From Comamonadaceae bacterium (GTDB lineage Bacteria > Pseudomonadota > Gammaproteobacteria > Burkholderiales > Burkholderiaceae_C), in contig JAIXOX010000057.1 of the NCBI GenBank assembly GCA_027486555.1, positions 1 to 45,514 on the forward strand: a DNA stretch of 45,514 bases, in the 5' to 3' direction. Positions 1-45,514 of this stretch are shown here, in pieces. A program made the translations under genes and the position numbers. A model generated the notes under the pieces. That model had not been told where the DNA came from and searched no databases. It was given only the letters and a program-made list of their open reading frames with translations. Each line of letters begins with the position of its first letter. The first letter of the stretch is position 1.

Positions 1-183
1 ATCCTGCACAAGCGCAGCAGCACGGCAGCCGCCGTGCCCACCGCCGCGCAAGTCACGCTGGGTGAGTTGGTACTCAACGTGGCGGACGGAAAGATTTATC
101 TCAAACGCACAGACGGCGTGATCGTCACCTTTGAGCCGGGCTATGTGCCGGGCCAGGGGAACTCCGCGCCCATGTGGAAATAA
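1..183 (+). CDS. Phage tail/fibre protein, C-terminal fragment
   Basis: The reading frame is open from the window edge and ends at a TAA at 181-183, so only the last 60 residues are present. The visible part has the pattern A-Q-V-T-L-G-E-L-V-L-N-V-A-D-G-K-I-Y-L-K, which resembles the short repeat at the N-terminus of phage tail fibre and receptor-binding proteins. It sits 12 bp upstream of another tail-fibre-like gene in the same direction. Structural role in the virion tail tip is inferred from this motif and from the downstream lysis genes. The N-terminal part lies outside the window, so the full domain structure cannot be judged. Confidence 0.6.
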   Translation: MLHKRSSTAAAVPTAAQVTLGELVLNVADGKIYLKRTDGVIVTFEPGYVPGQGNSAPMWK

Positions 184-195
184 CCGGAGGCATTC

Positions 196-807
196 ATGAC
201 AGCAATTCCATCCAAGGCCAGCTTCACTGGCTCAACAGTTACCCAAGGGCAGTTCAAGACTGCCCTTGATTCTTTGAACGACTACCTCACTGGTTTGCTG
301 GGCTCGGACGGTACAGCCGCAACAGCTCGCACAGCACTGGGTGTGATCAACGCCACAGCACCGACCTATGCGCAGGTGATTGCCGCTCTCGGTTTCACGC
401 CACCGCAACCCGGTGGCACTGGTGCATCGGGCACATGGCCTATCAGCGTGAGCGGCAACGCGGCAACTGCAAGTCAGCTTAATTCAACTGCTGGCGCGGG
501 CACTTACAACTGGTCTGGTCAGGCGGGGCAGCCAACTTGGCTTTGGGGCGGCAACGACGGAACTAACTTCTATGTCTACAACCCGTCGAACTTCTCGGTG
601 AACTACGCTGGCAGCGCAGGCAGCGTGCCCTGGACCGGTGTGAGTGGGCGACCAACTGCAGTAGCGGCATTTCAGTACAGCGGAAACGTTGGTGACGGCA
701 TCGGTGGCGCGTTAGCTGTCAGCGCATTGGTTCAAGTCGCGACCGATAACACGGTGCGCATTTATCGAAACACGAACTGCAATTGCAACTGCGATTGCTG
801 CTGCTAA
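196..807 (+). CDS. Phage tail fibre-like protein with six-cysteine C-terminal tail
   Basis: This 203-aa protein starts at an ATG preceded by GGAGG at good spacing. Residues around 65-80 and 130-150 (GGTGASGTWPISVSGNAATA and PWTGVSGRPT) are the Gly/Ser/Thr-rich tail-collar type repeats seen in phage side-fibre proteins. The last ten residues are NCNCNCDCCC, six cysteines in nine positions, and no other cysteine occurs in the protein. Such an end is very unusual for a virion protein. The gene is followed at 11 bp by an unknown protein, then by an oxygenase-like and a radical SAM/SPASM gene in a tight operon. That makes the cysteine tail a plausible substrate for modification or metal binding (inference). 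Tail-fibre identity rests on the motifs and context; no receptor-binding domain was identified. Confidence 0.7.
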   Translation: MTAIPSKASFTGSTVTQGQFKTALDSLNDYLTGLLGSDGTAATARTALGVINATAPTYAQVIAALGFTPPQPGGTGASGTWPISVSGNAATASQLNSTAGAGTYNWSGQAGQPTWLWGGNDGTNFYVYNPSNFSVNYAGSAGSVPWTGVSGRPTAVAAFQYSGNVGDGIGGALAVSALVQVATDNTVRIYRNTNCNCNCDCCC

Positions 808-818
808 GGACCACTCAC

Positions 819-1610
819 ATGAAAATCATTGCAGTGCGCAACGCACAAATCCATCCCCAATTCCAACCCACCGTTCACCTCGGCTTCGACCCTGTCACCA
901 GTGACCTGAGCGTGTCCTTGTACCTGCCTGAGCTTGCGACAGATGAGGCGGCCAGTGGTGAAGCAAGCTTGTCGTTGATTGAGTCCGTGGTCGTCAACGT
1001 TGGTGACCTGCGCAAGCGCTACGACTGGTGCGATCACCAGACCTACTTTGTGGCTGTTCATGCCGGGGCATTTCTTCCCGTCTTTGCGCTTTATCCAGAA
1101 ACACTTCCGAATCGCGAGACGGCAGTCGATTACGCCCAGCGCCTCAAGAGAAACCTACTGGTGGGCATCAACGTGCCATTTGCAACGGCCACTGACGATG
1201 AGCTATTTATCACGGTAAACCTCAACGCGCAGGCGACAGACGCCAACATTCAGGTCGATGACCACTGCGCGCTCGTTTGGAGCGAAGCAGCCAGCAGCGG
1301 AGCTGTTCGCACCATGGCGTTTCCGTTTATTCATGTGCAAGTGCCTGCCAGTGTTCCAGTGGGCGGCAGTGCCTCCATCGCATTGCGCATTGAGGATGTG
1401 GCAGGGCAACTGCTTGACAGAGAGGCTGTTGTCTACCTTGAAGCCGTGAGCGGGCTGGTGCCGTTCGCACGCGTTCGTGCAACCCATGGATTGGCTACTG
1501 TTCCCGTGTCCGCAGCAGGCATGTCTGCTGGTGATGAAATCCGGGTGAAGTTTGGCTGGAAGTATTTCCCAGGTGCAGAAGAAGCGCGGATTGCGGTGGT
1601 GGCCGCATGA
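819..1610 (+). CDS. Unknown prophage protein in the tail-modification operon
   Basis: This 263-aa protein is not recognised. The start was set at the ATG at 819, with AAGGA at 806-810; a longer frame opens at 783 inside the tail-fibre gene but has no ribosome binding site. The sequence is beta-rich in appearance. The C-terminal third (from about residue 165) has the pattern of an Ig-like virion domain: VQVPASVPVGGSASIALRIEDVAG followed by ATVPVSAAG (quoted here in parts). There is no signal peptide or membrane segment. Its stop overlaps the start of the next gene by ATGA, so it is probably co-translated with the oxygenase-like protein. It may be a virion accessory, a chaperone for the fibre, or a second substrate; none of these can be decided from the sequence. 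Confidence 0.6.
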   Translation: MKIIAVRNAQIHPQFQPTVHLGFDPVTSDLSVSLYLPELATDEAASGEASLSLIESVVVNVGDLRKRYDWCDHQTYFVAVHAGAFLPVFALYPETLPNRETAVDYAQRLKRNLLVGINVPFATATDDELFITVNLNAQATDANIQVDDHCALVWSEAASSGAVRTMAFPFIHVQVPASVPVGGSASIALRIEDVAGQLLDREAVVYLEAVSGLVPFARVRATHGLATVPVSAAGMSAGDEIRVKFGWKYFPGAEEARIAVVAA

Positions 1611-2164
1611 TGCAACTGCTTTTTCCAACTCCGGTCTTTCGCATCCAACTTGGATTGACTGACGCGGAGCGCCAGGTCCTCAAGGACAAGACGCTCGCCG
1701 TCTATGGCGAACTCAACCCCGATAGAAAACCTTGGAGCCGCTCGACCCGTGAGTCACTCGAATCCATGGACCCTGCATTTGCAGACCTGTTCGCACGAAT
1801 AAAAGCGGTAACAGCCAAGGCTTTTGGCATTGATATCGCAACCATTACTGGCAGGGAATTGGTTCAGTTCAAAGGCGACTTTGTGCCTCCTCATGTGGAG
1901 TCGGCGCACCTTTCTGCCATTTACTGGATTGATGGAGACGCCCAACCGGACCATGCGCGCCGCGAGCACGATGGCGCACTTGTTTTGCAAAGCCCAATCG
2001 GACCTTTTGGAAGCAAGGCGCTGCCCGGCGAGGGCCACGTGGCCATGGTCGATCCGCAGCCGGATTTGCTTCTGGTGTTTCCGAGCCACTTGCTGCATTT
2101 CGGGCATGTTTACCTGGGTGAGCGTCCCAGCGTGGAAATCCACCTTGAGATGGAGGTGCTCTGA
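1607..2164 (+). CDS. Putative 2OG-Fe(II) oxygenase-like protein
   Basis: This 185-aa protein begins with the pattern LLFPTPVF and ends with FPSHLLHFG...ERPSVEIHLEM, which fits the short putative 2OG-Fe(II) oxygenase family often found in phages and cyanobacteria. Candidate iron ligands are H96 and E98 in PPHVES and H164 in FPSHLLH; R173 is placed to bind 2-oxoglutarate. The central LSAIYWI (102-108) matches the conserved strand that is usually LSGVYYV. The usual H-x-H or H-x-D pattern is here H-V-E, so activity is not certain. Known members hydroxylate or otherwise oxidise protein or small substrates using oxygen and 2-oxoglutarate. Both ends overlap neighbours (ATGA at 1607, TGATG at 2162), tying it to the tail-fibre and radical SAM genes. 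Confidence 0.6.
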   Translation: MMQLLFPTPVFRIQLGLTDAERQVLKDKTLAVYGELNPDRKPWSRSTRESLESMDPAFADLFARIKAVTAKAFGIDIATITGRELVQFKGDFVPPHVESAHLSAIYWIDGDAQPDHARREHDGALVLQSPIGPFGSKALPGEGHVAMVDPQPDLLLVFPSHLLHFGHVYLGERPSVEIHLEMEVL

Positions 2165-3531
2165 TGGCCCAGTTCAAGATCAAGCTCATTGCGCCGGACA
2201 ACACTGAGCGCGAGTTGCATTACGACAATCAGAGTAGCAGCCTGACTTGGGGAGCGGATGGGTTTGGCTCCCCCGTACTGGAGGTCAATCCCAAAAAGTT
2301 TCAGGATGCGACGGTCGTAAGCACCACCCAGCCAGGCCAAAAAGGCCTGATCAAGGCCCTCAAAATTAGCCTCGGCTTGTCCTGCAACTACGAGTGCAAC
2401 TACTGCAGCCAGCGCTTTGTTCCCCATGCCGAAAGCACGAACCCCGAGGATGTGGAGGATTTCCTGCAGCAGTTGACCGCCAGCCTGAGCCAAGCTCCCG
2501 AACGTATTGAATTTTGGGGCGGTGAACCGCTGGTGTACATCAAGACCTTGAAGCCTTTGGCTGAGCGCCTGCGAGTGCTGTACCCGGATGCTGAGTTCCT
2601 GATCATCACCAACGGCTCATTGCTCAGTCTTGAGACCATCGAGTGGCTGGACCGAATGGGCTTCGTCGTCGGGCTCTCCCACGATGGGCCTGGCTACCAC
2701 GCTCGCGGCGCAGACCCGCTGGACGACCCAGAGAAGCGTGCCGCCATCATGGATCTTTATGCGCGCCTCCATCCGCAGGGGCGCATCAGCATCAACGCGA
2801 TGATCAGCAGCCAAAACCCGAGCAGGGCAGCGGTACAGCTTTGGCTGCAGGAGCGCTTCGGGGCCGATGTACAGATTGGTGAAGGTGCATTCATTGATCC
2901 CTACGATGAAGGCGGACTGGCAGCGACGTTTAAGACCACCGCTGAGCATGCACAGTTTCGCAGGCAAGGGTTTGGCGAACTTCGCACCGGCCTTGCCAGT
3001 CGCTTTGACATCACTCATCAGAAGATTCAAGACTTCATTGATTCCATTCGCTACCAGCGACCGGCCTCTGCGCTGGGACAAAAGTGCGGTATGGACCGCA
3101 GCCACAATCTGGCTGTCGATCTAAAAGGCAATGTCGTCACATGCCAAAACGTGAGTGCCGCTGCCGCGGCTCCGAATGGCCAGGGCCATCTGATCGGCCA
3201 GCTTTCAGACCTGTCCGCCGTGCGCATGAAAAGCGCCACTCACTGGAGCCAGCGCCAAGGCTGCTCGTCTTGCCCAGTCCTGCAAATGTGCAAGGGTTCG
3301 TGCATGTTTTTGGAAGGGCCGCTTTGGGAAGCCGGGTGCGACGCTGCTTATTCGGACAACCTGGTGTTCTTTGCGGCGGCCATTGAGTTCCTCACCGGGT
3401 GCATGCCTGTTTTTATCGATGGCGATTTACCGCCAGAGCGCATGGACATCTTTGGCCTGGCCAAAAGTACTGTGGAGTCGCCGCCAGTAAGGCGCGTGAT
3501 TCCGATCATTGCAGCGCAGCAATCAGCCTAA
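2164..3531 (+). CDS. Radical SAM/SPASM peptide-modifying enzyme, prophage-encoded
   Basis: This 455-aa protein has the radical SAM cluster motif C74-x3-C78-x2-C81 (CNYECNYC), a GGEP motif near residue 118, and a C-terminal SPASM-type cysteine set at C308, C327, C367, C370, C376, C380 and C392. SPASM enzymes hold extra Fe-S clusters and usually act on ribosomal peptides or proteins, for example forming thioether, C-C or formylglycine products. The first 60 residues precede the barrel and could bind the substrate. It is the last gene of the tail-fibre operon, starting within the stop of the oxygenase-like gene, and is followed by a strong terminator. A role in modifying the cysteine tail of the upstream fibre is an inference from context; no known family member with that role comes to mind. 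Confidence 0.85.
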   Translation: MAQFKIKLIAPDNTERELHYDNQSSSLTWGADGFGSPVLEVNPKKFQDATVVSTTQPGQKGLIKALKISLGLSCNYECNYCSQRFVPHAESTNPEDVEDFLQQLTASLSQAPERIEFWGGEPLVYIKTLKPLAERLRVLYPDAEFLIITNGSLLSLETIEWLDRMGFVVGLSHDGPGYHARGADPLDDPEKRAAIMDLYARLHPQGRISINAMISSQNPSRAAVQLWLQERFGADVQIGEGAFIDPYDEGGLAATFKTTAEHAQFRRQGFGELRTGLASRFDITHQKIQDFIDSIRYQRPASALGQKCGMDRSHNLAVDLKGNVVTCQNVSAAAAAPNGQGHLIGQLSDLSAVRMKSATHWSQRQGCSSCPVLQMCKGSCMFLEGPLWEAGCDAAYSDNLVFFAAAIEFLTGCMPVFIDGDLPPERMDIFGLAKSTVESPPVRRVIPIIAAQQSA

Positions 3532-3558
3532 GCCAACCAATAAATCGTTTCATCAATC

Positions 3559-3591
3559 GCCCGCCTGGTTGACACCAGTGCGGGCTTTTTT
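3559..3591 (+). terminator. Rho-independent terminator after the radical SAM gene
   Basis: Arms GCCCGC-CTGGT (3559-3569) and ACCAG-T-GCGGGC (3574-3585) pair over 11 bp with a single bulged T and a TGAC loop, followed by six T residues. It separates the tail-modification operon from the lysis cassette. Confidence 0.85.
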
Positions 3592-3608
3592 ACTCTTGGA
3601 GTTTACAA

Positions 3609-3992
3609 ATGCCAGAACCAACCAGCAGTTCAGTCGCAGGAGCGGCAGCTGCCTACAAAGCATTCGGCGGTACTGCCGCAGCCATTGCAAGCGGTGCCAC
3701 TTTGGCGGCCGTTGTCGTCATGTTGATGACGCCACCCCGTACCCGTAGGGAGTGGGCCGTCGGGCTTATCAGCACTGTTGTCTCCAGCGTGGGCGGCGGA
3801 GCTGCCGTTATTCAATATTTTGGGCTTCATGACTGGGTTCAGTCTCAGGTCGGTCTGATGGCCATGGGGGGATTGATCTTTGCTTGTGGATTACCTGGGT
3901 GGGCAATCGTTCGCTGGGTTTTCAATTTCATTGACAAGAACCGCGAAGCGGGAATCGATGAAATTGCACGCGACGTCAAGGAGATTTTGTAA
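3609..3992 (+). CDS. Phage holin
   Basis: This 127-aa protein has three hydrophobic stretches at roughly residues 20-42, 50-75 and 82-108, and a short charged C-terminus (DKNREAGIDEIARDVKEIL). That size and topology are typical of holins, which form inner-membrane holes to release endolysin at the end of the lytic cycle. It begins after a TTGGAG ribosome binding site and its TAA overlaps the ATG of the endolysin (TAATG). The class cannot be assigned by sequence alone, but the position directly before a glucosaminidase and spanins makes the holin call secure as to role. Confidence 0.75.
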   Translation: MPEPTSSSVAGAAAAYKAFGGTAAAIASGATLAAVVVMLMTPPRTRREWAVGLISTVVSSVGGGAAVIQYFGLHDWVQSQVGLMAMGGLIFACGLPGWAIVRWVFNFIDKNREAGIDEIARDVKEIL

Positions 3993-4453
3993 TGAAACCT
4001 CAAGACTTTATTTCATTGATCGGTGTCGCTGTCAAGGCTTCAGCTAAGTTGTCCAGTGTTCCGGCCAGCTTCACGGTCGCCCAGGCGGCATTGGAGTCTG
4101 CGTGGGGTGAATCCTTGCTCGCGCGGCAGGGTAAAAATCTCTTCGGTGTGAAGGCAGATCCTTCTTGGAAGGGTGAAGTGCTGACCATCAATACACGGGA
4201 ATTTTTGCGCGGTAAATGGGTGACTGTTCCGGCCCGCTGGCGCAAATACACGGATTGGCAGGTTTGCATGGATGACCACGCCGCATTCTTGCACCAGAAC
4301 CGGCGCTACGCGCCTTGCTTTCAGTGCACGACGGGCGATGCCTTCGCCAGGGCTGTGGCAAAGGCTGGATATGCAACTGACCCAGATTACGCAGGCAAAT
4401 TGGTCTCCATCATCACCCGATACCAGTTGGCCGAACTGGACGAGGCTGACTGA
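3992..4453 (+). CDS. Phage endolysin, glucosaminidase (FlgJ-type) family
   Basis: This 153-aa protein is a single mannosyl-glycoprotein endo-beta-N-acetylglucosaminidase domain. The block AQAALESAWGES (30-41) carries the expected catalytic glutamate E35, and KNLFGVKAD, WRKYTDW and the terminal AGYATDPDYAGKLVSII are all family features. It cuts the glycan strands of peptidoglycan. There is no signal peptide, so it should need the upstream holin to reach the cell wall. Start and stop overlap the holin and spanin genes by TAATG and TGATG, as in compact lysis cassettes. Confidence 0.88.
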   Translation: MKPQDFISLIGVAVKASAKLSSVPASFTVAQAALESAWGESLLARQGKNLFGVKADPSWKGEVLTINTREFLRGKWVTVPARWRKYTDWQVCMDDHAAFLHQNRRYAPCFQCTTGDAFARAVAKAGYATDPDYAGKLVSIITRYQLAELDEAD

Positions 4454-4944
4454 TGCTTTCACTTCTCAGTCTTTTAGCCGCAGTGCCATGGCGGTGGCTG
4501 GCGGCCAGTGCGCTTGTCAGCGTTCTCTTTATTGGTGGCTGCCGCTTTGGCGAGCGGCGCATCACTACCCAATGGGAGGCAGACAAGATCGCGACCGCTC
4601 AGGCCGTGACCTCCCAATCAGTCCATGTTTCCCAAGTCACCGAGCAGCAAACCACCATCAATCAGGAGATTTCCGATGAATTCAAAAAAGCCAAGGCAGA
4701 GCTTACGGCTGATCGCCAGCGCTTGCTTGCCCGTGTTCCTTTGCGCGTGCGCGTCGAGCCCCCAAGTGGTGAAAACGCCATGCCCAGCGTTCCCTTTAGT
4801 GCCGCAGGAGTTACTGCAGTCGCCGCCGACCCTGTACCTCCTTCAGAAACCATCTGCGAAAAACTAGCCGAAGATGCTGCTCAAACTACGCTGATGCTCA
4901 TCGAGTTTCAGCGTTGGTACCGAGCGCAATCTAGACTGGATTGA
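4453..4944 (+). CDS. i-spanin (Rz-like inner-membrane spanin subunit)
   Basis: This 163-aa protein has an N-terminal membrane segment (about residues 12-29) followed by a long helical, coiled-coil-like periplasmic part containing many A, Q, E and K residues (about 35-95). This is the layout of Rz-type i-spanins, which span the periplasm and fuse inner and outer membranes in the last step of lysis. An o-spanin reading frame is nested inside it in another frame, which is the classic Rz/Rz1 arrangement. It is the last rightward prophage gene; 27 bp further on the convergent brxL gene ends. Confidence 0.85.
   Translation: MLSLLSLLAAVPWRWLAASALVSVLFIGGCRFGERRITTQWEADKIATAQAVTSQSVHVSQVTEQQTTINQEISDEFKKAKAELTADRQRLLARVPLRVRVEPPSGENAMPSVPFSAAGVTAVAADPVPPSETICEKLAEDAAQTTLMLIEFQRWYRAQSRLD
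4676..4867 (+). CDS. o-spanin (Rz1-like lipoprotein), nested in the i-spanin gene
   Basis: This 63-aa product lies wholly inside the i-spanin gene in another frame. The ATG at 4676 has AGGAG at 4664-4668; an ATG at 4625 in the same frame lacks such a site. The sequence has a basic start (MNSKKPRQSLR), a hydrophobic segment and a lipobox-like VFLCAC, then a proline-containing mature part with CPAFPLVP. This is the pattern of Rz1 outer-membrane lipoproteins that pair with Rz. The proposed lipidated cysteine is the one in LCAC. Confidence 0.8.
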   Translation: MNSKKPRQSLRLIASACLPVFLCACASSPQVVKTPCPAFPLVPQELLQSPPTLYLLQKPSAKN

Positions 4945-4971
4945 TTCGTGAAGCATGCACTAAACCCTTTT

Positions 4972-7029
4972 TTACTCAACGCCGAGCGCTTTAAATACGG
5001 CGTCCACAGGATCCGAATAAAAGCTCGTCTGAAACTTGGCGAACAATTCACCAGGAACCGACGGAATGTCAGTCACGCTGGACATTGGCAGCAGGATTCG
5101 TTTGGCACCAGCATCAAAAGCGACCTGCAGACTTTCAGCAAGGTTGCGGGCTTGCGAGATCGTTCCGCCCAGTGTCATGTCTCCCATGACCGCCAGTTGC
5201 CCTTGTACTGGCTTGCCCAGTGCCGCAGAGCACAGCGCAATAAAACTGGCTAAAGTCAAAGCATCTGGCGTACCTGATGCCTGAAGCTCTACCAAATGCA
5301 GATGGAAGTCTTTTTCGGTTGGGTGTATCGAGGCACTCACTCGATTAGCGTTAGCCTTGAAATAGTCAAAGGCAACACGAACCGGCTCACGCGAAAGCGA
5401 GCCAGAAACATTGAGCTTGCCATTCCCCGCTATTGCTTGGATTTCCATGCGGTACAAGCCCGGCATTTCAGCGCCCGCCATAGCAATGGTGTGCAGGGCA
5501 CCCGGAGGAAGCTTTCCTTCAGGAATGAGCCCGCCACCCGTTTGCTCTGGAACCGACACAAAGCGCTCCTGCAGGTCTTCGAGGTCTATGTATGAGAAAT
5601 GCACGTCATAGAACTCCATGCCGCCAATCTTCTTCAATTGCTCTTTCACGCGTCTGCGCACTTCTAGGGCGTATTCCAAGCACTTGCGGACGGTCTCTTT
5701 GGTGTAAGACCCATCGGGACAAATGAGTTTCAGAAGGCCAGACACCGTTCGACGCACAGCAATGGTGTCGCGCTGGTTGAGGTTATTGCCCAGCTTGAAA
5801 TATTTATCGATGGCGTCCGCAAAGCTGCGTTTGCGCATCTCGCGGACCCACTCAGCCAAGTAGTCAACAATCAGACCGTACTGATTGGTGAAAAACTCAG
5901 GACGCATCTTTGGGATTTCCCAGCCCGGTACGTAGGCATGGAAACGGTCGAAAAACGCCGAGTCGATCATGACGTCCGGAAACGGGGCGAACAGATGACT
6001 GGTCTTAACCAGAGATTCAACACTTTGTCCCTGCGGTAGGTTGCCGACAAACACCATGGCTGCGCTGGCCGAAATAGACTCACGGCCGCGACTGAAGGAT
6101 CCAGAAGCCATGTAGTCCTTCATGATCTGAACACCGTCCTGATCTTTGAAGTTGATGCCTGCCACCTCGTCAAATGCGACGACATCCCAAAGACCAACAA
6201 GCCCGACCTTGCGAGCACTCATGTTGTAAAACAAGTTGGCCACAGTGGTCTGTCCACCGGAAACCAAAATCGAGTTTGGACTGATTTCTTTGTAAATATG
6301 GCTCTTGCCCGTACCGCGTGGGCCAAGCTCACACAGGTTGTAGTTATTCTCCACCAGCGGAATCATGCGGGCTAACAGATGCCACTTCGCACGCTCCTTA
6401 AAGCACGTTGGCTCCATGCCAGTTGAACGCAGCAGTGTGTCGATCCATTGTTCTTCCGTAAAACCTTTTCTGGCGCTGAACAACTCCTCCATGTCCAGGC
6501 CTGGCATTTGGATCGGTTTAAGTTCTGATACCAAAAAGGGGGAGGTCTTGGAATTTTCTTCAAAGCGGTACTGCAGAGTCACGATGCACCAGATGCCGCC
6601 GACCAGCAGCTTTTCAAATTCCCGAACGTAGGAGTCAGGAATTTCTGCATTTTTGATGCCGAGGTTTGATAGCAGGGCTTCGTAGGAGTCACGATTCTCA
6701 TTGAGCTTGACCGTGACCTTGTCAATCACTTTGAAGGAGCCGCGCTCGCGAATTTTGCTCTTTACCTTTTCCGCCTCATCCGGTCGAACGTAGTTCTCTG
6801 ACAAGATGTTCTTGACGGTCACTAAACCCGCCTTGATCGTCTCATCGTCGTCGGATGCGCAGTACATACCTAGAAGATATTCAAGGACGTATACCGGGAC
6901 GTTGGCCCCTTCTTTGATCAGCTTGGTCAGATCTTTGCGGACCACACGACCCGCAAAACGTTCATTCAGCAGCTTGTCAAGACTGGTGTCAATTGTGGCA
7001 ACTGGGCCTGTTACTAATTCTTCTGCCAT
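4972..7029 (-). CDS. brxL: BREX AAA+ protein BrxL (Lon-like fold, protease residues missing)
   Basis: This 685-aa protein has an N-terminal BrxL domain, an AAA+ core with Walker A GPRGTGKS (236-243), Walker B VVAFDE (283-288), N330 as a likely sensor and R362 as a possible arginine finger, and a C-terminal Lon-protease-like domain (about 515-685). Aligned by eye with Lon, the catalytic Ser is replaced by A590 (in GTPDA) and the Lys by A631 (in NLAESL), so peptidase activity is not expected. BrxL is the last gene of type I BREX and is needed for phage restriction as a DNA-associated AAA+ ring. The start at 7029 has AGGAA at 7 nt spacing that overlaps the pglZ stop. The gene converges on the prophage lysis cassette with 27 bp between them. 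Confidence 0.95.
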   Translation of the reverse strand: MAEELVTGPVATIDTSLDKLLNERFAGRVVRKDLTKLIKEGANVPVYVLEYLLGMYCASDDDETIKAGLVTVKNILSENYVRPDEAEKVKSKIRERGSFKVIDKVTVKLNENRDSYEALLSNLGIKNAEIPDSYVREFEKLLVGGIWCIVTLQYRFEENSKTSPFLVSELKPIQMPGLDMEELFSARKGFTEEQWIDTLLRSTGMEPTCFKERAKWHLLARMIPLVENNYNLCELGPRGTGKSHIYKEISPNSILVSGGQTTVANLFYNMSARKVGLVGLWDVVAFDEVAGINFKDQDGVQIMKDYMASGSFSRGRESISASAAMVFVGNLPQGQSVESLVKTSHLFAPFPDVMIDSAFFDRFHAYVPGWEIPKMRPEFFTNQYGLIVDYLAEWVREMRKRSFADAIDKYFKLGNNLNQRDTIAVRRTVSGLLKLICPDGSYTKETVRKCLEYALEVRRRVKEQLKKIGGMEFYDVHFSYIDLEDLQERFVSVPEQTGGGLIPEGKLPPGALHTIAMAGAEMPGLYRMEIQAIAGNGKLNVSGSLSREPVRVAFDYFKANANRVSASIHPTEKDFHLHLVELQASGTPDALTLASFIALCSAALGKPVQGQLAVMGDMTLGGTISQARNLAESLQVAFDAGAKRILLPMSSVTDIPSVPGELFAKFQTSFYSDPVDAVFKALGVE

Positions 7030-7037
7030 CGTTGTTC

Positions 7038-9656
7038 CTAAAAATCGTTGCTGAATGCGAGGTCAATTCGCAAGGTCGAGCGCCATGCCTCTGCTTTTGT
7101 TTTTGCGTCACGGGCAACCAACACATAGTCTTTCGTGCGGTCGTAACTTCCTGCTTGGATGGTCAGCATTGTCGAGCGCTTGCGCTCATCCAACATGGGG
7201 GAGGTGCTGTCAAATGTGACGGCCTGCTCATCGCTGATAGGTTTGTCCCCATCCCTGATAGTGAACAGTAAAGTTGCGGGTAGCACTCGCTCAGATACCG
7301 CTTCGTTTTGGATGAATTCAAACCGCTGCTTGTTCGTCACCACTTTGTTGGACGATCCCAAAAGGCTGACCTCAACCACCTTAATTTTGACTTTCTCAGA
7401 GTCACTCTCTTTAACGGTAAGAAGCGGGACTGCAATCTCCTGAGGCATGGCACTGCCGTGCACAAAACGGGCCCCACCCACAAAGTGAAAGCGTCCAGCT
7501 CCTTTGGGTACCCAAAAATCAACGCTTCCAACGCCGGGTTCAGTTTTTGCGGTAATGGCTGTGTTACCGCACCAAGCTTTGGTTGTTTCACCCATTTCGC
7601 GGCCGAGCACATACCGTTTTTTGGATTTCACGACCCCAGGCGGATCCTGCGGCAGGATCGTTCGATCTGCCTCTTCCAAGGAGGACTCTTGGTACAGGTA
7701 CCCGTGGTCAGCCGTCACCAACACAGTGGAGCCGTTCAGGTTATTGACGATGAAGCTGACCACTTCGGCCAGTTCGTCAATGGCCTGACTCGTGGCTTCA
7801 AAGGTTTTAGACTCAGTGCCACGTTTGTCACCAATAGCGTCGATATGGTCATGGTAGACATACACCAGCTTGTACGGCTTGACAAATTCTCGACCTTTGT
7901 CCTTGCCTTTTTCCATCAAATCATCGCGACCGATGGCGATGCCGCCATGCGCAGCCAAAATTGCTGTTCGCTGGTCGAGCGTTGCAGTTGGTCGCCCATC
8001 CGCTAAGACATCCAGCGACTCGTTGGCCTTGTAAGACAACTGTTGGTGCGGCAATAGGCTCGCCATGCCAAGGGCTGTGTAACTTGGCAAGACGCCCAGC
8101 ATGGGTTCAAGTTTTGCCTTGACCCGGCTTTTGGAGTTGAGCTTGCTGGCCAACTCTTCGGCCGCCTCAAAGCGAAACGCGTCAGAGATGACCACATAAA
8201 CGCGCTTGGCTCCGCCATCAAAAGCTGGCAGGACGCGCTTTGTAAAGAAGTCGTATTGGTTGACAACATCAGCTATCCGCCAGGTGTTGAGCAAACCTCC
8301 GCCTTCAATGACGGATCCCCATGCGGACGACAGTTGCCCAATGAACCAGCCTGAATACGCATCTTCCATGCGATCCCGTAGTTCGTGCAACAGTGACCAA
8401 CCCATGGGCTCCACAAATTCCGTGGCGCGCATGAACCAGCGGTACAACTGGTCAAATTTGTAAATCTCAGTGCCGTAAGCCGTAAAAGCACCACTGGCAT
8501 CGGAGAAGCTAAACCCATGGCCATGCTTGGCCTGCAGCTCAAAGAAGGAGGCTGCAGCTTCCAAGGCCTGGTAACTGGCAGCCAGTGCTTTGGTCGAATC
8601 GTTGCCGATGGCGAGCATGGGGTTGGCCCAATGGCCGTCGCGCCTGCGAGCTATCAGGGCACGGATCGAATCCATGTTGGCTCCGCCTCCAGCAATGATG
8701 CGGGCTTTCAAGTCTCCGATGACCCTTTTCTCAATCGCCTCAAATGTCATCGCGTCAGCTAACAGCTCGGCGTGCATCGGGCCCAAAATGTCCATGATGC
8801 GAAGCTCATCTGCGACCAAGCCTGAAATCTTGTCGTAGCTGGCGTAATTGGCCATGTCTGACCGCCACCTGCTCGCAAAAACTGAGGCGTGGGCCGCCTT
8901 GGTCTTGTCATTGATGATGAAGTGCGCCAAGGGCGCGCAGGTCTGATGAATGGCGTTGCAAAAATCTGTGGCGAGCAGCCGGTAAAGCAAGCCACGTAAT
9001 GACGTAGCGGAAGCCGTGGCCTCTGCAAATCCAAACTCATCGTCTGCAATGGTCCAAAAAGCCTCTTGCAGTTCATATGATGTGATCTCTTCGAGCGCTT
9101 TGCTCGGCAACCCCAAGTCGGCCTCTTCCCCAATAAGCCCTGCAAATACTTTTAAGAAAATTGATGCGGCATCGGCTGTATCGGCCCGGATGATGACCGC
9201 GATCATTTTGCGATCCAAATCCAAAGCGCTGTCGCCAGGCTGAACCCAGCGCTTGAGCCTGTCAATTCTTTCCTTGGCGCGCAGAAACTTGGCTCTGAGC
9301 TTCAGGTGATCACGCAGTGCATGTGTGGTTAAGCCAAGTTCTTCCAGCTGCATAGAGGCGGTATCTGCATTGAAGGCCTTCCCGCGTAACCGTGCGTCCA
9401 AGAGCCAGTCATTGGCAGGCTCCGGCTCATCAAAAGGAGCGTAGACAAGCCATCGTTTATCCAATTCACGCTCTATCCAGACCTTGGCTTGCAGTGATGG
9501 CGTCTTGTCAAGACGAATGATTTGGACGTTCTCAAGGGCAAGTTCATCTAGCTGGTTGCTGAATTCACCGTCAGGGTCATTCCAAAAAACGATGGCGTTA
9601 CCTTCTTGGTAAAGGCGCTCTAGGGCACTCAAAAAGGCGGGCTGTGTGCTACTCAT
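7038..9656 (-). CDS. pglZ: BREX phosphatase-superfamily protein PglZ
   Basis: This 872-aa protein belongs to the PglZ family, whose core is an alkaline-phosphatase-like fold. Visible signatures are VYVVISDAFRFEAAEE (about 480-495), YHDHIDAIGDKRGTE (about 595-610) and STVLVTADHGYLYQ (about 644-657), carrying the Asp and His residues that bind metal in this superfamily. It is a core BREX component working with the methyltransferase PglX. The start was placed at the ATG at 9656, which overlaps the pglX stop by 8 nt and has AGGGGG upstream; a TTG or other start 33 nt upstream would add 11 residues inside pglX. The stop is 8 bp before brxL. Family length of about 850-880 agrees. Confidence 0.95.
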   Translation of the reverse strand: MSSTQPAFLSALERLYQEGNAIVFWNDPDGEFSNQLDELALENVQIIRLDKTPSLQAKVWIERELDKRWLVYAPFDEPEPANDWLLDARLRGKAFNADTASMQLEELGLTTHALRDHLKLRAKFLRAKERIDRLKRWVQPGDSALDLDRKMIAVIIRADTADAASIFLKVFAGLIGEEADLGLPSKALEEITSYELQEAFWTIADDEFGFAEATASATSLRGLLYRLLATDFCNAIHQTCAPLAHFIINDKTKAAHASVFASRWRSDMANYASYDKISGLVADELRIMDILGPMHAELLADAMTFEAIEKRVIGDLKARIIAGGGANMDSIRALIARRRDGHWANPMLAIGNDSTKALAASYQALEAAASFFELQAKHGHGFSFSDASGAFTAYGTEIYKFDQLYRWFMRATEFVEPMGWSLLHELRDRMEDAYSGWFIGQLSSAWGSVIEGGGLLNTWRIADVVNQYDFFTKRVLPAFDGGAKRVYVVISDAFRFEAAEELASKLNSKSRVKAKLEPMLGVLPSYTALGMASLLPHQQLSYKANESLDVLADGRPTATLDQRTAILAAHGGIAIGRDDLMEKGKDKGREFVKPYKLVYVYHDHIDAIGDKRGTESKTFEATSQAIDELAEVVSFIVNNLNGSTVLVTADHGYLYQESSLEEADRTILPQDPPGVVKSKKRYVLGREMGETTKAWCGNTAITAKTEPGVGSVDFWVPKGAGRFHFVGGARFVHGSAMPQEIAVPLLTVKESDSEKVKIKVVEVSLLGSSNKVVTNKQRFEFIQNEAVSERVLPATLLFTIRDGDKPISDEQAVTFDSTSPMLDERKRSTMLTIQAGSYDRTKDYVLVARDAKTKAEAWRSTLRIDLAFSNDF

Positions 9657-12600
9657 CCGCGCCCCCTGTGATTGCTTTTGACTCTGCAAGTAGGTCGCCG
9701 AATTTGGCGTAGTTCACTTGCACGCCATCATCCAAGTCGATGTTGATTCGCATGTCAGCGTAGTGACGCAGCTTTTCTTCAAAGGCCATCAGCTCAGTTT
9801 GTTTCTTGCGTAGCGACTCAATTTGCTTTTGAATCTTGGTTCGCGCAGCCGTAGAGCTGGACGAGCTGGCATCTTTCTCCAGCATACTTAAGCGGTAGCC
9901 AAATTTTGACGTGAGCGGCACCACGTATTCAGAGCGCATTCGTGCCAAGGTACCTTCGTTATACCTGTGCAGATATACCAAGGCCTGAAAAGCTCCTTGT
10001 TTGCCACTGCTGAAGTGCCAATAGATGGGGCGCTTCTTGTAGGTCTGCATGTGGTCTTTGAAGAACTTGTCAGAGATGTAGCGACGGATGGTCTCTTCCG
10101 GCGTTTCGCTGGCTTTGGTACCCAGGCTCTCAGCAAGCCAAGTCATGTTTTCTTCCAGGGTCTCTGGCCCCCAGACGGCGCGCAGGAATTCTTGGATGCG
10201 GCTGGGCGCGTCGTCGGCAAACCAGAGTTCGTCAGTGATGGGGACGATGCCGTCGGCATCTGCGGGGAAAGTGGCATAGCGGCCGGGCTCGAAGCCGACG
10301 TTGCCTGCGTGGGCATAAATCAGGCCGGGCTCGTCGAGGCTGTAGCGGCCCATCATGCAGCCGATGGCGTAGGAGAGCATTTCCCGCATCGTGTCGAGCG
10401 CAAACAAAGTATCGACATCTGCAAGCGAATTCGCACGCCCATACCTGAACTTCAAATTTGAACGCAAAGAGACTTCTGTATCACTAATGCAAGAAAAATC
10501 ATCGTTCAGGCCATAGTAATCCGATAGCCGTTTATTGTTGGCCGCTTCTAACGCCAATGTCTCACTGGTCATCGCGTCGAACTTACTATGCAATTCAAGT
10601 ACCACGGCCTTCAATTGCTTATTTGATGAGGCATTTATTAAATGTAGTTTTTTAAATCCCCAAGATGTTTCATACATATCCCAATCTTCTTTGCTAAGTT
10701 CGACTAACCTCTCGCCATTCTTCGCAAGAGCTCCCTCAAACTTGATCGCAGTATCCACAGGAATGTTTTTTGCGTCCCCAACATTGAAATGCAGAGTTGG
10801 GTTCAATATTTTGGCTACATATTGAACATATTTTGAATTCAACAACGAAAGTAATGCGTATAGTTTTGTGTCGTCATCAACATGAAAGGATGGCCCAGGA
10901 GTTGCATATATAAATCCCTCTGGCATATAACGGGCGGAGAAATCTCCTGACGTTACGTCTGAGTAGGTGAAGCCTTTTCGAAACCAATATCGCTCATCCA
11001 ATATGTTCGATGTCTTGTTGCTTTTATAAAAATCTTTTGCTTCATTGGACCAATCAACAACATATTGCTGATTGCCATAAAACTTTCGATAGTCTCCACC
11101 TTTGAAGTAACCTCGCCATCGCCCGCTACCCAAGAAGTCAGATACATTAACTTCGTGCCATAACCGTACAAATCTTTTATCATCTGCCGTTTTATTTTGG
11201 GAGCCAGTGCTTTCGCACAAACTCCCAAGCGACACGCCCGAAAAGCTGTTCACGATTGCGGACGGGATCCAATATGCAATCGGACTCCCTGGGATTTTCT
11301 CGAAATCATCCGATTTAGATCTATACATCCATCCACAACTTGGGTTTGCAATTGCTTGCAAAGTGCGCGGCGACTGGTTTTGATGCCCTTTAAATTCAGA
11401 AAGTCTTATGAAGGAGCCATTGAAACTTTCGACATGTTCTCGCATTAGCGTAAATGCGGCAACTGGCACCATTGCCGGTTCAAAGGCGTTGTATTCAAGT
11501 TGAATCAGACTGGTAAGACTTGTTTCTCGAATGAGGCTCTCTCTAAATGATTGGTACGAAGTCAGGAACATCCAAACAAATGGAGCGATGACACCAATGC
11601 CACTAGATTTTTTCGAAAAATCCAACGCCCGTTCGACAAAACACGCAAAGAGATCGCTTCTTGCGTTGGGATAGTGAATTAAGACAAAGTCTTTTAGTAG
11701 CTGGCTGTGAAACTTGCTGCCAATATAAGGTGGATTCTGTACCACCGCATCAAAATGCATCGACAGCAACTGCGCCTGCTCCACCAGTGACTGCAAGTCT
11801 TCAGCAGCCGCACTGGCATACATATCCCCGCTCTGTTTCACCAAGGCCAGAACCTCTGGCAACGCGGCCAGATGCGTCTTGAGCGCATAGGGAATCTGGA
11901 TCAGTGAACCAAAGGTTTTGGCGTGCTCGAAGGTTTCCACCAACGCGGCGATGGTGGCGCGCTGCACTTTGAATGGGGCTAGGTGGGTGGCGAGTTCGTC
12001 CACGCTCAGGCCTTTGCTCTCTTTCATGCTCAGCACGTTGAGCTTGGGCGGCTGCAAGTTGCCAGCATCATCCGTTGCGGTGAACAGGCGGCGGTCGTCA
12101 GCGCGGGCTTTCATCAGCAGGGCGAAACCGGCCATTTGGGCCGCGCGTTCGTCTATGTCCAGCCCAAACAGGTTCTTTTCCAGAATCAGGCGCGGGATGG
12201 CTCTGGGCTGGTAGCCACGCTCTAGGTATATGGCCTTGAGCACGTCATAGGCCACCACCAGGATGTGGCCACTGCCACAGGCTGGGTCCAGCACAGTGAT
12301 GGATTCTGGGTTGAGGGTGTCGCCATCTTCCCGCACGCGGGTCTGGATGAGAGCACCGAGTTGAGCTTGCACCTCGGGCGTTTGCTCTGTGGGCTTGATG
12401 TAGTAAGGCCACTCTTTGGTCAATGTGCTTTGCGGGTTGGCCATGAGCCAAAGGTGACCCAAGCTGTTTTGCACCAGGTATTGCACGATCCAGTTAGGTG
12501 TGAAGAGCTGGGTGGCGGCGGGGATGTCTTCGCTTTGCACCACCTTGCCAATGACCTGGTCCTTCTTCTCGCTGATGTAGAACTGGTACAGCCAGCCGAT

Positions 12601-13215
12601 GATTTCAATCTCTTGCCAGTCTTCTTCGGGCACTCCTGCGACCAGCTTGGCAATGATCGAGTCGGTACGCAGCAAGTTATCAGGCAGCAGAAGCTCTGTT
12701 TGATCGTCTATGCGCTCAAAAAGGAATGGCATGGCGTTGCTCAGTGCATTGCACTGCGCCACCAACAACAGCTTGTACAGCTCGTTGTCCTGGTTGCCTG
12801 CCAATTGCATTTCTTGGGCTTTGGCTTGGCTAAGTCCGCCAAGCGAAAGTTCACTGGCGTGCCCCAGGATTTCTGGCAGGCCACTGTCTCTGCTCGACAG
12901 CACACGCCAACCGTGATCCAGATAGTCATGGATCTCCATGAAGCGCAAAGCCACAAAGCGGTTAAACCATGTGTAAGCAACCTCTTCAATGACTTGCTGA
13001 AAGCCATGCAGCTCGATCCGTTTGATCAGTGCACTGCGTTGCCCCACCACCTTTTTTGGCCATTCGCGGCCATCGATCAGTGCAACATCGCCCCGTACCT
13101 CAATGGGCGAGTTTCCCTTGGCAGTGATACCCAGAATGCTGGCGCGTGCGCTGACTGCAGCAATGAAGTCTTGTCGTGCCTGGGGGGCGTAACTTTTCAG
13201 ATTGGCTTTGTTCAT
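9649..13215 (-). CDS. pglX: BREX adenine-specific DNA methyltransferase PglX (BrxX)
   Basis: This 1188-aa protein is a BREX type I methyltransferase. Motif I is DPACGSGH at 310-317 and the catalytic motif IV is NPPY at 494-497, typical of N6-adenine methyltransferases. The helical N-terminal part (1-250) and the C-terminal coiled-coil region (about 1120-1180, rich in K, E, Q) are standard for the family. The enzyme marks host DNA at a non-palindromic site and gives BREX its sequence specificity. DNA coding for residues about 505-928 (nt 10,430-11,700) is clearly AT-richer than both flanks, which fits an exchanged target recognition region. The gene begins 15 bp after brxC and overlaps pglZ by 8 nt. 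No frameshift is seen. Confidence 0.96.
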   Translation of the reverse strand: MNKANLKSYAPQARQDFIAAVSARASILGITAKGNSPIEVRGDVALIDGREWPKKVVGQRSALIKRIELHGFQQVIEEVAYTWFNRFVALRFMEIHDYLDHGWRVLSSRDSGLPEILGHASELSLGGLSQAKAQEMQLAGNQDNELYKLLLVAQCNALSNAMPFLFERIDDQTELLLPDNLLRTDSIIAKLVAGVPEEDWQEIEIIGWLYQFYISEKKDQVIGKVVQSEDIPAATQLFTPNWIVQYLVQNSLGHLWLMANPQSTLTKEWPYYIKPTEQTPEVQAQLGALIQTRVREDGDTLNPESITVLDPACGSGHILVVAYDVLKAIYLERGYQPRAIPRLILEKNLFGLDIDERAAQMAGFALLMKARADDRRLFTATDDAGNLQPPKLNVLSMKESKGLSVDELATHLAPFKVQRATIAALVETFEHAKTFGSLIQIPYALKTHLAALPEVLALVKQSGDMYASAAAEDLQSLVEQAQLLSMHFDAVVQNPPYIGSKFHSQLLKDFVLIHYPNARSDLFACFVERALDFSKKSSGIGVIAPFVWMFLTSYQSFRESLIRETSLTSLIQLEYNAFEPAMVPVAAFTLMREHVESFNGSFIRLSEFKGHQNQSPRTLQAIANPSCGWMYRSKSDDFEKIPGSPIAYWIPSAIVNSFSGVSLGSLCESTGSQNKTADDKRFVRLWHEVNVSDFLGSGRWRGYFKGGDYRKFYGNQQYVVDWSNEAKDFYKSNKTSNILDERYWFRKGFTYSDVTSGDFSARYMPEGFIYATPGPSFHVDDDTKLYALLSLLNSKYVQYVAKILNPTLHFNVGDAKNIPVDTAIKFEGALAKNGERLVELSKEDWDMYETSWGFKKLHLINASSNKQLKAVVLELHSKFDAMTSETLALEAANNKRLSDYYGLNDDFSCISDTEVSLRSNLKFRYGRANSLADVDTLFALDTMREMLSYAIGCMMGRYSLDEPGLIYAHAGNVGFEPGRYATFPADADGIVPITDELWFADDAPSRIQEFLRAVWGPETLEENMTWLAESLGTKASETPEETIRRYISDKFFKDHMQTYKKRPIYWHFSSGKQGAFQALVYLHRYNEGTLARMRSEYVVPLTSKFGYRLSMLEKDASSSSSTAARTKIQKQIESLRKKQTELMAFEEKLRHYADMRINIDLDDGVQVNYAKFGDLLAESKAITGGADE

Positions 13216-13230
13216 GGGTGTTGTGATTTT

Positions 13231-16200
13231 TTATTGAACACGGGCGCGTTGGCCGGATTCGATGGCTGACAGCAATGCTGCCTTTAGTTTTTCCACGTAA
13301 TCATTCACGTCTTGGGTGGTTTCCAAATACGTTTTTGAACCAAAATCAGCGGTTCGAATGACTTTGATGGGCTTCGCCACTGCAGTTGGCGGTGTGGTTG
13401 GCGGAGTGCCTGATTCAGTCGATGCCGGTTTTGACGTTTGAGTTGCCTTCGCCGCTGCCGCAATCTTGTCCATGGCTTCGTCAAGCAATTCGCCACCACG
13501 GCCTTGCAGAAACAGAATTCGCGGAATGCTGACCAATCCTGCAAGTTGTGTTTTGATGTCTTGCAAGGGCTTGAGCGCCGCATTGCGAAGGTTTGCGTCG
13601 GCACTGGCTGCATCCAGAGCTTGCGTTGCCTCAGTGATCTTGCCATCAATGGAAATGAGCGCTTTTTCTCGGCGTTCGCCTGCAAGCCCCTCATTCACAC
13701 TTTCAACCGTGGAGAGCAAGCCCTCGATGCGATTGACTTTTGCGTAAGGCGACTTGTTGCTGCGAATGCCTTCCAACTCGACAAGAGCTGCATTGGCAGC
13801 TGCGTCTTTGGCAAGGGCTTCTCGGTTATCCCCAAAACTTGTCAGCGCATCGAGCATCCGCGACCAGACAACCGCCTGTGTTTTGTAAAAACTCAAAACG
13901 TCATGGGTGTCGTCGGACAGATCGCGCCAAGCATCTCGGGCTTGAATCATCGCGCCTAAAAATTCAAATGGATCGCGAATGGCCAGCTGCTTATCAATGG
14001 ATGAAAGGGCCTGGGTGATTTCTGTGCCGCCGGGGAAGTGCTTTTGCTCTGCTTTGACCCGTGCGGTGTCCAAGCCTTCTTTGAGTTTTCCAAGGTTGTC
14101 ACGGAACGCAGCGACCAAAGCATCTTCATCTTCAGCGGGCATCAGTGAAAACAGGTCTCTATGCAGTTCCCGCGCCTTGGTACGCGTTGCAGCATCTGAA
14201 GACTTGCGCTTCAAAATAGAGACTTGTTTAAACTTGGCTGCTTTGGTCAGAGGCTCAAGCGCACTCTTAGGGTCGAGGTCTGAGCCTTCGCTGACCAGCT
14301 TGATTTCGCCCGCCACAAAGAGTCGCGTGATCAAAATCACAGTTTCCCATTCAGGCCGCCAACCCCAAGGCGCGCCAGAAAACTTGTCAACGATGTCTGA
14401 GAGCAACACGCGACTGCTGCCAGCGGCAATGCTGAGGTATTGCCGCATCTCGGCCAGTGCAAGCCCGTTACCTTCTTCACCACCCATGGCCATGCCTTGC
14501 TGCCTACCGGTATCAGCCGATAAGATCGCTTTGATTTCAGCAATGGGGTCCGCCTGGCGTACTTTGATGTACCCAAGCTTGGAATAGGTGTTGGAGACCA
14601 GGTAATTGATCATCTCGTCCAACAGCACTGCAGGGCCTTGTGCTTTGAGGGCCAGCTTTTGCCCCAAGGCGTAAAAGTCGCCGCCGCTCATCATGTTGGC
14701 AAGTTGGATGCGGATGCGTTCTTTGCGACCACGGTTCTCGTCCTTGCGGTCGAAAAGAATTCGCTTCAGCGTGGGGGTTGCGGTGTCGCTTTTCGGGCCG
14801 ATGTATTTTTCGATTTGAAGGTAGATGCGGATTTCAACGTCCACACGACCATCGTTGGCCATTTTCAGGATGGCTCTGCCAGAGCCTTCGGAGCTGCGGC
14901 CGATCAGCCGCGCATCTGACATGAGCTCGTAGTCTGCGCCCACCGGCGACAAGACTTCAAATGTCAGATCTTGATTGGCTTGTTTGAATGGGCTGCCATC
15001 GAGAAGGCGGTTGAATTCATAGTCACTCTTGGTTTCCCGGTGGCGGATCTTTGTAGCGCCTGCGAGAACTTCGTCATAAACCAATTCGGCTACAAAGCGG
15101 GAGATATCGGTGCCAGATATTTCGACAGACTTGATCTCTTGGGTGACGTCACGCTCTTCATTGGTCAAGAATTGCCACAGTTCACCGTTGCGGCTCACCA
15201 GGTTCTGGCGCTCTAAACGGTTCAAGCTCGCATCGATTTGCTTCTTCAGCGCCAGTTTGTCGGCATCAACTTTGTCGAGGCAAAGCGTTGCCAAGTTGTC
15301 TACCGTGCCTTTGACGGCATCTGCATAGCGAATGAGGAAAAGCGCCCTCAGAAGCTTGGTGTCCCATTCTTCCAAAGCAGGGTTGTCTGTTGCCTGGTCA
15401 ATCGCACGCTTGACGGTTGAGTCAAGAAAGCTTTCGATGGACGGGTAAAAGTCGAACAGCGGTACCAGGGCGTCTGTGCTTTTGTCTCCATTGCCAACGG
15501 CAGCGGTCTGAAAGGCGTCCAGCATGGAGCGCTCACCACGCGCAAGGTGGCGTCCAGTCGCGCCAACTTTGCGGATGGATTCAAAAATCTTTTGCAGCAG
15601 TTGGAATTGATAAGGGGCGAACGGGTAGTGGGCAGCGAAGTCATCCGCATCGCGGTAACTTCTGAAGGCAGTGGCGTGATCTGCGAATGACAGTTGGTTG
15701 TTGATGATGTCACCTTTGGATTTCCAAAGGCTGATCAACTCCGCTTTACCTTCTGGCGTTTTTTCAAGTAAACGGTGCGCAATCACTTCGTCAGTGTTGG
15801 AGCTAGAGAGTGACAGCCGTGTATGGAAGCGGCCCGTGATCTTGGAGAAGTCGTTGGTACGAGACGCATTGGCTTCACCCAGTGTGGCGTCAATATCTTC
15901 CTGGCTGGTGACGATGACCCATGCCTGGCCTTTGCACACCGTTCCGAGCTCTTCAGTGATGGTCTGCAGATTCAGCATGAGCTGGGAGTTCTTTCCGATG
16001 AACTGGCCAACTTCGTCCACCAAAAATACAACTCTATGACCGGGGCCTTTTGCGTCAAGGTAGTCGCGGACGATGCCTGCGAAACCTTCAATGTTGATTT
16101 TGTAGGTTTCTGCAGCGTTGTCGAACCATTTGCCAGCAGAGTCTTCAGACATGCTGAGCGCTTTGGAGAGTCCGGCTATGACGTCGTCACGTAAGAAGCC

Positions 16201-16827
16201 CACCGCATCGCGCTCCGCCTCCCAAGCATTGCCGTTTGACTCTTTGAAAGCTTGCTTGAAAACGTCGTAGCAGCCTTTTGAAATAAGGTAACGTTCCATT
16301 TCTGCAACGTGAGGGGCGTCACCCGAGAGGCCTCGCATTTCATTGAAGACCCGAAGAAACACTTGCAGAATCGCGTCCCGATCGCCTTTGGCATCGGCTT
16401 TGGAGTCAATGTTGAACAGGATGACGTCTGTCTTTCCAGATACAGCGCGTCGGATGTCACCCAAAAGCATGGGGTCCGTGATCTTTGAATCAAAGAACTG
16501 AGCAGCATGGCGACGCTCGCCTGATTCGGGTTTGGAGGCTTCCAAGTTCGATAACAGGTAGGAGAGGATCTTGATAAAGTGCGACTTACCAGACCCGAAG
16601 AATCCAGATACCCAAACGCCCATGCGTGCCACGATGGCTGGGTCATTGGGGTGATCAACAGTTGCGAGGTAGGCATCAAAGAAGCGACGAAGGTATTCGG
16701 TCACCTGCTTGGTGGTGACGTATTCATCAAGCTCTTGCCAGATGCTTTCTTCATCGCGCTGATCTGCTTTGATGACGCCATTGATCGGGCGGTTAATCGG
16801 TTTGACGAACAGTTCTTTGATTTTCAT
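13231..16827 (-). CDS. brxC: BREX ATPase BrxC
   Basis: This 1198-aa protein starts with the typical MKIKELF...INGVIKADQ and has a P-loop GFFGSGKS at 75-82 and Walker B VVFLVDE at 266-272. It matches the large BrxC ATPase of type I BREX (PglY in the Pgl system), which is essential for defence and methylation. The C-terminal third is predicted helical, with a low-complexity Thr/Pro/Ala stretch near residues 1120-1145 before the final conserved segment. It lies 15 bp downstream of brxB and 15 bp upstream of pglX, all on one strand. Length is usual for the family. Confidence 0.95.
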   Translation of the reverse strand: MKIKELFVKPINRPINGVIKADQRDEESIWQELDEYVTTKQVTEYLRRFFDAYLATVDHPNDPAIVARMGVWVSGFFGSGKSHFIKILSYLLSNLEASKPESGERRHAAQFFDSKITDPMLLGDIRRAVSGKTDVILFNIDSKADAKGDRDAILQVFLRVFNEMRGLSGDAPHVAEMERYLISKGCYDVFKQAFKESNGNAWEAERDAVGFLRDDVIAGLSKALSMSEDSAGKWFDNAAETYKINIEGFAGIVRDYLDAKGPGHRVVFLVDEVGQFIGKNSQLMLNLQTITEELGTVCKGQAWVIVTSQEDIDATLGEANASRTNDFSKITGRFHTRLSLSSSNTDEVIAHRLLEKTPEGKAELISLWKSKGDIINNQLSFADHATAFRSYRDADDFAAHYPFAPYQFQLLQKIFESIRKVGATGRHLARGERSMLDAFQTAAVGNGDKSTDALVPLFDFYPSIESFLDSTVKRAIDQATDNPALEEWDTKLLRALFLIRYADAVKGTVDNLATLCLDKVDADKLALKKQIDASLNRLERQNLVSRNGELWQFLTNEERDVTQEIKSVEISGTDISRFVAELVYDEVLAGATKIRHRETKSDYEFNRLLDGSPFKQANQDLTFEVLSPVGADYELMSDARLIGRSSEGSGRAILKMANDGRVDVEIRIYLQIEKYIGPKSDTATPTLKRILFDRKDENRGRKERIRIQLANMMSGGDFYALGQKLALKAQGPAVLLDEMINYLVSNTYSKLGYIKVRQADPIAEIKAILSADTGRQQGMAMGGEEGNGLALAEMRQYLSIAAGSSRVLLSDIVDKFSGAPWGWRPEWETVILITRLFVAGEIKLVSEGSDLDPKSALEPLTKAAKFKQVSILKRKSSDAATRTKARELHRDLFSLMPAEDEDALVAAFRDNLGKLKEGLDTARVKAEQKHFPGGTEITQALSSIDKQLAIRDPFEFLGAMIQARDAWRDLSDDTHDVLSFYKTQAVVWSRMLDALTSFGDNREALAKDAAANAALVELEGIRSNKSPYAKVNRIEGLLSTVESVNEGLAGERREKALISIDGKITEATQALDAASADANLRNAALKPLQDIKTQLAGLVSIPRILFLQGRGGELLDEAMDKIAAAAKATQTSKPASTESGTPPTTPPTAVAKPIKVIRTADFGSKTYLETTQDVNDYVEKLKAALLSAIESGQRARVQ

Positions 16828-16842
16828 TTTGCGTCTTTCGAA

Positions 16843-17421
16843 TTACGAAACCAGCCTGAAGGCGCGGTAATAGTTGTCGTCCCCAAGCTTGTTGAAAAGC
16901 TTGAGTGATAAGCCGTCATAGCGGCCGGGATAGAGCATGAGCAAGGGCGTGTCGCGCATGTGAGGATGAAGCGCCGAAAGAAGCGTGTGTGTGCGGAGCA
17001 TCGGGAAAACGGCTCCAACGCCCTTAATGATCAGCAGCCCCAGGTCGGTCGCCCCTGATTTCTCAACGATACGAGCGGCAAGACGGTCTTCTTTGAGGAC
17101 AGACCGCAGGGTAGAAAGCAAGGCTTCATCTCCCTTTTTCAACTGCATCTCAAATGCCTTGTCCAACAGGCCACGTTCTTCTAACAAGCTGATCACGCAT
17201 TCAAAGAGATCGACCGTGACAAACTTCAAATCCGGCTTTTGTTTGCGAAGACCTGGTTCAATGACCTCAGACAGCCATGAACGCATCTCCATTTCACGTT
17301 CTGGGGGATAGTCAAAAATCCAGAATCCGATTTCGCCGCCTGCACCCTTGTTATCCAGAACATCAGGCGATGCAAGGCGTGGCAGTGCTTGGTTGAGTCG
17401 ATCTTCAAAGGTCGTGGACAT
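16843..17421 (-). CDS. brxB: BREX protein BrxB (DUF1788)
   Basis: This 192-aa protein fits the DUF1788/BrxB family: FEDRLNQALPRLASPDVLDNKGAGGEIGFWIFDYPPE at the start (quoted only as a pattern: G-E-I-G-F-W-I-F-D-Y) and a C-terminal block with MLRTHTLLSALHPHMRDTP and YPGRYDG. The exact biochemical role is unknown, but the gene is part of every complete type I BREX operon. The ATG at 17421 overlaps the brxA stop as TGATG; a TTG one codon earlier is less likely. It ends 15 bp before brxC. Confidence 0.92.
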   Translation of the reverse strand: MSTTFEDRLNQALPRLASPDVLDNKGAGGEIGFWIFDYPPEREMEMRSWLSEVIEPGLRKQKPDLKFVTVDLFECVISLLEERGLLDKAFEMQLKKGDEALLSTLRSVLKEDRLAARIVEKSGATDLGLLIIKGVGAVFPMLRTHTLLSALHPHMRDTPLLMLYPGRYDGLSLKLFNKLGDDNYYRAFRLVS

Positions 17422-18008
17422 CAATGCGCCTCCATAACGGAGAGCGTTGCACGGTCTCCTAGTTTTTTTAAGTAGTTTCGCGTTTTGGGATGCAACATGG
17501 GAGGCGTCAGACCGAGACGCCTTGTCGAGTCAAGATATTTGGCTTCAGCCAAGATTCGAACGACGACTTGAAAAAGTTTGTCACGCGTTGAAGGAGCCCA
17601 GCTTGCCACTGCGGAGTCACGGTGTTCACATTCGGCAATGAATGCGTCCCATTGATGGTGACTCAGTGTTTTCTCGAGTTTTTGCAGGTCCACCATGTAG
17701 ACATCTCGCAGGAAATCGCTCAGAAGCTGGCTGTGACGGATTGAGGCGGCAAGCAATATTTGGCTCGCAACCTCGGTGTCGCCTTCAACGATCGATTGCC
17801 ATCCATCTTGATCAAGCGTTTCCAATCGATTGCGCATCAACCTTGCCTGTCTGCGTGCGGTGGCTGGCTTTTTTTGCAGGATGTTTTCGACCTCTATGGC
17901 GTGATCCCATTGATCCGCAGTTGGGCTGGCCAAAAGTAGCTTTGCAATCCGGCGACTTTCAGGAAGCATCAATGAGCCAGCGGAAATCTCCGCGTTATAA
18001 ATCCCCAT
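17421..18008 (-). CDS. brxA: BREX protein BrxA (DUF1819)
   Basis: This 195-aa helical protein begins with MGIYNAEISAGSLMLPESR, the characteristic start of DUF1819/BrxA. Published BrxA structures show a DNA-binding helical fold related to NusB-type proteins. The ATG at 18008 is preceded by AAGGGGGG and lies inside the end of the upstream WYL gene (14-nt overlap), so the two are translationally linked; an alternative start at 18041 would add 11 residues and lacks a comparable site. Its TGA overlaps the brxB ATG. First structural gene of the operon. Confidence 0.92.
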   Translation of the reverse strand: MGIYNAEISAGSLMLPESRRIAKLLLASPTADQWDHAIEVENILQKKPATARRQARLMRNRLETLDQDGWQSIVEGDTEVASQILLAASIRHSQLLSDFLRDVYMVDLQKLEKTLSHHQWDAFIAECEHRDSAVASWAPSTRDKLFQVVVRILAEAKYLDSTRRLGLTPPMLHPKTRNYLKKLGDRATLSVMEAH

Positions 18009-18951
18009 TGCCACCCCCCTTGATCTCGTACCCGGGGGCAAGTGCTGCGCTCTCTACGCCATAAAGTGTTTGTGGATTACTGAGCCACAGGTGGTGCTGC
18101 TTAGGGTCAAGCTGATGTGCCGGGGAACAATCCACGGACCAGCGACGAAGAGCGTATCCGACCAACGGTGCCCGCATATCGAGCGCAAGCACACCGTTTT
18201 TCATCATGAAGTCCGCCTCGATCGCTTGGGGATGGGCGATGCCGGGATGAGGAATCAATTCAATGTGGACGATGCGTGCCCATTGAACATCTGATTCAAT
18301 TTGTTCTTCTACGGGAATGGGTTGGTCGATGGCCTTTGCCTTGACGATTCTCGTTAACGCAAAGTCGGCAAAGCGACCACGCTCGCGGTCATAGGCACGC
18401 AAATGCCAACGTAGACCAGTATCAGCCAGCGCCAGCGGACAAAGGGTCTTCGTCGAGGCTCCAGAGGTCAGTGACAGGTAGTTAACCTTGACTTGACGTC
18501 GCCCGGCAATGGCGCGGGTTAGCGTGGCCAAGGTGTCAATGTCAGGCTTGACCAGGTCGCTGGCGCTTTCGCACGGTACTGTGCGCTTAAGCTTTTGATC
18601 CATGTTGTCGCCAAAGCCAGCCCGGAACCAAGTCAGCACGCGTTCAGCGGAATGCTCGAACAAGGGCGCGAAGCGGTCTGTTGTTGCGTACTTGCGCTGA
18701 CCTGCGTCGTAGAAAAGGTTTTGTGGGGCCAGGCGGCGGTAAGTGCTCAAGTCGCGTGCAGATGCGGCAGGTTTGACCCCAAAGCGTCGCTCGATGTCTG
18801 CGCGCGTCAGGTCACCGCAGAAGAAAGCCTTAACTTCGATGTAGAAAAGGCGCTCTCTTTGCGTTTGCGTCAGCTCGTCGAGTGCAGCAGCGACTGTTCT
18901 GTTGACCACGTATTTGTCCCTATCCTGTTGGTGCTGGGTCAACTCTAGCAT
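17995..18951 (-). CDS. brxR: WYL-domain transcriptional regulator of the BREX operon (BrxR-like)
   Basis: This 318-aa protein has an N-terminal winged-helix part (YIEVKAFFCGDLTRADIERRFGV, about residues 37-59, is the likely HTH) and a central WYL domain around 145-215 with VNYLSL and LRWHLRAYDRERGRFADFALTRI, followed by a WCX-like C-terminus. This arrangement matches BrxR/CapW-type repressors that sit first in BREX and CBASS operons and control them. The gene overlaps brxA by 14 nt. Two starts are possible: ATG at 18951 or GTG at 18966; neither has a strong ribosome binding site. Direct repeats of TTGATGC lie just upstream, at 18977 and 18995, and could be its operator. Confidence 0.85.
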   Translation of the reverse strand: MLELTQHQQDRDKYVVNRTVAAALDELTQTQRERLFYIEVKAFFCGDLTRADIERRFGVKPAASARDLSTYRRLAPQNLFYDAGQRKYATTDRFAPLFEHSAERVLTWFRAGFGDNMDQKLKRTVPCESASDLVKPDIDTLATLTRAIAGRRQVKVNYLSLTSGASTKTLCPLALADTGLRWHLRAYDRERGRFADFALTRIVKAKAIDQPIPVEEQIESDVQWARIVHIELIPHPGIAHPQAIEADFMMKNGVLALDMRAPLVGYALRRWSVDCSPAHQLDPKQHHLWLSNPQTLYGVESAALAPGYEIKGGGNGDL

Positions 18952-18976
18952 ATTCAGCGACTGCACTTAATCATTT

Positions 18977-19007
18977 TGATGCAGGTGAAGCTAGTTGATG
19001 CTAAAAT
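18977..19007. promoter_or_regulatory. Candidate promoter/operator between brxR and the small + strand gene
   Basis: TTGATGC occurs twice in direct orientation at 18977-18983 and 18995-19001 (18-bp period) in the divergent space. The second copy runs into TAAAAT (19002-19007), which could be a -10 element for the + strand gene with TTGATG at 18977 as a -35 at 19-bp spacing. This is a weak pattern match. Confidence 0.3.
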
Positions 19008-19073
19008 TTTTTACAACGGACGGATTGGCTTGCCGGTCGCTTAGCCCGTAATCATCACTTTAAGGAGGTGACC

Positions 19074-19382
19074 ATGTCTTTTTGGCAAATATTGGGTCGA
19101 TTCGCCGTGTCCGACAAGGGCGAGACCCTGCAGAAGATCTCGGATACCACCAGCGTTGCATCCGACGGCAAGACGTACACAAGGATGGGGTCGACCACCG
19201 TTGGGTCGGATGGGTCCATCTTCACCCAGATGGGTAGCTTCAGCACCGACGGCAGCACCCGAATGGGAAGTACTGCAACCGGAATTGGAGCCGTTTTCAA
19301 CGAGCGTGATGAGTGGTCGAATTCAGGATCGGGGGCTTCAAATGCTCAAAAAAGGTTTGGTCACGATGATGATTCGTGGTGA
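19074..19382 (+). CDS. Small Gly/Ser/Thr repeat protein of unknown function
   Basis: This 102-aa protein has a near-perfect ribosome binding site, AAGGAGG at 19062-19068, five bases before the ATG at 19074; a GTG at 19068 would overlap that site. The middle is a short repeat: YTRMGSTTVGSDGS, IFTQMGSFSTDGS, TRMGSTATG, that is T-x-M-G-S-x-x-x-x-D-G-S repeated about every 13 residues. The C-terminus is polar (FGHDDDSW). Similar short repeat proteins exist in many proteobacteria without known function. It is divergent from the BREX regulator and 24 bp upstream of the DUF3293 gene. Confidence 0.6.
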   Translation: MSFWQILGRFAVSDKGETLQKISDTTSVASDGKTYTRMGSTTVGSDGSIFTQMGSFSTDGSTRMGSTATGIGAVFNERDEWSNSGSGASNAQKRFGHDDDSW

Positions 19383-19406
19383 CTATTTGATGTGGGGTGA
19401 ATTGTC

Positions 19407-19835
19407 TTGTTCAGTGAATCATTAATTTCGCCGGAAACAATCCAGGCATACCGGGAGACGGAATTTCGCGTTGATTCCGATACGCCACTGACCCTGCGCA
19501 TTGCGGAGCCAAACGACGGCCTATTTGGTTTGTTCAAAGCCAACCGCAGCGATACTTGCGCCTTTGTCACGGCGTGCAATCCACTGGGTCAGCTGTTGGG
19601 CGAATCTGAAAATGCCCAGTTGCATGACCAGTTGGCACACGAGCTGCGTTTCAGGAGCCTGAGTTTCATACATGGGGAGGGCAAACATCCGGTAGGTGAC
19701 TGGCCAGGTGAGCCGAGCTTTTTGATATTTGGGCTGTCCTTGGAGGCCGCCAGATCTCTTGGCAAGAGGTTTGAACAAAACGCGATTGTTTGGTGCGGAC
19801 CAGATGCGATCCCACAATTGGTATTGCTGAGGTAG
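19407..19835 (+). CDS. DUF3293 family protein
   Basis: This 142-aa protein matches DUF3293 in its ordered features: AYRETEFRV near the start, FVTACNPLGQ at about 52-61, ENAQLHDQLAHEL, the G-x-W-x-GEPSFLIFGL block near 98-110, and GKRFEQNAIVWCG near the end. The function of the family is unknown. The start is a TTG at 19407 with GGGGTGA seven bases upstream; no ATG or GTG in frame lies nearby, so the call of the exact start is uncertain. It may be co-transcribed with the small repeat protein. It converges on the second WYL gene with a 13-bp gap. Confidence 0.75.
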   Translation: MFSESLISPETIQAYRETEFRVDSDTPLTLRIAEPNDGLFGLFKANRSDTCAFVTACNPLGQLLGESENAQLHDQLAHELRFRSLSFIHGEGKHPVGDWPGEPSFLIFGLSLEAARSLGKRFEQNAIVWCGPDAIPQLVLLR

Positions 19836-19848
19836 CCGGATAGGTTGA

Positions 19849-20859
19849 TCAAAATTCCGGACTTGATTCGGTTGAATAGAGGCGCTGAAGTTCAAGATAC
19901 TCCGCCTTCAATTGCTCTTTAAGGCTCAGTGGAGCTTCAACGACAGCATCGGTGCCCATTGAGCGCAGCCACATCCTGAGCTGAACGGTGTCTGGGACGG
20001 TCGCATTGACCTGTGTCCATTCGCTATCAAGGGTCACCATGGTTTGATCATGCGCAACGGGTGTTTCAGCCAAATATTTGCCCAAAATTCCGCGTACCCG
20101 CATCACCAATTCAAGGGGCTGGCTGCCCAGGCGGATGCCGAATTCACGAGAAATGAACTCATCAATGTCGAATTGCTTTGGCCGTATGGCGTCTTGATCC
20201 AGCAGCCGGGCCGCATCGATTCGATGCACTGCGAGAAAGCGAGCGTCTTGGTAATCTTTCACGGTACACACAAGGTAGACCACTTGCTCCATGACCACCA
20301 GCCCGAGTGGGTGCAAGGGATAAGTTTTCGCTTCTTTTCCGTTGGAAAGCGCTCGGTAGGTGACCTCCAGTTGACGTTCAAGCAGCAGGCCGTTGTAGAT
20401 GGTGGCCTGAATCTCAGGGTCAATTTGGGTGGGGATCCGGTTAAACGAGTGTGGGATGACGCGCAATTTGTCCTGCCACTTTGTCACAGTTGAAGCCTGA
20501 GACGCTGCAACACCTTGAGCTGCCTCGAACCACGGTGCCATGTGTCCCAGTGTGGAGCGCGGGAGCAGGTTTTGCATGTATTGCTCTACCAGGTTGAAAG
20601 TCAGCGCGGCATGTGCATCCATGCTGGGGATTTCCAACTGGCCTGCGCCTTGCCTCCAGCACCAGCCTTGTGGCTTGGACTCATCAAAGTCCAAAGGAAA
20701 GGTGGTTGCTAGGGTATTCAGGTCTCTTTGCACCGTTCTGAGCGAGACGCTGATCCCGAGGTCATCTAGTCGGCCATGGATGGTTTGTGCATCGACTCGC
20801 TGGGGATGTCTTGGGATCGCCCGGAGCATCGCCCATTGCCGCATCAAGGTATCGTTCAT
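19849..20859 (-). CDS. YafY-type HTH/WYL transcriptional regulator
   Basis: This 336-aa protein has an N-terminal HTH (residues about 20-50, including SLRTVQRDLNTL, the recognition helix pattern of DeoR/YafY regulators), then a WYL domain (about 155-235, with LHPLGLVVMEQVVYLVCTV and DARFLAVHRI) and a WCX-like C-terminal region. WYL regulators are common controllers of defence genes and respond to nucleic acid or nucleotide ligands. The ATG at 20859 is preceded by AGGA at 6 nt; a GTG lies one codon upstream. It is divergently oriented to the ankyrin/HEPN/YhaO/YhaN operon, and two matched inverted repeats lie between them, so it probably controls itself and that operon (inference). Confidence 0.88.
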   Translation of the reverse strand: MNDTLMRQWAMLRAIPRHPQRVDAQTIHGRLDDLGISVSLRTVQRDLNTLATTFPLDFDESKPQGWCWRQGAGQLEIPSMDAHAALTFNLVEQYMQNLLPRSTLGHMAPWFEAAQGVAASQASTVTKWQDKLRVIPHSFNRIPTQIDPEIQATIYNGLLLERQLEVTYRALSNGKEAKTYPLHPLGLVVMEQVVYLVCTVKDYQDARFLAVHRIDAARLLDQDAIRPKQFDIDEFISREFGIRLGSQPLELVMRVRGILGKYLAETPVAHDQTMVTLDSEWTQVNATVPDTVQLRMWLRSMGTDAVVEAPLSLKEQLKAEYLELQRLYSTESSPEF

Positions 20860-20882
20860 CACTGTTCCTACGTTGCTGTATC

Positions 20883-20903
20883 AAGCGACAGACTGTGTCG
20901 CTT
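20883..20903. promoter_or_regulatory. Operator copy 1 (inverted repeat) for the divergent WYL regulator
   Basis: Half-sites AAGCGACA (20883-20890) and TGTCGCTT (20896-20903) form a perfect 8-bp inverted repeat around a 5-bp spacer. It lies 24 bp upstream of the WYL start codon, where a bound protein would block its transcription. Confidence 0.75.
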
Positions 20904-20951
20904 ATCAATTTCCGGCTTCCGAGTTGACGAGTTTAATGGCAGTTAGTCATT

Positions 20952-20972
20952 AAACGACATGATCTGTCGCTT
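20952..20972. promoter_or_regulatory. Operator copy 2 (inverted repeat) for the divergent WYL regulator
   Basis: Half-sites AAACGACA (20952-20959) and TGTCGCTT (20965-20972) repeat the first operator with the same 5-bp spacer and one mismatch. The two centres are 69 bp apart. This copy lies about 170 bp before the first gene of the rightward operon and overlaps a possible -35 (TTGCCG, 20971-20976). Confidence 0.75.
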
Positions 20973-21141
20973 GCCGTGATATGCTGCAAATTATGCTTAC
21001 AGCAATGATCAACTTTTACAATTTTTGCGCCTCATGTGGGTGCGAAATGTGCTTTGTTGACCATGCGCTTGGTAAGCGGAGTAACAAGAAAGCAGATCAG
21101 AGACGTCTGACTTTTCAACATTACCTCACTTTCGACTGATC

Positions 21142-21870
21142 ATGGCCTCCACTGTGCAAAACCCCAAAGATGTGGTCTGTGAGTTGCCATCACAGGTCAT
21201 TTGTCTCGGTGAAGCACTGCCGCCGGTCATTAAAACCGTCAGACTAGAGATGGCCCGCAAGGTCCGATCATCTGGTTTGGAGTTTGAGGCGATTGCCGAC
21301 CTTTCAAGTCATATGGGCGTGATCACCAGTGCACTAACCCATTTTTCGCCCCGAATTGTGGGGTTGATGAAGGATGTAATCCGCAACGAAGCTGCGGGGC
21401 TGGCAGAGGCCAATCGCGCTGCTGGAAGACTCGAGCAAGTGCTGTCTGAGTTTGTGGAAGGCTACCAAGCGGCCAAGGCGGCTCATGCGGTGGACACAGA
21501 TTCAAGGGAGGCTCGCTTTTTGCTTCTTGGTGTGTATCGCCATCATGTCAGGGTGATCTGTGACTGGTTGGACGATCTCGTTCACGCCATAAACAACCCC
21601 ATAGCTGCGCTAGACAAGCAAGCGATCCCAGTGACATCCAACGTCATGTTGACGATTGCCTTGAACATGACCAGTCCACCAGAGATGGCCAAGTTGGATG
21701 CGCTGGCAAAGAGGCTGAGGCAGAAGTCTGAGCCATCTATAGAAGCAGCCCCCACACAGCCCCCACGTGATGCCCCAATAAACAACAGTCCTGGAATTCT
21801 CGGGACCATTGGCGCATTGGCGTTTGGCGTTGGACTCACCAATGCGGTCTTTGGGAGGCACAACCGGTGA
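21142..21870 (+). CDS. Unknown protein with C-terminal hydrophobic segment, first gene of the ankyrin operon
   Basis: This 242-aa protein is not recognised. Residues 1-190 look mostly helical, with a segment of alternating charged and hydrophobic residues (about 25-150) and the pattern LLLGVYRHHVRVICDWLDDLV near 128-148. A Pro-rich linker (about 198-212, PTQPPRDAP) leads to a C-terminal Gly-rich hydrophobic stretch, GILGTIGALAFGVGLTNAVF (218-237), with a basic end. That could be a membrane anchor or insertion segment. No clear ribosome binding site precedes the ATG. The stop overlaps the next ORF as GTGA. Being first under the twin operators suggests a role as sensor or effector of the operon, but nothing in the sequence proves this. 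Confidence 0.7.
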   Translation: MASTVQNPKDVVCELPSQVICLGEALPPVIKTVRLEMARKVRSSGLEFEAIADLSSHMGVITSALTHFSPRIVGLMKDVIRNEAAGLAEANRAAGRLEQVLSEFVEGYQAAKAAHAVDTDSREARFLLLGVYRHHVRVICDWLDDLVHAINNPIAALDKQAIPVTSNVMLTIALNMTSPPEMAKLDALAKRLRQKSEPSIEAAPTQPPRDAPINNSPGILGTIGALAFGVGLTNAVFGRHNR

Positions 21871-22052
21871 GCAGCAAAAAAATGCACTCGATTTTTGCCT
21901 GCACCTCGTCGGAAAATGACCGCTTTGAGTGCGATAGAAGCTGGCCGCTCAACTCGCGGCTCAAATGTGAGGCGACAGACGTCATACACCTGTCAATTGA
22001 TGAGGCTACAAGAGTGTTGAAGCTGGCTAATCAGCACCAGTCAATAAAATAA
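21867..22052 (+). CDS. Small ORF (61 aa) of unknown function
   Basis: A GTG start overlaps the stop of the preceding gene (GTGA at 21867-21870), and the stop is 15 bp before the ankyrin gene, so it fits the operon exactly. The sequence is polar with three cysteines (IFACTSSENDRFECDRSW...LKCEATD) and a helical C-terminus. No family is recognised. It could also be a chance open frame in an intergenic space. Confidence 0.4.
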   Translation: MSSKKMHSIFACTSSENDRFECDRSWPLNSRLKCEATDVIHLSIDEATRVLKLANQHQSIK

Positions 22053-22067
22053 CATAAGGAATTGATC

Positions 22068-25000
22068 ATGCTTTTCGGACTTTTTGGGGGTGAAAAGAAG
22101 CGAGTGGCCGAAACGATTGCGGCAGCTCGAACGGGAGATATTGAAAAAGTAAAGCAACTCTTATCCAAGGGTGTAGACATCAATGCGCCCGAGCCCGAGT
22201 CCGGCGACACGCCCTTACTTGCCGCCATCGACAAAGGCCAATGGGCGACAGCCGAATACTTGTTGAAGCAGCGACCCGACCTGAACCTGGAAGACAAGAA
22301 CGGCAACTCACCGCTATACCTAGCGGTGTCACGCGGCGACTCGGCGTTGGCGATGGTCAACCTGCTGCTGGAGGCAGGTGCTCCCGTGGAGCTTGGCCCG
22401 AAGCATGGTGACAACGTGGGTGCGACACCGCTCCACATTGCTTGTGCGACGGGCGCCAACGGGTGTCTGGAAAGCCTGCTACGTCATCGTGCGTCGGCCA
22501 CAAAGCAACTTCCAAGCGGCGCGACCCCCTTGCATACGGCAGCCATTGGCGGCGATCAGCGGACGATTGAACTGCTGTGTAAGGCAGGTGGCAGCGTGAC
22601 CGCGCTCAACGAAGACAAGCGCACGCCTCTTCACAACTGTGGCATCACTGGCAACGCCAAGGCGGCTGTTGCATTGATTCAGCAGGGTGCGCCTGTCGAG
22701 GGGGCGGACGCCGAGGGATGCACGCCGCTCATGCGCGCAGTCATGAAGAACCATGCCGAAGTCGCAAAGGTTCTCCTTGACCATGGCGCCAATCCGGATG
22801 TCGTCGTCCGCACGGACAGCACGTCGTTGTACCCGCTCTTCGTCGCTGCCATGAATGGCTACGACGACGTTGTCCGAGTCCTGCTGGACAAGGGCGCCAA
22901 CGTCACCGCCAAAGTCGACGGTGTTCCGTCGCCGTTGGACGCCGCTAAGCACAACGGCCATGAGGCTGCAGCGAAACTGATCGCAGCAGCAGTGAAGAAA
23001 AAGAAGGCTGCGGAAAAGGAGGCCTCAACTGCTGCGAAGGACTCGGAAGGCCTTTGGCAACGAGTGGTCCAAGCAGTCGCACAAAAGGACCAAGATGGTT
23101 TGCGAACCTTGATCAACGGAAAGGCGTTTGCTTCGTTGTCTGTTGACTCTAGGTTGCTGGCCGTATGTGCACTTGGCGACGCAAAAATTGCTCGCGATAT
23201 GCTCCAAGCTGGCGCAGATCCGAACAAGCCATGCAAGGAGGGATTTGACGGTGTGACCCCGCTCGTCATGACGGTCGGAGTCTCTCGAAGTGTGGAAGTC
23301 GCGTCACTGCTGATTGATGCGGGCGCAAATGTCAACGAAGAATGGAGTCAAGACACCACTCCGATCTTCGAGACAACTGCCGACCAGTTCTACGACCTCG
23401 CCAAACTCTTGCTAGACCGAGGCGCAAAGGTCAATGTGCGCATGAGCAATGGACTGACGCCTCTCATGTACGCGGCACGCAATGGCGCTTCACGATGTGT
23501 AGATCTCTTCTTGGACGCTGGTGCGGACATCAATGCGGTGGAGGAGGAGCACGGTGTGGGAGCTTTTGGGCTGGCACTCAATCGGCTTGATCTACCACTG
23601 GCCGAGCATCTACTTACGCGAGGGGCCGCACCCAACTTTGGTTCGATTGAAACCTTGCCCCTTGCGATTGCTGAACATGGCACTCTGGCCTTCATACAAG
23701 CGCTGGCGGAACGGGGCTGCAAGTTGGTCCGCGAGGACCAACGTGGTCGCATGGCATTCGTGTCTGCACGGAACCCGGATCCCGAAGTGTTCGATTACCT
23801 GCTCAACCAAGGAGCTGATCCAAGCGAAGGTAACGACTTCGCCTATACGCCGCTCATACTCGCGGCTCTCAACAATCACCATCATCTGATCCGCCGCTAT
23901 CTGGCCCGGGGAGATGATGCGACTGTGCGCGATGTCGATGGTGAGACTGCCTTGTCACTGGCTATTGAAAAGCGCCATGAGGAATCAGTCGCAGTCTTGC
24001 GCGAATTCCATGCCGAAGAAGGCGACTACTCGGCACTTGACCCCGAAGCAGCCATGCTGAAGGCCGCAGAGGAAGGAGCGATCGGATCGATCCTCAATCT
24101 GAGAGATGCTGGCGTTCCTATCAACTGTTGCGATGGCGAAGGCAACTCAGCTCTCATGATCGCTGTGCGGGCTGGTCATCAAGGCGTCGTTCGCAGCTTG
24201 TATCACCTCGGTGCCGACGTCAATCATCTGAACCTTGCCGGGGAAACTGCTCTGGCACTCGCGAAGGCATCGGACTCCTCCGACATTGTCAACACCTTGC
24301 AGGAGTTTGGTGCGCTGGATGCGACGACGGGCGAACTAGGTAAGCTCTCTGCCATGTTTGGTGGCATTCCAATCTATAACGCTGCGGACACCATGTTCGG
24401 CAGGATGTCGCATCCCTATAAGGACAAGCCTCCCTACGACAACGAGACGGCAGATGACGAAGATGATCAAGACATCGATGAATCTGGTGTAGGCGCATCC
24501 ATTGATTTGAAGCTTGACCTATTGGGCCAGGTCCTTGAGCGCGATCAGCTCAAAGATCAGTTGCCAGAGGCGGTGCTGGAGCAATTGACACATAAGCTAG
24601 ATCACTGGCGCAGCCTGCATGAAGAGTCTGAGTTGGACGATGACGATCTTGCGGAGCTGAATCGGTTGCTGGGCCTATTCGGTCTCGGCGAAAAGGAAGA
24701 GGCGGAGGAGGTCGAACGAACGCCTATGTTTGAGGCGGTACATGCCCAAGATCTTGCAGCTCTCAGAAAGATCATCAAGGGTGGCGGCGACGTTAACGAA
24801 GTCGATGATGAGGGAAATACGCCCCTGCTTATTGCCGTTTTGACACGCCAGGCAAAGCTTGTCGATGAGCTCTTGAAACTTGGTGCTGACCCCAATAAGT
24901 CCAGACCAGACGGCAAGGGGCCTTTGTTTGGAGCTGTTCGAGTTGCTGAAGAGAAAATCACCCAGACTTTGCTCAAGGGCGGGGCTGAGGTCGACGCTCC

Positions 25001-27626
25001 CCTGAGCATGGATCACAACGGGATCGCGGTGGGCGGCTGTACCGCTTTGTACGTCGCAGCACTTTTGGGACACCTCCCATCCTGCAAAGTTCTGGCGAGC
25101 AGCGGCGCATCACTTGAAGCGACCAATGACCTCGGGTACACGCCATTGATGGCAGCAATTGAAGGTGATCACGAAGATGTGATCGACTTCTTCTTGAAGA
25201 GTGGCGCGAATGTCAATCCCGAGGTCATCGCCACGATGGAGGTGGAAGGGCTTGGGGGTTCTTCTCCACTCTACACGGCAACCCGGAAAGAGAATCTCGC
25301 GGTCATCAAGAAGCTGCTGAAACGGGGAGTCGATGTAAACCGGCGCACACCAAACGGATGGACACCGCTGAAGAGCGCCGCACAGCAAGGTTGTCTTGAG
25401 ATCGGCAAGGCGCTTCTCGAGGCTGGTGCAGATCCCAACATCGCAGACGATACCAACTACACCCCGCTGATGAACGCCGTCAGCGGTGAGCATGAAGATA
25501 TCGTCAAGATTCTGCTGAAGTTCAATGCGGACCCAAACATTCAAAGCGGGGAGAACCCTGAGGACGATGACTGGGAACCCGGGCGAAGTGCACTCATGGA
25601 TGCAGCCGTAAGCGGCAATATCGCGATCGCTCGCGAGCTGCTTAAGGGTGGAGCCAATCCAAATCTAGTGAACTCGAAAGGGCGCACAGCCCTTCACTCT
25701 GCAGTCATTTCGGCGAGCACTGAAATGGTGGCCTTGCTGCTGAAATCCGGCGCGAATCCCAATGTCTTTGGTAACGGCGAAGAGAAAATGTCCGCACTTG
25801 ATTTGGCTTTGCGCCGATGGGCAAGCGAGGATGAAGACGATCGCGAAGGCGGCATTTCCGATGTACTTGAATTGATGTTGAAGAAAGGGATGCCAAGCGA
25901 TCGCGGCTCCCTGAATGAGACTGCCTTGGACTTGGTGACAGAGGGGCATCTTGAACTAGTGGATCTGCTTAAGAAGCAGGGTGTTTTGGTAGATCCGAAC
26001 TACTCCAAGAACGGCGCAAGTCAGCTATTCATTACTGCCGCCGTCGGCGACGACCGACTTCAGGCAGCGGAGCTACTTCTCAAGATTGGTGCGGATGCTA
26101 ATTACAAGAGCCCAGCAGGGCTGTCCGTGCTCTCGCTGGCCGCTCGTAACGGAGCTGTGCGGCTGTCTGAGTTGCTGTTGAAGGCGGGCGCTAATGTCAT
26201 GGATCGCAATAGCGCCAACGCACTTGCCTACGACCTAGCGGTCATTTACGGGCACGATGAGCTGATTGAACTTCTGATTGCGCACATGAATCAGGTCGCG
26301 CCAGTTGTAGACCAGCAGGCCGAGGACGGCACCACTGCCCTGATGCGGGCAACCATGGCGGCAGATGTCAAGTCGGTCAAGGCTCTGCTTGCGGCAGGTA
26401 CTGATGCCAGCAGACGCGATCGACAGGGCGAGTCACCGCTGTCGTATGCAGTGACACACGATCTTGACGAGGTTGTCCAACTTCTTCGAGCGGCTGGCGT
26501 TGAGCGACTTCCTAGCGACAAGGGCGTCGGTCACGAGTCGATTGTTCACGCGGGAAGTCAGGGGGCTCTCGGAACTATCCTTGACCTGCTTGATTCTGGG
26601 GCTCCGATTGACGCTATCGATGCAGACGGAGATACGGCTCTTACCGCCGCGGCCGTCCATCCTGGTGTGGTCAAGGTGCTTGCGAAGCGTGGAGCGGATG
26701 TGTCGCATCGAAATAACGAAGGTAAGACGGCGTACATGATCGCGGCCGCTTCAAATCGCATCCGGATGATGCAGGCTCTCAAAGAGGCGGGCTCGCCCAT
26801 CGATGAGCCAGAGGAGCTGGAGGGTCTGACGCAAATGCATGCCATGCTCAACGCGATGAAGGCAAAGACATCGGATGGCGATACTTCAGAGAACGATGGT
26901 GAATCAGATATTGAAGTGAATGGCAACGAGTTGTTGATGGCTTGCCTGACGGGTGATGCCTTGACCGTCTCAAGGCAAGTCGCTGCTGGCGTCGACGTCA
27001 ACTACGTGAACGACGAGGGTCGTACTGCGCTAGCAATGGCGATACAGGGGCTGATGCAAGACGAAGTTAGCAGACGAAGGGAGCGGGGCTTCGAGCAAAT
27101 ACTTGACGCATTGCTTGTGGCGGGTGCTGACCCGAAGGTTGGTGAGTTCCCATATCTGGTTTTCGCTGCAATGGGTAAGCGACTTCATCTCGTGAACGCT
27201 CTGATTCGTGCTGGCGCGTCCGTTGATCGAACTATCGGTGAAGGGCAGACGGCTCTCTTCATGTCCCTCTTGGCTCCCGATGCTGGCCGTACGGCCGATG
27301 ACCGCTGTGCTTTGGCGCTGCTGAACGCCGGGGCTGATTCATCATTGAGACATGAATCAGGAGCTATGCCTATCCACCTTGCTGCGGCCAGCAACTACCT
27401 AGGCGCTCTTCAAGCCCTACTTGACCATCGGCCGCAGGACGTTGATGCCAAGACCAATATCGGTATCACCCCACTGATGATGGCCGCCACAGAAGGGCAT
27501 GCAGAAGCAGTGCGCTTGCTGTTGAAGTTTGGCGCTGACCGCACCCTCAAAGACGATGAGGGTCTGACGGCCAAGGAGGTAGCTATCAGGAACGGAAATG
27601 ATCAGATCATTCCGTTGCTTGGATGA
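22068..27626 (+). CDS. Giant ankyrin-repeat protein
   Basis: This 1852-aa protein consists almost entirely of ankyrin repeats; I count about 48 units of the form G-x-T-P-L-x-x-A...G-x-x-x-x-V-x-x-L-L-x-x-G-A-D-x-N by eye. Three non-repeat linkers break the array: a Lys/Ala-rich helix near residue 310-340, an acidic linker near 780-890 (ETADDEDDQDIDE, EEAEEVE), and another near 1590-1625. No enzymatic domain, signal peptide or membrane segment is seen; the short start MLFGLFGGEKKR is followed directly by repeats. Ankyrin arrays bind proteins, so a sensor, scaffold or inhibitor role is likely. The ATG at 22068 has AAGGA at 22056-22060. It ends 24 bp before the HEPN-like gene. Such a long intact array is rare in free-living bacteria. 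Confidence 0.9.
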   Translation: MLFGLFGGEKKRVAETIAAARTGDIEKVKQLLSKGVDINAPEPESGDTPLLAAIDKGQWATAEYLLKQRPDLNLEDKNGNSPLYLAVSRGDSALAMVNLLLEAGAPVELGPKHGDNVGATPLHIACATGANGCLESLLRHRASATKQLPSGATPLHTAAIGGDQRTIELLCKAGGSVTALNEDKRTPLHNCGITGNAKAAVALIQQGAPVEGADAEGCTPLMRAVMKNHAEVAKVLLDHGANPDVVVRTDSTSLYPLFVAAMNGYDDVVRVLLDKGANVTAKVDGVPSPLDAAKHNGHEAAAKLIAAAVKKKKAAEKEASTAAKDSEGLWQRVVQAVAQKDQDGLRTLINGKAFASLSVDSRLLAVCALGDAKIARDMLQAGADPNKPCKEGFDGVTPLVMTVGVSRSVEVASLLIDAGANVNEEWSQDTTPIFETTADQFYDLAKLLLDRGAKVNVRMSNGLTPLMYAARNGASRCVDLFLDAGADINAVEEEHGVGAFGLALNRLDLPLAEHLLTRGAAPNFGSIETLPLAIAEHGTLAFIQALAERGCKLVREDQRGRMAFVSARNPDPEVFDYLLNQGADPSEGNDFAYTPLILAALNNHHHLIRRYLARGDDATVRDVDGETALSLAIEKRHEESVAVLREFHAEEGDYSALDPEAAMLKAAEEGAIGSILNLRDAGVPINCCDGEGNSALMIAVRAGHQGVVRSLYHLGADVNHLNLAGETALALAKASDSSDIVNTLQEFGALDATTGELGKLSAMFGGIPIYNAADTMFGRMSHPYKDKPPYDNETADDEDDQDIDESGVGASIDLKLDLLGQVLERDQLKDQLPEAVLEQLTHKLDHWRSLHEESELDDDDLAELNRLLGLFGLGEKEEAEEVERTPMFEAVHAQDLAALRKIIKGGGDVNEVDDEGNTPLLIAVLTRQAKLVDELLKLGADPNKSRPDGKGPLFGAVRVAEEKITQTLLKGGAEVDAPLSMDHNGIAVGGCTALYVAALLGHLPSCKVLASSGASLEATNDLGYTPLMAAIEGDHEDVIDFFLKSGANVNPEVIATMEVEGLGGSSPLYTATRKENLAVIKKLLKRGVDVNRRTPNGWTPLKSAAQQGCLEIGKALLEAGADPNIADDTNYTPLMNAVSGEHEDIVKILLKFNADPNIQSGENPEDDDWEPGRSALMDAAVSGNIAIARELLKGGANPNLVNSKGRTALHSAVISASTEMVALLLKSGANPNVFGNGEEKMSALDLALRRWASEDEDDREGGISDVLELMLKKGMPSDRGSLNETALDLVTEGHLELVDLLKKQGVLVDPNYSKNGASQLFITAAVGDDRLQAAELLLKIGADANYKSPAGLSVLSLAARNGAVRLSELLLKAGANVMDRNSANALAYDLAVIYGHDELIELLIAHMNQVAPVVDQQAEDGTTALMRATMAADVKSVKALLAAGTDASRRDRQGESPLSYAVTHDLDEVVQLLRAAGVERLPSDKGVGHESIVHAGSQGALGTILDLLDSGAPIDAIDADGDTALTAAAVHPGVVKVLAKRGADVSHRNNEGKTAYMIAAASNRIRMMQALKEAGSPIDEPEELEGLTQMHAMLNAMKAKTSDGDTSENDGESDIEVNGNELLMACLTGDALTVSRQVAAGVDVNYVNDEGRTALAMAIQGLMQDEVSRRRERGFEQILDALLVAGADPKVGEFPYLVFAAMGKRLHLVNALIRAGASVDRTIGEGQTALFMSLLAPDAGRTADDRCALALLNAGADSSLRHESGAMPIHLAAASNYLGALQALLDHRPQDVDAKTNIGITPLMMAATEGHAEAVRLLLKFGADRTLKDDEGLTAKEVAIRNGNDQIIPLLG

Positions 27627-27650
27627 CGCGTGCCGAGCCAGGAGAACGAG

Positions 27651-28310
27651 GTGGTTGAAACTGCTCAGCCGACCATCGACGCGCCGGGCTGGACGGTGTG
27701 GCTGAGTGGCAACGGACTCATTGCTGCGAAGTTGGATGGCGCTGATCGAGAGCGCCGAGACGCCTATTTCTTGGCTCTGCATGCATCGACAGAGACGCTA
27801 TTTCGACAAGTCTTGTTCATCGGCTTTCGACTGAATAGAGTGCCGTACAAGGATGCGCAGGCTTGGCTGCATCACCATGATGTCACTCCCGATCGGGAGA
27901 AGTACCCGAAAAGATTTGATCGCCTGTACGCTGTGAAGGACGTCTCGTGGGATTCGCTGGTTGCTGGCAATCGGAGGCTCAGCAGAGCACTGGACCTCTG
28001 GCACGACTACAGCAAGCTGATCCGAAACCACTTGGCACACGGAGTCCGACGCTACTCGCCGGAATGGGTGGATTGCGCCATAAGCATCGATCAGATTCTG
28101 CTAATGGAGCTTGAGCGGTCCATGGTGCCGGTCGTGGGCGGAAGCGTCGCGCACAGTCTGAAGGATCTCGTACCTCGCCTTCCTGTCGGTAAATCGGGGC
28201 GAAATTTGGCAGATCTCATGGGAGTCAAGTCAAAAACTGCACGCCCAGTGATTGCACTGGTCGCCGCTCAGACTGCGGTATCGGCGTTGATGCAGGGGCC
28301 AGAGACATGA
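27651..28310 (+). CDS. HEPN-like protein with R-x4-H motif
   Basis: This 219-aa, mainly helical protein has the motif RNHLAHG, with R125 and H130 forming the R-x4-H signature of HEPN ribonucleases; the preceding polar residue N126 also fits. The helix before it (ALDLWHDYSKLI) and the earlier ALHASTETLFRQVLF are consistent with the helical HEPN bundle. HEPN toxins cut RNA and are frequent effectors in anti-phage systems. The start is set at the GTG at 27651 with AGGAG six bases upstream; a GTG at 27630 would add seven residues. The stop overlaps the YhaO-like ATG as ATGA. A non-nuclease HEPN-type role is possible; the assignment rests on motif and helix pattern only. Confidence 0.6.
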   Translation: MVETAQPTIDAPGWTVWLSGNGLIAAKLDGADRERRDAYFLALHASTETLFRQVLFIGFRLNRVPYKDAQAWLHHHDVTPDREKYPKRFDRLYAVKDVSWDSLVAGNRRLSRALDLWHDYSKLIRNHLAHGVRRYSPEWVDCAISIDQILLMELERSMVPVVGGSVAHSLKDLVPRLPVGKSGRNLADLMGVKSKTARPVIALVAAQTAVSALMQGPET

Positions 28311-29590
28311 AATTCATCCACACCGCAGACCTCCATCTGGACAGTCCCCTGAGAGGCCTGTCTGCTTACGCCGACGCGCCCGCTGAACGCCTGCGAACTG
28401 CGACCCGGGACGCTTTCCACAACTTGGTCACCCAAGCCATCGACGAGCAAGTCGATTTCATGGTGATCGCCGGTGACGTTTACGACGGGGACTGGAAGGA
28501 CTTCAACACAGGGTTGTTCTTCGTCCGCCAGATGGGCCGGCTCCGACACGCGGGAATACCGGTCTACCTGCTATACGGTAACCACGATGCCGACAGCGAG
28601 ATGACGCGCGGCCTGGAACTGCCGGACAACGTCTACGTCTTCTCATCCCGGAAAGCCGAGACCTTTCGCATCGAAGACAAAAAGGTCGCTCTGCACGGAC
28701 GCAGCTTCAAAGTGGCTGCGACCACCGAGAATCTGTTGCCGACCTACCCAGAGCCGGAGATCGGCTGGCTGAACATTGGCGTCCTGCACACAGCGCTCGA
28801 AGGCAACGCCGAGCACGCCAAGTACGCCCCTTGCTCCGTGGCCGAACTGCAGGCCAAGGGCTACCAGTACTGGGCGCTCGGTCACGTCCACGAACACTGG
28901 ATGCAGCGGGGAGATGTGACGATCGCCTACCCTGGCAACTTGCAGGGCCGTCACATTCGAGAACTGGGTGCGCGCGGCGCGCTCCTGGTCAGCGCGGAAG
29001 GCGGTGAGATCACCGAAGTCGATCGGCTGGAAGTTGATGTGTTGCGGTGGCATGCGCTGGAAGTGGACATCAGTGAGCTCAGTGATCGCCGAGGTGCCAT
29101 CCGTGCTGCGGGCCTGGCTCTGGAGCGAGCTCTAGATGCGACCCCGGCCCACCTGCCCTTGGCCGTCCGGGTGCTGTTCACAGGGAGATCTGCCGCACAT
29201 ATGGCCTTGGTCGCCGATGAAGGGCAACTCCGCCAGGAAGTTGTCGCTCAGGCCGTTGCGTTAGATCCCGAACGGGTGTGGATCGAGAAGGTCCGTGTGG
29301 CCAGCGAGGCTCTGACTACGGAGCAATTGCCGTATAACTACGAAACACAAGAATCCCTGGCCGATCTGGCAGGCCTGACGTTGGTGGCCAAGGACGACCC
29401 CGACTTCGTCCAGTCGTTGCAGGCCGACTGGTTGGGTCTGCTGGAGAAGTTGCCGCACGAGGTCTTGCAGGCTTCACCCGAATTGCAAGCGCTGCGACAA
29501 GACCCGCTCGCACAAGTGCCAGACCGGCTTCGGCAAGCAGCTCCCTTGCTGATGGGCCGTGTGGTCCAGAGCGCAGATTCTTCTTCTTGA
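28307..29590 (+). CDS. YhaO/SbcD-like metallophosphoesterase (DNA exonuclease)
   Basis: This 427-aa protein carries all motifs of the Mre11/SbcD calcineurin-like fold: D8 and H10 in HTADLHLD, D57 in AGDVYDG, N92-H93 in GNHD, H161 in GVLHTALEG and H193/H195 in GHVHEHW. The length and the C-terminal part agree with YhaO, the partner of the SMC-like ATPase YhaN, rather than with SbcD itself. Such pairs process DNA ends or cleave DNA with ATP. It overlaps the HEPN-like gene by ATGA and is followed after 16 bp by the YhaN-like gene. The first codons are part of a 29-bp direct repeat whose other copy lies after yhaN. In this operon it is the likely nuclease component. Confidence 0.9.
   Translation: MKFIHTADLHLDSPLRGLSAYADAPAERLRTATRDAFHNLVTQAIDEQVDFMVIAGDVYDGDWKDFNTGLFFVRQMGRLRHAGIPVYLLYGNHDADSEMTRGLELPDNVYVFSSRKAETFRIEDKKVALHGRSFKVAATTENLLPTYPEPEIGWLNIGVLHTALEGNAEHAKYAPCSVAELQAKGYQYWALGHVHEHWMQRGDVTIAYPGNLQGRHIRELGARGALLVSAEGGEITEVDRLEVDVLRWHALEVDISELSDRRGAIRAAGLALERALDATPAHLPLAVRVLFTGRSAAHMALVADEGQLRQEVVAQAVALDPERVWIEKVRVASEALTTEQLPYNYETQESLADLAGLTLVAKDDPDFVQSLQADWLGLLEKLPHEVLQASPELQALRQDPLAQVPDRLRQAAPLLMGRVVQSADSSS
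28314..28342 (+). repeat. Direct repeat copy 1, within the 5' end of the YhaO-like gene
   Basis: This 29-bp stretch encodes I-H-T-A-D-L-H-L-D and matches 33095-33123 at 27 of 29 positions. The pair brackets the YhaO/YhaN genes at a distance of 4781 bp. Confidence 0.85.
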
Positions 29591-29606
29591 GCGCGAGAGG
29601 TCACCC

Positions 29607-32600
29607 ATGCGCATCCGCGAACTCAAGCTAATTCGATACGGGAAGTTCACCGACCGATCCTTGGAACTTCCCCTCAAGGAGCGAGACATCCACCTCATCG
29701 TCGGCCCCAACGAGGCTGGCAAATCGACTGTGCGTACCGCCATCGGAGATTGGCTCTTTGGCATTCCGATGCGCACGCCCTTGGCTTTCCTGCACCCGAT
29801 GCCCGAGTTGCGCATCGGAGGCGTGATTGAACGGCGGGGCGCTGGATCCGTGAATGGAGAGCAGCTCGCCTTCGACCGCACCAAAGGCAACAAGAACACA
29901 CTTCGTACCCCCGAGGGTGCGCCCTTGCCGGATGGTGTCCTTCAATCGTGGCTTGGCAGCCTTCAAGCGCACTCGTTCAACCGGATGTATGCCCTGGATC
30001 ACACGACTTTGGTCGAAGGTGGTGCCGGGATCCTGTCGGCCTCGGACGATATCGGCCGCATGCTTTTTCAGTCAGCTTCAGGCGTTGAGCACTTGGGTGA
30101 TGCCCTACAAAAGCTACAGGCGGAAGCAGACGCGTTGTGGGCTCCTCGAAAGTCCGGTACGCGTGCGTACTACCAGGCGCTCGAAGCCTACGAAGCTGCG
30201 CACGCCGAATTCAAGCGATCAACGCTGCGCACCAAGGACTGGAAGGCGCAACACGATGCGCTGACCGCCACAGAAGCGCAGTTGGCCGAGGCCAAGGGTC
30301 GGGATGTCGAGCTTCGACAGCAACTCAGTCGTCTTGAGCGCATCCGTCGAGTCCGGCCTCTGCTTTTGGTGCTGGATGCCACCCGAGCCCAACGAGTCGA
30401 ACTGTTGGCAGCCGGTGACATCCCTCTTCTGGAGGAGACTACTGCTCAGGTTTTTGCTCGTACGACGCAGGACATTGCGCTGGCGGATGCAGACATCTCA
30501 AGGTTACAGCGGGATGTCGATGAGACGGAAGCCAGTTTGTCGGCAACGATTGTCGACAAAAACATTCTGGCGCTGCAAGAAGACATCACAGAATTCAACG
30601 AACGTCGTCTGCAGTTCCGGACCCACCGCACAGACATGGTCAAGCGAGCGGAAGAGATCCGCCTAGAGTGGGTTCGCACGCAGGAATTAGCACGTAGTCT
30701 TGATTGGCCTGCAGACAGCGAAGACGGTGTGCGCCAACGCTTGCCGGCCACCCCGTTGCGCGTGCGACTGGCCTCGTTGATCAAGGAGCGTGCTGCGCTG
30801 GCGCTGGATCTGAAGAACGCGCGAACCAGCCTGTCCGAACGCCAGGAGCAGATCCAACAGGGCGAAGCGGAGTTGTCGCAGCTCCAGGCTGGCGCTGTCG
30901 ATCCGGAGCTGGAATCGACGGTCGAGCAGGCCATGAAGTTGGGCGATCACGAGAAGGTGATGGCGGATTTGCAGAATGAGATCGATGGGTTGACACAAAG
31001 GATTGAGGATGCGTTGGCTGCACTGGGTGCCTGGCACCGGCCGCTGGAGTCGTTGCGTGCGATGTTGGTGCCAGACACAGCTCACATTCAAAGCCTGATC
31101 GATCACCACCGCGCAAACGCAGCCGAAGAGAAAACGTATCGCGATGCGCTGGATGCAAAGGCCAAAGAGGTCGCGCAACAAGAGCTTGACCTGCAGCAGT
31201 TCGTTCGCAACTTCCAACCAGTTTCGCGAGAGCAAGTCCTGGAGGCACGTAGTGCTCGTGATGTGTCCTGGCAGGGAATCAAGCAAGCTCCCCAGGCCTT
31301 GTTGGATCGGTCAGCAGGATTCGAAGCGCAGATCTCCGAAGCAGACAAGCTCGCCGACGACCGTCTGGACCGCGCCCAGTACGAAGCTGATCGCCAATCC
31401 AAGACCGATGCCCTGGAGCACAGGCAACGGGAGCATCTGGACCTCGATCGTCGCCTGCAAGCTGTCAAGAGCCGAATGGAAGAACGCATTGCTCAGTGGG
31501 ATGCGTTGGCGACTGCTTGTGGCCTGCCCGCCTTGCCATTGGATATGGCGCTCAGCTGGCTTCAATTACGCACGGACGTGCTGGATCTGGTCAGAGAAGG
31601 ATCGGCCGCCGAGCGGCGCCGTTCGGTGCAGCTAGCAGCGGCGGCGAAGATCCGAGACAGTCTATGGAGTCAACTGGGTCATGATGCAGCGGAGTCACAC
31701 GCACCGAAACTCAGCGTGTGTCTGCGAGAGGCACGCGCTCTGATTACGCAAGCAGACCAGGAGCAGGGGCAACGCAAGACGCTGGAGAAGCAGATACGTG
31801 AAGGACAACGCAGCCTAGGCAAGCTGCAGGACGCACTTCAAGCTGCTCAGGAAGCTTGGGACGCATGGATGCAGTCCTGGCAGGTGGCAGTGCAATCCGT
31901 GGGCTACGGTGCGGATACGCCTGTCGATCAGGTGGATGCGGAGATCGACGTGATGCAGGACGTTGAGCGCCTGTTGGACCGTATCCGCAGTATTCGCAGC
32001 GAGCGGCTTGAAACGATGCAGGCCGATCTCGACGGCCTGGCAGCAACCGCTACAAGCCTAATCGCGCGGGTGGCGCCAGACTTGGCAGATCAATCGCCTG
32101 AGGACACTTCTCTGGAGCTAGCCCGACGCCTGGACCTTGCGCAGAAGGATGAGGCATCATCGAACGATTTGTTGGCTCGCTTGCACCGTAGCCAGGCTGA
32201 GTTGACTGAAGCCCAGAAGCGCCTGCAAGCGGTGCACGCCCGACTGGCCCCATTGATGGCAGCCGCAGGTGTGGAGGAGGTGACGGCCCTTGGACGAGCC
32301 ATTGAACGATCCGACCAACGTCGGGCAGTTGAGCGCAAAATTCAGTCTGCCGAGCAGGATTTGACACAGGCAGCGGACGGCCTGCCATTGGAAGTCCTGC
32401 GAAGGGAAAGCGAAAGCTTCGGAGCTGATGAGCTCAAGGCTGAGCTCGATCGTTTGGTTCCGGCTTCGCGCGACGTGGTGGACCAGATCGCATCGCTCAG
32501 CAACGATTTCGGTGCACAGAAGGTCGCCTTTGATGCCCTGGACGGGACCGATCAGGCGGCCCGAGCAGAGGCGCAGCGGCAGGAGGCGATTGCTGCCATG

Positions 32601-33089
32601 GCGGACGCCGCAGAGCGCTACCTGCGGCTGCAGACTGCTGCGCGACTTCTGAAGTGGTCAATCGAGAAGTTCCGCGAGACCAAGCAGGGTCCCATGCTGT
32701 CCAAGGCATCCGCCATCTTCAATGGGCTGACGATGGACTCCTTCGCGAGATTGCTAGTGGATTCCGAGGGCGATACCCCACTTCTGTTCGGTATCCGACC
32801 CAGCGGCGAGCAAGTCGATGTCACCGGAATGAGCGAGGGCTCGCGAGACCAGCTCTATCTGGCACTTCGCTTGGCCGCGCTCGAACTTCAGATCGACCAG
32901 GGCGTCAGCATGCCGCTCATAACTGACGACCTGTTCATCAACTTTGATGACCATCGGACAGCGGCGGGACTGAAGGTCCTGGGCGACCTGTCGCTCAACA
33001 TGCAGGTTGTCTTTCTTACCCACCACGACCATCTTGTGCCACTGGCAAAGGAGGTTCTTGGTGCCGACTTGAATGTTGTATACCTATGA
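29607..33089 (+). CDS. YhaN/SbcC-like SMC-family ATPase
   Basis: This 1160-aa protein starts MRIRELKLIRYGKF and has the P-loop GPNEAGKST (33-41) typical of YhaN. After it comes a YhaN-specific N-terminal domain to about residue 200, then a very long coiled-coil part (about 200-1020), and a C-terminal head with the ABC signature SEGSRDQLYLALR (about 1075-1087), Walker B-like LITDDLFINFDD (about 1105-1116) and THHDH (about 1137). It should form an ATP-driven complex with the YhaO-like nuclease. The start at 29607 has GAGAGG upstream; a longer frame from 29559 overlaps yhaO and has no such site. No zinc hook C-x-x-C is evident in the coiled coil, as expected for YhaN-like rather than SbcC/Rad50 proteins. 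The stop overlaps a possible ATG of the next gene. Confidence 0.92.
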   Translation: MRIRELKLIRYGKFTDRSLELPLKERDIHLIVGPNEAGKSTVRTAIGDWLFGIPMRTPLAFLHPMPELRIGGVIERRGAGSVNGEQLAFDRTKGNKNTLRTPEGAPLPDGVLQSWLGSLQAHSFNRMYALDHTTLVEGGAGILSASDDIGRMLFQSASGVEHLGDALQKLQAEADALWAPRKSGTRAYYQALEAYEAAHAEFKRSTLRTKDWKAQHDALTATEAQLAEAKGRDVELRQQLSRLERIRRVRPLLLVLDATRAQRVELLAAGDIPLLEETTAQVFARTTQDIALADADISRLQRDVDETEASLSATIVDKNILALQEDITEFNERRLQFRTHRTDMVKRAEEIRLEWVRTQELARSLDWPADSEDGVRQRLPATPLRVRLASLIKERAALALDLKNARTSLSERQEQIQQGEAELSQLQAGAVDPELESTVEQAMKLGDHEKVMADLQNEIDGLTQRIEDALAALGAWHRPLESLRAMLVPDTAHIQSLIDHHRANAAEEKTYRDALDAKAKEVAQQELDLQQFVRNFQPVSREQVLEARSARDVSWQGIKQAPQALLDRSAGFEAQISEADKLADDRLDRAQYEADRQSKTDALEHRQREHLDLDRRLQAVKSRMEERIAQWDALATACGLPALPLDMALSWLQLRTDVLDLVREGSAAERRRSVQLAAAAKIRDSLWSQLGHDAAESHAPKLSVCLREARALITQADQEQGQRKTLEKQIREGQRSLGKLQDALQAAQEAWDAWMQSWQVAVQSVGYGADTPVDQVDAEIDVMQDVERLLDRIRSIRSERLETMQADLDGLAATATSLIARVAPDLADQSPEDTSLELARRLDLAQKDEASSNDLLARLHRSQAELTEAQKRLQAVHARLAPLMAAAGVEEVTALGRAIERSDQRRAVERKIQSAEQDLTQAADGLPLEVLRRESESFGADELKAELDRLVPASRDVVDQIASLSNDFGAQKVAFDALDGTDQAARAEAQRQEAIAAMADAAERYLRLQTAARLLKWSIEKFRETKQGPMLSKASAIFNGLTMDSFARLLVDSEGDTPLLFGIRPSGEQVDVTGMSEGSRDQLYLALRLAALELQIDQGVSMPLITDDLFINFDDHRTAAGLKVLGDLSLNMQVVFLTHHDHLVPLAKEVLGADLNVVYL

Positions 33090-33094
33090 ATGGG

Positions 33095-33123
33095 TCATCC
33101 ATACCGCAGACCTCCATCTTGAC
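33095..33123 (+). repeat. Direct repeat copy 2: fossil of a YhaO/SbcD N-terminus
   Basis: The sequence matches 28314-28342 at 27 of 29 positions. In frame it reads V-I-H-T-A-D-L-H-L-D and is followed at once by TGA (33124-33126). It is therefore a remnant of the start of a second YhaO-like gene, in a different frame from the next gene. Confidence 0.8.
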
Positions 33124-33151
33124 TGAATTTCCAACTATTAAGGAGACGACT

Positions 33152-34444
33152 GTGGGATTGAAAAACGAAACGGGTGATGTTCCTTGCGAACTGGTTGATG
33201 TCATATCTAAATCAAATGACGCCGGTTTGGCGGCAAAATTTCTGTTCGGTTCCACACCACGAAGCTTTGCAGAGACCACAAAATTTTGGAACTCACCAAG
33301 TTACATCATCCTTGAACAGTTGGTATCAAGGGACCCAAGTACACACCTTCAATGGGCGCGTGAACTGGGATATGCAGGAGCAGTGCCTTCTGGAAGTGAT
33401 TCGGAGAAAATCAAGGCCATCATCGACGAATGGGTCGGTAGTATTGTTGAACGTGTAGATGACCTTTGGAATGGTCATGTACCTAATTCGGGTCCTGTTA
33501 AATCAGTTCAGGGTGAACTGCTGTACGCAATGAAAAATATTGAACATGCGTGTAACAGTGACGACAATAGGTTTGATGATTATCTGAATGGTTTGAAAGA
33601 CTTTATTTACAACAAGATAGTCAAAAGCAAGCTTCCCTACCTTGTGCAAAAGGTTTTTGTTAATGATGTATCTGAATTGACTTCGTCTTTGCCTGGTAGC
33701 GGGTCGAAGCAAAGTTCTGAGTATTTCGAGTCACTGATTCCAACTAAATATTCGACCCGGTTGACCAGATTGTGGGTCGTGGTTCTCAGTTGGATATTGA
33801 CGCATGAAAAACCTATCAAATATTCTGGTGAGGTTGAGCAGGAGTTTTGCATTTCATCAAGCCCTCAAGAGATATACAGGCCAAAGCGGCGTAAAGCAAA
33901 AATGCCAAGGCTGGATGAGTATGCGCAATGGGCGGTTGATCTTGGACTTGAAAAAGAAAGTTTCAAAGGCCTAGCGAAAAAATCTGAGGTGCATTCCCAC
34001 GTTGACGAATGGATCTCAAAGCTATCGCTCGAAAAAAATCAACTATGGAAAGAACTTGTTCCTGAGAGTGGAGACGCTTCAACTTTACAAGGCGAATTGA
34101 TCCGGGCTGAAGGTCGTCTTTCGAGTGAACTGTTCCGAAACGGTATGATGAATTGGGACGCCTACTACGCAGGGCTACTCAGGCTGATTGGGGTGACCTT
34201 GGGAAGTTATAGCGGCTTTTCTGAACGCGTCAGGAAAGGACTGTCGGAAGACATTGCCGAAGTTGAGCGGGCAGGGAAAATAGGGGAAGCAGCGGCAAGA
34301 GGTGAACGGGCCGGGTTTGAGGTGTTGGGCGAAAGTTTTTTTGTGGAATCAGACGCTGAGAAAGCATTGAACCGTTTGTCTGCGCTTATCGTCGTTTGGG
34401 TTCGAAATCATCCTGAACCTATTCCATACAAGCCACGGGATTGA
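33152..34444 (+). CDS. Unknown protein with internal duplication, AT-richer than the operon
   Basis: This 430-aa protein is not recognised by name. It contains two copies of one domain: first around residues 85-180 (IDEWVGSI...LWNGHVPNSG...VQGELLYAM...DYLNGL), second around 290-400 (VDEWISKL...LWKELVPESG...LQGELIRAE...WDAYYAGLL). The shared core is D-E-W...L-W...V-P-x-S-G...Q-G-E-L. The start is placed at GTG 33152 with AAGGAG six bases upstream. A longer frame from ATG 33086 overlaps the yhaN stop but runs through the fossil repeat, so those 22 residues are doubtful. Base composition is clearly more AT-rich than in yhaO/yhaN, pointing to a separate origin. It could be an immunity, regulatory or accessory protein. 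Confidence 0.7.
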   Translation: MGLKNETGDVPCELVDVISKSNDAGLAAKFLFGSTPRSFAETTKFWNSPSYIILEQLVSRDPSTHLQWARELGYAGAVPSGSDSEKIKAIIDEWVGSIVERVDDLWNGHVPNSGPVKSVQGELLYAMKNIEHACNSDDNRFDDYLNGLKDFIYNKIVKSKLPYLVQKVFVNDVSELTSSLPGSGSKQSSEYFESLIPTKYSTRLTRLWVVVLSWILTHEKPIKYSGEVEQEFCISSSPQEIYRPKRRKAKMPRLDEYAQWAVDLGLEKESFKGLAKKSEVHSHVDEWISKLSLEKNQLWKELVPESGDASTLQGELIRAEGRLSSELFRNGMMNWDAYYAGLLRLIGVTLGSYSGFSERVRKGLSEDIAEVERAGKIGEAAARGERAGFEVLGESFFVESDAEKALNRLSALIVVWVRNHPEPIPYKPRD

Positions 34445-34755
34445 ACTGTAGGAGGTAGCGTACTGTTTGTGCCTGTTCAAGGGCGTGGGCCAGTTTGCAC
34501 AGTTCCGGGGCATAATCGCGCGACGCTGGCAGCGACGTCGCGAATTGGTGATTTCAACGGTTGCGAAATCCTGCGGACGAATGAGAAATCGAAACGGAGG
34601 GCGCCTTTCTGTTCGTGGCTGATGTGGATGGCTGGATTTCTCAGGCGAAGTGTGCGAAGAATTATTTCGCCTTTTAATTCAACAGCTTGCAGCCGAACAA
34701 TTCTTCGCAGCAGCTGCGAAGAATGCGAAGTATCTCGCGTGCTGTTGATCAGTGC
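34445..34755. other. Non-coding segment rich in inverted repeats and GCGAA motifs
   Basis: No convincing gene lies here. TGAGAAATC (34582-34590) is inverted at 34635-34643; GGCGAA (34644-34649) pairs with TTCGCC (34666-34671); ATTCTTCGCAG (34700-34710) pairs perfectly with CTGCGAAGAAT (34714-34724) around CAG. GCGAA or its complement occurs about eight times. This borders the 3' end of the recombinase/ParB/DUF3987 module, so an element end, a ParB site or a recombination site are all possible. No U-tract terminator was seen for the preceding operon. Confidence 0.55.
34700..34724. repeat. 11-bp perfect inverted repeat with 3-bp centre
   Basis: ATTCTTCGCAG and CTGCGAAGAAT flank CAG. A further GCGAAGAAT copy is at 34654-34662 and TGCGAAG directly follows at 34724-34730. 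Confidence 0.8.
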
Positions 34756-36171
34756 CTACCTATCAGATACGGAAACTGGTCGGCCGACCGTCAAAGCGTA
34801 GATGTTGGTCTGACGCCCACGCGTACCCCGCATGCGAGGTTCGAGTTGAACCGTGATTTGAGGTGGTGATGCCAGCAGCAGCCTTTCGATGGCTGCATCG
34901 ATGGTGGACTTGGATGCATGCCCCTGAAAACATTCGCTGGTGATTTGCCACCGGGTTGCCGTCCCCTTATCCCGCAGAAAATCCACAATTTTCTTGACCG
35001 CCGCCGTGGTTCGATCCGAGTCTGCTGCGTCAGTGGCTTTGACGAATACGAATTTGGCAGACTCGACGCCATGGCGAATCCAACCCATGGCGGCCTGGAT
35101 ATGTTGCACGTCAATCTGCGTTTGAAGATCGCACAGGGCAAAAATCATGGCCAAGCGAAGCAACATGGGTGCGCGGCGTTCCAGCAAAGCCGTCACACGC
35201 TCACCAGCACTGTCGTCGATCAGCTCCCCGCGATACAACTGCGAGTAGAGGCCCTGGGCCTGTGCAGTCAGTTCAATCCGCATGTGATCGCGCTCCGTGA
35301 CCCGTTCGGCTTGGACAAAATCCAGAACGCCAAGCATTCTGGCTGCCAATGTGTCCACCGTTTCCTGTGGCGTTGCTTTGGGAAACGGCACCACTTTTTC
35401 CCTCTCAGCCCAAAGCATCAAGAATCGGTTGGCAAAGCCGTTCGTCAGTTCACGCGCGCGCATCAACCCCAAGAGCTCACTGGGAGAAATCGCCCCACTC
35501 AAACACAGGTGGGGATGGCTTGCATACAGGCGATTAGATTTGGTGGCTGGTTTGAGGCAAACGCCATCCCAGCAGTCTCGCAGTGCCGCCGACAAGGTGT
35601 TGCCCTCACGGCGTCCCTGGTGCAGAACATTGGCAAATTCTGACTCGACGACCCACAATCGCTTGTCCAGAATGGCAGGAACTTCCAGCTTGCCCTGTTT
35701 GTAGCCGTCATGAAACAGGCAGACCAACCCCTCCCGGCTGGAGAGTCCGCCCCGGTGGATGGGTGGTGCCGCAGTTTCCCGAAGTTGACGCAGTGCCGTA
35801 TCCAGGCGGTTGACCAGTGAGACCGCATCCCCCTTGCGGCCACGACCAGACCGGCCTATGTGCAGGATAAACAGCCGCGCATGGTGCCAGGTGTTGCCAA
35901 CCGGTAGGTACGGTCCACGGCCGATGGCGCACGACAGGTATGCCATGAAATTGGCCGCTATCGCATAGGGGTTGGCTTCCGTGCCTTCACTGCCTGCTCC
36001 AGCCACATCGCCAACCAAGCCATACAGGCAGACAGGATCTGGCTGCGGTGCATTTCGATGGGTATCGGACGAGTCGTCATCGACATGGTGCTCGCCGGAC
36101 GATGGATGGGCAAAGGCTGCGCCATGTAGGCCACGCGCTGCTGGCGAATGAAAAAAATCGCTGCTGGGCAT
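34756..36171 (-). CDS. DUF3987 domain protein (YfjI-like) of the recombinase element
   Basis: This 471-aa protein matches DUF3987, a helicase/primase-like family of phages and mobile elements. Recognisable blocks are NPYAIAANFMAYLSCAIGRGPYLPV (as a pattern N-P...F-x-A-x-L-S-x-x-I-G-R), LFILHIGRSGRGRKG around 100-114 in the place of the P-loop, SSREGLV, and the LSGAISPSELL...ELTNGFANRFLMLW block around 225-255. The P-loop is unusual (GRSGRGRKGDAV), lacking a clean G-x4-G-K-S/T, but this variant is frequent in the family with one Lys. A C-terminal winged helix is likely at 395-450. It is the last gene of the module, 4 bp after the first ParB-like gene, and its start codon ATG is preceded by no strong site. 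Confidence 0.8.
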   Translation of the reverse strand: MPSSDFFHSPAARGLHGAAFAHPSSGEHHVDDDSSDTHRNAPQPDPVCLYGLVGDVAGAGSEGTEANPYAIAANFMAYLSCAIGRGPYLPVGNTWHHARLFILHIGRSGRGRKGDAVSLVNRLDTALRQLRETAAPPIHRGGLSSREGLVCLFHDGYKQGKLEVPAILDKRLWVVESEFANVLHQGRREGNTLSAALRDCWDGVCLKPATKSNRLYASHPHLCLSGAISPSELLGLMRARELTNGFANRFLMLWAEREKVVPFPKATPQETVDTLAARMLGVLDFVQAERVTERDHMRIELTAQAQGLYSQLYRGELIDDSAGERVTALLERRAPMLLRLAMIFALCDLQTQIDVQHIQAAMGWIRHGVESAKFVFVKATDAADSDRTTAAVKKIVDFLRDKGTATRWQITSECFQGHASKSTIDAAIERLLLASPPQITVQLEPRMRGTRGRQTNIYALTVGRPVSVSDR

Positions 36172-36175
36172 TCAT

Positions 36176-37057
36176 CTATGCGTCGAGTGACTCGCATTCC
36201 ACGATAAATTTGAGTTCCGTCAGAATCTCCGGATAGTGCTGCTGCAAGTACCGTTGGATCTCGGCGTTTTCCAGCCATTTGGACAGGAACTTGCTCGCAA
36301 GAAGCAAATTGAAAACATCTTGGCTGAAGTTTTGTTCGGCAAGCTTGTATTGCTCTTGAAGGCTGCCCATTTCGCGTTCCATGTTGGCCATCTGTGTCGG
36401 GCTCACACCGGCGACCTTTTTGACCACGACGGCATCCACCAGTTGGTTCGCCGGTGTCGCCGCGTACAGTGCATTCGCGTAGGCCAAGGTGACACAGTTG
36501 GCGTCCACCATCAATTCAACACATTCCACTTGGCGCATGGGCTTCATTTTTTTCAAAATGGTGCCGAGGTCGGCCGCAAATTGCTGATCTTTGAGGAGTG
36601 ACGCCGCCTCGGCGCAGATGCCATCGAGCAAATTGAGCTTGCGGGTGATGGTCGAAATGTCCAGATCCAGAGCGTCGGCCAGGCGCTGTGCCGTGACGCC
36701 TTTTTCGACGGCCCGACACAGCATCACATGTTCTTGAATGGATGACAGCCGGTTGATTTTGGTGTTGTAGGTGTAGCTTTCGTCATCCGTGGATTCCAGG
36801 CAGGGTGCTTCAGTGTGTTCCAGCGTTCTGAGCGCCAACAGTCGTAGATGACCATCAAGCAGGACGCGGTACCCCGTTTGCCTATCGGCAGGCCCCACCG
36901 TCAGTGGCTCTATCAATCCGACGGCCTTGATGGAGGCTTGGATTTGCATGAATTTTCGGGTGGTCAAAATTCTGGAGAGCGCCTTGCGGGACGGCAGAAT
37001 CTGGTCAAGTGGAATGGAAAGCGGATCAAGCAGGAATGCGAGGGGCAGTTGCGCCAT
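36176..37057 (-). CDS. ParB-like/RepB C-terminal domain protein
   Basis: This 293-aa protein starts at ATG 37057, with AAGGAG six bases upstream; the open frame runs further into the upstream gene, but without a site. The ParB N-terminal fold is visible in IQASIKAVGLIEPLTV and VLLDGHLRLLAL, followed by an HTH (VTAQRLADALDLDISTITRKLNLL, about 140-163). The C-terminal half fits the RepB plasmid-partition domain. The ParB nucleotide-binding box is incomplete: GHLR replaces GERR, and the ENxxR motif is missing (NTKINR). It begins 2 bp after the second ParB-like gene. No ParA is encoded nearby, so a regulatory or element-maintenance role is as likely as classical partition. Confidence 0.8.
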   Translation of the reverse strand: MAQLPLAFLLDPLSIPLDQILPSRKALSRILTTRKFMQIQASIKAVGLIEPLTVGPADRQTGYRVLLDGHLRLLALRTLEHTEAPCLESTDDESYTYNTKINRLSSIQEHVMLCRAVEKGVTAQRLADALDLDISTITRKLNLLDGICAEAASLLKDQQFAADLGTILKKMKPMRQVECVELMVDANCVTLAYANALYAATPANQLVDAVVVKKVAGVSPTQMANMEREMGSLQEQYKLAEQNFSQDVFNLLLASKFLSKWLENAEIQRYLQQHYPEILTELKFIVECESLDA

Positions 37058-37058
37058 A

Positions 37059-37955
37059 TCAGGCTCCTTTCGGCCATACACGCTCGGCCAGGTACGTCGG
37101 TAAGGTGTCCAAACCCTCGGCCCGAAGCAGCGTGGTGAAGTGTTCATTGCCCAGGAGTTGCCCCAAGGCACCGATCACAAACAGGAGACGTTGCTGGGCG
37201 GCACCTGCTTTTTTGACCATCAGCTTTTGGCGCTCCACTTCCTTTTGATACGTTCTGACCAGGCTCGAGGCCGTGATGTCCACTGCCACACGTTGCGTGC
37301 CCCGGCCTAAGGCTCGCCCAAAGGTCTGGCGTTTTTCGATAATCCGGCGGGCTTGAATCAGCTGCTTTCCGCGCAGCAAACCCGACTCATAGGCTTCTTG
37401 CAGCGCGGCTTGCACCGCCTCATTGCTGTTTCCAGCGCCCACAATGGCCAGCGCAGCATTGAGCGGTATGCGGCCACTCTCCACAGCCACCATCAGGCGT
37501 TCCTCGCCATTTTTGATGAGCAGCATGATCCCCTGCACATATTCGACACTCAAACCGGTTTTTCTGGCGATGATTTTCTTGTCATAGCCCTTGGCCACCA
37601 GTTGCTGGATGCCCGCCAGGAGTTCGAGGGGACTGGATTTGCGACGGGCAATGTTTTCTACCATGCTCATGATGAAGGCGTCTTCATCGCTGACATCAAC
37701 CACCAGCGCAGCAATGGTGGTTTCGCCCAGTGCCATGAACGCTTTGAGTCTGCCCTCACCACAAACGAGCACATATTTCTCGCTGCCGTCATCGCCAGGA
37801 CGTGGTGTCACGGTGATTGGCTTCTTGAGTCCGACGGTTTTGATGTTCTCAATAATCTGCTCGAACACCTGCTTGTTGCGGTCGCGGGGATTGAGCACCT
37901 CGATTCTGTCGACGGGGATCATGCGCAAATTAGCCGATGGGTGCTTATTGGTCAT
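37059..37955 (-). CDS. ParB/RepB/Spo0J family protein
   Basis: This 298-aa protein has an intact ParB N-terminal domain: IENIKTVGLKKPITV, VCGEGRLKAF (65-74, the GERR-type box) and MVENIARRKSSPLE (97-110, the ENxxR box), followed by the HTH with KKIIARKTGLSVEYVQGIML (125-144) and a basic helical C-terminus. These boxes bind CTP in characterised ParB proteins. The ATG overlaps the recombinase stop (ATGA), and the gene ends 2 bp before the other ParB-like gene. Two consecutive ParB-like proteins behind a serine recombinase are a recurring arrangement in proteobacterial elements, as far as I recall. Confidence 0.88.
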   Translation of the reverse strand: MTNKHPSANLRMIPVDRIEVLNPRDRNKQVFEQIIENIKTVGLKKPITVTPRPGDDGSEKYVLVCGEGRLKAFMALGETTIAALVVDVSDEDAFIMSMVENIARRKSSPLELLAGIQQLVAKGYDKKIIARKTGLSVEYVQGIMLLIKNGEERLMVAVESGRIPLNAALAIVGAGNSNEAVQAALQEAYESGLLRGKQLIQARRIIEKRQTFGRALGRGTQRVAVDITASSLVRTYQKEVERQKLMVKKAGAAQQRLLFVIGALGQLLGNEHFTTLLRAEGLDTLPTYLAERVWPKGA

Positions 37956-39517
37956 GACGCTCTCCGGATGCGGGTGCGTTGGGCCATGCCATAGAAATAA
38001 TCCAGGGTGTCAAAGCGGTAGCTCTCAATCTCAACAGCGTTGCGATCGGCCAGACTGATGCGCGGCAACCCAAAATCCAGGCGCGGCAGGAGGTAGTAAT
38101 CCATTGGCGCATCGTTGGCATGGTTCAGCCGCACTGCCACCGTGATGTCAGGAGCCAGGCTGGTGTCAAACCGCACCTTCCAACGATTGCGCCCGTTGTC
38201 ATGGGTTTGGCAGCGCGCCAGTACCAGCGACACCGTAAATTCTTGGTTGACCAGCAGCAGATCGGTGGCGGGATCGCGCTCAATGGTTCCCCCCAACTCG
38301 CCAATGGCTTTTTCAGTCTGGGCCACGATTTGCGGGTGCAGCCGCCTGAGATACTGGTTTATTTCCAAATAGCGGTAATCCCGGTCTGGGGTGAACCCCA
38401 CTGTTTGGTAGGCGCGAATCAAGCTTCCGAATTTGTGGATGTAGGCTGAGGAGGAGGGCATTCCTTCCGTCTCGTCAATGACCAGCCCTGACAAAAAGCC
38501 CCGGTTCTCAAAGAGATTGCGCAGTTTTTCGATCAACTCCTCGCTGCTGTAACGGTGGGTACGACCACGAATGATGCCCTGAGCCATGTAGAACGCCTCC
38601 GGCGGCACGATGGCTTCGAAAGCGCCTTCTTTTTTGATCCACTTGTCCGGTTCGTTCACGGTGCGCAGCATCTTGAGCTTGAACGAGATCCGGTTGAACA
38701 CGTTGTTGCCAATGTACTTTTCGTTGGTCAACACCTCGTGCACGGTGGCCCGGGTCCAATCACGTCCCAGGTCGGTGCGCACGCCTTGATCATTCAGACG
38801 CACGGCGATTTCTGATTCGCTCAGGCCGTCGTCGGTGAACCAGCGGTAGATCTGGAGCACGTTTTGCACCTCGGCGTCGGGTCCAGGCATCAGAATGACC
38901 CGGTCGGTCTGCAGGCTTTTATGCTCACCACGCGCCAACTCTGCCTTTACGGAGCCGGTCTGGTCCAGGAGTACGCGCCGCAACCCATATCCGGCAGGTC
39001 CCCCTTGGCGGTAGCCCAGCTCAATCAGTCGGCACTGACCGGCGAACACCTTGACGGAGAGTTCCCGGCTGTATTCACCGGCCATGGCGCGCTTGACGCC
39101 TTTGACGATGGTGGAAACCGGGGATCCGTCGTTGTCGAATTGTTCAGCGACATACCGGACGTGTACGCCTTTGCGTTTGAGGAGGTGTTCGTAATAGGCT
39201 GCTTCGTCAGGATCCTGAAACCGTCCCCAGCGGCTGACGTCGTACACCAGAACCATTTGGAAGTCGGCAGTGCCACCTTCCACGTCACTGAGCAGTTTCT
39301 GGAGGGACAAGCGCCCGCCGATCCTCAGGCCGCTTTTGCCATCATCGGCGTAGGTGTGAACGATTTCGATACCGTGGAGTCGGGCGTAATCCCGGATTTT
39401 GTCGGCCTGGTTTTCGGTGGAGTACTGCTGGTGCTCCGTGGACATGCGAACGTATTCGGCAGCGCGAATGCGTTTGGACGGTTCCGGCTGATCTTCTGTG
39501 ACCTCATTATTTTGCAT
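37952..39517 (-). CDS. Large serine recombinase
   Basis: This 521-aa protein has the resolvase catalytic domain with S26 in EYVRMSTEHQ, the conserved DDGKSG block near 58-63, VYDVSRWGRF (about 88-97) and the EYSRELSVKV helix (about 147-156). A recombinase domain follows (GYRQGGPAGYGLRR, 169-182; LSESEIAVRLNDQGV; ATVHEVLTNEKYIGNNVF, about 262-279). The C-terminal part lacks an obvious zinc ribbon of four cysteines. Such enzymes integrate and excise mobile elements. It is the first gene of a four-gene module with the two ParB-like and the DUF3987 proteins. It looks intact. Confidence 0.92.
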   Translation of the reverse strand: MQNNEVTEDQPEPSKRIRAAEYVRMSTEHQQYSTENQADKIRDYARLHGIEIVHTYADDGKSGLRIGGRLSLQKLLSDVEGGTADFQMVLVYDVSRWGRFQDPDEAAYYEHLLKRKGVHVRYVAEQFDNDGSPVSTIVKGVKRAMAGEYSRELSVKVFAGQCRLIELGYRQGGPAGYGLRRVLLDQTGSVKAELARGEHKSLQTDRVILMPGPDAEVQNVLQIYRWFTDDGLSESEIAVRLNDQGVRTDLGRDWTRATVHEVLTNEKYIGNNVFNRISFKLKMLRTVNEPDKWIKKEGAFEAIVPPEAFYMAQGIIRGRTHRYSSEELIEKLRNLFENRGFLSGLVIDETEGMPSSSAYIHKFGSLIRAYQTVGFTPDRDYRYLEINQYLRRLHPQIVAQTEKAIGELGGTIERDPATDLLLVNQEFTVSLVLARCQTHDNGRNRWKVRFDTSLAPDITVAVRLNHANDAPMDYYLLPRLDFGLPRISLADRNAVEIESYRFDTLDYFYGMAQRTRIRRAS

Positions 39518-39677
39518 AGCACCCGATCGTTCAACGTGTGTATTGAGTGCTCTCGGGCCTGCGTTTCACTTCACCGCAAGCCATGGCGCTGACGGTTGTC
39601 AGCGTTGACTTACCGGTGAGGCGGTTGCCATGCAGGTGTTCGGGAGCTTATTTGGACGCAACGGTAATGCCAGCGGG

Positions 39678-40097
39678 TCAATTCGTCGAACGAGTTATAT
39701 CTTTGCACTCGTTCTCTTTGCACGGACAGTCGGCGCACACTGGGGAAATCTCGGCAATCCACTCGTCGCTCTTAGCAGGGTCAATGTTGGGAATGAACTG
39801 GATCCGGTACAAGCCAGACAACGGTGCCAGGGCAGGTTTGGAATCGATGATCTGCTTGTTTGGGGTGCCTGCGCCGTTGGCCCGGTACGTGCGCCAGTAG
39901 TCAGGATTGCGATCCAGCCAGGCTCGTTGGGCGCGGGATTTGTTGTCGAGGTACACCTCATCCGTGCGCGAACGTGATTGCCGCCAACGTTTGCGCCGTT
40001 CGGCCTGGCAGGCCGGTGAGGAGCAGTAGGCTTGGTTTTTGACCCGAGGGTCTGGTGGGAAGGACTGGCCGCAGCAGGCGCAGATTTTTGTGGGCAT
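39678..40097 (-). CDS. Small Cys-rich zinc-binding protein accompanying the recombinase
   Basis: This 139-aa protein has an N-terminal zinc-finger-like set, CACCGQSF...YCSSPACQAERRKRW (C6, C8, C9, C26, C30), a basic helix, and a C-terminal C-A-D-C-P-C-K-E-N-E-C cluster. The basic stretch ERRKRWRQSRSR suggests nucleic acid binding. It lies 160 bp upstream of the recombinase on the same strand and is probably part of the same element. A 20-bp palindrome lies just upstream of its start. Function unknown. Confidence 0.75.
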   Translation of the reverse strand: MPTKICACCGQSFPPDPRVKNQAYCSSPACQAERRKRWRQSRSRTDEVYLDNKSRAQRAWLDRNPDYWRTYRANGAGTPNKQIIDSKPALAPLSGLYRIQFIPNIDPAKSDEWIAEISPVCADCPCKENECKDITRSTN

Positions 40098-40404
40098 CAG
40101 ATTTCTCCATACGAAAATTCGTATGGGAACTGCTCTGCGTCGCCTTAAGCTAGCCTGGCCTCGCCAGACTCAGATGCAAAATATGAAAATGATTGGTCCG
40201 GGCCGGTAAAACGCATGTAAGACAGGTAATCTGTAATGGTCGTGAAAACGATCAGTGTCAAGCATTGGGAGCATCTACCTCAAATCGACCCCGCTGGCCC
40301 TGATTCAGTGGTGTCTTGGCTGCGCTTGAGAAGGAAAAGTTGGCTGTGATCGTGAGTCTTCAGGCTATCGGGTTTAAGATGGCACATTTGAGCCTTTTTA
40401 AGCC
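40098..40404. other. Intergenic segment with palindrome and a 37-codon ORF
   Basis: Besides the palindrome at 40107-40126, the only thing seen is a short + strand frame at 40236-40349 (starts MVVKTISVKHWEH, ends SWLRLRRKSWL) with a weak AGG upstream. It could be a remnant or chance. The remainder holds no recognisable signal; the following gene has only a poor ribosome binding site. Confidence 0.4.
40107..40126. promoter_or_regulatory. 20-bp near-perfect palindrome upstream of the zinc-finger gene
   Basis: CCATACGAA (40107-40115) and TTCGTATGG (40118-40126) are perfect reverse complements around AA. It begins 10 bp upstream of the start codon at 40097, a good place for an autoregulatory operator; a recombinase core site is another option. 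Confidence 0.6.
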
Positions 40405-40953
40405 ATGAGACCCTTGACACACCAAAACATCGAGTCCGAGCTTAGCTATGCCTACCTGCATGCTGTGGCCGCTCGTGCAGGCGTTGGGTGTAAGGTATCA
40501 AGTCGACATGATGACAATGTTGGGGTGGACGCTGAGTTGACGGGTTGGGGACCTTTCCCCAACGGAGGTTATCGTCAGGAAGTTGATATTAAGGTTCAAT
40601 TGAAGGCCACTGTTAAACAACCTGTGGTCGTTGGAAATTCATTCTCATACAGCTTATCTGGAATAAATCAGTACAACGATTTGCGAACTGACACTTTATC
40701 AACGCCAAGGATACTTGTTGTTTTGTTCTTGCCTTCTGATGAAAAAGATTGGCTTGTACATACCGAAGATGCGCTTCAGTTGAAAAATTGTGCTTACTGG
40801 GTAAGTCTTCGAGGGGCGAGTGCATCGAGCAATGCCACAGCCCAGACTGTTTATTTGCCAAAAGATCAGACATTTGATCCTAATGGTTTGATAAATATTT
40901 TGGCGAAGATATCTAAAAATGAAATTCCTCTATATCAGGAGGTGTCGGTATGA
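40405..40953 (+). CDS. DUF4365 protein, PD-(D/E)xK nuclease-like
   Basis: This 182-aa protein fits DUF4365: SELSYAYLHAVAARAG (11-26) as the first helix, D42 in NVGVDAEL, and VDIKVQLKAT (60-69) with Q66-x-K68. The D...QxK arrangement is that of PD-(D/E)xK nucleases; E10 or E12 in the first helix may complete the site. DUF4365 domains occur in defence proteins, usually fused or paired with other domains. The stop overlaps the ATG of the next gene as ATGA, making a two-gene unit. Both genes are visibly more AT-rich than their neighbours. Cleavage activity is inferred only from the residues. Confidence 0.75.
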   Translation: MRPLTHQNIESELSYAYLHAVAARAGVGCKVSSRHDDNVGVDAELTGWGPFPNGGYRQEVDIKVQLKATVKQPVVVGNSFSYSLSGINQYNDLRTDTLSTPRILVVLFLPSDEKDWLVHTEDALQLKNCAYWVSLRGASASSNATAQTVYLPKDQTFDPNGLINILAKISKNEIPLYQEVSV

Positions 40954-42098
40954 GTACCGAAAAAATAGTTGCACCAACTGATCTACGAGATTATTTGAAG
41001 GCTCAGGGTTGGACTGTTCTTGAGGCTGCTATCAAAGATCGTTTGTACATATTAGAGAATAAAGATTTTCCTCGACGACAGCTTGCATATCCAATGGATA
41101 TGACTGCACCTGATTATCGAGAATCTCTTGATCGAGTTTTCTGGAAATTGGGTGATATTACTGGGCAAAAGTTAGAGAATGTTGTAACAAGGGTTCAAGC
41201 TCTTAAAGACGATGTTCTTCGACTTCGAGTTTTTTTTGATGGGAATGACAATTCTCTCCCTTTGGGCTTTGCTGCTACTTTAGTACAGAACACAGAGAAA
41301 CTGCTTAAGGCAACAGCTTGTACAGTGTTGCGACCACGCATGCATCATCCTAGGCTGTCTTTGGTAGAGGCTAATCAGTTTGTGGAGAAAGCGAGATTTC
41401 AGCAGACTGAGAATGGAAGTTTTGTACTCAAAGTTGCTTGCCCAGTTCATTCCATGGAAATCCAAGGCAATTTAGATATTGATGACACTGGCGCGCCGTT
41501 TGTTCGACAGGTTACTTTGGCGTTGCAGAGTTCTTTGTACAAGCTGACCTCTGCTATTGAAGCCGACACTTTAGATGTACTGGTCTCTAATTTAAAAAGC
41601 CAAACAGCCCCTTTGATTTCCTCTAACTTCTGCGAGGCGCTTTCAGCGATGCATGATGAGGTGGTAGATAACTCTCTGGATGTCGGGTTTGACTGGTCTG
41701 CCTTGCATGCTGTTCCGCAAAGCGTTAGTCCACGAGCCATCAAAATTCAGAGGGATTATTTCTCTCGAATTGAGGAGGTGCGGAGAGAGTTGAGAACTCA
41801 AGAGCAGCATGACGAAGAGTCCTTTATTGGTACGGTCGAGCGACTAGATGGTGCGATGGATGAAAGCGGTCGAAGATCCGGTGACGTCATCTTGGCTTTG
41901 TTGCTTCCTGACGAAGGTGAGACGGTAAGGGTCAAGGTTTCTCTGTCTGCAGATGACTACGGTAAAGCGGACACCGCGCACATGACTAATGGTGCTTACG
42001 TTAGAGTCACAGGCCGACTTCGCCCTGGACGTCAGCCCCGTCAACTTACGGACATTTCCTATTTTGAACTTATCGCACGAGATCTGCGAGGTGAGTAA
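40950..42098 (+). CDS. Unknown partner of the DUF4365 protein
   Basis: This 382-aa protein is not recognised. The N-terminal 90 residues (LRDYLKAQGWTVLEAAIKDRLYILENKDFPRRQLAYPMD) look like a small alpha/beta domain; the middle is helical; and the C-terminal 85 residues (FIGTVERLDG...GDVILALLLPDEGETVRVKVSLSADDY...GAYVRVTGRLRPGRQPRQLTDISYFEL) have the look of an OB-fold or similar beta barrel, possibly for nucleic acid or protein binding. It is joined to the DUF4365 gene by ATGA overlap and has the same AT-rich codon use, so the two were probably acquired together. Its role may be as sensor or specificity subunit for the nuclease. Confidence 0.65.
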   Translation: MSTEKIVAPTDLRDYLKAQGWTVLEAAIKDRLYILENKDFPRRQLAYPMDMTAPDYRESLDRVFWKLGDITGQKLENVVTRVQALKDDVLRLRVFFDGNDNSLPLGFAATLVQNTEKLLKATACTVLRPRMHHPRLSLVEANQFVEKARFQQTENGSFVLKVACPVHSMEIQGNLDIDDTGAPFVRQVTLALQSSLYKLTSAIEADTLDVLVSNLKSQTAPLISSNFCEALSAMHDEVVDNSLDVGFDWSALHAVPQSVSPRAIKIQRDYFSRIEEVRRELRTQEQHDEESFIGTVERLDGAMDESGRRSGDVILALLLPDEGETVRVKVSLSADDYGKADTAHMTNGAYVRVTGRLRPGRQPRQLTDISYFELIARDLRGE

Positions 42099-42216
42099 CG
42101 TGTCTTATGGCTGGGCATGCTCTTGATCTGATACAGAACATGCAAGCGGATGGGTTTTCCGATCGACCAACCAGGATCCTTAAAATCTATTTAGTCCCTA
42201 GTTATTTTGTGCGCGA

Positions 42217-42260
42217 CGGTTCAATAGTGATTTGCGGATTTGAACCGCCGTCCGCAAATC
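42217..42260. repeat. Two interleaved inverted repeats (possible pseudoknot or alternative hairpins)
   Basis: CGGTTCAA (42217-42224) pairs with TTGAACCG (42240-42247), and GATTTGCGGA (42229-42238) pairs with TCCGCAAATC (42251-42260). The two stems of 8 and 10 bp interlock, so in RNA they either form a compact pseudoknot or exclude one another. It lies 119 bp downstream of the DUF4365 partner gene. No T-tract follows. Confidence 0.65.
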
Positions 42261-42406
42261 AATAAAATTTGGGCTCGAATTTGCTGGTTTTTACTGGGAA
42301 ACGACGAGCGATTTTGCATTAGCTAGCTGTGGCTAGATAGGACCGGGGATCGCTATTCCCAGACCGTTTGCCCTCTGGTAGCACACCACCACCAATAAAG
42401 GAAAAA

Positions 42407-42433
42407 CCAACCCTTCGGGGTTGGCTTTTTTTT
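42407..42433 (+). terminator. Rho-independent terminator
   Basis: CCAACCC (42407-42413) and GGGTTGG (42418-42424) form a 7-bp stem around TTCG, followed by C and eight T. An A-run before the stem could make it work weakly in the other direction. Stem and TTCG loop are typical of strong terminators; the gene it serves is not obvious, since the last + strand gene ends 308 bp upstream. Confidence 0.85.
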
Positions 42434-42441
42434 GCCTACCA

Positions 42442-42477
42442 CCGCGTGTTTACGCGGGTTCCTGCGGGTTCTTGCGG
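42442..42477. repeat. Hairpin and 10-bp tandem repeat
   Basis: CCGCGT-GTTT-ACGCGG (42442-42457) is a perfect 6-bp inverted repeat. It runs into GCGGGTTCCT (42454-42463), GCGGGTTCTT (42464-42473) and GCGG (42474-42477), a 2.4-copy tandem repeat. Confidence 0.6.
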
Positions 42478-42757
42478 ACTATGGAGAGAACCATTTCTGC
42501 CAGTAACCGGCGCGTTTTACTCTCCGTTTGCGTATTCTCTCTCCGACCCTTCCCACCCAGCGCAGGCCGAAGTCCGGAAGGCACGCCCGTCAACGCTATA
42601 TAAATCAATAGGTTACGCGCGGACGAATCAATCGTTTTTTTCGTGGCATTGGTAGGCTGAGGGGACGGCACGTACGCTAGATTGACTTTAGGTTTTGAGT
42701 CAGCCGCAACAAGAAATCGTTAATATTCAATTTTCTACTCCTGACCCTGGTACTAGC

Positions 42758-43069
42758 ATGGAAATCATTCGAAGCAAAGAGTTTCAAGGTACCCGACCTT
42801 GGGACGCTCTTCACGTTGCCACGCTCGCAGGCACCAGCGTTCGCTTGCACTGGACGGATCAGCCCTACGTCTGGCACATCAACGATGGGCAAGAAGTCTT
42901 TGCTGTGATGGATGGCGTAGTGGACATGCACTACCGCATTGATGGCGTCGAGAAGGTCGTTACGCTCGAAGCGGGAGACTTGTTCTATGCAGAAGTGGGG
43001 TGTGAGCATGTCGCTCACCCACGAGTTGCGTCGCGAATTTTGGTGATCGAAAAGGAAGGCAGCGTTTGA
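42758..43069 (+). CDS. Small cupin-fold protein
   Basis: This 103-aa protein is a single cupin domain: HINDGQEVFAVMDGVVDMHYRIDG (about 44-67) has the place of cupin motif 1, and LEAGDLFYAEVGCEHVAHP (73-91) that of motif 2, with GD and H. The usual H-x-H of motif 1 is reduced to a single His, so metal binding is uncertain. The start was set at the ATG at 42758; an in-frame TTG at 42695 would add 21 residues without family support. No clear ribosome binding site was seen. Substrate unknown. It is isolated from its neighbours, convergent with the Thoeris genes. Confidence 0.75.
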   Translation: MEIIRSKEFQGTRPWDALHVATLAGTSVRLHWTDQPYVWHINDGQEVFAVMDGVVDMHYRIDGVEKVVTLEAGDLFYAEVGCEHVAHPRVASRILVIEKEGSV

Positions 43070-43167
43070 GTTTCTGCTCAGCCTGAGTCACTTGCGCTTC
43101 AAGTAGGCAAACCTTATTGCAACGCTACGAATTTCAGGGTCATCAGCAGTGATAGGCGATACAACTG

Positions 43168-44046
43168 TTAGGCGTGAAGGCTCTGTCCCAGGTAGTCCCG
43201 GACTTGGAACAGATTTAGCGAGAACTTCGACGCGTCCTCGGGGCGCACGACGATGATCAATTTGTTGGAAAACGCGCGCTGGCTGCAGGCGTCGGTGAAG
43301 GACTGAGCAATTCGTTCGATCATCTTCTTCCGAGGATACGCGACACGTCCGCGTCCCGTACCCATCAACGGCATAACGATGTCACCGACCTCGGCCTTAG
43401 ATGCAAGGTTGATCCACAGCTTTTCAAGCGCCTCGTCAATCATCTTCAAGTCTGACGAAGCGTTGCCGTAATCGTCCATGTGCGCCATCGCCACAAGGTA
43501 AAAATTTTTGTTCTGCGCGCTCACACGAGCGACAGTGCCAATAGGATATTCCGTCTTCTTGCCAGGGCGTTTGTCGTTGATGGTGAACTGTTCCCTCGAA
43601 AGCGAGGCTTCGATTTGACGATCAATCTCCGTAGTTTGACCGTTGAAGTAGTTGGTAGCCAACTGACCCTGCAAGCTATTTACAGCGATTAGCCCCGAAG
43701 ACATGTCCGTATCAAAGGTTGAGTTTGTACTGATAATCACTTCGCCAGGGATCTTAAATAGGTCGCCAATCAGGACTTCGACAGCAAAGTCCTTTTGAGG
43801 AATCTTATAACTGACACGTGAAAGGGGCCTGCGAGTAGACAGCACATAGATCAGCGCAAGCACGACCAAGATGATTAACCCGTAGTATCTGTACTGGTCC
43901 TTCTTGTAGATATTGAAGGCATCGGCTAAGTCGACGCAAAGGTACAAGATACCCACTACAGCGAAGAACTTACCAATCGCTTCGCCGGAGAACAGTGCGT
44001 AGCGCCAATAGGCTCGCGTCATAATCGACTCGAAAAAGTACCTCAT
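43168..44046 (-). CDS. thsA: Thoeris type II ThsA: two-TM macro-domain effector
   Basis: This 292-aa protein has two N-terminal membrane segments (about 17-39 and 53-70), then a macro-type domain (about 86-285) with VEVLIGDLFKIPGEVIISTNSTFDTDM (as a pattern: I-G-D-L-F...G-x-x-V-I-S-T-N-S-x-F-D-T), SSGLIAVNSLQGQ, the PIGTVARV strand and the MPLMGTGRGRVAYP loop. Membrane-anchored macro proteins paired with a TIR protein are the effectors of type II Thoeris; their macro domain binds an ADP-ribose-derived signal (histidine-ADPR as reported) made by the TIR protein, after which the membrane is disrupted. The ATG overlaps the thsB stop (ATGA), so the pair is coupled. Length and topology agree. Confidence 0.85.
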   Translation of the reverse strand: MRYFFESIMTRAYWRYALFSGEAIGKFFAVVGILYLCVDLADAFNIYKKDQYRYYGLIILVVLALIYVLSTRRPLSRVSYKIPQKDFAVEVLIGDLFKIPGEVIISTNSTFDTDMSSGLIAVNSLQGQLATNYFNGQTTEIDRQIEASLSREQFTINDKRPGKKTEYPIGTVARVSAQNKNFYLVAMAHMDDYGNASSDLKMIDEALEKLWINLASKAEVGDIVMPLMGTGRGRVAYPRKKMIERIAQSFTDACSQRAFSNKLIIVVRPEDASKFSLNLFQVRDYLGQSLHA

Positions 44047-44543
44047 AGTCCGAGTTGCCTGTAGACATCGTCGGTGTAGTGGCGGTTCCCAGTTGTGCCC
44101 GCGCTGCTTAGCCGGTGGAACTCGTCTGGCCAGTGCTCCATCGCATGTTCAATGATGTTGTGATTGAACGAGGTGTACACCACCAGTTGATCCCGGATCG
44201 TCGGCGGGCAACGGTCATCCATCTGCCTGCTCCCGTTCAAGTTCACGCCGATGACGGGCAGACCAAGCCGCAAAGCCACCTCCAGTTCCCACTTCACGAA
44301 CTTGGTCAAGTATCTAGTGCTTTCTCCGATAAGCACCACGAGCAATTTAGAGTTTGCAAAGCGTTCCCGAAGCTGGCGCTTTATGCTTTCTTCTTGGCTC
44401 GAATCCCGAGCCGTATTTAGGTCGTGAGCGTTGTGGAAATTTAGCGAAAAGCCGTCATGCGCCTTCCAAGCCGTCATAAGACGGTAGTAGCGCATGTCGT
44501 TGTCGCCGTCGAAGGCGATGTAAGTCTTATTTCGGTATGCCAT
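44043..44543 (-). CDS. thsB: Thoeris ThsB: TIR-domain protein
   Basis: This 166-aa protein fits the ThsB TIR-like family (formerly DUF1863): KTYIAFDGDNDMRYYRLMTAW (start of the first strand and helix), SLNFHNAHD (33-41), IKRQLRERFANSKLLVVLIGEST (54-76, as a pattern I-x-x-x-L-R-x-R...S-K-x-L-V-V-L-I-G), and KWELEVALRLGLPVIGV (84-100) with the likely catalytic E86. ThsB recognises phage infection and converts NAD+ to a signal for ThsA. It precedes thsA in the same operon with ATGA overlap. Nothing indicates inactivation. Confidence 0.88.
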   Translation of the reverse strand: MAYRNKTYIAFDGDNDMRYYRLMTAWKAHDGFSLNFHNAHDLNTARDSSQEESIKRQLRERFANSKLLVVLIGESTRYLTKFVKWELEVALRLGLPVIGVNLNGSRQMDDRCPPTIRDQLVVYTSFNHNIIEHAMEHWPDEFHRLSSAGTTGNRHYTDDVYRQLGL

Positions 44544-44771
44544 TGGACGCGTCTCACCCTCGGTTACCGAATTTTAGAGCTTGTGGAAGGGGAATTTACT
44601 GAGAGTGCGTGCACGCCTTTAGGTAAGCCTGTTTTTGGTCGAAGGAATCACTCAGAAAGAACGTCCAGTTTGGCGCATTTCCTTGCTTACCCAGGCTCTC
44701 GGTCCATTTGCAAAAGTTTGAATTGACGACGTTTTCAGCTGCCAAGCGGTGAAGCGGTCGCCTTTAAATGT

Positions 44772-45212
44772 TCACCAAACTCTTTCTCGCTGATCCTCCC
44801 ACAACGCAGGCGGGTCCACAGCAAGATCAAACAGCGTCAGGTGGTCCGGCAGCGCATCCTCCAAAATCGCCTCGACGATGTCCGGTGCCAGGGTGGTCAA
44901 GTTCACCATCCGGCTGACGTAACTGTTGTCGACCCCCTCCAACGCCGCAATTTCAGTCAGGTTTTTCACCTTGCCGGACTCCAGCATGGCCAGCCACCGG
45001 TGGCCTCTTGCCAGCGCCAGTTGCAGCGGTGTGGCCGCCACATCCCACGGCCGCAGCAGTTTGCCCGGCTGGCCTGATTGCCCGTTAGGCAGCGTCATTT
45101 GTTTTCTCCCGCTGCGGCGTTTGATCTGAATCGGTACCGACAGCGTGATCCGGCCGTCGCTGGATTGAATCACTTCCGTAGTGCCAGTGGATCTGATTTG
45201 AATCTCGCTCAT
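44772..45212 (-). CDS. Small HTH protein following a serine recombinase
   Basis: This 146-aa protein has a basic N-terminal half with IQIKRRSGRKQM (31-42) and a C-terminal HTH resembling that of ParB: LARGHRWLAMLESGKVKNLTEIAALEGVDNSYVSRMVNLTTLAP (about 67-110, helix-turn-helix centre TEIAALEGVDNSYVSR). It follows the recombinase with ATGA overlap, a combination that recurs in proteobacterial recombinase elements. It probably binds DNA and acts in element control. Function not established. Confidence 0.75.
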   Translation of the reverse strand: MSEIQIRSTGTTEVIQSSDGRITLSVPIQIKRRSGRKQMTLPNGQSGQPGKLLRPWDVAATPLQLALARGHRWLAMLESGKVKNLTEIAALEGVDNSYVSRMVNLTTLAPDIVEAILEDALPDHLTLFDLAVDPPALWEDQRERVW

Positions 45213-45514
45213 GCCACGGCCTCCGACTCCATTTCCGTGGCTGGCTCGGGCTGCAGTTTCTTGTGATGCAACTCAAGCACCAGTCGCTGGATACCCGTGG
45301 GATGCAGATCCATCGACATGTTGTTGGGCGATACATTCACCTGGCGAACCAGCAACCGCACAATCCGCATCTGCTCTGCAGGGAATAGTTGGTCCCATAC
45401 ATCGTCGAGTCGTTTCATGGCCACCGTGACGATGGCCTCGTCCAGGGTCGGGTCGTATTTCTGGGCCTGCGGCAAAACATCTCTGACCACATCCGGCGAG
45501 CGCAAATGGCCGCG
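45209..45514 (-). CDS. Serine recombinase, C-terminal fragment (cut by the window edge)
   Basis: The frame is open to the window end and only the last 101 residues are visible. The block AMKRLDDVWDQLFPAEQMRIVRLLVRQVNVSPNNMSMDLHPTGIQRLVLEL (pattern: L-D-x-x-W-D-x-L-F-P-x-E-Q-x-R-I) is the typical C-terminal tail of large serine recombinases. The catalytic domain lies outside the window. It is a second recombinase element, different from the one at 37952-39517, since the visible tail does not match that protein. Confidence 0.8.
   Translation of the reverse strand, partial: RGHLRSPDVVRDVLPQAQKYDPTLDEAIVTVAMKRLDDVWDQLFPAEQMRIVRLLVRQVNVSPNNMSMDLHPTGIQRLVLELHHKKLQPEPATEMESEAVA

Follow-up and report, generated by a model that had tools for sequence, protein, structure and literature searches.

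A candidate WYL-controlled conflict operon joining a constant TailA-ankyrin front end to an exchangeable YhaO/YhaN cassette in a Comamonadaceae bacterium

Lamassu systems pair a Rad50-like ATPase with a variable effector, as described in parts of PMC10586767, and the operon presented in this study likewise pairs a Rad50-like ATPase with a variable effector slot. The operon lies in a 45,514-nucleotide stretch of a Comamonadaceae bacterium (GCA_027486555.1, contig JAIXOX010000057.1), hereafter called the window. In the seven operon proteins scanned, however, the LmuA and LmuC models gave no match at E 0.1, and the LmuB model matched only part of the ATPase YhaN (E 7e-11), which is longer than LmuB (1160 versus ~650 aa) and has an Mre11-type partner. 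The ankyrin repeats of the operon score against MzaA of the MZA systems, but at 373 bits versus a cut-off of 800 bits, and no other Mza model matched among the operon proteins. The PDC-M72A model matches the ankyrin protein with E 2e-177 over 13 stretches, a score that any long ankyrin protein may give, and the other PDC-M72 models had no match among the operon proteins. A plain assignment to Lamassu, MZA or PDC-M72 was rejected on these model searches. An earlier note on this DNA had proposed a defense operon of a kind without a name, and no named system matching it was found in the PADLOC, Pfam and NCBIfam models or in the literature searched. The main new point is modularity, i.e., a constant TailA-Ank front followed by swapping cassettes.

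The genes for TailA, Ank, the HEPN-like protein, YhaO and YhaN are all intact open reading frames that are tightly packed in one direction, each at the position given in the earlier note. The end of the operon, which that note had placed at 33089, needs to be moved, because Orf6 (33086..34444, + strand) overlaps yhaN by 4 nt and continues the operon, which extends from the start of TailA at 21142 to the end of Orf6 at 34444; a second 4-nt overlap joins the HEPN-like gene and yhaO. The dN/dS values of 0.07-0.17 across TailA (~0.16), Ank, YhaO and YhaN indicate purifying selection on these four genes; the HEPN-like gene is outside this set, as its silent sites are saturated. The PADLOC models agree with the proposed placement of the operon between a BREX system (BrxA, BrxB, BrxC, PglX, PglZ, and BrxL) and a Thoeris system (ThsA and ThsB). 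Mobile neighbors were also noted among the loci, namely a recombinase, a phage lysozyme, and phage tail genes and an integrase, the last two assigned by reading.

The operon faces the gene of a WYL-domain regulator (P0007; 19849..20862, - strand), and the Pfam matches (WYL, E 1.6e-11; WCX, E 1.6e-9) agree with the WYL neighbor proposed previously. The same type of WYL gene adjoins TailA in seven other TailA loci, in two of which it is partial (86 residues in L076, which is the same as L004, and 70 in L011). Two operator-like palindromes lie between the divergent WYL gene and the operon: palindrome 1 (AAGCGACA-N5-TGTCGCTT, 20883..20903) has 0 mismatches, and palindrome 2 (20952..20972) is located 69 bp after it on the TailA side. 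Both are kept in relatives with differing spacers, with two sites in L001, L002, L004, L005 and L011 and one in L003 and L078. The core pattern occurs at two places in the genome of this bacterium, both at the operon; since a reversed control pattern also gave two matches, rarity of the palindrome alone proves nothing. The parts of PMC9122601 and PMC9122588 that describe BrxR and CapW report a similar site architecture, in which a WYL gene is accompanied by palindromes of ~20 bp in the promoter region, and the two predicted boxes of the window are as for BrxR. P0007, however, has no match at E 0.01 to the solved WYL chains, including BrxR and CapW. The second WYL protein of the window, on the BREX side, matches 7qfz, 9c5g, 7tb6, 7tb5, and BrxR 7t8k.

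TailA (242 aa; 21142..21870, + strand) belongs to no family in Pfam, PADLOC, NCBIfam or PHROG, and a PDB sequence search gave nothing better than E 0.28. The hydrophobic tail of the earlier note is present as a single C-terminal segment of this protein (residues 219-237, mean hydropathy 1.75), which is retained in homologs with 28-32% identity. Of 399 family genomes, 2 carry the gene, counting that of this bacterium, and a second scan had L011 as its sole match; plasmids, phages and PHROGs gave no match, and its identity as a known phage or plasmid protein was rejected. Twelve full TailA loci are counted, excluding the fragment in L006 and including L104, whose TailA contains an in-frame TAG and may be broken. 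L078, L102, L104 and L107 have TailA but no constant-type Ank, and the contig of L103 stops 0.9 kb past TailA. Between TailA and Ank, a weak candidate ORF of 61 aa (21867..22052, + strand) starts with a GTG that overlaps the TailA stop codon; its frame is open over 61 codons in the window, L001 and L002 and over 37 codons in L003, and it may not be a gene.

Ank has the length of 1852 aa proposed previously, with ATG 22068 as the best start, and ankyrin models match along its full length (Pfam Ank_2, E 3e-188). The matches to Dot/Icm effector models were rejected, as all are far under the cut-off and reflect generic repeat similarity, and other large ankyrin genes on plasmids were rejected as relatives of the system on account of their different neighbors in the 3 of 22 matching records inspected. 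The N-terminal part of ~316 aa (22068..23015, + strand) is constant, with 80-93% protein identity to L001, L080 (the same as L002), L003, L004 and L005 over 299 residues and to L011 over 153 residues. The remainder is a variable ankyrin solenoid (23016..27626, + strand), and Ank ranges from 842 to 1860 aa in six loci. The last ~70 aa are common to the window, L004 and L005; the 3' end of ank (27417-27630) is 85% identical to that of L005 despite the absence there of most of the middle, which suggests that this end goes with the cassette.

TailA and the N-terminal ~316 residues of Ank are common to seven loci, whereas the rest of Ank and all downstream genes swap among TailA loci. The first type of cassette contains YhaO/YhaN and is found in three loci. 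The second, with a 198-aa protein and a DNA ligase, is also found in three, two of which, L001 and L002, differ so little that they amount to hardly more than one witness. Its long tail (TIR, SLATT-like, WGR, and MoxR-VWA) is readable in one locus, L003 with L077, and includes a TIR_2 protein and sub-threshold SLATT matches; TIR and SLATT domains are known from immune systems. The same cassette carries a DUF2201 VWA-like protein and an AAA_5 ATPase of apparent MoxR type, and in this combination it resembles the MoxR-vWA ternary conflict systems (Kaur et al. 2020), although a cassette of that kind is absent from the window. The words ankyrin and WGR have no occurrence in the main text of PMC7159879. 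Plasmid searches with the 198-aa protein and the ATP-ligase were fruitless, and a 236-aa cassette protein had no relative in the viral contigs scan.

The window itself contains a switch of identity inside ank near position 22,170. Identity to genome G766 is ~95% before this point and 69-79% after it, whereas identity to genome G768 is 50-75% before and ~90% after. Judged from these alignments, the window has the appearance of a natural recombinant; an assembly chimera is a possible alternative. All six GTDB loci come from MAGs, and the genome searches used samples of up to 399 genomes each.

The YhaO/YhaN pair is similar to SbcCD and Mre11-Rad50, as it combines a metallophosphoesterase with an AAA_27 Rad50-like ATPase. 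YhaO (28307..29590, + strand) matches Pfam Metallophos above the cut-off (E 2e-14) and the NCBIfam sbcd model below it (59.2 versus 77.65 bits), and its closest solved relative is Mre11 (1ii7, E 2.6e-9). By the generally known definitions of Mre11-type and ATPase motifs, Asp8 and His10, which had been proposed as active-site residues, lie within a set of five intact metal-binding motifs (DLHLD8, GDVYDGD56, GNHD91, LH160, and GHVH192). YhaN (1160 aa; 29607..33089, + strand; best start ATG 29607; AAA_27, E 4e-73) has a Walker A motif (GPNEAGKST33), a signature motif (MSEGS1075), and a Walker B motif (PLITDD1103). The intact motifs in both proteins agree with the nuclease and SMC-like ATPase predicted earlier. 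The Walker B motif of Rad50 carries a catalytic glutamate, and YhaN has aspartate at this position. YhaN has no CxxC zinc hook, its sole cysteines being Cys638 and Cys705, and the pair is coupled here to Ank and a HEPN-like gene, whereas it is free-standing in the other loci examined. YhaO had no relative in the viral contigs scan and is annotated as a DNA repair exonuclease in plasmid records. Orf6 (452 aa) has an internal duplication (E 2e-8) and a low G+C content of 0.454; it has no family in Pfam, PADLOC, NCBIfam or PHROG, and none of its PDB matches is better than E 0.3.

The HEPN-like protein (219 aa; 27651..28310, + strand) is best started at GTG 27651 behind AGGAG, a start with which the residues proposed earlier, Arg125 and His130, are numbered exactly. 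Its homolog in L005 occupies the same position and is 47% identical. Under the motif definition in the consulted part of PMC3710099, both proteins have the Rx4-6H motif with a polar residue after the arginine (R125-N-H-L-A-H130 in the window and the same in L005). An upstream Ex3[KR] motif is also present in both (E48-TLF-R52 in the window and E48-AVF-R in L005), although this motif is short, frequent by chance, and matched further times in each protein. The protein shares these features with HEPN ribonuclease toxins and is likely, on its motifs, an RNA cutter. It differs from them in that no operon protein scanned matched Pfam HEPN or MNT; it has no family in Pfam, PADLOC, NCBIfam or PHROG, and its best PDB chain (E 0.97) is not a HEPN protein. 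Relatives were absent from the viral contigs scan, a plasmid search was fruitless, and a third match (G161, E 0.002, 43 residues) was treated as chance. A 141-aa slot protein of L004 is unproven as a homolog, as it has an RDTVAH motif only and an hhalign probability of 0.3%.

The exact gene set is rare, being found only in the window and in L005 (a Hydrogenophaga MAG); in L004, TailA-Ank-YhaO-YhaN is kept but different genes occupy the HEPN slot. The linkage asked for in the earlier note thus exists but is narrow, and its reading of the genes as one system also stands in part: the island setting, the WYL gene, the motifs and the lack of a named match support it, whereas YhaO/YhaN occurs alone in the other loci examined and three other loci have TailA-Ank in front of a different cassette. 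We consider the chances about even that the locus is a WYL-controlled conflict operon, probably anti-phage, in which a constant front end is followed by an exchangeable cassette.

A possible alternative, well short of an even chance, is that the genes are neighbors and not one machine: WYL-TailA-Ank would form one system, YhaO/YhaN would form a second that may or may not include a HEPN toxin, and recombination would have put both behind one promoter. A tblastn comparison, which 15 control regions also entered, found none of TailA, the constant Ank part and HEPN beside YhaO/YhaN in any of the 20 other family loci or the 5 plasmid loci covered, and in one of the family loci YhaO itself was not found. 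Of the 25 other genomes that match YhaN, 20 supplied the family loci, as stretches of 13-20 kb; G370, G039, G324, G065, G373, and another site in G315 are outside this set. On a Methylomonas plasmid, the pair directly follows brxL of BREX, and the joining of an unrelated cassette to TailA-Ank also fits neighbors. Because every other locus examined has YhaO/YhaN on its own, the pair may be an independent passenger. The shared Ank 3' end of the YhaO/YhaN loci, the 4-nt overlaps with a single direction of transcription, and the same order of Ank, YhaO and YhaN in three loci argue against mere neighbors.

It is unlikely, though partly compatible with the conflict-operon reading so that their probabilities overlap, that the operon works in a Lamassu-like manner, with YhaN/YhaO sensing phage DNA ends and releasing the adjacent slot gene product, here the HEPN-like protein, as the sole killer. 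The variable slot before yhaO and the Walker B aspartate of YhaN are consistent with this arrangement. The active site of YhaO is complete, however, and the other 25 loci examined have no HEPN homolog close to YhaO/YhaN, which suggests that YhaO/YhaN can probably act alone. A DNA repair or stress operon, in which an SbcCD-like pair with regulators serves purposes other than immunity, would agree with the annotation of YhaO and with the ligases and WGR domains of the other cassette, which also fit DNA ends, but is very unlikely given the rarity of TailA, the mobile neighbors, the HEPN-like gene, and the island position between BREX and Thoeris.

In the conflict-operon reading, the WYL protein would keep the operon repressed until infection or DNA damage, and TailA may anchor the N-terminus of Ank at the membrane. 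The variable solenoid would sense the trigger, dock the cassette, or both; YhaN/YhaO would engage DNA ends and cut DNA, the HEPN-like protein would cut RNA, with the result that phage growth, or the cell itself, would be halted. Cassettes could be swapped when the constant 5' part of ank recombines, which would supply the same front end with other effectors. A more far-reaching version, which we regard as doubtful, is a plug-in immune platform, i.e., a membrane-tethered hub of TailA and the constant Ank N-terminus under one WYL switch, with cassettes of different chemistry exchanged inside ank, the C-terminal end changing with the cassette, and the window a recombinant caught in the act. This idea is made testable by the conserved pair of operator-like sites, the intact active sites and the apparent recombinant. 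If it is true, recombination in the hub gene can replace whole weapon sets while the immune sensor hub stays constant, and the ankyrin end would reveal how a hub recognizes its cassette.

The five genes that the earlier note described as a candidate defence operon at 21142..33089 are all present with open reading frames in the window, which is contig 21 of a 3.83-Mb source genome in 150 contigs. They encode TailA (a 242-aa protein with a hydrophobic C-terminal segment), the giant ankyrin protein Ank, a HEPN-like protein, YhaO, and YhaN. Ank (1852 aa) begins with the ATG at 22068, ends at 27626, and matches ankyrin models throughout its length. The best start of the HEPN-like gene is the GTG at 27651, with AGGAG in front, from which the earlier numbering of the motif R125-N-H-L-A-H130 is reproduced. 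By the general definitions of these motifs, YhaO retains all five Mre11/SbcD metal-binding motifs and YhaN retains its ATPase motifs, of which Walker B contains DD; no zinc hook was found in the YhaN sequence. ATGA overlaps join the HEPN-like gene to yhaO and, likewise, yhaN to orf6; thus, the operon extends to 34444. Orf6 (33086-34444) has a low G+C content (0.454 vs 0.54-0.61 in the remaining operon genes) and contains an internal duplication of a unit of ~90 residues (two copies, 31% identical, E 2e-8). It matches no known family in PADLOC, Pfam, NCBIfam, or PHROG, and a search of 53 loci yielded no homolog. Substitution patterns show purifying selection on TailA (dN/dS = 0.16-0.17), Ank (0.09-0.12), YhaO (0.07-0.09), and YhaN (0.15). 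The HEPN-like protein is 47% identical to its homolog in the related locus L005, with silent sites saturated.

Relatives were collected with TailA as the marker, and the nearest are from Burkholderiales or Betaproteobacteria. TailA was found in six GTDB loci (one a fragment) and one IMG/VR contig, and L078 is a second TailA gene in the genome of L006. With already-known genomes included, TailA occurs in 2/399 genomes of the family, 2/110 of the order, and 2/59, 3/81, 1/84, and 2/90 in the genera of four matches. Twelve full loci were compared (the window, L001, L002, L003, L004, L005, L011, L078, L102, L103, L104, and L107). A WYL gene adjoins TailA in 10 of the 12; eight are of the window type (P0007), every one divergent and those of L004 and L011 short, and the remaining two, in L104 (divergent) and L107 (same direction as TailA), represent a different type. 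A tblastn search with P0007 found none in L102 or L103, and the same search also misses the L104 gene. The hydrophobic C-terminus is kept in L102 (32% identity), L103 (28%), and L107; the L104 TailA has an in-frame stop (TAG). Ank with the same N-terminal ~316 residues lies 3' of TailA in seven of the 12 loci (readable over only 153 residues in L011) and is absent from L078, L102, L104, and L107; the L103 contig ends 0.9 kb past TailA. In L004, L005, and L011, a gene for a 105-aa protein separates TailA from Ank, and in L078 it stands 3' of TailA; the window, L001, and L002 have a possible 61-aa ORF in its place. In L104, the TailA homolog adjoins a WYL gene, and 3' of this homolog come a 103-aa ORF and a gene pair for a nucleotidyltransferase and a HEPN protein. 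By our reading, the WYL-TailA genes of L078 lie, without Ank, 3' of AAA, VWA-like, and Ank/LRV genes and adjoin an apparent integrase beside a tRNA-dihydrouridine synthase gene. Phage tail genes, also by reading, stand alongside the L011 locus, and a Phage_lysozyme gene alongside L005.

YhaN relatives (E <= 1e-20) occur in 27/399 family genomes. In 20 of the 25 genomes besides the window and L005, one place per genome was inspected; YhaO was present at 19/20, and TailA, the Ank N-terminus, the HEPN-like protein, the window-type WYL, and Orf6 at 0/20 (tblastn, E 1e-5). Among 207 plasmid records with a match, the five inspected gave the same outcome, one having the YhaO/YhaN pair immediately 3' of BREX brxL. 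Among the 399 family genomes, HEPN relatives are confined to the window and to G342, which carries L005, a third match being weak and partial; among 369 class genomes, they are confined to the source genome itself. The gene set thus shows the conserved linkage in other genomes on which the earlier note had made its proposal depend, yet it is rare; YhaO/YhaN is not tied to it. It is possible, if doubtful, that the genes are independent neighbours within the island.

The operon lies between BREX and Thoeris, as previously noted: BrxA, B, C, PglX, PglZ, and BrxL with their own WYL gene stand on the left, and a serine recombinase with ParB/RepB genes, PDC-M02A/B (a PADLOC candidate pair), and ThsA/ThsB (PADLOC models) on the right. 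The segment at 34756-40097 is a mobile module of the serine recombinase, two ParB/RepB-type genes, and unknown 471-aa and 139-aa proteins; four of the five have counterparts at 36-76% identity on the L107 contig (G1165). Compared with the related genome G766, PglX (9649-13215) is 69% identical, BrxC 99%, and PglZ 96% (readable part); 10379-11714, in a G+C dip, has no DNA match, as if this part of pglX had been exchanged. Two small ORFs between both WYL genes (19068-19835) are 89-96% identical in G766, and a radical SAM protein (2164-3531) weakly matches prokaryotic viperin models (E 2e-14).

The gap that separates TailA from the divergent WYL gene contains two palindromes, AAGCGACA-N5-TGTCGCTT at 20883-20903 and AAACGACA-N5-TGTCGCTT at 20952-20972. 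With up to three mismatches, the window has four matches (two with none, two with three) vs 0.72 expected, and 0/100 shuffles reach four. In the source genome, the core pattern occurs only at these two sites; the reversed control is equally frequent (two), so this count is no evidence alone, and the weight of the palindromes rests on their 69-bp distance inside one 279-bp gap and their recurrence in relatives. Paired sites (at least 14/16 arm bases) 58-69 bp apart are found in L001, L002, L004, L005, and L011, with exactly 69 bp in L001, L002, and L005; L003 and L078 have one each, and L104 and L107, with the other WYL type, reach 10/16 and 11/16 at best. According to PMC9122601, BrxR sites form two boxes of inverted repeats (11 bp, spacer 5 bp), and according to PMC9122588, CapW binds palindromes of 19-24 bp across the -10. 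We infer that the WYL protein binds both palindromes. In sequence, P0007 matches none of the solved chains of BrxR or CapW, unlike the BREX-side WYL protein.

Two exchangeable cassettes occur 3' of Ank. YhaO-YhaN (90-95% identical) is found in the window, L004, and L005; the slot before YhaO holds the HEPN-like gene (window, L005) or genes for a 141-aa and a weakly DUF1963-like protein (L004), and the slot after YhaN holds Orf6 (window), WGR-DUF4246 (L004), or DUF1963 (L005). A Lamassu-like system, in which YhaN would sense and the slot gene would be the effector, overlaps with the reading we favour, a membrane-tied hub with a damaging cassette, and is rather unlikely. The other cassette encodes unknown 198-aa and 236-aa proteins in L001 (the latter cut at the contig end), L002, L003, and the remnant L006, and then an ATP-dependent DNA ligase in L002, L003, and L006. 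It is readable further only in L003 with L077, where further genes, all on the same strand, encode a pair of proteins that match SLATT below threshold, one protein each of TIR_2, LigA-WGR-BRCT, and WGR-LRV composition, an ATPase of the AAA_5 family (MoxR-type by our reading), a metallopeptidase/VWA-like protein (DUF2201), and lastly an Ank-LRV protein. Genes resembling the AAA_5, DUF2201/VWA-like, and Ank-LRV members stand, by reading, before WYL-TailA in L078. That the operon serves DNA repair is improbable.

Identity in 100-bp bins to G766 (L080, equal to L002) is ~95% from 18,900 across TailA to ~22,170 and 69-79% until 23,000, with no clear similarity beyond, and BLAST segments reach the BREX genes. 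Identity to G768 (L076, equal to L004) is 50-75% until 22,100 and ~90% afterwards (BLAST segments 22066-27608, 87.5%; 28304-33089, 90.5%). The switch falls within the 5' end of ank, with the reading frame intact. By this pattern, the window locus apparently joins a left half from an element of the ligase type to a right half from one of the YhaO/YhaN type; neither genome is identical to the window, which makes an assembly chimera less likely. L005 matches at 22068-23019, 27417-27630, and 28305-33066; since it matches at the ankyrin end despite a differing middle, this end travels with the cassette.

The gene set has no name among the models of PADLOC, Pfam, or NCBIfam, and the ankyrin/HEPN/YhaO/YhaN combination was not found among the listed titles and abstract starts of phage-defence literature, bioRxiv and most subscription journals lying outside this coverage; the earlier note, which knew of no named system with this set, is supported within that scope. 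The domains are already known, and their combination and the cassette exchange were not found described there, nor in passages of the comparison papers (PMC8195603, PMC7159879, PMC10586767, PMC9122588, PMC9122601, and PMC3710099). We consider the chances about even that this is a WYL-controlled conflict operon, presumably under repression and directed against phage, with a membrane-tied hub and a damaging cassette. TailA and the constant ankyrin N-terminus would form this hub, and the variable solenoid would read the trigger or dock and hold the cassette. The cassette would then cause damage through its putative nucleases, YhaN/YhaO acting at DNA ends and the HEPN-like protein on RNA.
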